Source: Panopea generosa (lineage: Eukaryota > Mollusca > Bivalvia > Adapedonta > Hiatellidae). Taken from it: 64,000 nucleotides of DNA. This document shows, one piece after another, positions 1 to 64,000 of this stretch. The notes beneath the pieces were generated by a model that did no database searches, was not told the origin of the DNA, and saw only the letters and a program-made list of their open reading frames with translations. Location of the stretch: assembly GCA_029582155.1 (NCBI GenBank), contig CM055894.1, forward strand, positions 34,560,132-34,624,131, in the 5' to 3' direction. The translations under genes were made by a program, and so were the position numbers. Numbering within the stretch: the stretch's first letter is position 1; each line of letters begins with the position of its first letter.

Positions 1-1189
1 TAAATGTTAAACATTTTAAACTTTTCATTGTATGAATATAGCATAGTTAAATTAAAATCACATTAACAATTAAACAATAAATCACCAATTAAACTGAGAA
101 AACATCCGAAGTGTATACCATATGTCAGTTGTTAGTTTTTACTATGTTTGTACGACGTCACACTTAAAGTTAACAAGTTATTACGTTTGACAGAAATCAG
201 GTGACATATTTGAGCCGGTCTTTATATCACTATATGTATTAAAGTACTCAATCAGAATGAATGAATTGTTTCAGACAAGATTGTTTATAAAGTGTGAATC
301 GAAGGAGAAAAGTTCTTAGAATATTTTTTAATGGTGCAATGTTTCAATACAAACTAGATATGCCATCTGCTAATACAATACAGAAACACATTATATGCCA
401 TACAAAATATCCCATGAATATATTTGTTCAGAGGATGAAAGTGATATGATTCCAAATTAAATATTCCATGCATATATTTATTCAGGTTATAAAAGTGAAA
501 TTGATCTAAATATTATCTTAATTCAAAACGACATTGGCAGTTCTGAAAAGTCATCTTTAGAAAGAATGGCACTAGATACAACAGGCCAACGTCAGAAAAA
601 CTGTATAATCTACAAGAAATCGGCTTAATTTTTTTGAGGCCCCTGGTGTGCCTGCACATCTGTTGTGGTTATATTCATGTTGTGCTTTTAATTTCTGTGT
701 TTTTGTTTCGCACTGGAATACTCATTCGCGTTTATTTTGGTATAGCATTATTAAATTCTGATTAGTAGATCTGAAGACAGATAAATGAAATATACATATA
801 CACTAAAAGATGTTTATGGTTGAGGTGGTTTAACAGTTAAATATATGTGTTACTCTTTAGCCCAATAAATGTTCATTATTCGTTAACTCAATTGTTTTTT
901 TGTTTTTTTTATAATTTATTGTTTTTTTCATAAATCAGCATACTATAACTCGTTGACTCAAATTGGGTGATGAAAGAAAACACGATTACAAAATAAATGT
1001 TTAAATCCATTGATGTTTCGCGGGTACAAACATGATTACTATATAATGAATACATATTCATTTACGGTAGTCATATTGAATATATTAAATAAACTCAATG
1101 AAACACCTTATGATCTTAGTGTTACGAAATTCAAAAGCTTATTCAACAAAGTACGTGTAAACCTCAAGTCTTAGATGGTTTACGATAAG
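1..1189. other. AT-rich non-coding stretch
   Basis: No open frame of useful length, no splice-bounded coding island and no recognisable repeat family seen. It contains short A/T homopolymers (for example around 893-930). Confidence 0.6.
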
Positions 1190-1409
1190 GCATATGTTTG
1201 ATAATATGGTCATTGCTAGATATGCTTTGATTTGGCATACCAATTATCCATAGGTTGTATGTGTTTGATAAGATGGCCAATGCTAGATATGCTTTGTTTT
1301 GGCATACCAATTATCTATAGGTTGTATATGTTTAATAATATGATCAATATTAGATATGCTTTGTTTTGGCATACCAGTTACCTATAGGCTGTATGTGTTT
1401 GATAAAATG
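1190..1409. repeat. 67-bp tandem repeat, about 3 copies
   Basis: The phrase 'tagatatgcttt' followed by 'ggcataccaattat' recurs at a spacing of 67 bases (anchors at 1216, 1283 and 1350). The copies differ by scattered substitutions, so this is an old short array. It abuts the large minisatellite that begins just downstream. Confidence 0.85.
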
Positions 1410-2017
1410 GTAGTGGTAGAAACACTGACAGAAACACCAGTAACGGTTATATTATGGGCAGAAACAGCAGTTACGATAGTTTCACGGACGGATCAGTTGT
1501 AACACTAGTAACATAGACAAAAAACAACAACAGAGTACCAGTAGCATCATGGGAAGACACAGCAGTAGCGAGAGTTTCATGGACCGGACTAGTTGTAACG
1601 GTATTAACATAAACAGAAACATTTGTAATGGTTATATGATGGACACAAACAGCTCTTACAATACTATTATGTAATGATATTATCATGACCAGGAATAACG
1701 GAAGTGACACTGACATAAACAAAAGTTACGATATAAATATTGAATTTTTATAGCAGTAACCGTAGTAGCATCGGCATAAACTTCATTATCGGTAGCAACA
1801 TGAACATAAGCATCAGTAACGATAGAAACATGGACAGCAACAGTAGTAACGTAAGTATCATAGACAGAAACAATAGTAACTGTAGTAATATTGTACAAAA
1901 CAGCAGTGACGGTTTTAATGGACCACACAATATTAATCAGGGTGGTGGGACCGGTACTAATCAAATTACCATCAACAAAAATGCACTTGTCCCATGTTTG
2001 TCAAGTAAAAAAATAAT
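1410..2017. repeat. Degenerate outlying part of the AAC/AGT-rich minisatellite
   Basis: Runs of 'aacagcagtaacggtag'-like words recur in a diverged form with broken period. These are the same words as in the main block at 2930-5590, so this is probably an older decayed edge of the same array. Open frames here (for example 1740-2021 on the plus strand) only reflect the stop-poor repeat words. Confidence 0.7.
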
Positions 2018-2200
2018 ATGATGTCGCACTGCAAACAATGAAGAAAAGTTATGATGTCCCACTGCAAGCAAAGAAGCAAAAACATGATGTCCCATTGCAA
2101 ATAACAAAGACAAAACATTGCATCCCATTACAAGCAATGTAAAAAACAGGAGGTCCCATGGCATATAATGAAGAAAAAACTATGGTGTCCTATGGTGTTT
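2018..2200. repeat. 33-bp tandem repeat, about 5 copies
   Basis: Units beginning 'atgatgtcccactgcaa' start at 2018, 2051 and 2084, with two or three more decayed units after them. The period is 33 bases. The sequence is unrelated to the flanking minisatellite. Confidence 0.85.
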
Positions 2201-2929
2201 CATGCATAAAACGTTAATGTAAGCAAAAACATAAATGCTTTAAAGGTTTATTTCTATGTCCATTTACATGATTTTTCATGATGACAGTACCTTGATACAT
2301 CTTTCAAGGCTAGCTTACAACATGTACAAATGCACAAACCAGTGGAATTGGAAACATCTGTTAAACAGAATAGTGTAAAATGGCTGACAAGACCATCAGG
2401 TGCTGACTCATGGACGCCTTTTTTAAGCAACAAGTGATGATACAAATTTACACTTTCTTTATTTATAGTATTTATAGACACTTACTGCATAAGGTTGTAG
2501 CTGAATGGTAGAAACAAAGAACTGAAGACAACTCCCTATGTAAGTTGCTAAGCAAAACTATTAAAAGTAATAAGTGTTGTCAGAAGACACCAGTGTTGAA
2601 CTGTTGTGATGGCATGTTCAGACAGATTGAGATTAAAATAAAACTGTTTTTTTTTAACAGCCCTGGCATGTGAAGTGTCCTCAATCACAAAAGATTCCCA
2701 TCTGCCCATCTGTGTGTGTAGTACAGTTGACTAAACAGATTGTTTGGTCAAAATAGAAAACTGACACTCAGAACACTATTACCTGCAGAACCAAATTTGA
2801 TTGCTATATTGACCATTTTGATTGTACCAATAGAATGCAAAGTGTTATGCTATATTTATAAACTGCTACAATCTTTAAAAAAAAAAGGGTTTTTTATCCT
2901 TATGCTTGTGCCAGTCAAGAATATTACTA
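2201..2929. other. Spacer between two tandem arrays
   Basis: Mostly unique sequence. A minus-strand open stretch at 2254-2481 has a fairly normal amino-acid composition with several Cys and His near its end, but it has no ATG start, no convincing acceptor and no family I recognise. I therefore do not call a gene. Confidence 0.4.
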
Positions 2930-5590
2930 TGATAACGGTAGTAGCATATTCAGTAACAGCAGTGACGGTAGTAACATTGATATTAACATCAGTTACAGTA
3001 GTAACATGGATATAAACAACAGTAACAGTAGTCACATGGACAGAGACAGTGGTGCGGTAGTTACGTGTTCATAAGCAGCAGTAACAGTACTTACATGGAT
3101 ATAAACAACACCAACGGTAGTCACCTGGACATAGACAGAAGTGGCAGTGTTAACATGAAAATAAGCAGTAGTAACGGTAGAAGCAATGTCAGTAACAAAG
3201 TAATGTTGAAACAGAAACAATAGTCACGGTAGTAACACTGACATAAACAACGGTAGTAGTAGTTATATGAATATAAACAACACCAACGGTAGTCACATAG
3301 ACAGAGACAACAGTAGCGGTAGTAACGTGTACATTAACATCCGTAACGGTAGTAATATTGACATAAACATTAGTAACAGTAGTAACATGGACATAAACAA
3401 AAGTAGCAGTATTCACATGGACATAAACAACTTCAACGTTAGTCACATGCACAGAGACAGCAGTGGCAGTAGTAACATTGACATAAACATCAGTACATGT
3501 AACAGTAGTAACATAGACATAAACAACACCAACGATAGACACATTGACAGAAACAGCTGTGGTGGTAAAAACCTGTACATAAACAGCTCTAATGGTAGAA
3601 ACATGGACATAAGCATCAGTTACGGTAGTAACATGGACATTAACATCAGTAGCAGTAGTAATGGACATAAACAACACCTACCTTAGTGACATGGACAGAG
3701 ACAGCAGTTGCGATAATAACATGTACATTAACATCAGTAACGGTAGTAACATGGACATAAACAACACCTACCTTAGTGGCATGGACAGAGACAGCAGTGG
3801 CGATAATAACATGTACATTAACATCAGTAACGGTAGTAACATGGACATAAACAACATCTACCTTAGTGGCATGGACAGAGACAGCAGTGGCGATAATAAC
3901 ATGTACATTAACATCAGTAACGGTAGTAACATGGACATAAACATCAGTAACATGGACATTAGCAACACCAACGGTAGTCACATGGACAGAGACAGCAGTG
4001 GTGGTAATACTGTGTACATAAACAGCAGTAACGGTAGTAATATTGACATAAACATCAGTAACAGTAGTAACATTGGCATAAACAACCCTAACGGTAGTCA
4101 CATTGACAGAGACAGCAGTGGCGGTAATAATATGTACATAAACAGCAGTAGCAGTAGTAAAATTGATATAAACATCAGTAACTGTAGTAATATGGACATA
4201 AACAACACCAATGGTAGTCACATGAACAAAGACAGCAGTGGCAGTAATAATATGTATGTAAACAGCAGTAACGGTAGTAATTTTGACATAAACATCAGTA
4301 ACAGTAGTAATATGAACATAAACAACACCAATGTTAGTCACGTAGACAGAGAGAGCAGTGGCGGTAATAACGTGTACATAAACAGCAGTAACGGTAGTAA
4401 CTTTGACACAAACATCAGTATTAGTAGCACCAAGGACATAAACAACAACAACGGTAGTCACATGGACAGAGACAGCAGTGGCGATAATAACGTGTACATA
4501 AACAACACCAACGGTAGTTGCATTGACAAAAACATCAGTTACAGTAGTAACATTGACATAAACAACACTAACGGAAGTCACATGAACAGAGACAGCAGTG
4601 GCGGTTGTAACTTGTACATTAGCAGCAGTAATGGGAGTAGCAGGGACAGAATCAGTGGCGGTTGTAACTTGTTCGTTAACAGCAATAATGGGAATAGCAG
4701 GGACAGAAACAGTGGCGGTTGTAACTTGTTTGTTAACAGCAGTAATGGGAGTAGCAGGGACAGAAACAGTGGCGGTTGTAACTTGTTCGTTAACAGCAAT
4801 AATGGGAAAAGCAGGGACAGAAACAACGGTAGTAACATGTAGAAACAGTTTTAACGGTTGTAACTTGTACATTAGTAGCAGTAATGGGAGTAGCAGGGAC
4901 AGAATCAGTGGCGGTTGTAACTTGTTCGTTAACAGCAATAATGGGAATAGCAGGGACAGAAACAGTGGCGGTTGTAACTTGTTTGTTAACAGCAGTAATG
5001 GGAGTAGCAGGGACAGAAACAGTGGCGGTTGTAACTTGTTCGTTAACAGCAATAATGGGAAAAGCAGGGACAGAAACAACGGTAGTAACATGTAGAAACA
5101 GTTTTAACGGTTATAACATGTACATAAGCATCAGTAACAGTAGTAACACTGACAGAAACAGAGTAACTGTAGTAATATGAATATAAACATCTGTAACGGT
5201 AGTTACATGGACAGAAATATCAGTCACGTAAAATTAAAAGAAACAACGTTGCATTAACGAGTACAGAAACAGCAGTAACGACAACAACACTGAAATAAAC
5301 AGCAGCAACGGTTGTTTCATTGACAGAAACAAAAGTAACGATTCCATCATTGGAAGAAGCAACAGTAACGGTTGCTTTGACAGAAACAACAGTAACGCTA
5401 GTATTATTGACAGAAAATCAATAACGGTAGTATCATCAACCTAAATGTGAGTTACATCAACTACAGTAACAGAAGTTATATTAAAAAAGTAACACTAGTA
5501 ACATAAACAACAGCAGTAACATCAGCGGTTAAATTAAAGAGACAGCAAAACAATAATATTTTCAACAGAAACTGTAGCAACATCAACGTA
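2930..5590. repeat. Large minisatellite: 30-bp monomers in 90- and 120-bp higher-order units plus a 57-bp sub-array
   Basis: The basic unit is 30 bases, for example 'aacagcagtaacggtagtaa' followed by 10 bases ending in 'gacata'. Around 4021-4600 four distinct monomers alternate as a 120-bp higher-order unit. At 3661-3930 the higher-order unit is 90 bp (starts 3661, 3751, 3841). From 4600 the period becomes 57 bp (starts 4600, 4657, 4714, 4771). All periods are multiples of three and the words lack stops on either strand, so long Asn/Ser/Gly-rich (plus) and Val/Thr/Ala-rich (minus) frames arise. The edges decay gradually into unique DNA. I see no promoter, no splice context and no non-repetitive coding flank, so I read it as satellite rather than a gene. 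Confidence 0.9.
4600..5105. repeat. Recent 253-bp tandem duplication inside the minisatellite
   Basis: The block at 4600-4852 is repeated almost base for base at 4853-5105 (for example 'agcagggacagaatcagtgg' at 4638 and again at 4891, offset 253). Each copy contains the same series of 57-bp units with the same private variants, so whole multi-unit blocks were duplicated much more recently than the array formed. Confidence 0.85.
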
Positions 5591-6209
5591 AATAGCAATG
5601 ACAGTAAAAAGCGAATGTTCTACCACTGGAGAACTGCGCCGTGTTATCTATAATTTGTTATGGTTGTATTGGTAATTCCTTTAATTGAAAATTACATAAA
5701 CGAAACGGGTTTACAACATAATATTGTATTTCCGAGTTAATTTTGTTTTAGTGATTTCCTTTATTAGGACAAAACATCTCTTGAAAACTTCAAACAAATC
5801 GTCTTTCATAAAATTCCACCGGTAATCGTGGCCTTGTAGGTACAAAATGAGCAGCCAAGTCTTCGCTGCGCAGCCAGTTTTGACATTTTTCAAACGTCGG
5901 TCCTTGTCTTTATTGTATTGTTTTATTGTTTTCTGAAAGAAGAGTTATTATACACAAAAGAACATGTACGAAGTCTGTTTAACATCGATGCCAATATGGA
6001 ATTGTACCGTGGCCAAATATACATATTTCCTTTTTGACCGCGGTATTGATTTCCGGGTCACAATACCGGCGCGTGATTGCAAACATATTTTATTAAAACG
6101 TTCTATTTTTTGTAACTATATTTAAGTCTAAATGAAACAATTGATGAATATTGAATAGTATATAAGTAGTGGCACTAGCTATATATTATACATCATAGTG
6201 ATATAAGCC
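5591..6209. other. Intergenic, nothing recognised
   Basis: A 60-codon minus-strand frame at 5711-5893 has no homology I recognise. A somewhat GC-richer patch near 6040-6080 contains several CpG dinucleotides but no identifiable gene start. Confidence 0.4.
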
Positions 6210-6420
6210 GGATCTTGTTAGCTCAGTCAGTAGCGCCTCTAATTAACTATCAAAGGTTCGTTAGAAATTCTCTCTAGGCAACAGTCTCTTTGATGATTGA
6301 TTTTCATTTGCCTTTTTCCCGCTGACACTGCTGAGGTGTGTACCTTTTAAAAGTGTAATAATTTCATCTGCCCGTCTCTTCTGTGTGGGAAGTCAGTATT
6401 TTCTGGATGTAGTCATACTT
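6210..6420 (+). repeat. tRNA-headed SINE-like fragment
   Basis: Bases 6213-6260 read like a decayed tRNA head: an A-box-like 'gttagctcagtcagtagcgc' is followed by a B-box-like 'aaggttcgttagaaatt'. A non-tRNA body of about 150 bases follows. Arms do not pair well enough for a functional tRNA. Confidence 0.5.
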
Positions 6421-9153
6421 GATCGCTTTATTTCCTTTTTTATTAAATGGGGACATATTTTTTATTTGCATGTGTTTAAGACAGGCAGGTACGAAATGAA
6501 AATGTATAGGGTTATAAGAGCTAATTAATTTTTTGGTTGACATATAAACACTTTAAGAAGATACAAGTATTGTAACAAAGGTAAATTTAAATCGCAAAGT
6601 TACAGTTAAAGTAGAAGTAATATGTAACATCACATCATATTGGCAGCTCAATATTTTTGTGCATTAGTTTATATATCAGAATTACAGTAATCTAACCTTA
6701 TACCATTGATTTATTCCTAAAAGCATTTTTACGTAAGCCATATATACTTGAGTTTAAACATTTTTATTACTTTTTTTGTTTGATTTGTTGTAAATTGTCC
6801 CATACAAAACGAGTCGTACAAAACATCTGTAATGTCAGAAATTACATGTATTTCATTGGTTGACCAAACGTCCATTATATGTGCGTCCAAAACATTTTTA
6901 AACAACGTTTTGAAGGACACAAAGTCTGCAAAACTTTTTGTCTACATTAATTCACTCTAAATGAAAGCATGTTTGTTGTTGTTTTGTGTGTTTGTTTTAT
7001 TTTTCTGGTGAGGGAGAGGTTTGTGAGAGTAGATTTACATGTATGTTTACATACACCTTAGTCATTGTTTCAGTGTTTTAACTCGTGACATAAAGTCTTC
7101 GCAACGTACCTGACATCACACATAGTGTCAGGATTTTATATATACCACCATAGTGTACGATGGTTCTAAATAATTTCAAAGTTTAATGTAGGTTTACCCT
7201 TTATAAAGATATTTTCTGAACTTTGTAACAGCACTGCGTAAACGGGTTTAGATTGTTTTGTTCTGTTATGTTTGCACCAGCTTGGCAAACTAATAAAATA
7301 TGTTGGGGTCAGAATGTGTTTGCAACATGCAAACAATCAATGGTATTATTTATGACAAGATACACGTACATTACACAATATAAAATTTATGTATGTATAC
7401 ATGGCACAGTAAAACAGCATATTTATAGTTTAATGGGTGATATCATGCTAAATTTTGACAGATAAATGTACGGTCAATTGCATTAACATTTATATTACAA
7501 TGTATGCGTACATACGCATGTGTAAAGACACAACGAAATGGTTTAATTAGCATCACATTTATTATACATGTTAAATTATATTCTTTATTATATCTATTTT
7601 AAAAACGGTATTTCACACTGTAACTTTGCCAGACGCAATCGAAGCTCTAAAAGTGGCCTACATGTATTAAAGCTCTATGAATAAATTGCTGCCCGAATTT
7701 TATTATTCAAAAATAAACATTGCCTCTGTGAAACAAGTTAAATTAAAAAAAAAATTGACAGAAAGATTAAACAAAAGGTACAAAAAGATATGTTTGGACC
7801 CTGGCTGACTCTTACATGTATTAACTGACTAAACAATGTCCCAGACATCATGATGTTTAAAAAATACATTATATACATGAGAATTAAACATAATTTCCTG
7901 TTTTTTGATAGTTTTCCTATTTAAAAATCCAAAATCCCCTTACTAGACCCAAATGGAATCTAGCCCCTTTATTTGAACACATTTTGGTTCGTTGATTCTT
8001 GAGAAGATTTCTGATTATTCACAATTTCATCCGTTTTTTTGCCCCTGCTGGCCCCTTATGGATATTTCAACTGTTATGACTAAACAATACTCTAGATTTG
8101 AAATAATCCCTTAATAAGACAATAAAAAGAAAATTTACTTTCTCATACTAATCCTATGCGAACATCAAAGTCACCTTAATGTACCCAATTGACCATAGCT
8201 CCTTTATTTCAACAAACGTGAAACAACTACTTATAGGGATTATTTATATCTAATATGAACAAATTGGGCTTGTTGGTTCTTGAGAAAAAAAATATTTTAA
8301 AATGAAATAGTGGAAGTTAAGGCATCTATTTAGTGTTAAGTGCATGACTTTTTTCAAACAAGTTATCTACTATTTAACTGTGTCCCGAAAGATAGTCTTT
8401 AAAAACTTTAAAAAACAATGCACCTTCGTATATAACAGATATGTTTTAATACCCATTATAACGTTCTTAGAAATCTACATGCAACAATTGAATTAAACTT
8501 TATCACTCCAAAATCCATCGTCGGATACCCGCTGTTGTATATTCTGTTGTTGTAACAGATGCAGTAATACTCACTTTCTTGATTAATTATATATATTTAT
8601 AAACATTTCTTTAAAGATGGCTTGAATTATCTAAAAAATAGATATACATGTAATTATCATTTTTCATGTACAATTAATTTGCTTGCAACGCTTAAAATGT
8701 TTTTATTGTTGTATTTTGTAAAAAATGTATAAATGTATCTTTAGAGGACCCCAAGGAAGATTAGTTTCAATCACATTGGGCTACCCTCTTTAAATAGTGG
8801 ATTTCATTCATAAATAGATTATTGTATTATATCAGGGTTACATTTCCTTTAAGAAACCCTGTATAAAATCAAAATGTGATTGGTTTTGACTAAATTGTAC
8901 ATTCAATATTAATTTCCCAGCGCATCAATATGCATCATGATAAAATAGATAAAGCAAAGTTGGCGGTCAGAAAAGTAATCATTCCTTCCTTCTTGATGTT
9001 GCTTTTGAAATAAACACGACTCAAATGTATTTTCACCTGTTTAACATTCGTATCATTGTGTTCATTAGATATTTGATGTGTAAAGAACTAACACATCTTG
9101 CAATTTTAATACAAACATCATCGAAATGCTCCGCCACGGGTGTTATTGTGAAT
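6421..9153. repeat. AT-rich intergenic DNA with diverged bivalve-type dispersed repeat (7,900-8,300)
   Basis: Two diverged copies of 'gttgattcttgagaagattt' (about 7990 and 8265) and phrases such as 'ctggccccttatgg' belong to a dispersed repeat type also seen here at 44.7-45.7 kb. The rest is AT-rich with no supported coding exon. Confidence 0.45.
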
Positions 9154-9795
9154 TGGGCCGGTGTAACATTAAATTTTGACACCGTTGTAAAATGACCGTC
9201 CGGTCACATTTCAACATTAAATTCTGATCAAAACAGTTGTTGAAAACTGATAAGTGTTAAATTTTGATAGAACATGGGATCCTTTTTCAATGGTTTGTTA
9301 AATAGTAGCAAAACATCACATGACTGATGTTGCATGTTGCAACAATTAAACATAAACCTTAAATATAAACCCTGGTAAGCTTCGTTACGATTGGTTGCTA
9401 TGATTATAAATGGTTGCTATAGCAGTTAGTGATAATAACATAAAAATAACAATTCCTTTTCAAATTGACATTAACAAAATACATGAGAACCATTTGATGT
9501 AATCTTATCATTATATAATGCAAGGCAACTCCCTTTAATAGCTGTGTACAATCTGCATTCTCGTTTAAGATGTTAAAACATATTATCGTATTACAAAAAG
9601 GTAATAAATTGCATCAAAAATAGAAAGGTATTGGTAGAAAAACAAGACCGTGAGACAGCGCGCTGGACTGATTTGCACTGCTTTGTCAATAAATCCTTAA
9701 GATCTGACCAAGTTATATTTTTTTATTAAACTCATGTGTTTCAAAATTTATTTTGTTACTTATTTTCTTACACAAATGTTTGCGGTAAAAATAAC

Positions 9796-10220
9796 CCTTA
9801 GTGTAACAAACATATACTTATCGTCGAAATACGATTTTCTCATCAAATCACATCCATGTAAAACTTGTTTTGCTACACTAAGGGTTGCGGTTATCAGCTT
9901 ATTACTTGTGTAATTAAATAAAGCTAAATAAAAGTTGATTTTAAGTGTCTAGAAACAGTCACATAATTTTTCAACTGTTTTTCAACCTTCCAAAAACCAT
10001 TAACCCTAAACCCTACCCATTCGTGTGTACGTCCGGACGAACATGGACAACAACATATACCTCCATTCCATAGCAGGGATAAATACATTTCTAGTTGAAC
10101 AAACATTATTACCTTAAGTGAACCTGTTTTATAATCAAATGTCAATACATGTACCAAACATACGCTTAGTGTAAACAATACATTAAGGGTTACACCGCGA
10201 CCCTTAGTGTAACAAAACCC
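9796..10220. repeat. Internal inverted/direct motif 'acccttagtgtaac'
   Basis: The motif occurs forward at about 9796, inverted ('ctacactaagggtt') at about 9875, and again in both orientations between 10,160 and 10,215. The spacing suggests remnants of a smaller palindromic element nested inside the larger inverted-repeat element. Confidence 0.5.
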
Positions 10221-10503
10221 AATACGTTTGATAACACGAAGACGTTAGCGTAGTTTCAAATTTATCGCATATGAGGTTACAGAGATATGTGTATGATACC
10301 AAGATGCACGGAAAAATTTAGCCAGCAGAGAGAGCTGAAATAGGAGTGCTTCCTCGAATTCTTAACTTGTGAAACTACAACCACACTAACGAAAGGCAAT
10401 TTAAACACAACCATTCCTATAAACAACGTATCTATAGCATGACGGCCGTTGTTATATATATAGCGTATATCAACATTTTCTAGTTATAATTCACACTTTA
10501 TAT

Positions 10504-10562
10504 CCACGAGAACATCCGAATTTATTATAGCAGTTTTCCACGAGAACATCCGAATTTATTAC
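10504..10562. repeat. 34-bp direct repeat, two copies
   Basis: The phrase 'ccacgagaacatccgaattt' occurs at 10,504 and 10,538. The two copies are nearly identical, indicating a recent local duplication. Confidence 0.7.
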
Positions 10563-10781
10563 AGAAGTTTCCAATCTTAAAATGTGGTCCAGCCGACTAT
10601 TTTGTCAGTTTCCAATTGTTGGTGAACAGATTATAATGAGGGTCAATTTTCCACGTGTGGGTGGGTCATTAAATAACGGTCGGGGTCAGTTTTCAATGTT
10701 AAAAATGGATCAATCATCCGTTGAATGTGACCCATGGGATCATTTTTCAACGGGGTCAAATTTAAAGTTACACCGGTCCCA

Positions 10782-11017
10782 GCTAACCCATTCTCTAGCA
10801 CGTCTGACTATCAATCCAGAAGTCGTGAGTTTGAAACCCAGACCGGCCACAATCTCAATGATGACTGATATACGACAATGTGTCTTATTGTCATCGCTGA
10901 TTTAAGTGGAAAAATTATCAGACTTGCGGATATTCGTTTGCTTGAGTACTTGTAAACTTTCCCTGATCTCAGGAAAGGTAGGTTGGACTATCTGAAATTA
11001 TGCTTAATATTCAAACA
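10782..11017 (+). repeat. SINE copy, family A (tRNA head with 'gactatcaatcca' anticodon region)
   Basis: The head contains 'ctgactatcaatccaga', then a decayed B box 'gtgagtttgaaaccc'. The body contains the shared segments 'cgacaatgtgtcttattgtc', 'cgctgattta' and 'gagtacttgtaaac'. It matches the fuller minus-strand copy at about 17.27-17.57 kb with an internal deletion near its 3' end. Confidence 0.7.
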
Positions 11018-11383
11018 AAATAAGGCAAAAATGGACGAAATGGACATTTGACAGAAAATGTATTTCTATCGTTTGAATACGAGTCTCATGGGCAATTGTT
11101 TTACTCCCTTAAAAATCTAAATGTGTATGTCCTTTCGGGGAGAAAGACACCACAAATATTCATCAGTGTTGAGCAGTTCATACTGAATGTACTTGTAAAT
11201 GTGGTCCTGGGACTTTAAACACTATTGTTAGATAAACCACCTATTAGGCATTTTATAACAAAACAGCATTATAAAGGGTTAAGTACAAAGCTCTAGGCTT
11301 ATTTATAAACTGTGTCTTTTATATTAATTTATTTGGTATTAGGCGTAAATCGTACAGCCATGTATTTCGTTATTTTATTTTCT

Positions 11384-11563
11384 TACAGAGCCCATGGCTT
11401 TGACAAACCAGGCAGAGCTAGAGGAGCAAAAAAACGAAAGAATAGCGATGTCGCTAAACCAGAACAGCCAGCAAGAAAGCCACAGACTGTAAGAGAGCAT
11501 CACCGTGTCCATGAGGCAAAAATTCTACCTCATGTTCGTAGAGGACTCATTTTAGATGACTGA
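11384..11563 (+). CDS. Possible terminal coding exon of an unknown gene
   Basis: A consensus acceptor ('attttattttcttacag') precedes an open frame of about 59 codons ending in TGA. The frame is distinctly more GC-rich than its surroundings and encodes a basic, Lys/Arg-rich peptide: it opens AHGFDKPGRARGAKKRK and closes LPHVRRGLILDD. The exon would begin with the last base of a split codon (phase 2). The sequence KKRK could act as a nuclear localisation signal. I do not recognise the family, and I found no upstream exon of the same gene in the window. The composition and splice context make chance less likely, but a repeat-derived frame is still possible. Confidence 0.4.
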   Translation, partial: YRAHGFDKPGRARGAKKRKNSDVAKPEQPARKPQTVREHHRVHEAKILPHVRRGLILDD

Positions 11564-12149
11564 TATTGTTTATGGAGGCTTAAATGTTCATGGTACATGC
11601 ATACATGAATACATTGCTTACGAAGTAAAAGACAAATTACAAGAGCTGAAATACAATGTTTATTAAAAAAAAACATCAACATAATTATACTGTATGTCAT
11701 TAATGATTGCATAATAATGTACTTTCTATTTCATGTGCTCTATGCACTTAATACTTTGTGTCCCCTGTTGTCTCTCGTCACGTCTCATATATGTGCCGTT
11801 TCCGTTATCCCCAACCCAAAAAAGGATATTTGTCAGAACACTATACCACAATCGAAGAAATAAAAATGATCAACAAGTTAAATTGTAATTAATGTCTATA
11901 AAAAGTTTTAACCATTTTGGTGCCAATGGTTTGATAGTTGTCTGTATACTAACATTAACGCCGCTATAGCAGTACGATGAGCAGAATTGCATTTTCACAG
12001 GTATATAAAGTTTCTTAGGCACCACTAAGGCTATAAATTATGTAACATAAACTATATACTATTGTCGTCGACATTTGAAACAAACTCAGTCACAACAGCA
12101 TGATAGTTGCATATTAGGTGACACCCAGTCACAACATTTATATCGAAAA
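11564..12149. other. Intergenic, nothing recognised
   Basis: AT-rich; a 9-A run follows 'tgtttatt' near 11,663 and could mark a decayed poly(A) site for the possible terminal exon upstream. No other feature seen. Confidence 0.35.
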
Positions 12150-13140
12150 ACTAAAAAAAAGAAGGCCAGGATGGCCTTGTATCGCTCACCTAAGTGATAT
12201 CATTAAAAAGGGGCAACGATTGTCCTGTACAATTGACTTGGCTAGGCAGTTGGTTTCTTATATTGTGTATATTTATACATTGTAGTTAAAATGTATCCAC
12301 CATAGATATATAAAGTCTAGATGCAACCAACGATATGTTGACGAACCAGTCTAACTTTAACATAGTTGGCAGATGAGACGCAAAGAACATTTCTGTGGGT
12401 TTCTTTTGAAATTTGGCTAATATTTTATTTGAGAGAAGAAGCATCGTCAACTTGTGGACATGTTTTAACGAACCAAAATAACTTTATAAGGGGTATAACA
12501 CAACTGCATTTCAGACATTGTTTTCTAATCGGACCTGGTTTATAAGGCGATTTTTTAAAAGTTTAACTCACATTGCGAAGGCAACCATAATTCAATTTAA
12601 GAAAATGTATTTGAAGGAAATGGAATTCCACATATGCAAAGGATATCTTTCCAAAATTTCCAAAGTATTGGCTGTGTGGTTTCAGAGAAGTTATTGTCTG
12701 TATATTTGAACGGAACATGTACAACGGATCGTGAATGGTCACAATAGCTCATCCGCAGCACGTTGTACTCAGTTGAGCTAAAAAGACAGATCACTGATCA
12801 GGACACATATCTCTACAATGTCGCATTGAACTAGAAATACAAGGTACAAAAACAATGATTAAGGAGACCAAATGAGTTACGGCCATGAAATAGTTCACTC
12901 GGCATTTTTTGTATAAGGGGTTTAGGGAGTGGGACACAAAAGTGTTATATGTCTCCATAACTATGCGAAAGAAACAACATTCATGTAGCTTTGTGTTTAA
13001 GAGATACGAGTCATTTTTAATAAAGTTGTTCTCAAAATTAGTCTTTACAAAATACTCCCAAGTCCGCCAACATTATTTGACTGACTTACACTTAATTACA
13101 GGTCTGCTTATCATCGTTCCTGGGAAGGACCAGTAGTAAC
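12150..13140. repeat. Dispersed mollusc-type repeat region
   Basis: It opens with 'aggatggccttgtatcgctc' and 'acctaagtga', a phrase I associate with abundant bivalve interspersed repeats, and continues as AT-rich sequence with short unsupported frames. The exact end is uncertain. Confidence 0.4.
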
Positions 13141-13144
13141 ACCC

Positions 13145-13250
13145 AAGTCCCCGTTACAAACTGCCGACGGTCTGACATAAAGACACATGGTCGGTATCAA
13201 GGCTCGAATCCAGACAGGCTTTAACCACTTGACCACCACAGACGCTGTCA
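13145..13250 (-). repeat. tRNA-like SINE head fragment
   Basis: On the minus strand 'gtggtcaagtggttaaagcc' resembles an A box and 'ggattcgagccttgata' resembles a B box. Only the head region is present, and the cloverleaf is not intact. Confidence 0.45.
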
Positions 13251-14245
13251 ACACGTATTAAATGTATAGTATATTCGTATATTATTTACGCAACCGAATC
13301 TTATGGTAAATGTGTTTTCTTCATTCATTTAATGTTATGAATAATTAAAAATGAGTTCGTACGAAAACCAACATATACGTTAAATTTTAGGGGTTGGAGT
13401 CAGTTGGGTGGGGGATAAGCCTACATCAATTCATTTGAGTGGCCAAAACATGTCTTATATGTATGTATAAAGATTTAGGACAGTGTTGGTGAAGCAACGT
13501 CGTAATCGCAAACTATGATTTGCGGCACTACTTCGTTGGTGTGTATTATAAATGTAATGGCAAAGACAAAGGCCCTAATGACTCCAAACAAATGTACAGA
13601 AAGTAGTTCGCGTGATTATAAAAGTAGAAAATATCAAAAATCAATTTGCTTCCTGGAAAATGATTAATATCACAACAATCAGAAATATCACAGAATTAAG
13701 ATTAATGATTAAAACAATGCAAGTATATCAATGAAAAGATAAATTGACTGTTTTCTTAGTGACAGCATCATTTCACCACAATTTTTACTGATATCAAGGA
13801 TCATATTATGCGGAATGAGAAGTTCATTTCCTGTTTATGTCAGATATGCAACGTAACATACACAAACTTTGTTTGACTACAGGAAGCAATTGTAAGTGAA
13901 TGACCCTTCAAATCAATGTTTACACTTGGTAATGTCAGTCAAACTTGAACTCATAAAAATTAAAGTATAAAACTTCAGTTTCCCTTTTGGCATAATGTTT
14001 TCCTGCCTGGAAAAAACATTTCAAACGCAACCATTATAATTACTTAAAAGACCTCTATAAATTCAAAATAAAGTTAAACTGCAATGAAGATCAAAAGAAA
14101 AACACGTTTTCTTACTGACAACATTACTTTTAAACCCGTTGAGTAATGAAATGAGCATCAAATAATGCGGAATGAAATATCTAATTGCTAAACAAAGTGC
14201 AAGTAATGCACGGGACTTGTATTTATCACTGTGATATATGTACAG
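13251..14245. other. 3' flank of the zinc-finger gene, AT-rich
   Basis: No coding exon seen. Two stretches (about 13.74-13.83 kb and 14.10-14.18 kb) share short phrases such as 'ttttcttagtgac'/'ttttcttactgac' and 'atgcggaatga', suggesting an old local duplication of about 370 bp. Confidence 0.35.
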
Positions 14246-14717
14246 TTAGTCACATTTTTGATGAGCTGACCTTCTATGTTTAAACAGGCTGCTCCTCCAC
14301 CGATACGATTTGTCACATACACTGCATCTCAAAGTTTTCAATAGATGTGCGCCATTCATGTGATCTGCTAGCTGGTCTTTTCGTGAAAAAGAAAGTGGAC
14401 ACTTGTCGCACTGGAATACTTCGTTGTTATTTTCGTCATGAGTTTTGAGATGCCTCTTTAAAGAGAATTTGGTAGTAGATAATTTTTCGCAGACCTGGCA
14501 CTTCGTCTTGATATCCTTACTATGGGAAGCCATGTGTGCAGTTAACTGCGCCTTCTCAATGAAATTCTTAGAACAAGTATTGCACTTGTGAGGACCAGTC
14601 CCTTCATGACGCATTATGTGCTTTCGAAGGCCACTAGGTGATTGATACAGTTTTCCGCAAGTCGAACAGGCTCGCCCATCTATAGTTTCTGTAAATGAGT
14701 CGTCCATTGCTGGAATT
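14246..14717 (-). CDS. C2H2 zinc-finger protein, five fingers (coding exon)
   Basis: The exon starts after a consensus acceptor (minus strand 'gttcttctttcag', boundary at 14,717). Translation is taken from the ATG at 14,705-14,707, giving 153 residues to a TAA stop. Five classical fingers follow in order: C14/C17-H30/H34, C42/C45-H58/H62, C70/C73-H86/H90, C100/C103-H116/H121 and C128/C131-H144/H149. The linker between the first two fingers (HEGTGPHKC) resembles the usual TGEKP linker. Known for the family: sequence-specific nucleic-acid binding in the nucleus. There is no KRAB, BTB or other effector domain in this exon. A longer frame running up into the intron to 14,839 is not supported, because it crosses the acceptor. 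The protein is short for a DNA-binding factor but complete as an exon. Target and role are unknown. Confidence 0.82.
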
Positions 14718-16861
14718 CTGAAAGAAGAACAAGATATATATGAAAAGGTTATTAACCATATCGACCTAAAATTCTGAAATGTATGTCTCTTTATGCAAAG
14801 AGAACAACATTTATCTTTTATTACGCCATTGTTAAACATGTAAATCCTTGTATGTGCGATATGTAACCTTCATGAAATAAAGATTTAATATGTACAATGC
14901 ATGAGTATTTGGTTTATCGTTGAATAACCCGATTTTGGGTTTCTTATGCGGCAGAATATATCACGAAGGCCGAAGAACGAGAAGAGAGTTATTTTACCAT
15001 AACTTATTATTTTATTAACTTTTTTCATCTCACGTAGAAACACACCTAGATCTACATTTTGCCATTGAAGTTTCCTCCCGCGAACGCTGTTAAGACGCTA
15101 TTTCAATGTGACTTTCATGCATGAAAGATGTATACGCGGTGTTTCAGATATTTCATCAATGTTAACTACAGTCTCATAAGAAGGAAAAAGGTTAAAAAAA
15201 CTGTAATTAATTTCAAGTAAATGTAAGAGGAATTTCATTTATAGAAATGGTTCGAAATTTCAGGGTACTCAATAACGGTTCAAGTTACGAAAGATATTGT
15301 TAACGAGTAAAGATAAATGACGTCACAGTTTCGTTTCTCTTGATAAATGACGTCATTGTGTAAACTAAAAAAAAATGAACGTGTGTCATCCATCGGATCT
15401 CCCCGCTTTGCCCCAAGACATCCCCAGTATACCATGAATGATCTACTATACGTCGGGTAAATTGAACATCTAAAACACGCGCAGCATCGTTCAATGTCGG
15501 TTTATTATCGTTGTACATGTATGTAGGTTATTCGCTGGTCCTGTAAAATATAACATCAAACTGTTAATTACTTGCGACGTTATCATTTAAACATTTTGAC
15601 GTCACTTTCTCAAAAACAGCATCTGAATAACGTTTGTTTGTAATTAAATTTCTATTATAAAATGCAAGAGGGTATGCATGAAAAAGTATTTTGTTCATCA
15701 CTTGGGGTGACTGTTTTGCGGGAACTCGAAAGAGCGCTGAAAGATTAAGCAACTCCGTACAATTTATTACGTTTCTCAAAAAAATTCATACTATGTCGTT
15801 AGTAAATTCCTTGCAAATAGTTTACCCTTTTTATACTTATATAATTTTCGCATACATCTAGTAAGTTTGACATCAATGAACAAACATTTTTTATAACAGT
15901 ACTTTACTAACAACCATGATAAATGCAGACAACGGTAATCCCTATATATTCTATTATATATTCTTTTCAAAGTAGAATAAAAGAGAATTATAAAAAAAAT
16001 CAATATCATTTGATTATCAGATCGAGAAACATTTTGAACCAGTTTGTTGAAGATCGGATGAGAAATGTTCGACTGAGAGCAGACAAGACTATTTTGATCA
16101 TTTTTTTTATAACTCTAGAGCCATAGCACAGAAGAGACAAGGAGATTTGGCTGGTTATCGAACTTGGTCAAGATATCTGGCCCACGAACAATTTGTCGCA
16201 ATTGATCCCATAACACGTCCCGTGTATAAACGGAAGTATAAAACTCTTAAAGAAAACATCATGAAACTGATATTTAAATCAGAAAAAAGGCTTTCTCATT
16301 TACAAATGTCACTATTGTATATGGTATTAAAAGTTGACATGCATAAACATTAGAGTACTGTTTCAATTCCTTAGCCTTACCGACCTTACTTCAAGTTGAA
16401 ATGTTTTGGACCACACAGTTCACTTTTTCGGACTAATTCGTTCACTTTTCGTGACTTCTCCGTTCACAAATATTTCATTCTGACTAAACCGTTCCCGGGG
16501 ACTGCACCGTTCACAGCACGTTTCAAATAATCCAAATTTTCTCCAAGAAAATAAACGGATATGTCATATTCCTCTTGCAGACAGTAAAAAAAGGTTTTAT
16601 GCATTATTAACTATCAATTCTAGGGACATAAATAGCACTGATCAGTGTCTAAACGGTAATTTATGGTCGTCTCCTCGATTCGATTTTCAAACGGATATCA
16701 GGTGTACCGTTTTGGTACAAATGCTGATGTTTCGAACGCATGTCTTGCATAATACCAGTATCTGTGCTAATATGTATTCTATTCTGTTTCGGCGTGGACC
16801 CAAATTCACCTCAATAAAGGCTGTAAAATACTAAAATTCAGTAGAAGTAAAGGACACCTAC
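14718..16861 (-). other. Probable intron 1 of the zinc-finger gene
   Basis: The interval is bounded by a consensus acceptor at its left end and a good donor (CAG|GTAGGT on the minus strand) at its right end. Inside, short frames at 15,300-15,518, 15,564-15,779 and 15,791-16,009 have no recognisable homology. The link between the two exons is inferred from orientation and splice signals only. Confidence 0.45.
16413..16520. repeat. Five imperfect copies of a 'gact..accgttcac' motif
   Basis: Variants of GACTNNACCGTTCAC occur at roughly 20-30-base spacing: 'gaccacacagttcac', 'gactaattcgttcac', 'gacttctccgttcac', 'gactaaaccgttccc' and 'gactgcaccgttcac'. A sixth-like 'gactacaccgtttcg' sits at about 16,896 beside the candidate promoter. 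They could be a degenerate short tandem repeat or clustered protein-binding sites. Confidence 0.55.
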
Positions 16862-16960
16862 CTGCGTCATGTTTCCGTGTCCGCCATCTTGGAATGACTA
16901 CACCGTTTCGGCTACATGACAGTGTACAAACACATAAACAATCCTTAAAGAACTGATTTC
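16862..16960 (-). promoter_or_regulatory. Candidate promoter and 5' exon of the zinc-finger gene, with a YY1-like start motif and a short upstream ORF
   Basis: On the minus strand 'aagatggcggac' at 16,879-16,890 matches the AAGATGGCGGC-type motif found at the start of many housekeeping genes (bound by YY1 in animals). It is followed 18 bases after the GAC by a good donor, CAG|GTAGGT, at 16,862/16,861. The ATG at 16,885-16,887 opens a six-codon frame, MADTET, that ends in TGA within the exon. If spliced to the acceptor at 14,717, this stop is in frame with and upstream of the zinc-finger ATG, so the six-codon frame would be an upstream ORF. The right edge (transcription start) is a guess. Confidence 0.5.
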
Positions 16961-17267
16961 AGCTTATTCACTTTTTAGACGTCTTCAAATTCAGATAATA
17001 ATCCTTATTGGATTTAAAAACAACAACATTTTTTAACATAAAGAATTAAAAACACAACATAAGACACGGTGTACATCAAATTTAATGTTTAGAAGACAGA
17101 TTCGCGTTTCAAACCTTAAAAAGTTATGGAAATAAGAGTTAAATATACGCGAGACATATCCTACTTCTTATTTTATTACCAAAACATCACACTGTAAAAT
17201 GATGCATGACCAGAAGGAGATCATAGCGCTATGAGGAGCACGGAAAGTGGCATATAATGTCAAACTT

Positions 17268-17575
17268 AAGGATTGATTGATTGAACATTAAGCGTCATTT
17301 TTATGCCATCGAGGGCTAACAGACGATCAGTTAACCTAACCACTGTTTTCTGGGATTAACCAGAACTCGAACATCCCCCATCTCCGCAAGTAACTGATAT
17401 AACTTTCTCAATTGAATCAGTGGTGCGAGACGAATGATAATGAGACACAAAGTCGTATATCAATCATCACGGAGACAGTTGCACGGCGGGGATTCGAACT
17501 CACGACCCCTGGATTGATAGTCAGACGCGTAAAACTCACCTCTATCGGCTGCTGGTTAAGCCTACCAGGTTCGCT
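17268..17575 (-). repeat. SINE copy, family A, near full length
   Basis: On the minus strand a tRNA-like head has the anticodon-region phrase 'tgactatcaatccagg' and a perfect B box 'gagttcgaatcccc'. It is followed by the family body ('gtgtctcattatcattcgtc', 'cgagttctggttaa', 'gccctcgatggcataaaa') and a 3' tail of GATT-type repeats at 17,270-17,284. This is the best reference copy in the window for the shorter copies at 10.8, 38.9 and 43.8 kb. Confidence 0.8.
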
Positions 17576-18190
17576 TTTGTCCTAAATGAAATATATAAGA
17601 TAATAAATGTCAAATATCATACATAATGGCTTTGGAATGAGTATTCAGCATGTAGGTCACTCTTTATAAAATTGGAAGCAATTTTAACACGAAACAATTT
17701 AAAATTGTTTAAATATACCCAATTTAAACGATGCATTATATAATAAATAAGACACACGAGCGTAATCTAAGTTTAATGATCTGCTTTTAGTATGAAAAAA
17801 AGATATTTGGAATAGTAAACTGAGACAAAAACAAATCAATCACCAATCTTTATTCAGAAACTTCACTAAATATTAACGCATTTGTTTAGAAATTAATATT
17901 CTCACGGAGTTTCATCAGGTACATAACGTCGGAGCGGGACAGCTCAATACTGACACACGACGTCGAGCGATGTTAAAATTCAGCACGTCAACGTTTCACA
18001 AAATACCCACTCACATCAGATGCATATCTGCTGTCTGTCGATCTATTATCTATACGTGTATTTTACGTTGAAATAATGACGTACAAGGTAAATGGTGACA
18101 CGCGTGTACTTTTTTAAAAAAAAAGCGTTAATAGGAGGAGGTAACAGGTGGTTACGTAACTCTTTCAATAATACCTGATAACGAATGTTT
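17576..18190. other. Intergenic, nothing recognised
   Basis: AT-rich with no supported exon. Confidence 0.4.
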
Positions 18191-18380
18191 GATAGGCACT
18201 AGCGTAGCTGCCTTGCACATATTATTGCGTACGCATCATTATATCTCCTGAAAATACCCTCCAGAACGCAGGAATTGTAATCTGAAATTCTTTTTTTTCT
18301 GCTGGGACATGCCCAAGACCCCGCTAGAACCTGTTGGGCTTGCACATCGTTCTAGGGTAAGCTATGCCACTGATAGGGGT
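18191..18380. mobile_element. Short hAT-like MITE candidate
   Basis: The left end reads 'cactagcgtagctgccttgc' and the right end, reverse-complemented, reads 'agtggcatagcttaccctag'. Ends of the form CAGTGGCGTAGC are typical of some hAT elements. 'gatagg' occurs immediately outside both ends and could be a target-site duplication, although hAT elements normally duplicate 8 bases. No transposase inside. Confidence 0.4.
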
Positions 18381-19689
18381 GTCTTTTCTTTCATAAGGGC
18401 CTTCTGTGGGGTCCATAATGTGTTGACGCCCAACACAGCTTAAAAATTTCCCATCGTGTGTTAAAACTAAAGAGAACAAATGCATTTAAATAACACTAGT
18501 GTTAAGAACTTAGACAGTGTACCTCGTACAATTGTGTGGCTTATACCATCAGGTCGCCATTCAAACATAATGCTGATAATACCGACTTCAAGAATAACTT
18601 CGTATGGCGCCCAAAATAACTTATTATACTAGTTTAAATATTACTATAGGACTAATCTAATTTTTACACGTTTCATGAGTAAATTAACAAGATATACTTG
18701 CAATAGAATGTTTTCATAATAGCAAAAAAAGTTGTCACCTTCAATAGACAGTTCGACTTTGATTAGTTAGTCTTTTGGTTATTACCATTACTGCCGAAAA
18801 GTTATATGAGACAAACCTCGCTTTTAAATGGTTATGGAGCCCCAGAGATAGTGTGCAATTTAACGATAACAGCGCACACAATGCAATGTACACGACCAGC
18901 ACATTAGATCACCCAAAATTAATCTATAAATAACATTGAAGTGTTTAGAGATAACCAATTTATCTAACCTTGTATATAGGTCAACAGTGACGCTTTTGAA
19001 AGATTAACTTTTTAACTACTAAAATCAATAAATGGATCTTGACATGAAATTTAAAACAAAAAAAAGCAATTTATTTTACTGCTTTTAATGCTTTTATGTA
19101 GTGCTGCACGTACCTCGGTGTAACATATGAAGTTTCACTTTAAGACAGTTTTTAATATGTGATACAGCAATTGTTACAGTATTTTCCTACGTTTTAAAAT
19201 ACATTAACGTATTATTAAATATGAACATACATATACATACTTAAGGCCAAAGGTTTTACAAGGGTTTTTGAAGTTCTATAACTTTTATAAGTTTTTTATC
19301 AAATTTTAAAAATACGGGTTATATTTTTATCAGGGTCGTAATAGCGTATGCTCGGTTAAAATTTGAAAGTAAGTGACATTGTTTTTGTTGACTAGCCAAG
19401 GTGATCACGAATATCCCATGCAACTCAACTGGCTGTATATATAAACAAAGGTTGCGTTCAGTTCGGTTAAACGTTTGATAACGTTAGCTAACATATTTTC
19501 CTTGACACTGGCTCAACCTCAAATTAGCACACAGTACGCAACAATTTTAGGGAACTAGGCATTAAACATATTTGCTGTTTAACGGTGCTGAACGTAGCCA
19601 AGGTATAGTTTGGTTCTGTACATGTTTATAAGTCATGTGCACAATATTCGTCGATGTCTATTTTGAAATTCATCTAGCGTCAACGTCAG
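18381..19689. other. Intergenic, nothing recognised
   Basis: AT-rich; no exon or repeat family that I can support. Confidence 0.4.
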
Positions 19690-20765
19690 TATGAGACTGT
19701 CGAATGAGAAACGTTCGCGTGCAGTCGTGCGGCTACAGGTTGGGATTACAGTGGCTTGAGTTGCAAGGAATTTTGGTGTGCAGTATCAGACGTCTAAGAC
19801 TACGGTACGGTGCAATCGAGACATTTCGCGACCGTCCAGGGATAGGACGTCCATGTGAAATACACGTAAGCAGGGCAGACAAATCGTCGTCTCATTTACG
19901 TCGGCGTTTCATTGTTTCAGAGGAGACTGCCAGAAATACCAATTGCTCGTTATCGTGCAAGCGCGCTTACCATTCGACGTTGGCTACTTGAAGTTAGAGT
20001 ACGTCCAAGACGTCCATATAGAGATAAACTTTGACTCCAGTTCACCACCGCAATCGTAGGCAATGAGCAAGATAACATCAAAGATGGCCATTACGCTTTT
20101 GGCAACAAAAACTGTTCACCGTCGGGTGAAAATTTCAAATTGATTTCAATGATTTACATCAGTACGTGTACCGACGTCGTAATGAAAGGTTCGCTGATGT
20201 CTGACCCGACAACCACGGTATGGGCTGGATTTACCTTTCATTGGTTAACACGTTTGGATTTCTTAGATAATGTTAGGGGAGCTAGAACACGTGGCGTGAC
20301 AGCTTAGCGTTACGTTGATGAAGCATATCGTCCGGTGGTTATCCCTTTCATGCTACAGCACCCTATGTTATGTTACTGTATGTCCAGGAGGATAGATATT
20401 GTAATAGCGTGTGTCCAGTGAAGATGATTATTCAATGAGTGACTGATTTTCTGCCACGGTATGTCAGGTAGTTTGCTAGTTTGTAATGGTTCCTTAGCAT
20501 TTGTGTTTCCGTGTCTTGTGCTGCAGTAAGATAACACAAGGCCTCATTCGGCAAGTGAACTTTCTGCAGCAAAACAACGTTGACATTCTTCAATGGCCCT
20601 CCATGAGCCCAGATATGAACCCAATCGAGTATATCTAGGCGTATCTGAAGAAGACATTTATGACAACAATCTACACAAAGCAGTGTATTTAAGGAACTTT
20701 ATCCTGCGCGAATGGGATGCCTGCTTTGCCGCAGCGGTTCCTGTTTGAACTAGTGTCGTCTACGA
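19690..20765 (+). pseudogene. Decayed Tc1/mariner-type transposase
   Basis: Fragments of a Tc1-like transposase appear in order but in different frames. They are an N-terminal helix-turn-helix region near 19,690 (NEKRSRAVVRLQVG), 'FRDRPGIGRP' near 19,825, 'VYRRRNERFADV' near 20,168, 'RYVDEAYRPVVIPF' near 20,310, 'DNTRPHS' near 20,530 and 'SPDMNPIEYI' near 20,610. Known for the family: a DD(E/D) cut-and-paste transposase. The second acidic residue (in DNTRPH) and the third (E in NPIEYI) can be seen. The region expected to hold the first aspartate is unrecognisable. Numerous stops and frameshifts mean it cannot be functional. I could not define terminal inverted repeats. Confidence 0.85.
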
Positions 20766-21769
20766 GACGGAGATGTGTAGCTTTTATAATCGCAAACGAT
20801 GGACAAAAACGGTATTAACTGCAAAGGGGACTTAGATTCAAATGCACTGCGGTTAGCGTGTTTAATTAATTTTGATGGTGGTGTTACCAAAATGTGTAGA
20901 AAAACGTATTTATTGATTAAAATTGTAAAAAAATTGGATTATTGTGAGTCAATGAATTGTTTTGTATAAATATTTATTTGTCCTGTATGTTTCTGTTAAG
21001 AAAAGCACACGCATTTAAAAAAAAAAAAACAACATGTGAGTATACAGTGCAGTCAATCGTGAAAAAAAAATTGAAAATGGGAAAACTACCAACTTTAAAC
21101 ATAACTACTTTAGTGCAAAACAAAATAAAAGAGCACAAGACTAAATCCAGAAAATCAAATATGGCCGAAACAAAAAATGGCTGCCATACATGCTACTTAC
21201 ATTTATCAGTATCATTAGTTAAAAACACCTATTTGCAATATTCAGACATTTGTGATAAAAAAAAACAATGCTTTAAACATTATTGAAAAATTGTCTCCCT
21301 TAATTTGCCAGTACATGTAAGCAGAAAAAAAACAAGAAATTTAACCAGTTTAATCAAATTACACTTTATATTTGCATGTGCCTACTGTAATTTGATTTTT
21401 ATCGAACTAAAGCACAATGTCTTTGCAATAGTTCATGCTACTAGCATGTGATGCACAGGTACTAAGTTTAAAGCAGTTCTATGTATGTTTTTTTTTTTTA
21501 AGATATTTTTACTCCTTTTTTTTTTTTTTTGTCAATTTCAGTTTTACCAGAGTATAGTACAGGAAGCCTGTATACTAACAAACTATTATAGTAAAGAGCA
21601 GAAGCATGTCAAACATCAAATATAAAAAATAGTCGAATTCAGTTGATTGGCAAAACAAAAGTGGGGAAGGTCTTCAATGCCCGGGCACTGTCAGGTCAAA
21701 TAATATCAATGAAATTGGCTATGTCACATTAGTGGATGACCATTAATACATTGAACAATCTGCCTATGG
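20766..21769. other. Intergenic with homopolymer tracts
   Basis: Long A and T runs (about 21,017-21,030, 21,487-21,500 and 21,516-21,531). An open frame at 20,957-21,286 is Lys-rich because of A runs and is not called a gene. Confidence 0.5.
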
Positions 21770-22040
21770 AAACTGGACGGTGTCTAATGCAGACAGTATT
21801 CTGAGCGTTGTCACTCTGGGGTATCATGCCGCAAACACATGTTACGATACCCAATCCAGTCACATTATACTGATACACGGCCGATCAGAACTAGAACTCT
21901 CCTCTAAATGCTGAGCGTCGAGTAAGGAAGCTTCTAGTATAATTTTCAAAGTCTTTGGTATGACCCGGTCGGGGATCGAACCCACAACCTTCCACATGCG
22001 AGGCGGACGTTCTACCACTAGACCAAGCTGCGGTCTCAGA
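21770..22040 (-). repeat. SINE copy, family B, with tRNA-Ala-like head
   Basis: On the minus strand the head (starting about 22,036) has an A-box-like 'cttggtctagtggtagaacg', an anticodon loop CTCGCAT (anticodon CGC, Ala-type) on a paired stem, and a B box 'gggttcgatcccc'. The acceptor stem pairs poorly beyond four base pairs, so it is not a tRNA gene. The body continues through 'gggtatcgtaacatgtgttt' and 'gcggcatgataccc', a phrase I associate with bivalve SINEs. Confidence 0.75.
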
Positions 22041-22112
22041 ACGGTCAATGTATGTAGCTTTGATTAATTTTCAATGACTGTTGTAAGACAAATTACCATG
22101 ACCAGACTCCAG

Positions 22113-23085
22113 TAATTGCATGAGGCCAATCCCTGTGTGCAATTTCAAAACAAACCCAGTGGAAATTGCGAGGTGGTTTCTGTTCCACAGGTTGCACGAC
22201 TTGTGAATGAATTTCAGACATATGTTGATAAACTCAAACAAGAGGAAAGCAAAGTCCCATTGATTCGTCATCATTACCAACAAATCCATTTTCAGAGTCA
22301 GAAGTCATTACAATCTCTTGGTGACATAATAAAGGACATGGGGAAACCCTTTTCGTGACACATCCGAGATTGTGCTAAATTAATGAACACTTTGGGTAAG
22401 AGCAACATAACAATTTTGTTTCAGAAAGGTTACAGAGGAGAATGGACACAAACTATAATGCAAAATAGGTTTCCAGCAGAAAATGCAACTATCCGAAGGA
22501 CAAACAGCAAATATCCTTCATTAAACAGAACTGTTCTCTCTGTTACATATTTTATATTTCCTGTCAATTTCGCTATGAAAACCTTGATGAATTCTTCGCC
22601 CTTGAAAATTCTACATTCCCACCATCCCTCTACCGTTCGACAGACTGTCAGTCCTTTTGGGATTACGCACCCATCATTTTCAAGTCATTCTTAAGTCATC
22701 ATCTTTGAAATGTCTAACAATTCGATATCGTCTTAGGCGTTTTAGGCAAAGGCGTCCGACTGTCTTCATGTGACCATGAAGCCGATATATAACTGATGTT
22801 ACACCTGATTGATATTGCAGTTCGGGTTTATAAGTGGCTTATGCTAAAAACTGTCGATACAGACGTTCTTGTTATTGCCGTTGTAAACACTCCTCATATT
22901 CCTGTAGATGAGCCGTAGATAGCATGCAATCTTAAATTTATTGCAGTTCACTTATTGCAGAGAGAATCAAAGACAGTTGTGCTTCCGGCCTTTCATGTCT
23001 GTGACAAGACATCAGCTTTCTGTGGGCAAGGCGTTTAAATCAGATTCGGAACTTTGGACAAGTTCCAGTGATGTCACTGCATAAT
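22113..23085 (+). pseudogene. Decayed member of an uncharacterised multi-copy invertebrate gene family (EADxR / TVDTDV type)
   Basis: Peptide pieces in order but in different frames match a family I recall as highly multi-copy in cnidarian and mollusc genomes. They include 'IIKDMGKPF' near 22,335, 'FRYENLDEFFALENSTFPPS' near 22,570, 'CDHEADI' near 22,767, 'MLKTVDTDVLVIAV' near 22,850, 'LPAFHVCDKTSAFCGQG' near 22,980 and 'GTLDKFQ' near 23,050. In intact relatives the segment around CDHEEAD and TVDTDVVV carries conserved acidic residues of unknown function. Several stops (for example within and after CDHEADI) and frameshifts show that it is dead. It may belong to the same superfamily as the plus-strand pseudogene at 51.75-54.77 kb. 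The left end is uncertain. Confidence 0.65.
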
Positions 23086-25154
23086 TCTAGCTGTTTTAGC
23101 TACTTCTCTAACAGTTAAGTCTGCTTTAAAACTCAATGCCTACAATAGTGCGATTCGTTGTTCTTCCTTAAAACGGAACAGGTCATATTATGCTAAACAT
23201 GTGAAGTGATGCACATACAATATTTTACTCAATATCCTACTTTCTCGGTATTTAGTACCCTACGTTATACTCAGGCAATTTCTTGGTTTAAATACGTACA
23301 CTTTATAAACTATCGTTTAACAAATTTAAGTACACAATGAAATATTTCTTACATTATATAAAAACAAATTGGACACAATTTATGCAGCAACAAACATTTG
23401 TTACCAAATCATCTCTTACCTGCGAATAATTATTAATATAATCAAAAATAAAAATGGACTGATTTTCACGAACAGATAAATGCGCTATTAATATCACATC
23501 ATTTATTCTAATAAAAGAGGTTATTTTCGGGAGTTTCCCCTTCAAAGGTCAGCGTATCGAATATAGACTATTATACAATTTAATAGTCATTCAAACTATA
23601 TACGTAATAACGTTCCAGTGACACTAAGCAGGTGTTGTTTATTTCAGTACAGTCTAGTCATGATCGTCTTCGATGCTTGCTAATCTAATTCAAATATTAT
23701 CTCTGAATAAAACATTTTCTTGCGCAAATGAACAGTTAAAGTACAAAACGTGCCACTTGTCCTTTAGAACTTCAAACGTCGAAGATGATTAAGATTATGT
23801 ATGGTCTACCAGTATTTACTAACGCGTCCATTTAATTTACGGGTTGGGCGAGTGGAATTTCTCTTAATATATTTCCATGGATACCAGTATCAGTTTAAAA
23901 AAGTTGCATATAACATCTTGTTAATTTTCAACATAAAAAGTAAAGGGATTGATACATCATGTTTACATTCCAAATAACAGCAATCATAGTTTCGTTTTTA
24001 TACATCATTTCGTTTATAACGAAAAGTTCATGAAGTCGCCTTTTTGTAGGATTACAACAACGTGGTCATTACGCTATTCGAATTCTTCGACATTTTTTGT
24101 AATTAAAGGGAAATAACTCATATTTCCTCACCATGATAAATGATACTAGTATTGGCCTCCCGTCGTTATATTCACAAATTGCCTTGCCAAAAATGTCGGA
24201 TTTTCTTACATTTTTTAGAAAATTACCGTGCATAAAAGAATACATTGGTATCAATTTTGAAGTCATCCAGTTGATGGCCAATGTCACTGTTATCAGTGTG
24301 ACACTCAAAAACGTCAGCTCCCTTTGGCTAGTATGAATGAATTTCATCGGATCGACTCAACACATCTTGAAGTGCATTTGTAATGGAAGAGAAATAACTC
24401 GTATTCCCTTTTAAGGTAAAATTCAAATATGATTTGTTTCTCATCGTTATATTATCAAAATCTTTGGCTAAACATATGCTGCATATCTTCGCTCAATAGC
24501 TTAGTTTCTCTTAAAGTTTCTTTGTGAAATTTTGGGGACAGTTATCTTACACGCATAGGTACGTTGGTGTCGATTTTAAGGTAATTCAATTTCAGGTCTA
24601 TATCATCCTTATTAGAAATATAAATTTGTTTCGTTCAATAATTTTGATTTCATTCAGATATATATGTATGGTGGAATTTCGTAGTTAAATTACCTAATGT
24701 ATATCAAACGAAATACTGTGCCAGTCTTGTTTTCAGTCATTCTCCTAAAGTTCAAGATCACTTTTTAAACACAATAACTTGAGTTCCCTATAATGTTTTC
24801 TTGGTGCGATTTCATATGTAAAGCCAATTATTGGTCATTATTTTGAAAACATGCGTTCAAAACGTGGTTGTTAAACGACTTTTTGTTCAGGAAATCTTAA
24901 TTAAAAGTATGTTGATATGACCAGAATATATGGTCAGTCCAGATGAACATGACAATAATATAGTTTAAGCACATTACTTCTTCAAAACGAGTTATCTTCT
25001 TTCCATAAAAGAAAAAACAACCTTCAACAATATACCGACAAACTTGTCTTAAAATACCAGATAAGGAAGGAGCAAAAACAGCCATTTAAGGCAGGTTGTT
25101 GCTTATTGCAGATTATTTTGCTCTGAAAGTATAGTAAGGGAAAATAGCCTATGT
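23086..25154. repeat. Intergenic with mollusc-type dispersed repeat fragments
   Basis: The phrase 'gggaaataactc' or 'gagaaataactc' occurs near 24,108 and 24,389, flanked by paralogous sequence ('aatacattggtatcaatttt' against 'taggtacgttggtgtcgatttt'). This is a diverged direct duplication of a dispersed repeat. No gene is supported. Confidence 0.5.
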
Positions 25155-25926
25155 GGCTGATTAAGACAAGTGGCTGATTAATAGAGATGATCCTTATACA
25201 GGTTTTACTGTTGTTTATATTATGTGCCAGTTTTGTTTTAGGTCATTCTCCTGGCAGATTAAGACAAGTGGCTGCTTAATAGTTTGGATTCTTATACAGG
25301 TTTTACTGCAGTTTATATAATGTGCCAGTCTTGTTTGAGGTCATTCTCCTGGCAGATTAAGACAAGTGGCTGCTTTATAGAGTGGATCTTTATACAGGTT
25401 TTACTGTAGTTTATATTACGTGCCAGTCTTGTTTTAGGTAATTCTCCTGGCAGTTTAAGACAAGTGGCTGCTTAATAGAGTTGATCCTTATACAGGTTTT
25501 ACTGTAGTTTATATTATGTACCAGTCTTGTTTTAAGTCATTCTCCTGGCAGATTAAGACAAGTGGCTGCTTAATAGAGTTGATTCTTATACAGGTTTTAC
25601 TGTAGTTTATATTATGTGCCAGTCTTGTTTTAGGTCATTCTCCTGGCAGATTAAGACAAGTGGCTGCTTAATAGAGTGGATCCTTATACAGGTTTTACTG
25701 TAGTTTATATTATGTGCCAGTCTTGTTTTAGGTCATTCTCCTGGCAGATTAGGACAAGTGGCTGCTTAATAGAATGGATCCTTATACAGGTTTTACTGTA
25801 GTTTAATAGAATGGATCCTTATACAGGTTTTACTGTAGTTTAATAGAGTGGATCCTTATACAGGTTTTACTGTAGTTTAATAGAGATGATCCTTATACAG
25901 GTTTTACTGTAGTTTATATTATGTGC
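25155..25926. repeat. 98-bp tandem array ending in a 37-bp sub-array
   Basis: Seven units of 98 bases start at 25,155, 25,253, 25,351, 25,449, 25,547, 25,645 and 25,743 ('ggcagattaagacaagtggc'). After the last, the period drops to 37 bases (anchors 25,768, 25,805, 25,842, 25,879). There only the 'aatagagtggatccttatac' and 'aggttttactgtagttt' part is repeated, so 61 bases were deleted from the unit before re-amplification. Several units are nearly identical, which suggests recent expansion and likely length polymorphism. Confidence 0.95.
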
Positions 25927-28280
25927 ATTCATTAGATTTTGGAAATTAAAAGAAACATCAGCGTCTAGTTTGGCTAAACATCTCAGCTGGGACTTCAGCT
26001 AAAAATGTCAATTCGTCTTAGTTGTTACTATAACTCATTAGTGCACATTCAATTACCTCACAGAATCAAAGTCATAACACATATTTACTCATTGGTAAAG
26101 GATAAAATGCTAAATCAACACAATATAAATTGTATTTACTTGGACAGATGACGCCATGTGGCCGGTAGCCAGAGCAATATTCGCTCTCGTGTCAGGTCAT
26201 AACAGGTTAGGTTTATTTGATGGTGTATTTATCCAGTTATGGTAAATATCAAATTAATTAGACAGTCATTTTTTATAATTTTATTCACTATATACAATAA
26301 GATTATTTCGAAAAACATGATACATTCTTCATAATATAAGATTCACAGCCTTGACAATTATTCTGATAGTTATATTCACTATATACTATAAACACATTAT
26401 GGTAAGACTTACATCTCAGACATGTCTTTTTTATAGTTTTATACACTATATACAATAAACACATGATACATTATTCATATTGTATGACCCCCATCCCTTT
26501 TCTTTCACATGATAAACATATTCAATGTATGCGGTGTACATGTATTTTAAAATGGTCACACTTCGATTTCAAATAATTAAAGGGATTATATTGGCAAGTA
26601 ACACAAACACGGTGTTAGTCCAGATTTTTTCTGTATGCAGTGTGCACAAAATAATGCTTATGTGTTTACGTATAACATTTATTTACTTGAAAGTTATCAA
26701 ATTAACAGTACTTGAATATTGACCAAAACTTTAATACGTCCCGCAATAAAGTATTGCGCAATGTTTACATTGAACTCCGTAAACTTCCCGAACAAAGCCT
26801 CGAAAACGAGATCGGGAACGAGTCTTCACGATGTTATTCGATGATTGATATGAAACCCGAAAGCAAATGTAAACAAAAACAAAAACGTGGCTTCAGAAAT
26901 TTTGTAATCAAGAGGTTATTCAATTAGACACTTTAGACGCGTATATCTCTAAGTTATAAGTGTATCTTCATGCAGGGCGTGTGTATTAAGGACAGGGAAT
27001 TGAAGGTAATATGCCAATATAATCCCTTTAAATATATCCAATTCTGATTTGTCAGTGAAAGCAAGTTCTTGTTTATCTGTATTTCTGAATTAATCTGAAT
27101 AATATTCTTGTATCAATACTATGATAACCAAATTTTGTCTAATAAATAATTGCAAAATATTAAGAATGCGACCAAAATTGCCGCTTCCAGTTTGGTATGC
27201 TTGTTACCCCAATTTATGAAAACAACTATTTTCGTCTTTTGTACATTAATTTTCCTTTCATTTGTAATGCAAAATGAAAAATAAAATGATGTTAATCTGT
27301 GACTGTAAGCCTATAGCAGTATCACTAACGTTTGCATAATTATCTGGGTACATCACTGCAACGAACTCTTCATTTTCTGATATTTGTATTCCTCTGATAT
27401 AGGCTCCTTTTAATTCATCAATAAAATCATTATTAGATAATGAGAGTAAAATTGTGCAAAATGTTACAATAAACAATTTAGTATATTTACAATCATCAAC
27501 CCTGACACATGTACATACATTTTATACAGCAACAAAGAGCATTAGAAAGTTTCCTCCAACATCATTTCGTTCAAAGTTCAAAGTGGTTTAACGTATCAAA
27601 CGCCTTACAGAAAACCAACGAAGATACAATACAATCTGCAAACTTTTTTTCTATAAAATATAAGATATTATTATCATATGGCCATTAATGTATATCGTCA
27701 TTTGCTTGCAGATCATCTAACTCCTCGTGCACACTGTCATTATATAAAAGGGATTTTAAATGGTCATAAAAACGATTAATATTGATATCATACCTTCATT
27801 TTGACTTATATCTAAACTTTTTAACATTTTTTCAAAATATATTATTGTCACCTCGTGAACCAATCAAACATTGTCTAATTTGTATTTGATAATCAAGTGT
27901 TTTTTTTTTCAGACATTGTTAAACATGATTCTGGTTTCTTTGTAGTTAATTAGGTTTTCGCCTGTGCTGTTATTCCTGTAAATACGTAATGCTCTGTGTT
28001 TTTTTCTTCTTAAGAAGGCCGCACTGTTCATTCCATCAGGGCGGTTGAACCGTTCCGTTGCGATGACTAGTCCGAACTTCAACACATTTAGCGGATTTGT
28101 GGTACAAATCATCAAACATTTCAACACTGCTATCTATATCCAATTCAATCTTATCACATATATTATTTCTAATATCAACTAACAAAGCATGAACATTTGA
28201 AGAAAAACCCTCCTGTTTCTCCTGACTCCATTTAAATTTCTAGCAGTTTTATCAGCTTAATATTCATCATTATGATAATA
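25927..28280. other. AT-rich intergenic DNA
   Basis: Repeated 'actatatacaataa' phrases near 26,285, 26,370 and 26,440 form a short degenerate repeat. Minus-strand frames at 27,258-27,476 and 27,909-28,127 and a plus-strand frame at 26,712-26,927 have no supporting splice sites or recognised domains. Confidence 0.4.
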
Positions 28281-28660
28281 TCATTCTGCTTTAACAGGGA
28301 ATGTTAATGTACATTGATATGGAAAATGTACACACTCTGATTTATCGCCCATTTCAAAGCAAGTAATAAGAGGGAGCAGTTTACTTGAACCAATGAAACA
28401 ATCTACAATATTAGACAAGTTATTTGCCGTGCATGTAGTTTCTCCATGCAAATCATTTTGTGATGTGATAACAGTCAGACCTATGTGGGCGGTCACCTCT
28501 ATTAAGCAACCACCTGTCTTAAGCAGCCACATTTACTATTTCCCGTTCCTATGTTTTCATGGCAAATAAATCTACATTAAGCAACAACATGTCTGAATAG
28601 GTCACTTTTGCTAATTCCCTTGACTGGCTGCTTAAGACAGGTTTTACTGTATGTCAATAC
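28281..28660. repeat. Dispersed repeat related to the 98-bp array unit
   Basis: Near the right end 'ggctgcttaagacaggtttt' is followed by 'actgta', and around 28,500 the inverted 'cacctgtcttaagcagccac' occurs. Both resemble the 'ggctgcttaatagag..' and 'caggttttactgta' parts of the array at 25.15-25.93 kb. This looks like a dispersed copy of the parent repeat from which the array was amplified. Confidence 0.6.
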
Positions 28661-31452
28661 GAATTGATGATTTAGGCATAGCAACTTTGATCGAAAATCT
28701 GGCTTATTATGAACGATTTTTAATAACAACAAACATATATGCTATTGATAAATACAAGCCATATATGCCTTGATTATGACAACGGCAGTGCATTATCGTC
28801 ATACCAGCGATATAATTCTCATACGAAGCAATTAAAATAAATCATTTTTGTTTGCACAATTCTAAACATTTTTCTAAAATACATATACGAATATAAGAAT
28901 TGAAACAAACATTAATCAATTTAGAACATTTTCAAGTCAAACAATAAATTGGTTAATCTCTCAAAGTAAACAAGATGAAATGTGTTCACTCATAAGATAG
29001 TAAAAATAATAACAGAAGTTAGTGCAACATTTCTATTTTAAAGCAATTTCGAATGAATGAATGAAAATTATGTTCACAAATGAACAAAGACATGTCACAT
29101 GTTATAGGTTATTCGACGCCAACAGAAAGGAAGAGTCAAGGTTCACACTATATGTACAAAAACAACAAATTAACATACAGATTAAAAAAAATACATCCAC
29201 AAAAGAATATGCAGAATAAACTGCAGAGTTTCAGCAATTATATCGTATTATTCAATTTGTCGCAACTTACGACATGCATGATCCACAGTGATCCTATTCT
29301 TGCCATCACTCATATAGCTCCCTAGAACCACACAAGGGTTGATAACTTAACCACAATAATGAACATGACAAAAAGTGTTAAAATGAACATGACACCAATT
29401 TGAAGGATACCTACCTCGCTGCAGAGATCGACAGTGATTGCATTCTTAGCCGGAACCACACGGGCTAAGCAATTTTGAGCATTTCTTTTAAGGATGATTA
29501 TTACAATACTAACACCATACTGATATTGGTTTATTAACGAATACAGCTTTTATTCAATTTCTTTCCAAACGATTTTAAAAGACGTTTAAAAATGTGATTA
29601 TTCGTAGCGTATGTCTAGGTAAAGACATTTTGTTTTGTCACCATATTTTTAAGGTTATGTACAAATGTAACCGAGATTTAAAATTTTATTTTAAAAAGTT
29701 CATTTCTTCATATATGTGTGAAATTTTGGGCGTTAAACACATATTTAAGGATGTTGGCTTGTCAAAAAGAAAGCAATAAGTATTTTTTTAATTTTGTTTA
29801 AATGATATTTATTATTATCTAAGATGAAATTGGTCACGAAAAAAGTATGTTGCCGTACTCATTTTTGTTCTATTTCATTTTTAAGATGATTTAAATCTAA
29901 TATTTTGTAAATTTTGATAAAAATTAGGTCATTGGGATTTCATCGTATTATACATGAAAACGAACTTAAAATAAGCATCATATAAACAATAAATAACAAA
30001 TATTTTAATATTTCACAGAACGCACTGAAAACTATGTTTTTTTCTTATATATATTTGGTTTAAAGAAATGACCAACTATATCCCACCCACTGTTTTATAT
30101 GTTTTTTAAAATATATGTTCGGATAATAAGACCTTATTTAGATTTTAGTTTCCTTTGGTCCAATGTAAGCACTTTCAGAAAACCTTAAGCTGTCGTGGAT
30201 TTTAAAGAAATGTTTATCAAATAACCTTTAACAGTGCATATTTTGGGGTTATCAAAAATGTTTATATTTGATAATATCAGTAAATACTGAATATTATGTT
30301 TTAGTTGAAAGTTAGTCTAATACATACTATCATACACTTGTACAACTATTTTGAAATAACGGAACAAGATTTTAAATTATGAAAAAATATCTATTCAACC
30401 TAAAGTAACCCCTCACCACTATTTTTCTTGGTATGAAAAATATGCCAAAAGTTGTTAAAAAAAATATCAAAAAGAAAATTTTTTCGAAAAATGGACACAA
30501 TGGTAGCTTAAATATGTCAATGTATTCATACCCACAAAACTGCAACAAAGACAATGATTTCTTAAAAGAAACACAATTTTAATTTAACGTAAAAAAATCA
30601 TACACATGAAAATCTGGACATTTCAGAACCAATATCCTTAAAATGTAGAATAATGTTCGTGATGGAGGCCATCATCGAGGAGCTTTCACTTGGCTATGTT
30701 GAATGGGAGCAAAAATCCATCATGAGTTCATCCATGTGGATAGAAAAAATATCACCCTCTGGGTCAAAATTACATGCAGGAAACTCGGTAGTGCTCATCC
30801 CTGCTTTTAAGTTTGACCCCTCGGTGAGATTTTTCTTAACATCTCTATTGGACGATTAAATTGCTGAAATGAAACTGAATTATTTACACAGCGTGTACTA
30901 TAATGCAAAAGACCTGTTTTGAAAATTATAAATACTTTATTTTATTCTGTTTTAAAATCCAAATGAGAGTTTACATATCGACGACCAGACAAGATTTTTT
31001 AACTTTTGGGAAAAAGAAGAACTAACAGGGATCTAGATTCGGGGAGTCAAACAATCTTGTCTAGTCAGTGTCAAAGGGGTTTACCCAAGACTGTCTACTG
31101 CAATACATTTCAAAGTTAATTCAAAGGCTGAAGTTATGTATTTTCAACACGTGTAATACTTTGAAGGGATGTAAACTTCGTTTAATAATTCCTCTCGGTT
31201 CTTTGTAAGATAATACATAATACACATTACATATCGAACAACCTTCGTATAGCTCTGACACAATAACCTATGTTGTTTCTTATCTTTTCTGTTAAGGCAT
31301 ATTTTTAATGGACTGGTCATACAAAATGTGTACAGCATAAACATGTGCCCATTGTGGCTGGCCTTTTCTTTAGGGGTGATGCTATGATAAACATACACTT
31401 TACATCATATCCTCCTCTGGATGTTCATAAACATTACACAAATTCATGTCTC
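28661..31452. other. AT-rich intergenic DNA
   Basis: No supported exon. A short diverged duplication links about 29,285-29,335 and 29,430-29,465 ('cagtgat..cattcttagcc..ggaaccacac' type). Open frames at 29,080-29,325 and 30,653-30,859 have no homology I recognise. Confidence 0.4.
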
Positions 31453-31870
31453 CTTACTCAGTTGAACTTTGTTCTTTGTTCTATATAAAATAATGCCTAG
31501 AAATTACACAGTAGAAAGATATTTCATGTAGTAAGTTTTTTTCCCATAACAGGAATGTATCCGCATATAAAATGCAGAATAACTGGTAGGTTGACCAGCT
31601 TGTTATTTTTAAAGATAGCGCAATGACACACCTCATTTTTTTAAAAACAAAGAAGTCCTCAAATGCTTATAATTCCATCAATCTGTTAAAATCTTATAAC
31701 AGTCACTTTTTAACACCACTGATGGCTTATTGCAGTACATACTATGCCAGCAAGATATCACAGCATTTATGAACTATTTTGAAAATATTTCAAACCATGT
31801 TTCGCAGGACTTTAAGCGCAATTATCATTGCTGTGGTTAAACGGGACGCAACTATGTAGTGAGACGTTAA
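31453..31870 (-). mobile_element. MITE family copy 3 (inverted)
   Basis: The right end 'ctatgtagtgagacgttaa' is the inverse of the family terminus TAACGTCTCACTACACAG. The interior aligns along its length with the copy at 34,216-34,678 ('gcatttgaggacttcttt', 'caacctaccagttatt' and 'tagaacaaagaac' in both when read on the same strand). The left terminus is shortened ('ccttactcagttga'). Confidence 0.8.
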
Positions 31871-32272
31871 GTAAGCCTTCTCTACTTCATTTAATGACAA
31901 AAATAAAGACCATCAGTATTCACATGAGCGCCTGTATCTTGATTAAGAAGGTGACAAAAATACGACTTCCTTTTATTGAAAATACCTGTTTTTTCTTTCA
32001 CGGTAAAATCATCATGATCAACAATTTCGATTTGAATGTCATTTTTCTATTATCTCTTAACTAACCTGACCAATAATTTTTAAAAGTTCTTAAGAGTTAC
32101 TTTACATATTATTTACAATGTCTTTTTGCATTTTAAACCAGTATCTCTGATTACTTTTTTTCTACAATTTCATCAAATCATGTTTATATTTGTTCAACAA
32201 TGTCGATGAAGGAATACATTCTCAATATCATCTGTTTGTTTCCGAGTTTTCGTGTTGATCTATCTTGGTATC
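31871..32272. other. 3' flank of the kinase-RNase gene
   Basis: AT-rich, with no coding exon. An open frame at 31,828-32,064 is not supported. Confidence 0.4.
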
Positions 32273-33515
32273 TCACAATATTTCATAGACATGTATCAAT
32301 AACTTTGGACAAAAGTTCATCCAGAAATCGGCGTGGCCATCTGGATAACTGCCCAATTCAGATTGGACATCTGGTGGGAAGTCTCTAAAGTGGTTAGTAA
32401 TATTTCTGATTGCTCGCAATAGGTACCTTACACTAGATCCTTTTCCGTCATACTGTTTTCTACCGATTACATTTTTCTCTTTAAGATAGGATCTTAATGA
32501 GCTCGGCAGATTTCGCATCCAATTTCCATTTGGTAACACAAACGCATTTTTCTAAGATGCTGTACTTTGTTGAATCTTCCCTAACCATGGCTTCAAATGT
32601 ATCGCTCTTATCCACAAAGAAATCTAATATTTCTTTCGAATTCCATAGCGCTGGATGTTCAAATACTTCTTTAGAAGGTGGCCTCTCTTCGTCTTTGTTT
32701 GTTAGCATCTTCTCCAATAGCTGACGAAGTAGGTCGTTTTTGTTTTCTAGAAGATCTAAGTCTGGTGGATTTCCTTGCGCAATGTTCTGTTGACTTCCCA
32801 TCTGATTGCCGTAAGGGTGCTTTCCTAATGTGGTTGCGTAATAAAACAATAAACCCAATGAAAATATATCCATTTTTTTAGTCAGATATTTTTTGAATTC
32901 TGAATTACTTTCTAATTTACAATTGACATCCCATGCCTCTGGAGCGATGTAGCCGATCGTTCCTAAAGCCACAGTAACTGAGAAGAGGCTATCTGATGTG
33001 ACTTCAGCGGACCCAAAATCTCCTAAAACAACCTTTGATATCTGCATTCCGTCATGAACAATGAATATGTTTTCAGGATTTAAATCACGATGTACGATTC
33101 CGTGCTCATGGAGAAAGTTATGTCCATTGACCATACAACGGTTCGCTTCAATCGGTTTCAATAATTTTCTAAAATCAGTATATGGTAATTCATTTTTGAC
33201 ATAGTCGCATAATGTACCTTGGCAAAATTCAAACCCTATGAATAGCTTATTAACTTGAACATGAGAACCATAGTACCCGACAATATTCACATTTCGATGT
33301 GGTTCAACATTTTCCTTCATTTCTACTTCTTTATACAGTTTCTGAAATTGCCTTTGCCTGTCGGTTGCGTCAGTACCATCAATGCAATCAATGCATTTAA
33401 CAGCTATTTTCATTCCCTCAAACCTCCCCTCATAAACTTGCGAAGTAGATCCATGTCCAAGTATTCTATTTGTATAGTAGTGCATGCTGGAACCTACTTG
33501 TCGTATAGAAGTACT
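32273..33515 (-). pseudogene. Kinase + KEN endoribonuclease exon (IRE1/RNase L architecture), one-base frameshift
   Basis: The exon follows a consensus acceptor ('ttattttcag', phase 0, boundary 33,515) and ends at a stop at 32,273. Counting from its first codon, the kinase shows a glycine loop (GHGSTSQVYEG, about 20-30), ATP lysine (AVK, 40), helix-C Glu (about 63), HRDLNPEN (142-149), DFG (166-168) and APE (191-193). The catalytic-loop lysine of HRDLKPEN is Asn. The KEN domain follows directly, but in the next frame. It has the expected catalytic set: Tyr in KQYDGKG and Arg, Asn and His in RAIRNITNHFRD, the positions of human IRE1 Y892, R905, N906 and H910. Known: IRE1 splices XBP1 mRNA and degrades RNA; RNase L cleaves viral and cellular RNA. 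No luminal, transmembrane or ankyrin segment is seen; upstream exons were not found. The exon length (1243) is one more than a multiple of three. The shift maps to a 5-A run near 32,546-32,550: one A fewer restores the frame. Decay or assembly error are both possible. Confidence 0.85.
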
Positions 33516-34215
33516 CTGAAAATAATGAGGGAACTTGATTAGATACACATTAACTTTTATAAATCATAGGAATATGTTCAGTTAGCAATAGTTTTGCAAG
33601 ATGAAATAATCTTAATAAAACATATATTTTTTAATTAAATTTATGTTGTTTAGAAACTGGTTACGATGAATTAAACCTCACTGGGATCGATACAGAAAAG
33701 CGATGGCCTGATCGAGTTAGAATTCCCCATTTACATTAACATATATATTAGTGTCTTTTACAAATTATACTCTGACAGGTTTAACATATAAGGTAAATCA
33801 TAGCAGCTTTGGCCATCCGAATTAAGTCAACTTTTGATAATCACTTCGTATTTATGCTTGACATATAATCACCCAGGGAAGTAGCATGTATATAGGAACA
33901 TATAGGAACTTCGCTTTTTTACATATTTTCTTCTAAATTCGGCAACTTCTGTATGACTACTATTTTGTAGACACACTATCGTTAAAATAAATAGTGGTAC
34001 TTCATCGCTTCTTAATACACTTATATACACTTTGTCTATAGGAGTTTATTTCTTCTTCTAAATTTAAATCGGTATTTTGCTGATATAATACATGATCATT
34101 CGATCATATTTATTATTTGTGTAGGATCAGTTGAACTATCATGGACTGATTGAAAGTTGTCTTCAATCGATTAAGCGTTGTTGATCGAACTAACAGTTGT
34201 TTATAGATTGCAATA
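33516..34215. other. Upstream flank or intron of the kinase-RNase gene
   Basis: AT-rich; I see no further exon of the kinase gene (no luminal, ankyrin or other sensor domain). Confidence 0.4.
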
Positions 34216-34678
34216 TAACGTCTCACTACACAGCTATGCACCTTTTTCCACACGGTAACATGATTCTTACGCTTCAAATAGGCCTATGTAATTTGGTTAT
34301 GAAATATTTTCAGATTGGTTCATAGTGGTTGTGATTTCTTGCTACAGATGAGTAGAGCAAATTTTAGCATAACACATACTGCAATAAGACACCACTGGTG
34401 TTAAAAAATGACTTTTATAGCATTTCAACATATGCATGTATTTACGAGCATTTGAGGACTTCTTTTTTCAAAAATCAGGGTGTCTGCACCCTCTTTAAAA
34501 AAAACAACGTGACCAACCTACCAGTTATTGTGAATTTTTACCTGGGTACACATTCCCGCTATGAAGAAAAAGTACTTTAAAAAAAATTCTATGTGAAAAT
34601 TCATTTTTTACCATTGAAATCCTAGAACGTATCTTGTATAGAACAAAGAAAACAATCAAACTGTGTAGTGAGACCTTA
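34216..34678 (+). mobile_element. MITE family copy 1, 463 bp, with 18-bp terminal inverted repeats
   Basis: It starts TAACGTCTCACTACACAG and ends CTGTGTAGTGAGACCTTA; these are inverted repeats with one mismatch. It has no coding capacity. The interior carries a short A run after 'gcaccctctttaaaa'. The terminal TA next to the inverted repeats would fit a TA target duplication, but this is not certain. Confidence 0.85.
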
Positions 34679-35938
34679 AGAAAAATATGATCAAACGCTT
34701 GAAAAAGCGCCACAATGACAATGATCTTTTTTTTTCTGTCAGAATATTCTCAAATGCAGTACATTTAGTGAATTTGGGTGTTTAACGGTGTCATTTCATG
34801 AGAAATCAGTGGATTTTGACAAATATTTGACAATATTGTGGCCTTATATTGATGAAAATATAAGTAGAAAAAAATGGATTTGTATCAATCAGTTGTTTTG
34901 CTTTTCAAGCAGGGATGCTGTGAAAAGAAGTCCACATTTGTGTATGACAATAGGCACTAGTAACTCAATTTATTGTTTACCAACTTAGCAATGTTTATGG
35001 TATTGACAAGTTGTCAGATGTTTCCAGGAAGACTCATGGCAATCACTGTTTATGTTTTCAGTTATAACTTTCAAGCATAGAATCCCCTTCTGTCTTTGTG
35101 GAAAGGCTACATTGCATGATCAAACCTTGTTAGCATGTTTATACCATGTAAAATGTCCAGATTGCTTATTACAGACATTTTTTTAACAACACTTCAAGCA
35201 TATTTTTTATATTGACCATGTTAGAAATGTACCCCACCCACTTCATTTATATAGAATCAACAAATCTCAAGTGAGAAAAATAAACACGTCTGAGTAACCG
35301 ATAACACTTGTTGTCGCGACATGTTACTTGTCATTTTATTTTGTAACATTGTCGAATATGTTGGAGAATCGTACACTTTTGTATTTTCTGGTATCTTATT
35401 TTAGTTTCTTAAAAAAGTTATTGCCTTGAAATTTTTACGGTTACTCCACCATTTTAGCGATTGATTATACGCGATATCACTAAAATGACTATTAAGCAAA
35501 TAAATGTTTGTTTGTACAAAGACAACACCTAGTCTATATTGAAACTGGCAATTGATTTAATTGTAATATTTAAATAGCAATTTCCATAAAAGGACACGTT
35601 TAAAACACTGAATTTATTATGAAATAAAGCATAGTACACTAAAATATTACACAATTTAGACTATTTACACACTCTTACACAATAGAGAGGCATTTTAAAG
35701 GAAAACCATCCAGCAACTGAAATCTTACAACTCATGAGCTATGGAAATGTAATGGGACAAAATTTCACCTTTTAGTGTTGAAAAGTTGCCTCTTTTGCTA
35801 AAAATATAAAGTTTGTCTGAAGCCATCAGTCCTTAAAATCTTCATAGATCAATTTTTAAAATAACTTTTTGTTGAGATAATTATCTAAAGTTGAAGGGAG
35901 TCTAATTTTGCCGATAAAGTGGCACACGCTATCTTCCT
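34679..35938. other. Spacer between two MITE copies
   Basis: AT-rich, with no supported gene. A frame at 34,788-34,988 is not supported by splice sites or homology. Confidence 0.4.
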
Positions 35939-36313
35939 TAACGTCTCACTACACAGTTATGCCCCATTTTCCCCGACGGTAACATTATTCTTACGTTTTA
36001 AAAAAAAGCCTATGTACTTTGGTTATGAAATATTTTCAAAATGGTTCATAGTGGTTGTAATTTCTTGCTGCAGATGAGTAGAGCAACAGTTGGCATAGCA
36101 TATACTGCAGTCTCAGGGTGTCACTGCACCCTCTTTTAAAAAACGACGTGGCTAACCTAGTTATTGTGAATTTTTATGTGGGTACACATTCCTGCTATGA
36201 AAAAAAGAACTTTAAAAAAAATTCTATATGAAATTCATATTTTACCATTGAAATCCTAGACCTCATTTTGCATAGAACAAAGAACAGAATTCAACTGTGT
36301 AGTGAGACCTATA
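35939..36313 (+). mobile_element. MITE family copy 2, about 375 bp
   Basis: Starts TAACGTCTCACTACACAG and ends CTGTGTAGTGAGACCTATA. It aligns with copy 1 throughout but lacks about 90 bases of the middle ('caccactggtgttaaaaaat' to 'gcatttgaggacttc'). Confidence 0.85.
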
Positions 36314-36916
36314 GTTTTTGTACAGTTGAGTTTATGAATCCCAATTTTTGTAGCATTGCGTTATTTACAAAAAATATCTACCCTTTACTATATATCTCAC
36401 AAATATCTAGTTGAGATAATAGTCATGTTCTTACGCTACTTTGACAAAAAAACAGTTTACATTGCTTAGTATAAACTGATTTTCTTGCATGAGCCTTTCC
36501 ATTGATGAAAATACTTGCGAACTGAGCCATTTGGAACTAATATGAATCAATACGAAAACACAAGGTCAATATGAACCTAAAACAAGCTGGTACGATTATT
36601 TCTGGTTGTTGATTAATAACAGTGTCAATAAGTGATATATACTGACCCCGTTTTTTTTTTGGTAAGGAATACTAATATTATCACTGAATAAATTACTATG
36701 CCATTATGAAATAATAAATGATTACCTTATACTCAGACATGGAAACATCTTAAATGTCGTATCTGTATTACAGCAAAACAATGTAGAACTAGGAGGAAAT
36801 ATGAATAGATTTGAATGGATATGTGAGCAAACACGAATCTCAACCAAGTTATTAATTGACGATACAAACCATATCATCCGATGCTAGCATGAGAGATCCA
36901 AACAAAGTCCAAACAT
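36314..36916. other. Intergenic, nothing recognised
   Basis: AT-rich with no supported feature. Confidence 0.4.
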
Positions 36917-37390
36917 TTAAGGAGGAATATACCTTTTAAATTATTTTTGAAATCAGTAGTTTATTTGGTATATAATGAAATAAAGGTAATTTCCAATGTG
37001 AATATGTATTTTTTTCTAAGGTTAATATAGCACATATTTATATGCGACGTCATAAACATGGCCATGTTCGACCTTTTTGACGTCCCAATTTATAGCAGCA
37101 AAATTGCCACGTACACATTTGACGGATGTATGGATTTACAAATGCAAAAATTACTATTTTTTCCGATTTTTTTCGAAAAAAAGGCTTCAAATAAAATTTA
37201 CTTAAAAACGAAATCGAGCGATTTTTGCATAATTATTATATGATTTTATACAATATATTGATCAATTATTGTGAGATTTTTAGAAAAATTGACAAACTTG
37301 ATTTTTATAATATTCAATTATATAACCCTTACCTGCGTCAAAAACACGCTTTAAAGCAAAACGTCAACGTTGGTATAGTGCATTAAATGT
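36917..37390 (+). repeat. 0.5-kb dispersed repeat, copy A, with recurring short ORF
   Basis: Starts TTAAGGAGGAATATACC. About 140 bases in, 'gacgtcataaacatggccat' opens a frame MAMFDLFDVPIYSSKIA that continues to 37,243. The far end is near 'aacgttggtatagtgcatta'. Compared with copies B and C it lacks about 20 codons after KIA. A TTAA-type terminus suggests a DNA-transposon derivative, but the two termini match only weakly. Confidence 0.7.
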
Positions 37391-37394
37391 TAGG

Positions 37395-37460
37395 TTTGTG
37401 ATCATTAAATAAAACTGGATATGCATAAATGTGTTGAAAATGACGTTAAACATCATCTAC
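37395..37460 (+). repeat. SINE 3'-tail fragment
   Basis: The phrase 'aaaactggatatgcataaat' followed by 'gttgaaaatgacgttaaa' matches the 3' portion of the SINE-like copy at 59.5-59.75 kb ('aaaactggatatgccaaata', 'gttaaaaatggcgttaaa'). Confidence 0.55.
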
Positions 37461-37605
37461 AAAAACTAGTGATTTGTGCATACGAGTTATATGTTCTATT
37501 GCACTACTGTTTAGTGGCATATTATTTTGAGCCAGTTGACAAACGTTCTGCATAGAGGTCCCTTACTAGATCGTGCTCAATATTATCCTTAAAAAAAGCA
37601 AAATA

Positions 37606-37712
37606 TCATCATCACAACGGTCATCATCATCACTGTCATCGTCATCACCACCATCATCATCATCATCATCATCATCATCATTGTTTTCATCATCATCATG
37701 GTTATCGTCATT
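37606..37712. repeat. CAT/ATC trinucleotide microsatellite
   Basis: An interrupted run of CAT (ATC) triplets with about ten perfect units near 37,650-37,680. Confidence 0.95.
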
Positions 37713-38934
37713 TGCTTAGGCGTTATTAACATCCCTTATTTTGTTTTTTTATTCTGCATGTACATAAAAGTCGCTCTAGATCAATACTACGTCTTACCTT
37801 CAATCAACAACATTTTAATTTGATCATTTTTCTATTCTCTATTAAATATCGCCATTATTATGTAAGAATGTGTAAATAGACGGCTATTTGCACGCCTGCG
37901 GCTTTTTATCCGCTTGGTGCTTTTTGTTCGAAACGGTTTTTATCAACATGAAAAAATAGAAATACGTCGGCTTTTGTCTCGATGCGGACCGATTTCTTCA
38001 TTGTCCAAAATTTTAAAAAAGGCACCATCTTGACAATAGTTAGCATATTTCTATTTTTTTCTGCTTACAAAATGCGTCAAATGAACAAAAAGCGCCTGCA
38101 CACACGGTCGGTTTGTGATTTTTTCTTCCCCCCAAAACATGATCGAAGTAATGCACATGTATCTCATAGCGATAGAAAATCGATTACTAACCACTTATCT
38201 TCGTACACTTCAATGTAAATCTAAAATATTAGTTAAAGTACAACATTTTTTTTTTATTTTAAGGGGACACATCGCTATTTTAACACATTTTCACTTAAAG
38301 TAATTTCTAAAATTACTTGGGCCTAAATAATATACCCGTTTCTGCCTAGCCCGTACAAAATAGTGTATACCACGTACGATTGTCTTTTCTTTTCTCCCAA
38401 GGTACTACTAATGTTCAGAATAAGCCGATCATTGGTTGTTGTTGTATGTTAACCAGGTTATATTACTGAGATAGGTACATTAAATATTCACTGTACTGTT
38501 CTGAATAACAAAATAAACATTTGTCTCTCTCGGCAGCCATGTTTGATATCGTACAGCACACACAAAATAATATTAAAAATCCACATTTGATTATGTAAAG
38601 TGCAGTGGCTGTTTAACGGATGTGATTTAAATGAAATAAAATAAAATAAAAATAAGAAAGTAATGTTTTTGATTTTTTTTAATTTCGGAAAAATAGAGTC
38701 GGCAGTAACGAGTAATGTCGGTCAACCAACCGGAATCTTATATTATTGGCCATATCAAATATGAAATTAAATACCTCAGTATAAAAAAAACAAATCCAAA
38801 AAAAATATTATTTTATATGTTTAAGCATTTTCACAGGTACATTCAAAACTAACATGCCTACACTTGTTAAAATTACAATCTTCGAATCACCGGCCGGCGA
38901 AAATCTCCGTGATGAATTATATTCATGTACTAAA
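37713..38934. other. AT-rich intergenic DNA
   Basis: Includes an AAAAT-type low-complexity run near 38,632-38,660 and frames at 37,982-38,218 and 38,115-38,303 that have no support. Confidence 0.4.
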
Positions 38935-39120
38935 ATGCGTCTCATTGTCTTTCGTCTCTCACAACTGATTCCAAGCGAAAAAAAAACGTTTCTTGCGGAG
39001 ATGATTGTGCTCGAGTATTGGTTAACCTTCTAAGATCGCAGGAAAGATTGGTTTGATATAACTGATCGTATTTTAGCCCTCGATGGCTCAAAGAGCACAA
39101 AACGTTCTAAGAAGAATGGA
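38935..39120 (+). repeat. SINE copy, family A, body only
   Basis: Shares with the 17.3-kb copy the segments 'gtctcattgtctttcgtctc', 'tgcggagatgattgtgctcg', 'gagtattggttaac' and 'gccctcgatggctcaaa'. The tRNA-like head is missing. Confidence 0.7.
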
Positions 39121-39593
39121 AGTGCAGTTGAAAGAATGTTAATCGCTTACTCCAAAGGTCGCGGGTGTGATCGTCTTAATGACCATACAGGTTACCAGTC
39201 CTCGTCTATTCATTCATCATCAAAAGAGTCAATGAGCCTTACAGCATAACTAAGTATGTGTCTATGAAACTTATATGTATTATTTTAATTCAACGGCTGT
39301 TTTAAAAAATCAAATTCCCATCATAATTCCTGTTGTTCTAATAATTGACAACCGTGATGTCCACATTTCACTAGCAGTCGTGGAGCTAGTTAGAAATGAG
39401 AATATTGTTTGGGAATCCAGTTCCGTGTAAGTGAAAAAAATGACAGTTTTGAACGTGTGCCAAACAGACACGCTTTCATAAATGCTATAGACAAACTAGT
39501 TGCCATTAAACAGCAGAAGTATATATAACCAGTGTTACCAAAATGTAAATATAATGGTAAAAATAAACTTGTTTAATTATCATAAAACGTATA

Positions 39594-40138
39594 TCTCATG
39601 CGCTATACCGACGTTGACGTTTGCTTTAAAGGTTAGGGTTAAATAATTGAATATCATAAAAAATCTTGTTTGTTAATTTTTCTAAAAAGCTCACAGTAAG
39701 TGTACAATATATAGTATAAAATCATATATATTGATGCAAAATTCGCGGGTTCGTTATTTGGTAATTTTTATTTGAATACTTTTTTTTTCGAAAAAATCGA
39801 GAAAAAAATAGTTTCCGTTTTTCGCTAGTATTTTTAAAATGTGGCGTTCGTCGTAATTTTTGCATTGGTAAATCCATACATTCGTCCTATGTGTACATGG
39901 TGATATATGTTTCTTTTCTGTACATTAGGAAAAACTCTACTGAGGTCGACAAATACGCGATTTTGCTGCTATACATTGGGACGTCAAAAAAGCTGAACAT
40001 GGCCATGTTTACGAGATCACATATAAATATATTTTATATTGACCGCTGCAAAAATTACATATTCACATTGGAAATTACTTCTAGTTTAATTTATAATACG
40101 CTATTTATACCACTGATTTCGAAAATAGTTTAACCTTA
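39594..40138 (-). repeat. 0.5-kb dispersed repeat, copy B (inverted) with short ORF
   Basis: Inverted relative to copy A. On the minus strand the frame MAMFSFFDVPMYSSKIAYLS starts near 40,004, continues through VEFFLMYRKE and then stops. The terminal 'ggtatattcctccttaa' is missing at its right end. Confidence 0.7.
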
Positions 40139-40195
40139 ATCAACCATCGAAAAACTTATTGAAAACGTGTAGAATTATGCAATATGTTGACGTCT

Positions 40196-40688
40196 TTTTT
40201 GACGTAGGATTGGGTTAAATAATCAAATTTAAAAAAATCTAGTTTGTCAATTGTTCCAAAAACTTGCAATCACTGTGATGTATATTTGTTGAAATCACAT
40301 AAAAATTATTCCAAATCGTTCGGTTTGTTTTTTGGTAATTTTGATTTGAAGCATTTTTTTCCGTTTTTCGCTTATTTTTTTCAGAATTTTGGTGTTCGTC
40401 GTAGTTATTCATATGTAAATTCATATATCCGTTGAATGTGTACGTGGTGATATGTGTTTCGATTCTGTACGTTAAGTAAAACTTGACTGAGGTCGGAAAA
40501 TACGCAATTTTGTTGCTATTAATCGGGACGTCAAATAGACCAAACATGGCCATATTTACGACGTCATAGGTAAATAAGTGTTATATTCACCGCAGAAAAA
40601 AAACATGTTCAAATTAGAAATTACTTTCATTACATAGCAAATATTGCACTGATTTCGAAAATAATTTGAAAGGTATATTCCTCCTTAA
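40196..40688 (-). repeat. 0.5-kb dispersed repeat, copy C (inverted) with the longest ORF, 104 codons
   Basis: On the minus strand it begins TTAAGGAGGAATATACC (at 40,688). An ATG at 40,553 opens MAMFGLFDVPINSNKIAYFP and stays open to 40,239. The ORF is Asn/Lys-rich after residue 60 and has no recognised domain. Copies B and C lie in tandem, and both are inverted relative to copy A. Confidence 0.75.
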
Positions 40689-42839
40689 CAGAAAAAAAGA
40701 GCAGCGGCATGACATTTCAGCACAGTATCTTCTTATATCAAACCATTTGAATTATTTTATGCAACATGAGTGAGCGTGAATGTCTAATTAAAATGAAAAA
40801 TAAAATAGCAAGGTAATGTTTTTCAGCAAAATATTAAATTTTTAAACAAAGAGTAAATGATATAGTAACCAATGTAACAAAACGTACAATGTAATTAGTA
40901 ATAAATTAGCCTCCTATAGAATATCGCTCAGAAAAAAAAATTAAATATAAAACTTAAAATTATATATCTTCGTTATTTATCTCGGAACGGTTTTATACAC
41001 TGACACAACCCGGTGATATTTAATATAAAATGTCATTTAAATATGAACAAATAATATCAATAAAAACCGTCAATCGCGTCTATGTATTATCATTTTCATG
41101 TTTATATCTACTTGCCTTTATTAGTGCTTCTGTATATGCAGTTTGAGGTCCATCGAAGTATCTTTGTTTATTGGATTGACCATGAAATATAACAACACAT
41201 ATGCAATTTGAAATATTGTTAGAAAAATTTAAGTGAACATTTTATCAGCATAACAATCATTATGATGCAATGTTTTTGTCATTTCTTTTTCAATTGGAAT
41301 TTGAATCGGGGTCAGTTTCACGTTTTCTGATGTTATCTTGAACGGGTTTAGATCTACTCCGGACAGTGCTAATTTTGTAATTTTGGACCTTTGCTTCCAT
41401 GGTTACCAAAAAAATATCAAAAAACTTCCACATACTTAACTTGGCAGTACTGTGTCTTCAGAATATACCAAGGGCAGACTACTCTTCGGCTTTAGAGTCA
41501 CGGATATCTTGGATGGAAAAGTGCATTTTTGTTAAGAAAAATTTGGAAAGATTGATATAAGACATTTGTCTTAAATCAGCTTAAGTCTTCTTAATAAAAT
41601 TAAGCTCAAAATTTATTGATTACACCTTGTATGTTCTATTAACGTATATATTGCTTTTTATAACATTAGATTTTAGTGTTACTGTTATAACAGTAATTAT
41701 GTGCTATTGTTTTATTTAACTTTCGCTATTTATATAAAAAGCAAGAGTAGTGCATAGGAAGCCATACTGGACTATTTAATATACTAAAAAAGACAGCGCA
41801 AAGCGATCAAAACACCAATATGAGTATTTGTTAACTTATTATTAAGTGAACACCTACTGAAAATATTTTTTTAAAAAATGTGTATAACTGATGAGTACTG
41901 TATTCAAGGTGTATAAAACAGCCGAAATATGCCCATAACAGAGGATCAGAAGCATGATAAATGTTTTAAATGGAACAATGACGTACGGAATTTGGAAATT
42001 ATTGGGGGTGGGTTGGGCGCTGTTGTTTTTTTCACAATTTATAGAGAATGACCAATTACCCATAAAATTCAAACAGTTGGATATTTTTAATCTCATTCAA
42101 GGTCTGTTAATAAGTAACTTGTGAACATACCTACAAAAGAATCAGGAAACGAATGAATATGTAAATGAAGAAATTATGGCTTGGCCATACTTTCTAGTTA
42201 AAAAGGGCTATAATGCATGTACAGTTTGTAATGCGGAGTTGTGTTTCATTCCCGTGAACGGTATTGTGATAAGGAGCAATTGAAGTGAATTGGACAACGT
42301 ATGTTCGTGTTGAATGTGTGGTACACGCTGGTGATGAATGTGTGGATACAAAAAGATCCTTGTTCATAAAGAGTCGAGCTAAATAAAGCAGCATCACCAG
42401 TATTTGAAGATATTTATTTTATAAAGAAAACTTTAAGCGTATATTTTCCGCCATTTCCGTTATCCTTCCGTCATACCACGGTTGCTAGGGATGTGCAAAT
42501 ATATAAATGCATATACGTATGAACAGATATTTTTTTCAAACTGTTTTTTTTTTTAGATACGAGAATCCGATTATGAAGCCCTATAGGCAAAATAACGTCG
42601 CTAGGGCAAATAACTAAAACGAATACTCATATATATACGTCAGTGATAATTTGATTATAACTATATGTGTTTTTTTGATATCAGTATGCATTAATGCCTC
42701 GACTCTCGGGTCATAAGTTAATTGGTCCTGTAACAGCAGGGTGCCCGTGATACACTGATAATGAAGGGTATTTTACATAGCTTTGTTTTATTGTTTCAAT
42801 GATAATGAACTGATTGGTGTGTTTTTTATGGCCCCAAAA
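40689..42839. other. AT-rich intergenic DNA
   Basis: No supported gene. A short GC-richer patch near 42,450-42,500 ('ccgccatttccgttatcctt', 'cacggttgctagggatg') has the look of promoter-like sequence, but no exon is recognisable beside it. Confidence 0.4.
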
Positions 42840-43560
42840 AAGTCAAGGTCACAATTTAACTTTAACAACACTTCCAGTCATTTTGACATTTCTTGTCCGA
42901 TCTGTCATCTATGGATAAATTTTAAAAACACTTAGCACAGTTGATCAACATGACATAATTAAGTGTTGCATGTAAGACCCAGAACCTTTCCTTAAATATC
43001 AAGGTCACACTTTCAATTTGTTTGATATTGTGTATCTGGTCCGTGACTTTGCCTTTAACTTGGCTCAATTTATCAAGATGATATGACGATGTGTCATAAG
43101 TAAGACCTAGACCTAGACTCATACCTCAAAGGCCAAGGTCACACTTTGGTATGTATGACAACACTTTGAATCTGTTTGAGATTTCAAGTCTGTCCTTTAT
43201 CTTTATCATACATGGATGGATTTCAATTGGCTTAATTTATCAATTGATATGTAACTTTGTCTTACATTTAGGGATTTTAAGATAGTTTGACACAAGTGAT
43301 CAACATGTCATGATGATGTTTCAGCAGCATTTAACTGTTGAAATACCCAGACCATTACATCAAATGTCAAGGTCAATGTTACACAAAGGTCAAGGTCACG
43401 CTTTAATGTAAAAAAACATGAAATTGCATGTCTTGTCTGAAACATCAGTCCATTACTCTTTATATTCATGGATACATCGCTACCTATTATGACATAATTA
43501 TATTGTTATTTTTCAACGACCATTTGGGGGGCATGCGACATTTACCAGTGACATTTCTTG
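42840..43560. repeat. Degenerate tandem block with 'aaggtcacactt' phrases
   Basis: 'aaggtcaca' or close variants occur near 42,845, 43,001, 43,133, 43,369 and 43,393, each with related flanking phrases ('gatatgacgatgtgtcataa', 'atcaacatgtcatgatg'). This kind of block is common in bivalve genomes. A minus-strand frame at 42,922-43,122 arises from it. Confidence 0.6.
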
Positions 43561-43782
43561 TTTAAATATATATTTAACTTTATGAAATTATAAAAATATC
43601 GATCCTAAATTTTAGGTTATATTTCTGTTTAGTGTCGTAAGCACGAATTTCATATTACTAATGATTATACTCGAAGTATTACATGTAATTTTATCAGGTG
43701 AATACATAAAATTAATTAGAATGTTACCTTAAATTAACAGTGTTATATTTGATTTAGAATAATTGATATTCATTGTGTTTCA

Positions 43783-43935
43783 TTATCATTCGTCTCTCAC
43801 CGCTGATTCAAATGGGAAAGTTATCAGTTACTTAGGGAGATGGAGTGTGATCGAGTACTGGTTAACCTTTCAGAACTCCTTGGAACAGTTGTTAGGATAA
43901 CTAATTGTCTGTTAGCACTCGATGGCATAAAATGA
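43783..43935 (+). repeat. SINE copy, family A, body only
   Basis: Contains 'attatcattcgtctctcac', 'gatcgagtactggttaac' and 'gttagcactcgatggcataa', matching the 17.3-kb copy. No tRNA-like head. Confidence 0.75.
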
Positions 43936-44239
43936 CTCTAAAAATTCCATCAATTATCTAAAATATGGATACATTTATATTTGAAAATATGTTTTGTTTT
44001 TTTTTGTAAAACAATATTTGTATAAACATGCAAAGAACTTGCAAATTAGGATTAAATACATATCTGCAGAGGCTTCACATTTCCAACCTTATATTGGCTT
44101 AATGTAACATCATGAAACACATTGAAGTTTCCAATACTATTGAAACAAAAAAATGCATCATCATATAATGATTATAATAATGTTAATTACCTCAAAAGTA
44201 TATTATTTAGTTTGGTTCTATCATTAAATATAAATATCA

Positions 44240-44575
44240 TCCATTCAAAAGGTTAACAAATACTATGTAGTGTTTATTGTTTAAAGTATTATTCTGTCTT
44301 TTAGATACTTTTATGTATATTGCTTGATAAATCAAAATATATTTATTTGTCTAGATTCCATTTATTCAATAAATTTAAAAATGAAAGGTTTTTGATAATA
44401 GTATGTTTTATATGGTATTTCTAAGATCATTAAAACATGGACATCAACATATAGAGTGATACTCATCTTCAGGAGAATTACAACATACACATTCTATTTC
44501 ATGACCATTTCTCTGTATTCTATTTCTCCGGAACGAGAAAAGTCAAAACCAGGTAAAACCAAAAGTTGATATATC
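44240..44575 (-). pseudogene. LINE (non-LTR) reverse-transcriptase C-terminal fragment
   Basis: On the minus strand a peptide CVCCNSPEDEYHSIC, stop, CPCFNDLRN (44,418-44,494) matches the cysteine-rich motif at the C-terminus of many LINE polyproteins (C..C.....DEYHFL..CP.YNDLR). After a frameshift come 'YYQKPFIFKFIE', stop, 'MESRQINIF', the usual extreme C-terminal stretch. The remainder of the reverse transcriptase is absent and multiple stops are present, so this is a 5'-truncated dead copy. Confidence 0.6.
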
Positions 44576-44689
44576 GATCTTCTGATCACCGACCTAGCCA
44601 TAATTCATATTCACGCTTGATAGCCTCAGGTGGATAAAAGAAATCATGATACCGATAAACGCGGGCAACTTTTGACACACAATAAAAAG

Positions 44690-45740
44690 GACCATTAATT
44701 GAGTTGATTCCCCTGATTTTATGATTATCAGCGGTAAGCTGATAAGTTCGACATGGCCCCTGCAAAAGCTTCAGACCCTATAGGCAATCGTATTTGAACA
44801 TATTTGACTAACTGGCTGTTGAGGAAAAACATTGCTGAAAATTCCCAACTTTAACCATATGGTCCCTTGGCACCTTTTGGAAATTCAATCCTGTGTATTA
44901 AACGAATTCAAATTTACTATTATTAAACAATGCTTTACATCCCAAAACAACATATTAACAAAAAAGTCCCATTACAGGAATTCTATACATCCCAGTGTCC
45001 CTTGATTTGTACAAACGTGTAATCATTGGTATACTCTATATCAAATGTGAATAAATATGACTGACAGGTTGTTAAGAACAAGAATTTTGAGGATTTTCAA
45101 TTTTACCCTTCTGTGACCCCACCTGGTCCCTTATAGACATTCAATCAAGTTTATTGAATTAAATATCATTTGCCATGACTAGTAGAAGCTTCAGATCTCA
45201 AACTGAATAACAGTTCTGCACAATTTGGTGAAGAAAAAATATATTTTTGTTTTTTCCATAGTATTCCTCTGTGAAACTTTAAATCCGCTTACAGTGTCCC
45301 TACAAATACTACCTCTTGATTTGTACAAACTGCAAGCCTCTATTCAGAGGGATAACTTATATACAATATGAATAAATTTAACTGACCAGTTGTTGAAAAA
45401 TTCAATTTAAACCATTTTGTGATCCCACATGGCCCCTTTTGGATAATGAATACAACTTTATTTATTAAGACTAGAAGATGCTTCAGAACTCAAACTGAAT
45501 GAAAAATCATAAATAGATAAAAAATAGAATTTTCCGTTTTCCTATAGAATTCCTTTGTAAAATTCAAATCAGGACCCTATCAATACAAGCCCCTTGTTTT
45601 ATAAAGATAGTGAAACCAAGTCATTTTTACAAATCTGAACCTCCTTGATAATACAAAGCTTCAGTGAAAATATTGGCAAAATCAGTTCCATTATAAAAAT
45701 AAATATTAGTATTTATCATAATGACATGTGTCCCCTTTTG
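44690..45740. repeat. Three degenerate tandem units of about 290-305 bp
   Basis: Anchors repeat: 'tgtgaccccacctggtccct' at 45,112, 'tgtgatcccacatggcccct' at 45,417 and 'catatggtcccttggcacct' near 44,857. 'gcttcagatctcaaactgaa' at 45,188 is echoed near 45,480. The repeat type is the same as at 7.9-8.3 kb. Confidence 0.65.
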
Positions 45741-45850
45741 AACCCTCGGGGTGGTGTCATTCTCAACCCCAGGGACGCGATTTGCACAAATACGGATGAC
45801 GGACGACAGACGACGGACAACGCCTATCGCATAAGCCATTCCGGCAAAGT
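45741..45850. repeat. Dispersed repeat end with GACGGACGAC-type run
   Basis: 'gatgacggacgacagacgac' and flanking 'gcctatcgcataagcc' form a phrase common in bivalve interspersed repeats. A 186-codon minus-strand frame (45,627-46,187) runs through it. Confidence 0.6.
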
Positions 45851-46730
45851 AAATACAATTCAGGGACTTATAAACGGTTAATGACACTATATACATAAAA
45901 GTAAAATACTTACTTGGTCGAGAGAAGTGCTGGTTTCCTTGAAAATATGATAAAACAACTTCATAACTCACTGGTTTTGAAACCACAAGCAGCAAGTCCA
46001 ATTCATGAGATTGAAAGATATTATCCAATAACAGAACACATATGAAAAAAAAACACTCCCAATTAGCAAACGAAACTACTAAACCACAAGGTCCAGCGAT
46101 AAGCAACCTTGTGTAGACAGCGTGATATAAAATAAACTTATAATGGGTTATTAACCAGCCCCTAGTCAACCCCATGGCCCTTAACATTTGCTTGTTATTA
46201 AAACTGTTTCATTAACGTTGTCTCTTATTCCTGTTAATATTTAATTTAAATGTATACACATTCTTATATAAATAAGCCCATCCGGTCTTTGGCCAATAAA
46301 ACTAATAAATAAAAATCTGGTGGTTCATGATCCTTCTTTAAAGAAGTTTGAATATGTTTCAACACTTTGAATAAATTATACATGATCAATCAATTTAACA
46401 AAATAAATACAATTCAGGGACATAGAAACGGTTAATGACACTATTTACATAAAAGTAAAATACTAACTGGCTTCAGCGAAGGGTATGGAGCCTGGAAAAT
46501 AAGATAAAACAACTTAATAACTCGTTGGTTTAGATGACACAAGCAGCAGCACTTGTTTAAAGTGTTTACCAATCTACTGTCACTTGATCTTCTTTTCTAT
46601 TTTAACAGGCTTTTAATAAATGCAGTACTGCTGCAGTCCAATACATGATATTGAAAGATATTATCCAAAAACAGAACACATATGAAAATAAAAAACTCCC
46701 AATTAACAAAAGATACTAACATTATAACTT
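45850..46730. repeat. Direct duplication, about 300 bp, offset about 553 bp
   Basis: 45,853-46,080 and 46,403-46,720 share 'aatacaattcagggac', 'aaacggttaatgacactat', 'gataaaacaact' and 'tgaaagatattatccaa', then 'aacagaacacatatgaaa'. The second copy carries roughly 90 extra bases (46,555-46,648) absent from the first. Confidence 0.85.
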
Positions 46731-48520
46731 GACCACGACATACGGTATTTGAGTGAATACATTATATATCAAGGTTTCAATAGTTTAGTAATTTAAATGT
46801 CCGATAGCTATATTCCGACATAATCAGACCTAAGTTTTTTGTATGAATTGTTTTGATATGTTCAGATTAGAATGTAGTCAATTTATGTTCATATCCGCAG
46901 TATTGAGAGTTGTTCATTAGGTTATAGGTCGAAGAATCTGGAAACGTACTTTGAGATGCTTATATTGTGTTTATGATGAAAGATTGAAAATCGGTTTTTA
47001 TATTGTCAGATATGTGTAATTAAATTGTGTTTATTCTGGTTTCTTTTTTTTCTTTTTTGGAAACCAAATCAAGATCTTGCTGATGCCATTACAAAGCAAG
47101 TGCAAATAATTATGGAGATCTTGGTACCAAATTAATCTAACATGTGAAGATGTATAATAGCTGATAGAAAATTTATATTTAATTATATTGTATATAGTTG
47201 GATACATTATGACTATACTATATGAATGAAATTGTGTACTATAATAGCAGTATCCCTTAACTGATCAATAATTATGTATACATAGTTAAGTCTCTTGAAG
47301 ATATTTCTATAGAATATCTCATTATAATTGCCACATATTATATTAAGGTATTAGATCTGTAATGGTCAATATCGCAACCAAGCCTAAACTTGGTGTCTTA
47401 GTTATCACCATCCTATGACGGATGTTATTCTGAATTTTTAGAAGATTTTACCGTCTAAAATGAAAATTATTTAAATTTTAAGTATCCAATGCCTATAACC
47501 TCAAAACGGCAAAAAATGAACAACTACAAAACACAATGAAATAGCTATAATTTCCATATATATACTATAAATGATATATAAAAGGCATTATTACATTACA
47601 TCAACACCGCTGAATAGACTAACCCTAAGGAAACTAACATATCTTAATTCATTTTTAATAAATCTTAAAAAATCTTACACTTCCCTCACTTTTGAATTGT
47701 TACTTTTTTTGCAATATTTTAAAATGTTCTAGCATCATTTCTATTATAATTAACCACTAATGTTGTATGCCAAAATTTTCCACATTGTTAGAAATGAGAA
47801 ATGCGAAAAGATAAACAACTTTTACCGTCTTGTTTTCTCATAATATGGTATTTTATAAGATAAGTATCAAAATAAAAGGCAGCCACTTTAGCGACATAGT
47901 GTTTTTTTAACATCTACTAACAGCAAACAGATAATGTGTACTTGTTAAATATTGTATTTAGGCAACTGTTTTTATTAAAACAATATTGCTGGGTGTAATG
48001 ACACATAAGAAACTATGTTCATACTCTAATAGCTTGACTGGAATGTTTAATAAATTCAAAATATTACCCCACCTACCCAAAAATTGTGACAAAAAATAAT
48101 TATTTTCTAATATTTTAGCCCCACTTCCATATCACAAAACAATTCTTATATTGTATATCGAACTATACTACATTGTTAAAAGTAATAAATACACGAAAAT
48201 AAAACAAACTTTTGCCATAACATTTGCCAAAGGGTGAAATATTTTATAAAAATAAGGAACCTACATTTTCATCAAACACTTTGTCTTTTATCTTTAGTAA
48301 TAATTGTGTATTTATTGGTTTGAATTTGCAAATGATATACAAAACTGGAACTGGTAGCTACAACAATAAAATATATTTGGAGTGGGTGGGGGTCAGGTGT
48401 TGGAATTTCTATCTAAAAAGTTGGTTGTGTTTGCGACACGTGTATGTCTTTTACATTTGAATGTGCTGAGCAAACCATCTCTGTAAATAAAAAAAAAAAT
48501 ATATAAAAAAAATTGAGCGC
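46731..48520. other. AT-rich intergenic DNA
   Basis: No supported exon or classified repeat. A frame at 48,224-48,460 is not supported. Confidence 0.4.
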
Positions 48521-48600
48521 CAGTCTGGTCTTAACCCATTATGCTAATCCAACGCTCTAACCTCTTTACTAACGAGACCACAACGTCCGTAGAGTTACAA
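48520..48600 (-). repeat. tRNA-Ala-like pseudo-tRNA or SINE head
   Basis: On the minus strand 'gttagtaaagaggttagagc' resembles an A box, and a TTAGCAT loop (anticodon AGC) follows. The T arm is not convincing, so I call it tRNA-derived and non-functional. Confidence 0.45.
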
Positions 48601-48823
48601 TTAATTAAGATACATGAAAAGTAAGAAATTGTGACGCTTATTTTGGTTCGATCAATATTAAAATGACGAAAACAAGTGTGTCATTTCGTGTAGTTGCGCA
48701 GATTCATCGATATTTTACCCACATGATGGTGCGCAAAATCGATTTTTTAGCCACATGATAGATGTGGTCAACATTGATATCATAGTCGTTATTCTGATCC
48801 GTTTTCTTTTTATTTTGTACAAC

Positions 48824-48900
48824 AACCTTGACGATCAAATTTTGTTTTAGCTTCTTCTTCCATGATGGAAAATCCAATATGACGTCACTACACGCGTGAA
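48824..48900 (-). promoter_or_regulatory. Candidate promoter and first coding exon of an unknown gene
   Basis: On the minus strand a palindromic TGACGTCA (48,880-48,887, CRE-like) and an inverted CCAAT lie just upstream of ATG at 48,861-48,863. The frame reads MEEEAKTKFDRQ and reaches a possible donor, AAG|GTTGTT, near 48,827. An upstream GC-richer patch contains CpGs and a GGAA-rich segment. No downstream exon was identified, so both promoter and exon are tentative. Confidence 0.3.
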
Positions 48901-50240
48901 AACACCTTGTCATGTGACAATGTTACTAAATTTAGCCACCACGAATGGTTTTCTGACTTGCGGAAATTCGTTCCGGAAAGTAACGATTGATCACGGTGTT
49001 AGTCGATTTCTACCGAGAGCATTACAGATCTAATACCTTAAAGTATTATTAATAATATTTTCGAACTATTTTATATTAAATTATGATAAAGAAGAGCTTA
49101 AGGAAAGGTCTATTCTCAATATGGTGTTTTAATTAAACTCATGTACGCTTTCATCGGTCCGTATTGAACATGAAAACGATTTCAATTTATTAACGCATTG
49201 TATCCATGCCTGGAATAATAATGTTCGAGGTATGTCCCTAAAGTATTAAGACCACCGAGTCATTTTCGTATAAAGGCGTCACATGCAAACCAATGCTATC
49301 AATGGATAGATCGACACCCTTATATTGTCATAAAACATCAAATTAACTTGCAAAAGTCATCATAGTAACGTGAAGTACTGAGGACATTGAAGTTAGACGC
49401 CATTTACAAAAACAGCAAGACTGGTGATGACGTTTAATTTTTGTTGTGAGTATCTTCATAGCAGAATTGCTTTCAATTAAGATATGGCATTTACATTTCG
49501 GCCTCGTACCGACCCTATGTCAAATCGACCCAAGTCATTTCAAATCTTCCGTATTTCGGTTCTAATATTGAATTTTAGTTATAATGTTAAAAAAAGGTTT
49601 TGAATTAAAATGAGAATTTGCATACTGATTGCGTAAAATCGAAAACTGTTAATGAAATAAAACATAGGTGTATTTTCTATTTTTTTATTGTGCAAATGTA
49701 CTAAGTCTTGTTTTAAGATCAGTGCTAGAGTTGTTGCATGGTCTTCATTTGCATCGCAGTATTCGGTGTACTGCCGAAATACTGTAGAAGAAATGTAACT
49801 TGAAACCTAATTTAATAAACTGTTACCAACACTGATAGTAGATAACCAATCATGCCCACAAATATGTATGAGTGATACTTGATTGATGTTCACATGACCT
49901 AACGTCAGGTTCAAAGACATTCACGTAACGCTAGAGTATTGCCTTTTGTTTTAAAGATATTAAATTATGACGTGAAACAACAAAAAAGATTTGATCACCG
50001 GAAGGCATGTATGCGCATGCAGCAAGCATATATGATGCTCCGTAATGTTTGTGTGTTGGCATTAAGACGAAAGTAATATCCTGGAATCAAACACATATTC
50101 AGTATCGGGTGATATCTGACGCCTTCAATTATACACTGTCAATTTTACACTTTCGGTATGTACTTAAGTGTTGTCGCAGGTGATAATATTTATTTCCCAC
50201 AATTTGTTCGGCTTTGCGTTCATGTAGCCATAACTATATA
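48901..50240. other. Intergenic, nothing firm
   Basis: No coding exon recognised. The phrase 'tcctggaatcaaacaca' near 50,080 recurs near 50,711 ('tcctggaaccaaacaca'), so the left edge of the local duplication system may begin here. Confidence 0.4.
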
Positions 50241-50302
50241 TGTTATATGAATGAAGGGAAACAGACATTGGCCATTATTCAGATATCTGCAGATTCGTTT
50301 AA

Positions 50303-50481
50303 CTATGCCTGTATGAGATATGCAGACACACTGCCAAGAAACCATAGGCGCAGATGGGCGTGACAATCTGACACAATAATTTTTAATAACTTAGCGTTGT
50401 CACTCTCGTGTCGACTATCTTCATTATTCGCTCCATTTGCTCCTAAAAGCGGTACAAGCGTATGCTTTTCAACTGAAGGAT
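50303..50481 (-). CDS. Tail exon A: diverged or alternative C-terminal exon of the membrane-protein gene
   Basis: The minus strand has a good acceptor ('cgtatatttattactcag', boundary 50,481) followed by an open frame of 58 codons to a stop at 50,303. It begins with two bases of a split codon (phase 1), the phase needed to join the membrane exon or microexon at 62.7 and 60.4 kb. The peptide opens PSVEKHTLVPLLGANGANN and ends KIIVSDCHAHLRLWFLGSVS then AYLIQA. It is clearly paralogous to the tail exon at 57,242-57,405 (shared acceptor, KIIVSDCH and AYLIQ). It keeps Pro-Leu-Leu but lacks the acidic residue that would complete a [DE]xxxL[LI] sorting motif. It may be an alternative 3' exon or the remnant of a neighbouring paralogue. 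No protein family recognised. Confidence 0.5.
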
Positions 50482-51280
50482 CTGAGTAATAAATATACGA
50501 CAATATAAACGGGTATAAAAACAACATCATGTTAAACAGAGACATATACAAACCGATATATATATACTTGCACAAGGACAAAGATAATTAAATTTATTTT
50601 AACGTAACAATGACTAAATAATAATGCCTTTAACTAACTAAGGTGGTATAGATGTAACAAACAACACATATCATTGATCAACGATAGAAATTACGACCGA
50701 ACGATTGTGGATCCTGGAACCAAACACACATTCAGTCTCTGAGTCATATGATACCTGATGATGTAACCCAAAAATGTGTATTTATTTTTTGGGCTTCTAA
50801 ATTGAATCAGATTATGATGTGAATACTACGTAGTGCAATGAATGACAGAGGTATTGAAGTTTACAAAGAATGTAAATGAAAAATTGTTCCACTGTAAACC
50901 ATTCACACTCGAGCAAAAAAGTGGGTATACTAGCTCAAATTACGATATATGAAAGCCGACTAAATAATGATTCTGAACACTACATACTAGTGATAAGTAA
51001 TTACTCAATCACACGAAACATATCATTTTTCTGTGTGTATGATATTGGTCATTAAACTATTGAATAATTATTTTTGTAATTGTACCTCTCTTGTTTGTAC
51101 ATAGAGTCCAGTCAGTATGTTAATATGCCTAAAACTATTTGCAAAAGAAATGGTTTTGTATGAATAATGTTGAACATGGTCCTGTGATCAACATATAAAA
51201 AGTCTAGAAAAATCAAGGTAGAGAAAATACTGTTTATTTCGATTTAAAAATCTCTAGTTTCTGTCAAATTCTACTGGCGC

Positions 51281-51369
51281 TTACAAGCCACCGTAGCAGA
51301 ACGCTGTAAGATGAGCACATGCATATCGTGACATTTCATGACGTAATAGACTGTTCTCTACCGTTTGTA
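51281..51369 (-). CDS. Possible further terminal exon (29-residue tail)
   Basis: A good acceptor on the minus strand ('ggcatttttatttcag', boundary 51,369) is followed by a phase-1-compatible frame VQTVENSLLRHEMSRYA and so on, ending at TAA (51,281-51,283). The patch is more GC-rich than its flanks. It lies between tail exons A and B, so a third alternative end of the same gene is possible, but there is no sequence similarity to the other tails. Confidence 0.25.
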
Positions 51370-51749
51370 CTGAAATAAAAATGCCAACAAACATAAGAGC
51401 AGTAGGATAATTTGATTTAGATAGGTAAGATGTGATTATTTAAATGTTTTTCATGATTGAAATATTTTAATATACTGTTGTAGATTTAAATGCCAGGCAT
51501 TTTTATGATAAATATTTGAAAAAAAAACTTCATTATGTAGACGACGTGTTGTTATGTTGGTTTTCGTGGGCAGATTTAAACGTAGAACTATATGTAAGCA
51601 TTGAGAATTTATTTTACATGAAATAACTTTAAGGCATTTAAGGAATTGCAAGTTTTATAAATTTTAGATAATAAGATAAATAAAAAATTAAATGTTTCGT
51701 TTGCTGTGAAATTATGTATATTTGTTTAATATAAATATTTTTTTCCAGA

Positions 51750-54700
51750 ATGACAGAATCATGTGCACTGTGTTATGAAGACTTACATAATGGACTTGCC
51801 ATTGTTACGTTAAGACTGAAAAGGGGTGTAATGACATTAATAATGCAAGCAAAGAGCGAGGTGACACTATATGTACTATTCCTGGACAATTAGTACATAC
51901 CCATTGTCGGAAAAAAACTAATGTAATCATAACGTGATCGAAAGAGATAGAAAAACTCCGGTAGAACCGATCACAAGTCCACGAACTCTAAGATAAAACT
52001 GAACAATTCAGCTTTAGCGAATGGTGCATGTTTTGTGTCATACACTATCTCGATGAAAATGACAATGAGCAATTAACTGTATCAGATCTTGTGTACAAAA
52101 TACACGAAATTTGTGAAGACGATGCTTTTAGCAAAACATACATGAAAAAGAAAGTAATAGAACATTTCGCACTGCAATAATTATTTCTGAGTTGAATGGC
52201 AAAAGTGATATAGTACACTGATAAATACAGCTTCATATGTTCTTTATGACTTTCATCAACGTCAAAAAAGTGTTGATACTGAAACTGAAAAGCTTACAAT
52301 TTTGAAAACAGCATCAAAACTAATAAGAAGTCAAATAAAAACAATGGAGACTTCAAAAGCTAATTACCAAACTCCTTCAGAACTTTTATCTGTTGAACAA
52401 AACATTGCATATTTGCCAGAGTGTCTAAGCTTGTTCTTAAGAACACTTTTTATTGAAAAGAATGCCGATGTAAAGATTGCGGCAATCGGTCAATCAATCG
52501 TACAAGCTACAAGACCAAGGGTCATTATTGCACCCCTTCAATTAGGACTTGGGATTCAGCTGCATCATGACTTTGCATCCAAGTTTCGCATCAATACTTT
52601 TTACAGCCTTGAATTTTGTTGTTATACACTGAAGTTTAAAACTTTGAATCAAGTGCAGCAGTTCCTCAAGGGACGGATCTCTATGGTTTTCAACCTGGTA
52701 AATTTGTCCAATTCGTCGCTGATAGCGTAGATCATAATATTAGGACTTTGGATGGACACGGAACTTTCCTTGGGATGGGATCGTTGCATGTATGACACAA
52801 GGAACACACAATCACAAACCTATCCCTAGAATGACCGTTTCATCAAAGAACATCCTCTGTGCTGTGGATATAAATATATCATACTACAGAGCAATAAAAC
52901 CAATGAAATACTGATCACATTTGATGAACTTGAAGATTTAAGGGTTTTGGACAGCACTTTAAAACTTGATCTTTTGCTTAAATTGTCTTGGCTCATAAGC
53001 CCGGTTCGACCTGGGTGATCTGGAATTATGCAGATGATACAAGAATTATCCACAGAATTATCAGGAAAATCATCAGTTGTATTCATGCCAATGATTGACT
53101 TTAATCCAATTGATATGTCATGCATATTTACAACTCTAAAGTTTGATGATGATCAAGCAGTCAAATATGGAACTGATCCTGTGGTAACATTTGACCAGCC
53201 ATTATACTGGAAGGCATTGACTGTCGTGCTGAACGAACAAGAGAATAGTAGCCTTCGTAAAGTGATATTACGGTAAGGAGGTTTTCACACAGGCATGAGT
53301 TTCCGTGGATGTATTGGTCATCTGATGCAAGAAACAGGCCTATGCGAGTTTTTATTTTAGAAACAGTCTAAGCTCAAAATGCTGTTGGACATATGCTGAA
53401 TGGCAAAGCAGTTGCAAGACAATGCTTTAAATTCAATAATAATCTCGAAAGTATTTCACTGCTACTAAAAAGCGACAGTAACAGTGCATCGAGTGACAAG
53501 CAAATTATCATAAATGACCTTTATAAAGTAGATGCAGAACACGAAACGTCCAACATTGCAAGATTAGAGTAACATCGGTAGACTATATGATGATCTTGCT
53601 ATGGGAAAAAATTGGTCCTTAGAATAATGTTGCAGACAAGAGGAGCCAGAAAGCAACACAGCGCAACATGTAATTGATGGCGGAGCATTACTTTAGCGCA
53701 TACTATGGGACCGTGCTTCAACATTTTCTAACATTTGTAGTATTTACATTGTATGTAGATTATGTATCTGGAAAGTTTCATGACCCAGGAGTTGTATTTG
53801 ATGGATAAGAGTCCGGACCATCTACAAAAGATGAAGCGCATTTGCGACGTTCAAAAGGAGCTGTTGGTACAAAACTTAATTGCACAGATAGTACTCCATT
53901 TAAAGGGAAACAAGAACATTTTCTCGCAAATTCAGAAAACAAACAGCAATTCATAAAAATGCTAGGTGGATCTCTGGAAAACAAATGTCATAAAGTAGTA
54001 TATGCGGAGGGTGAAGCCGATTTACTTATAGTACAGACAGCAGTTGCTTGTGCAGAAGAGCGTAACGTGATTTTGAGTGGTGAAGAAACAGATCTTCTTG
54101 TTCTGCTGATCTATCATGCTAGTATTGAAAGTAACAGTATATTCTATTAGTCGGAAGAGAAGCAAAACATGTATAAAACATTACAAGTTTGGGATATCAA
54201 GCGGACAAAGGTGTTACTTGGACCTGATACATGTACATGTGGACATCACGACTATTTGGGGTTGGGAAAGGGCCAGCAGTTAAAAAGCTTATAAAAGACA
54301 AACAATTTCAGGAATGCGCAGAAACATTTACAAAGACAAGTTTACTAAAGGATGTTCTAATAGCAGGAGAACGTGCATTGGTTATTCTTTATGGCGGGTT
54401 CTACTAGAGGGTATGGATTTGTTGCGTTTTAGGAAATTCACTAGTAAAGTAATGACTAGTACAACCTATGTACAAGTACATACACTTCCACTAACATCGG
54501 CTGCAGTAATGCAACATAGCCTGCGAGTTTACTTTCAAGTTCAAACTTGGGTAAACTCAAATGTGGAAATAACACCTCATGAGTGGAGATTGGGAAGTTG
54601 TCGAAAAAACCATGTTACCAATCAAGATTCCTTTTCCACCAGCGCCTGACAGTTTGATTAAAATGATGAAATGCAATTATAAAGTTAACTGTGATACGAA

Positions 54701-54770
54701 AAGATGCGCGTGTAGAAAACATGAGCTCAAACGTTCTGTTAGTTCTGGAAAGTGTATGGGTGTTTGATGA
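51750..54770 (+). pseudogene. Decayed member of a multi-copy invertebrate gene family (FEN/PIN-like acidic motif, C-terminal Cys cluster)
   Basis: A CDS-like stretch of about 3 kb follows a splice acceptor ('tatttttttccag') just before ATG at 51,750 and is broken by many stops and shifts. Segments in order are an N-terminal MTESCALCYEDLHNG (CxxC); 'WCMFC' near 52,033; an open part at 52,302-52,730; 'VTFDQPLYWKALTVVL' near 53,190; 'GGFHTGMSF' directly after an in-frame TAA at 53,274; 'VVYAEGEADLLIVQTA' near 54,000; 'LSGEETDLLVLLIYH' near 54,075; and a C-terminal CNYKVNCDTKRCACRKH (54,675 on). Intact relatives, as I recall them, are multi-copy in molluscs and cnidarians and uncharacterised. The EGEAD and DTDLL pair resembles the metal-binding acidic residues of FEN1/XPG-type PIN nucleases, and the Cys cluster resembles CXC/tesmin motifs; both are inference. 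It lies on the strand opposite the membrane-protein exons. Confidence 0.7.
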
Positions 54771-55690
54771 ACAAATGTATCAAATCTGAGACAGACTTAA
54801 GTGAAAACATATAAACTCGTGCAAAACACGGATTGTGACAGGTTATATCAACTCTTAAAATAGCAATACACAAATTTGTATTATCATTTGATCAATTCTG
54901 AACAAAAAATAAAAGTAAAAATGTATAAATGTATATGTTTATATACTATTAAATTGATAACCATTTTGTAAAGTATTCGAAGGTATATGTTTCATATAAT
55001 ATATTTAATAATTAGATATATATCAATAGCATTTATTGTTGCTAATTTATATTTAATTTAATAGTTGAATGATTGGTTCTATACACTACATTAAAATTAA
55101 ATACTTCAAAAAGCAATATATAACATATATATCCGTCAAAACAACACTTTATTTCCCTTAAATATGGTGGTTAGAAACATAAAATTTTAACAAATTTCTC
55201 TCAATTAGATTGTTCTAGACTTTTTTTCACAAATTTTAAATACGTTTAGCTTCTCAAAAATCCAGGAAATAATTATTTTGGAATTAGTTTGACGTTTAAC
55301 CATACTATCTCATAGGCTGATTGGGCTAATAATCCTGATGTTGTATAATAATTTAATGAATATATTTATGTTGCTTAACCGCACTACAGTGTTTGAAATT
55401 ATGTAATAACACATAAATCCATTTTCTGGAATAGGCAAGGACATATATTTTATATCTTATATGTTACCAATCAAGATTTGTTGCAATAATGACGGTTTAT
55501 CTGATACGTGATCAGTTTGTGTCGGAGGCTTGCCAGTTTTATGCTATGTAATTGTCCAAGAATCCTGAAGGTACTGCATCGTAATAGAGTTTTGTCAAAC
55601 GATACTTTGGACAATGATGTCAGTGTATCCCTTATAAAGTGTTATTGTCAATCACTAGTTTTGACGCGTTCTGTATTAACGGTATACAAC
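54771..55690. other. AT-rich intergenic DNA
   Basis: No supported feature. A frame at 55,508-55,741 is not supported. Confidence 0.4.
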
Positions 55691-57241
55691 TACCTGTTGG
55701 AATATGTATTTTTAAAAATGACTTTCTGCAAAAGTTTCTGATTTCCAGGAAATATTCTCCAAGCGATTGATTTAGCTAACTGTATGTGTATGTAATCATT
55801 TGGAGCGCAGAAAGATTTGTTTATCGCACTATAAAGCAACCGATGTTTGATAATTGGCACTGAATCGTGCTGTTGTATGGCAGTTGGAACTTGTTAATAC
55901 CTGTACAACACAACCATTTGGGGTCAAAAGCCATTCCCGAAGAAGTCTTATTAAAATCTATGACTTCATTGAAAGCAAATGCATGTAGCTGTTTCATAGT
56001 ATATACAAGAAGGGCTGCTTAACATAACACTTTTTCCCTTTTTGCGTAAAGCACCAATACTAAACTATATTATTGAAAATAATATTTACCTTTTAATTAA
56101 TTAGATACTCATTATGTAATACAGTCATTTTCCTTAATAAACAAATCAATAGGACATTGACTCAGACAACGCCAGTCAATGGGTCAATTCTAAACATAAA
56201 ATAGATTTTCAAATATCTTGTAGCATTTGTAAAGATGAATTTCTGTCGATCCTTTTTTTAATACGCTTAATCAATATAAATACTATATATGTACATAATT
56301 TTGCATTTGAAATACATAATTATGCACAATAACCTTTAGACGTACTCTTAAATGTAGGGAAATATACATTGACCATTATTTAGATGTCTGATAATTTGTT
56401 TAAAGACAATTGCTATAGTTTTTGTCATATTTTTCCTATGGATAAAATTTCATGAAACGTCCCAGTATTTAAGTTTAATGTACTAGTATATTCATGCAAT
56501 ATCAGAAATAAAAAAACACATGCTACCGTACATGCCTTTTGGTATTAGCTTCTCATAAACATACCCGTTCTCGATAATTGGCAAACAAATGTTTAACAAG
56601 TAATGCAAAAACAATATTTTAAATTATTTAATTCTAGTATTTTATTAAAACTAATACACAGATGCATGCATATAATAATGATTGTCATGGAAATAGCAAG
56701 TATAAGCTTGAATTTAACTGTTTAAGTTTTTTAAAAACAAAAACATTTCGGCAGAGTGCCAATTTGTTTTTCAATTTTGCTATACAATATAGCGTTTTTT
56801 GACATTTTGATATAGTGTATAGCTAGAATTTCCTTAAAACCTCACAAAATACCCTCTGATACCTATTCTAATGATAATTAATATAAAGAATACATGTAAC
56901 CGCGTAATTTGAGACAACATATTTCCCAATGTATGCCATCATTAAATAAACTGCAGTTGCAAAATTAACGCGTTTATATATAATGAACATAGTTGTATAA
57001 ATATTAAGATTTCTATTATATTTTATATTTAGGTTAAATTGTTATAAAGAATTATTTGCATATTTAATATATTGAACATAATATAAATGACCAATTTCAG
57101 ATGTATCCGTAATGAGAGTGTCATCCGAAATAGGGTCAGTTGTAGCATAATATCATGTAGTGACACTGGCTGATCTCGACAACATTACTTCCCATTGTGC
57201 GCGGAATTATAGCGCTTGAACAACTATAGCAGTTGCCATAA

Positions 57242-57405
57242 CTATATCTGAATCAGATATGCAAATACACCATCAAGCAGGCATGCCCACAGATGGATGT
57301 GACAATCAGACACAATAATTTTAAATAAAATACTGATTTTATTCCTTTGTTGAATGTCTTTATTCGCTTCATTTATTAAAGGACGTCGTTCTTCATTCAA
57401 CAAAT
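57242..57405 (-). CDS. Tail exon B: C-terminal cytoplasmic exon of a membrane protein
   Basis: Acceptor 'tatatttattactcag' on the minus strand (boundary 57,405), then two bases of a phase-1 codon, 53 further codons and a TAG stop. With the G left by the upstream exon the first residue is Asp, giving DLLNEERRPLINEANKD at the start and FKIIVSDCHIHLWACLLDGV then FAYLIQI at the end. EERRPLI fits the acidic dileucine motif [DE]xxxL[LI], known to direct membrane proteins to endosomes and lysosomes through AP adaptors, but that function is inferred here. The C-terminal third is unusually hydrophobic for a cytoplasmic tail. Frame and phase agree with the microexon at 60,360-60,386 and the membrane exon at 62,663-62,776. 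Protein family not recognised. Confidence 0.55.
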
Positions 57406-58661
57406 CTGAGTAATAAATATAAAACAGTATAAACGGTTATAAGAGCATCATCATGTCAAATAGAGACAGATACGCACCGGGATGTGTTCACACAAGGACA
57501 CAGATAATGCATTGTGAACATTATGTGGGACATCAGGAAGAGAAACAAGACAGACAGGTAGTTATTCATATAGACATGTGCGGATTGGCAGCAAGACATG
57601 AAACGCCGATAGACGCCGAGATCGAGCCGCTGACAACACAAATTTACATACAGAAACAAGTACTATGTATAACTGTTACTATTTATATTTTTTTTTCAAC
57701 GCTACGATAACTACATCAATACTATATGTATATAACTAAGTGATACACATTACGCATATATCATATCTCATTGTAAAACGATAGAAATTACGACCTAACG
57801 ATTGTGAATACGACGTGTCCGCCTGCAATCGCTACCGCCTATATATACATACTTAACGTTTTTATGGAAATTTATACAATATAACAATGTATGTACACGC
57901 CTTGTATTATAAAACAAATATTGCAGTGTTAAGAAAATGACTTTTTGCATTAGTTTCTGACTTCCAGAAAATATACTCTGAGCGATTGATTTAGCTAACT
58001 TCATTTGGAGCGCATAAAGATTTGTTTACCGCACTGTAAATCAACCGGTGTTTGATAATTAGCGCTGAATCTTGCTGTTGTATGGCTGACGGAAGTTGTT
58101 AATACCTGTACAATACACACATTTTTACTTCATCCTGGTAAATGGTTACATCAACTATTCTTATGTAATGACATTGAATCGCCCCACCCAACTGTTTTGC
58201 TTTTGTGATAAACAGCCATTCCCGAGGAAGTCTTATTATAATCAATGACCCAAGTGAAAGTTTTATAATATATGAAAGAAGGGCTGCTTGGCATAATACT
58301 TTTCCGTTTTACGTAAAGCACCAATACTTAACTATAGTATTGAAAATGATATTTACCTTTCAATTAATTAGATATTCATTATGTAATACAGTTATTTTCC
58401 TTAATACACAAATCTATAGGACATTTACCCAGACAATGCAAGTCAAAAAGTCAGTTCTAAACATAAAATATATATTAAAACATCTAGTTACGTTTGCAAA
58501 GATGAACATCCGTCGATACTTATCTTTAATATGCTTAATCAATATAAATGTTATACACAGTTTTGCAATAAAAAATATATCTGCACTGTAACTTTGAGAC
58601 ATACTCTTCAATGTAGGGAAATAGATATTGACAATTATTCAAATGTCTGTTATTTGTTTAA

Positions 58662-58790
58662 CTATATCTGAATAATATATGCAAATACAAAGTCAATCAT
58701 GCATACACAATAATTTTTAATAGCGTACTTGTTACATTCCATAGTCGAATATCTATAGATGCTTCATTTATACAAAAGCAGCATCATGTA
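58662..58790 (-). pseudogene. Tail exon C, broken copy
   Basis: The 3' end matches tail exon B (FAYIIQI then TAG; preceding KNYCV matches KIIVS). About 70 bases covering the acceptor and exon start are deleted relative to copy B, and stops interrupt the remainder. It cannot be spliced as the other tails are. Confidence 0.65.
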
Positions 58791-59524
58791 AAATAGCGAC
58801 AGATACGCACTGACATGTATTAACACCAGGACACAGATAATGTATGGGGAGCATTATGTGGGACATCAGGAAGAGATACAAGACAGATAGGTAGACATAT
58901 AGACATGTGCAGATAGGCAGCCAGACGATAAGCGTCGATAGACGCAACAATCGAGCCGCTAACAACATACATACACATAAAGAAATAAGTATTATAACTA
59001 TTCGTCGATTTAATTATATTTCAACGCAATGATAACTACATCAATAAAATATTTTTTATGTATATCACTAATGTGATACACATTACACAAACAACACATA
59101 TTATACGACCGAACGATTGTAGATCCGATGTAAATATAGGTGCTTAAATTTGTATAGTATAACAATGTGTGTATGCCTTGAAATATTCTTGTAATAAACT
59201 TATACAGCGTTACGTGAATAAATGATCTCGTTTATAAACATATTATGTATAGTCTGTGTGTAGAAAATAGAGTAAACACGCATTGCTATTTTCCTCATTG
59301 TATTTTATGACATAATTTGTACAAATAAATTAATGGTTATTTATAATACGACTAAATATATTAGAATTGAAAATATTTTTTGATTTCTATAACGAAACGA
59401 AAAGGGCACACAGGTCTATCTTCTTATGGTATTTTTACATGAATTTCAAATCGAAAAGAACAAGAATATGTAGTCGGCACTATCCATAGCCATTATGTAT
59501 CTTACTCGGACGTTCTGAGTTCAG

Positions 59525-59760
59525 AGTGTTCCCCATGGCCGAGTGGTATAAGGCGTCGTCTCAAGGGAACTTACTCCTCACTGCTAAAGTTCAAAAAACG
59601 CTCACTCCGAAAACGTTAAGTGAGAAAATGTGCCAGTTACTTACGGAAGGACGGTGTTCCTACTCAGATTCAATCTGAAGACTTCATCCACTTATAAAAC
59701 TGGATATGCCAAATATAACCTAAAATTTGTTAAAAATGGCGTTAAACCCCATTAAAAAAT
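59525..59760 (+). repeat. SINE copy, family C (tRNA-like head), copy 1
   Basis: The head 'ccatggccgagtggtataag' and 'gcgtcgtctcaag' is Leu/Ser-tRNA-like at the A box; the B box ('taaagttcaaaaaac') is decayed. The tail ends 'gttaaaaatggcgttaaacc'. Confidence 0.7.
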
Positions 59761-60359
59761 AACTTCTGAAACTTGAAACTGATTCACAGAAAAAAAGTAA
59801 CACTTTCATCAATAGGGTTTGTCGATGTGCATTGGAAAGTAAAGTATTGGTAATTTTGTTAATTATTTCTGTAGTAACAGATTAAATACTGAAGAGGAAA
59901 ACTTCTTAGTAAAGGCACTACTACAACACTAGGTTGATAAATTTATCTTGAACAATTTTGGAGCAATGCACCTGAAACGAATGTTGGCTATTGGTTCAAT
60001 GGTAATAGACAAATATGGAAGTGGACTCCATCATAGCAAAATGCAAAAGTTGACCATAAAAATGACACGTGTAGATATTTTCTTAAATTTTCATTAACAG
60101 CTTTTAATTTAGACAATTTTATAATTTTGGATATTTGTTTCAATCTATGGTTTCAGAAAATACTTAAAATGACTCCATTGAAATAATATGCACTACTAGA
60201 TCACGATGTTAACATGTGTACAATGTTTCAAGATGCTACCTTGAACATTTTATTTGTAATAAACTAATATAGTGTTACGTGTTACGTGAACACTTAAATT
60301 CGTAAATAAACATAGTACATGTGCATATAGTCTATGTGTAAAAAATAGAGTATACTTAC

Positions 60360-60386
60360 CACGCTTGTTGTATTTATTGACAGAGT
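60360..60386 (-). CDS. 27-nt microexon of the membrane-protein gene
   Basis: On the minus strand a textbook acceptor ('tttatttattttgcttcag') is followed by 27 bases and a consensus donor, G|GTAAGTAT. Read in phase 1 it gives Asp (completed by the preceding G), then SVNKYNKR and a final G. It joins without frame disruption to the membrane exon before it and to either tail exon after it. The peptide is polar and basic, as expected just inside the membrane. The duplicated counterpart near 59.28 kb has lost both splice sites. The exon is too short for ORF searches; support comes from the splice signals and matching phases. Confidence 0.6.
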
Positions 60387-60534
60387 CTGAAGCAAAATAA
60401 ATAAATGGTAATTTATACTACGACAAAATATATCGGAACTGAAGTTATTGATTGATTGCTTTCAAAATTATTTACTGAAACGAAAAGGACACTACCCAGT
60501 CTGTATTTTACTAAGACAATCTGAGCTCAGAGTG

Positions 60535-60665
60535 TCCTCCGTGGCTGAGTGGTTAAAGGCATCGTCTCAAGATCATTTATCTCTCACTGCTAAGGTTCGG
60601 GAACTACTCGCTCCCAAAACTTTAAGTGAGAAAGATTGCCAGCTACTTGCTGATACGTCAAATAT
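60535..60665 (+). repeat. SINE copy, family C, copy 2
   Basis: 'ccgtggctgagtggttaaag' and 'gcatcgtctcaag' with a better B box 'aggttcgggaactac'. It is a duplicate of the 59.5-kb copy. It causes the open frame at 60,448-60,792, which is not a gene. Confidence 0.7.
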
Positions 60666-60962
60666 TGAGATTTTTGTGCTATTTGTTTCCATGACAGACA
60701 GATATGTAATTGAAAATTTCTTTATATGTGAGATTTTATGGATCTATGGAACAATTATAGTATTTTTCAAAAATACGAGTATTACATATTAACGTGATAG
60801 CAACGAAGATTCATCTCTATACAAAGGCAGTGTTCGTCTTTATTTCGTGAATTTAAATGCAATATTAAGAAAGTTATCAGGTAAAATGTACCTAAATGGA
60901 CACTTTTCCTCTGTTTTATGAGGTCATATGGGTTTGCCACAGTGATTATATATTGAAATCAT

Positions 60963-61084
60963 TATGAGTAAGTTGATAGTTAGGGGATATTTGTATGAGT
61001 AAGTTGATAGTTAGGGGATATTTGTATGAGTAAGTTGATAGTTAGGGGATATTTGTATGAGTAAGTTGATAGTTAGGGGATATT
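60963..61084. repeat. 31-bp tandem repeat, four near-identical copies
   Basis: 'atgagtaagttgatagttag' starts at 60,964, 60,995, 61,026 and 61,057. The copies are essentially identical, so the array is young. Confidence 0.95.
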
Positions 61085-62662
61085 TTAACATGTAAATTGA
61101 CCTGACTTGACAACGACTATCGCTCCGTGCACTAGCCACGTGACGGTGTTTTATAACACATGCAATAAATCATGTCAATAAAATGTATTGTTTACTTAGA
61201 CATCGTCAGTTTATCTTAAGAAAATTTCTAAGGACATTTGCGTCAGTCAGACACTCATTAGGTAAACAACAGCTAGTGTCCATTATATATATTACACAAA
61301 AAAACTGTACTTTATATTTTATTATTGTAGAAATTCTCGTTTTCAATATAACTTAAATGAAGTTCATATACTTTCATTTAACTGATATTAGTTTGGTTTA
61401 TTCATCAAACATCCGGGAACAATCAAAAACTATAAAAAGCGTGTTTAATTTGCAATTTCCATACCCGATCAATGATATAGAAAATAAGTTTCAAATATCT
61501 CAACTTTGCATTAATGCCAACACGGACGTAAAATATCTACAATACATTCCAATAAAGAACATCCGTTAACAGTTACTAATATCATTGATAAACAGCAGAA
61601 CATAATTATATTTTATATAACATTTTGTTCACAAATTTTATAATATTGCCACGTGTGAACTCAACATTAGGTCAACAACTGACATACAAGATGATAAAGC
61701 AACTGAAATTAATTGCATGCTTACGATCACTCGTTATAGAAGTAGGATTAAATTTGCATTGCTTAATACGTTTTTGACTTAATATTCGTTTAATGCATCA
61801 TATATTCAAAAGAAAAACGTTCATTGACATCATATATACTAAACACAAAATCTTTAGCTGAATCTTGTGCCACATACATGTAAAACATGACAACTCATAT
61901 AAATATCAACTGGACATTTTGTAAAATTGGAACTCTACAAAAATACTGAGAACGAAATTGGTCATTTAAAGTTATTATGAGACTATCCTAATATAAACAT
62001 GAACGTAAAGTAAACATTATTTTGTAGAATCGTTTTGTCCGTTTGACAACACTTTTTCATTGAAGCCTCGGAAACTTTATATCAGATGACACTTTTCTAC
62101 AAATGTTGCTGAACAAAAACAAAAACAATCAGTTGTATACGAGTATAGCGATTATTTCTCCTGGGACATACATTTTTAGGTTTTCTTCAGAATTGAGATA
62201 CTGATAATCGTTTTAATCGCATTTTTGTGTCTACTCAAACTATTACATTGTGTAACAAATTGAATGAAAACTGATGCCGTGTATTTAACTTATTTACACA
62301 TTCAAATAAGTCATATATAATCATATATATATATGGAGATAACTATTTGTGAATAACCAAGACATAAATGTACAGACTACGGCGAATGCGCCTAGCTACA
62401 ATGCAAAACATAGATACACTATCCATGCAACACATCTGGACAAGATGAAAAGATTTACATACATGAACTGATAGCTCTATATGAGTAGGTTCCAGTTAAG
62501 GATTCATGACTACTCACATGCTTTATAAAGGACAGATTTATAAACCAGTTGGATCATATAGATAAAGTGAGATAAAGTGAATTCATATATATTTAATTAT
62601 ATATATATATCAATATCCGTAAACGTATGCAATGTAAGGCTAAAAGTAATACACATTTATAC
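61085..62662. other. Intron and AT-rich sequence between membrane exon and microexon
   Basis: No further exon recognised. TA-rich microsatellite-like runs at about 62,317-62,333 and 62,589-62,612. A plus-strand frame at 61,357-61,569 is not supported. Confidence 0.45.
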
Positions 62663-62776
62663 CTTTCAAACACTGTTGTAGGCGGTAAACGCCATATATT
62701 ATCGCAACCACCACACCAATGACAAGTACGATTAGTCCTATTGCCCACCATGGAAATCCAGTGTTACTTTCGTTAA
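62663..62776 (-). CDS. Transmembrane exon of a type I membrane protein
   Basis: The minus strand shows acceptor 'aattaatttgcag' and donor G|GTATAA around 114 bases. The exon is symmetric (phase 1 at both ends). It encodes NESNTGFPWW, a hydrophobic helix of about 20 residues (AIGLIVLVIGVVVAIIYGVY) and a short juxtamembrane RLQQCLK. Trp residues at the outer boundary and a basic inner side fit a single-pass type I segment. Phase 1-1 exons are typical of modular extracellular proteins. In molluscs this type of exon often follows EGF-like or other extracellular modules, but none is visible in the 1.2 kb to the right, so the ectodomain is unknown. It joins in frame to the microexon at 60,360-60,386 and then to a tail exon. 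Confidence 0.65.
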
Positions 62777-64000
62777 CTGCAAATTAATTTATTGTAATAT
62801 CTGTATCAGTGTTATAAAATTGAAACCAGTATTTGCCATGTGCACCTTTCGTTTTGCTAGCAAATGTATATATGTATTTACATTATAGAATGTTTACACC
62901 TAAAACAGGAACCTAAAATGGAAGAAATATACCGTGTGCCAGTCGGTTGCGTATATTTACATTTAACTTGGTTCCTCCGTCTTCACATCATAAAACGGTG
63001 CAGTGTGCATAAATATAACCCCGCTATAATTGTCTCATAAAATCGGCATATGTGGTTATATGTAAATGGTCATTATATGACAATATCCTTGACCACTCGG
63101 TCACGGTTGACCTTTGAATAGACGTAGTTTAGTAGTTATAACCGATACATGTACATAGATTGCAATAATTTGGTACATTTCATATAACACTCTAAGAGTC
63201 GTTCAAACATTACAAGTTTAAGTCGTCGTATGAGGAGAACGAAAAAAGTTAATGAATAATTTTACTAATATGTGTTATTATTAGTATTTCTGATTCATTG
63301 CTGTAATGGAGGTCACGCAGTGTCATTTGATAATTGAATAACGTTTAAACTGGTGCCAAGAGCATGGTAGTATTGCATGATCTATTATCGTTTTATTTCA
63401 TTCGCTTAATTGTTTTCCGTGCTTGTAAAGTATCTTTTTATCATATTTCATAGTAGTTATATATAATCTTGATATGTTATAACAGCATTGATAACACTCT
63501 TGTATTTTTAATTTAGTATATGCTAACAAATGATTCACAAACCTATAAGACAAATATAATAAAACACAAAACACAATCACTACACATCTATTTTTTTTTT
63601 GTTGTTGAAAAATATTCTTCACTGGTTTTCAGAACAAATGTTTTGCCAAACATATAACTACAAACCCCTTATAGATTGTTTTTGAAAGTGTACAATATAA
63701 ATCACATCGATCGTAATATGTATTTCTTAAACGAGCGGTAAGCTCGTATATCGTATTTGTTTGAGAGTACACAAATGAATACATGTAGTTTGGTGCGCAT
63801 ATTACCCTGATTTTCAGTTTCGACTATTAAAAATTGAGAAGTTACAGGGAGACGTCACTTCGTAATTAGATTTTTATCACGCGGTTATATATTTAGGTGA
63901 CGTACCATTATTTAGAATAAGCCAAATTCAATGGTAGTGTGGGAATTAAGACCGTTAAATAATGGGTCCATTAGTAAGATAAAAAATGTTATTACTTCGG
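62777..64000. other. Probable upstream intron, AT-rich
   Basis: No cysteine-rich or other extracellular exon found on the minus strand up to the window edge. A frame at 63,398-63,622 lacks a consistent splice phase. Confidence 0.4.

Follow-up and report, generated by a model that had tools for sequence, protein, structure and literature searches.

On the minus strand of the window, that is, the whole 64-kb stretch of DNA that was analysed, lie a short exon for a membrane-spanning segment, a microexon and two paralogous terminal exons, which may together form the 3' end of a receptor gene. In the order of transcription these are:

62663-62776, minus strand: transmembrane (TM) exon of 114 nt, with AG before and GT after, phase 1-1, encoding NESNTGFPWWAIGLIVLVIGVVVAIIYGVYRLQQCLK.
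60360-60386, minus strand: microexon of 27 nt, phase 1-1, encoding DSVNKYNKR.
57242-57405, minus strand: tail B, a terminal exon of 164 nt up to its own TAG, encoding DLLNEERRPLINEANKDIQQRNKISILFKIIVSDCHIHLWACLLDGVFAYLIQI followed by the stop.
50303-50481, minus strand: tail A, a terminal exon of 179 nt up to its own TAG, encoding DPSVEKHTLVPLLGANGANNEDSRHESDNAKLLKIIVSDCHAHLRLWFLGSVSAYLIQA followed by the stop.

An earlier note on this DNA had proposed that the TM exon, the microexon and the two tails join in frame in a single phase, and the coordinates, sequences and phases proved to be as claimed. Every junction among these exons lies in phase 1 with AG/GT borders throughout, and each intact tail enters in phase 1 and ends at its own TAG. 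The TM-microexon-tail and the TM-tail assemblies are both open in frame, for tail A and tail B alike. Because every junction is of phase 1, the microexon could be optional, and since the TM exon also joins the tails directly in frame, four isoforms are possible on paper. Counting the residue that is split by the junction, tail B has 54 residues and tail A has 59. The TM segment reaches a 19-residue hydropathy of 2.97 and is followed by the positively charged YRLQQCLK and then by the tail. Three tail copies were found on the minus strand, all of them downstream of the microexon and two of them intact, and an intron of almost 10 kb precedes tail A. A second in-frame acceptor at 50472 (minus strand), 9 nt inside tail A, scores about equal to the first (-0.9 versus -1.1), so that tail A could start three residues later. 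In the intron between the TM exon and the microexon, a 31-bp unit is repeated four times with 100% matches (60963-61085), probably by recent expansion.

The splice signals of these exons had also been called good, which holds for the microexon but not for the rest. Scored with consensus-frequency matrices that were not fitted to the source species, the microexon acceptor falls within the best 1.1% of AGs and its donor within the best 0.26% of GTs, whereas the acceptors of tail A and tail B score equal and only middling (-1.05, best 15.6% of AGs), and both sites of the TM exon are weak (acceptor best 38%, donor best 11%, with the donor AAG/gtataa). Inside the TM exon lie a better-scoring donor at 62716 (1.4 versus -0.8) and a better-scoring acceptor at 62737 (-3.4 versus -4.3).

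Both the TM exon and the microexon nevertheless exceed chance. With the TM-exon class defined by phase 1-1, a length of 66-210 nt, splice scores at least those of the TM exon and a 19-residue hydropathy of at least 2.97, the TM exon is its sole member on either strand of the real window, and no equal appeared in 25 random 64-kb sequences from an order-3 Markov model or in 20 from an order-2 model. Such exons become common once the hydropathy threshold is lowered to 2.0: 16 of 25 random runs then hold at least one TM-like exon, and the real window holds three, all on the minus strand, with the TM donor shared by two of them. For the microexon the class was a length of 9-60 nt divisible by 3, no stop in phase 1 and splice scores at least those of the microexon; the window has no other member, and among 100 random 64-kb sequences 2 contained an equal, a mean of 0.02, or about 0.0016 when scaled to a 5.26-kb interval. 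As for the tails, a phase-1 open reading frame (ORF) of at least 53 codons stands behind 66 of the 926 acceptors on both strands that are as good as those of the tails, the two tails included and with many of the 66 cases nested in one ORF. Since tail-length ORFs behind such acceptors are common, neither tail is remarkable alone; it is their paralogy and matching phase that are.

Self-BLAST of 48,000-64,000 against the whole window showed that the tails sit within larger paralogous blocks. All matches are direct, and the blocks lie on one strand in a consistent order, which in the transcript runs M1, M2, T3, DS3, T2 (tail B), DS2 and T1 (tail A):

60239-60648, minus strand: M1, the microexon region, matching M2 at 70.9% over 230 nt and at 76.3% over 156 nt.
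59176-59642, minus strand: M2, a second copy of the microexon region, dead, with the acceptor AG and the donor GT both gone.
58610-59089, minus strand: T3, a tail block whose pseudo-exon is frameshifted and has neither its acceptor nor its start; the remnant lies at about 58,660-58,770.
57934-58661, minus strand: DS3, the downstream block 3' of the dead tail in T3.
57239-57809, minus strand: T2, the tail block that contains tail B, found by self-BLAST.
56404-57238, no strand assigned: an insertion of 835 bp, which starts 3 nt past the tail B stop and is absent from the other two tail copies.
55715-56403, minus strand: DS2, a downstream block paralogous to DS3 (79.3% over 488 nt and 82.0% over 205 nt).
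50250-50712, minus strand: T1, the tail block that contains tail A, 71-73% alike to T2.

The duplicated unit exceeds the exons and takes in the intron beside the microexon, the tail and downstream sequence. Tails A and B are paralogous at 71.5% over 291 nt, 5' intron included, while T2 and T3 agree at 78.6% over 327 nt of intron. In T3 one alignment gap takes out the acceptor and the exon start, a second takes out part of the conserved end, and tblastn recovers the remnant in two parts whose frames differ (INEASIDIRLWNVTSTLLKIIV and VCMIDFVFAYIIQI). Looser searches of the 64-kb window found no tail copies beyond the three. At least two copying events have affected the terminal-exon region, substitutions and indels have followed, and one tail and one microexon copy are dead. 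Three claims of the earlier note bear on this history. A local duplication as the source of paralogous terminal exons, each ending in its own stop, is upheld, as are the shared phase and the single TM exon. That the duplication had made a choice of tails holds in its first part, and here the new results go further than the first reading, adding a larger segmental duplication that copied the microexon region too, a third, dead tail and a dead microexon copy; the tail choice itself is a plausible proposal. That the tails diverge most at their starts was borne out as well, the first part of the exon holding all 7 alignment indels and its last 87 nt none; the C-terminal halves are similar and the largest differences lie in the membrane-proximal half.

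Beside each microexon copy stands one of two paralogous stretches, 60493-60648 in M1 and 59487-59642 in M2, which we take to resemble a tRNA-derived SINE. ARAGORN in its bacterial setting found no tRNA genes, and Rfam at gathering scores gave no match in the window. A 26-nt direct repeat with 2 mismatches, at 50711-50736 (minus strand) and 50078-50103, brackets the tail A block, and both of its copies carry the acceptor-like ttccag.

The two ends of the insertion behind tail B share GCTATAGTT in inverted orientation, and TTA flanks it on both sides. It is thus a candidate MITE-like element, a small transposon flanked by a target duplication of 3 bp, which would have displaced the 3' UTR; sequence alike to the downstream part of the other copies resumes past it, at 56403. 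Tail A has an AATAAA at 50194, 109 nt past its stop, and the nearest poly(A)-like signals of tail B, ATTAAA at 57068 and AATAAA at 56646, are both inside the insertion. Such signals, motifs that are common in AT-rich DNA, thus lie within 600 nt of both tails.

The explanation that we favour, and to which we give close to an even chance, is that a genuine receptor gene ends here, its alternative last exons being tandem duplicates. It would encode a protein that crosses the membrane once and is probably a receptor of type I, and its ectodomain exons would lie beyond base 64000. The transcript would end in one of the two last exons. Use of the tail B acceptor, with RNA cleavage at a signal inside the insertion or beyond it, would give a protein with tail B, while continued transcription with skipping of tail B would give a protein with tail A. 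The last 16 intron bases are the same at both tail acceptors and so could not direct the choice, which would have to rest with polyadenylation, elongation or elements elsewhere. Because the tails differ most membrane-proximally, a likely effect would be on sorting or adaptor binding and not on ligand binding. The weak TM splice signals and the better donor and acceptor inside the TM exon count against this explanation. So do the C-terminal halves of the tails, which are mildly hydrophobic (19-residue mean up to 1.66 in tail B and 0.99 in tail A); a hydrophobic C-terminal half is unusual in a cytosolic tail.

A serious but less probable reading is that the gene is real and uses one tail, more likely the proximal tail B, else tail A, the other intact-looking copy being a duplicate that is still without a lethal change. 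That copies are lost at this locus, as this reading would have it, is plain from T3 and M2, and since copies here decay, two intact tails are informative. T3, nearer to tail B in its intron (78.6% over 327 nt), nevertheless lost its acceptor and frame, whereas tails A and B, which differ in length by 15 nt (5 codons), have both kept acceptor, phase, open frame and the homologous TAG at about 71% identity. This retention, together with the poly(A)-like signals near both tails, speaks against the use of one tail only.

How often neutral copies would remain intact was simulated with 4000 runs per setting, a divergence d of 0.10-0.15 per lineage and an indel/substitution ratio of 0.10-0.15, the flanks giving 47 mismatches and 7 indels. 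By a strict count, in which intact means that the AG is kept and the stop lies within 6 codons of its place, tail A survived in 3.4-12.0% of neutral runs and tail B in 5.6-18.0%; by a laxer count, in which a later stop is also accepted, the figures were 11-25% and 10-26%. The products, 0.2-2% strict and 1-6% lax, assume independence and take no account of the pair having come to notice for being open. At other settings (indel ratio 0.05; d of 0.20 and 0.35) the strict count ranged over 0.6-20% for tail A and 0.9-26% for tail B. An intact pair is therefore unlikely under neutrality, yet possible, and one neutral copy on its own stays intact in 3.4-18% of runs (10-26% by the laxer count), too often for the one-tail reading to be set aside.

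The codons give no clear sign of purifying selection on the tails. The Nei-Gojobori dN/dS between tail A and tail B is 0.74 over 54 codons, with a bootstrap range of 0.37-1.59 that spans 1, and a ratio indistinguishable from 1 is what a neutral duplicate would leave. The last 28 codons give 0.59 (0.19-2.27), and the differences by codon position (16, 18 and 20) carry no codon signature. Better conservation of exon than of intron was not found on the 5' side of tails A and B either, the exon being 74.7% identical against 77.2% and 81.6% for the adjoining 5' intron, gaps left out.

It is improbable that everything here is the decaying remnant of a gene or of a duplicate, with no exon in use and the in-frame assembly left over from an earlier state. 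The weak TM splice signals, the dead microexon and tail copies, an insertion right behind a stop and broken-looking plus-strand ORF pieces between the tails would fit such decay, but the microexon splice sites are among the strongest of the window, and with the TM exon and both tails uninterrupted at least one complete path survives. Least credible of all is an origin of the exons from different genes or a repeat family, for example with the tails and the microexon block on a dispersed element and the true tail elsewhere: splicing to the strong acceptors at 62435 and 62108 would yield ends of 5 and 10 residues (DVLHG and ATFVEKCHLI), the intron has other strong acceptors, a tRNA-SINE-like stretch stands beside each microexon copy and direct repeats bracket the tail A block, but the tail blocks are confined, within the 64-kb window, to this locus and one strand, and the thresholds admitted no further TM exon.

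Tail B carries ERRPLI from its sixth residue, which matches the form [DE]xxxL[LI]; in tail A the corresponding position still reads PLL, but no acidic residue stands four positions ahead of it, and DNAKLL follows further on. The acidic dileucine signal of LIMP-2, DERAPLI (PMC5297682), resembles EERRPLI of tail B in fitting [DE]xxxL[LI] and in having a proline before the leucine; this is a six-residue pattern, and 26% of shuffled versions of tail B fit its general form and 0.5% its proline form. For tail A 17% of shuffles match the general form, and the proline form occurs in 0.5-0.7% of shuffled tails. A trafficking switch as a proven difference between A and B was accordingly rejected, as both tails match [DE]xxxL[LI] and so do 17-26% of shuffles. 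A trafficking difference is an idea and not a result, and arguments from sorting motifs are weak.

Pfam searches with the TM segment, microexon and tails gave no family above cut-off. The sub-threshold matches to FtsL (0.017) and Chordopox_A13L (0.034 and 0.016) are taken as chance likeness of hydrophobic helices. Solved structures gave 0 matches to the TM-microexon-tail B protein, and its possible relatives on viral contigs were rejected, none of 5 pattern matches being confirmed. An RNA docking-selector arrangement gained no support from a crude test on long duplexes, in which fractions of 0.50 and 0.73 of 100 shuffles were as good.

A broader and more speculative view, which we regard as rather unlikely, would make the locus a birth-and-death array of terminal exons in an animal receptor, a bivalve one on the guess of the earlier note, in effect a cassette of cytoplasmic tails. 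Copies arising by segmental duplication would either die or keep the frame, and each survivor would re-route the same ectodomain, tail B by a membrane-proximal dileucine and tail A by a displaced one. The insertion would have displaced the original 3' UTR of tail B, so that the isoforms would differ in mRNA regulation too.

Terminal-exon duplication with alternative use is already known in oysters and flies, and receptors that vary in their tails are known too. The terminal exon 10 of alternative oxidase (AOX) in Crassostrea virginica and C. gigas is duplicated together with part of the 3' UTR (PMC5589949); similarity between the exon 10 copies is 63.5% and 65.9% in these species, and of the two mRNA variants one has the second exon 10 and the other has both, through an alternative 3' splice site. 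Oyster AOX is a mitochondrial enzyme; its exon copies are equal in coding length, do not act as separate last exons and are shown by mRNA to be used, whereas the present locus would encode a single-pass membrane protein, has a third, dead copy and would put its exons to a use that is so far a proposal. In Drosophila pip, tandemly repeated homologous terminal exons, in eight clusters, stand behind a common stem, as is proposed here, but pip encodes a sulfotransferase and not a receptor, and the source passage concerns the pip 3' UTRs (PMC9013439). Isoforms of SorCS1 vary in their cytoplasmic tails and would work like the proposed tail choice (PMC9673319). Kirrel3 combines an insert of 25 residues that lies just inside the TM segment with a choice of intracellular ends, which recalls the microexon and the alternative C termini here; paralogy of those ends is absent from the source passages (PMC10698715). 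The locus would likely join duplicated terminal exons and receptor tail variation. A literature search for duplicated cytoplasmic-tail exons in a bivalve receptor gave no title among the matches listed, and absence is not claimed. Should both tails be used, the locus would be a compact case of receptor tail choice through terminal-exon duplication, with a dead copy alongside that shows the process. Gene annotation easily misses such ends, as the exons are short, one of them a microexon of 27 nt, and almost 10 kb of intron precede tail A.

Several other features lie in the window. Between tails A and B, plus-strand ORF pieces at 52209-54649 look like a broken gene or element, and two of the three gave no Pfam family above cut-off. 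An ORF of 360 aa at 32481-33563 (minus strand) encodes a protein kinase domain (Pfam Pkinase, 6.9e-37), and one of 207 aa at 14246-14869 (minus strand) encodes a C2H2 zinc-finger protein with five matched stretches. A degenerate long tandem array at 2933-5137 (plus strand) consists of a 30-bp unit and later of 57/253-bp units, with long open frames on both strands. A 98-bp tandem array at 25154-25916 holds 6.7 copies at 93% and runs into a 37-bp array at 96%.
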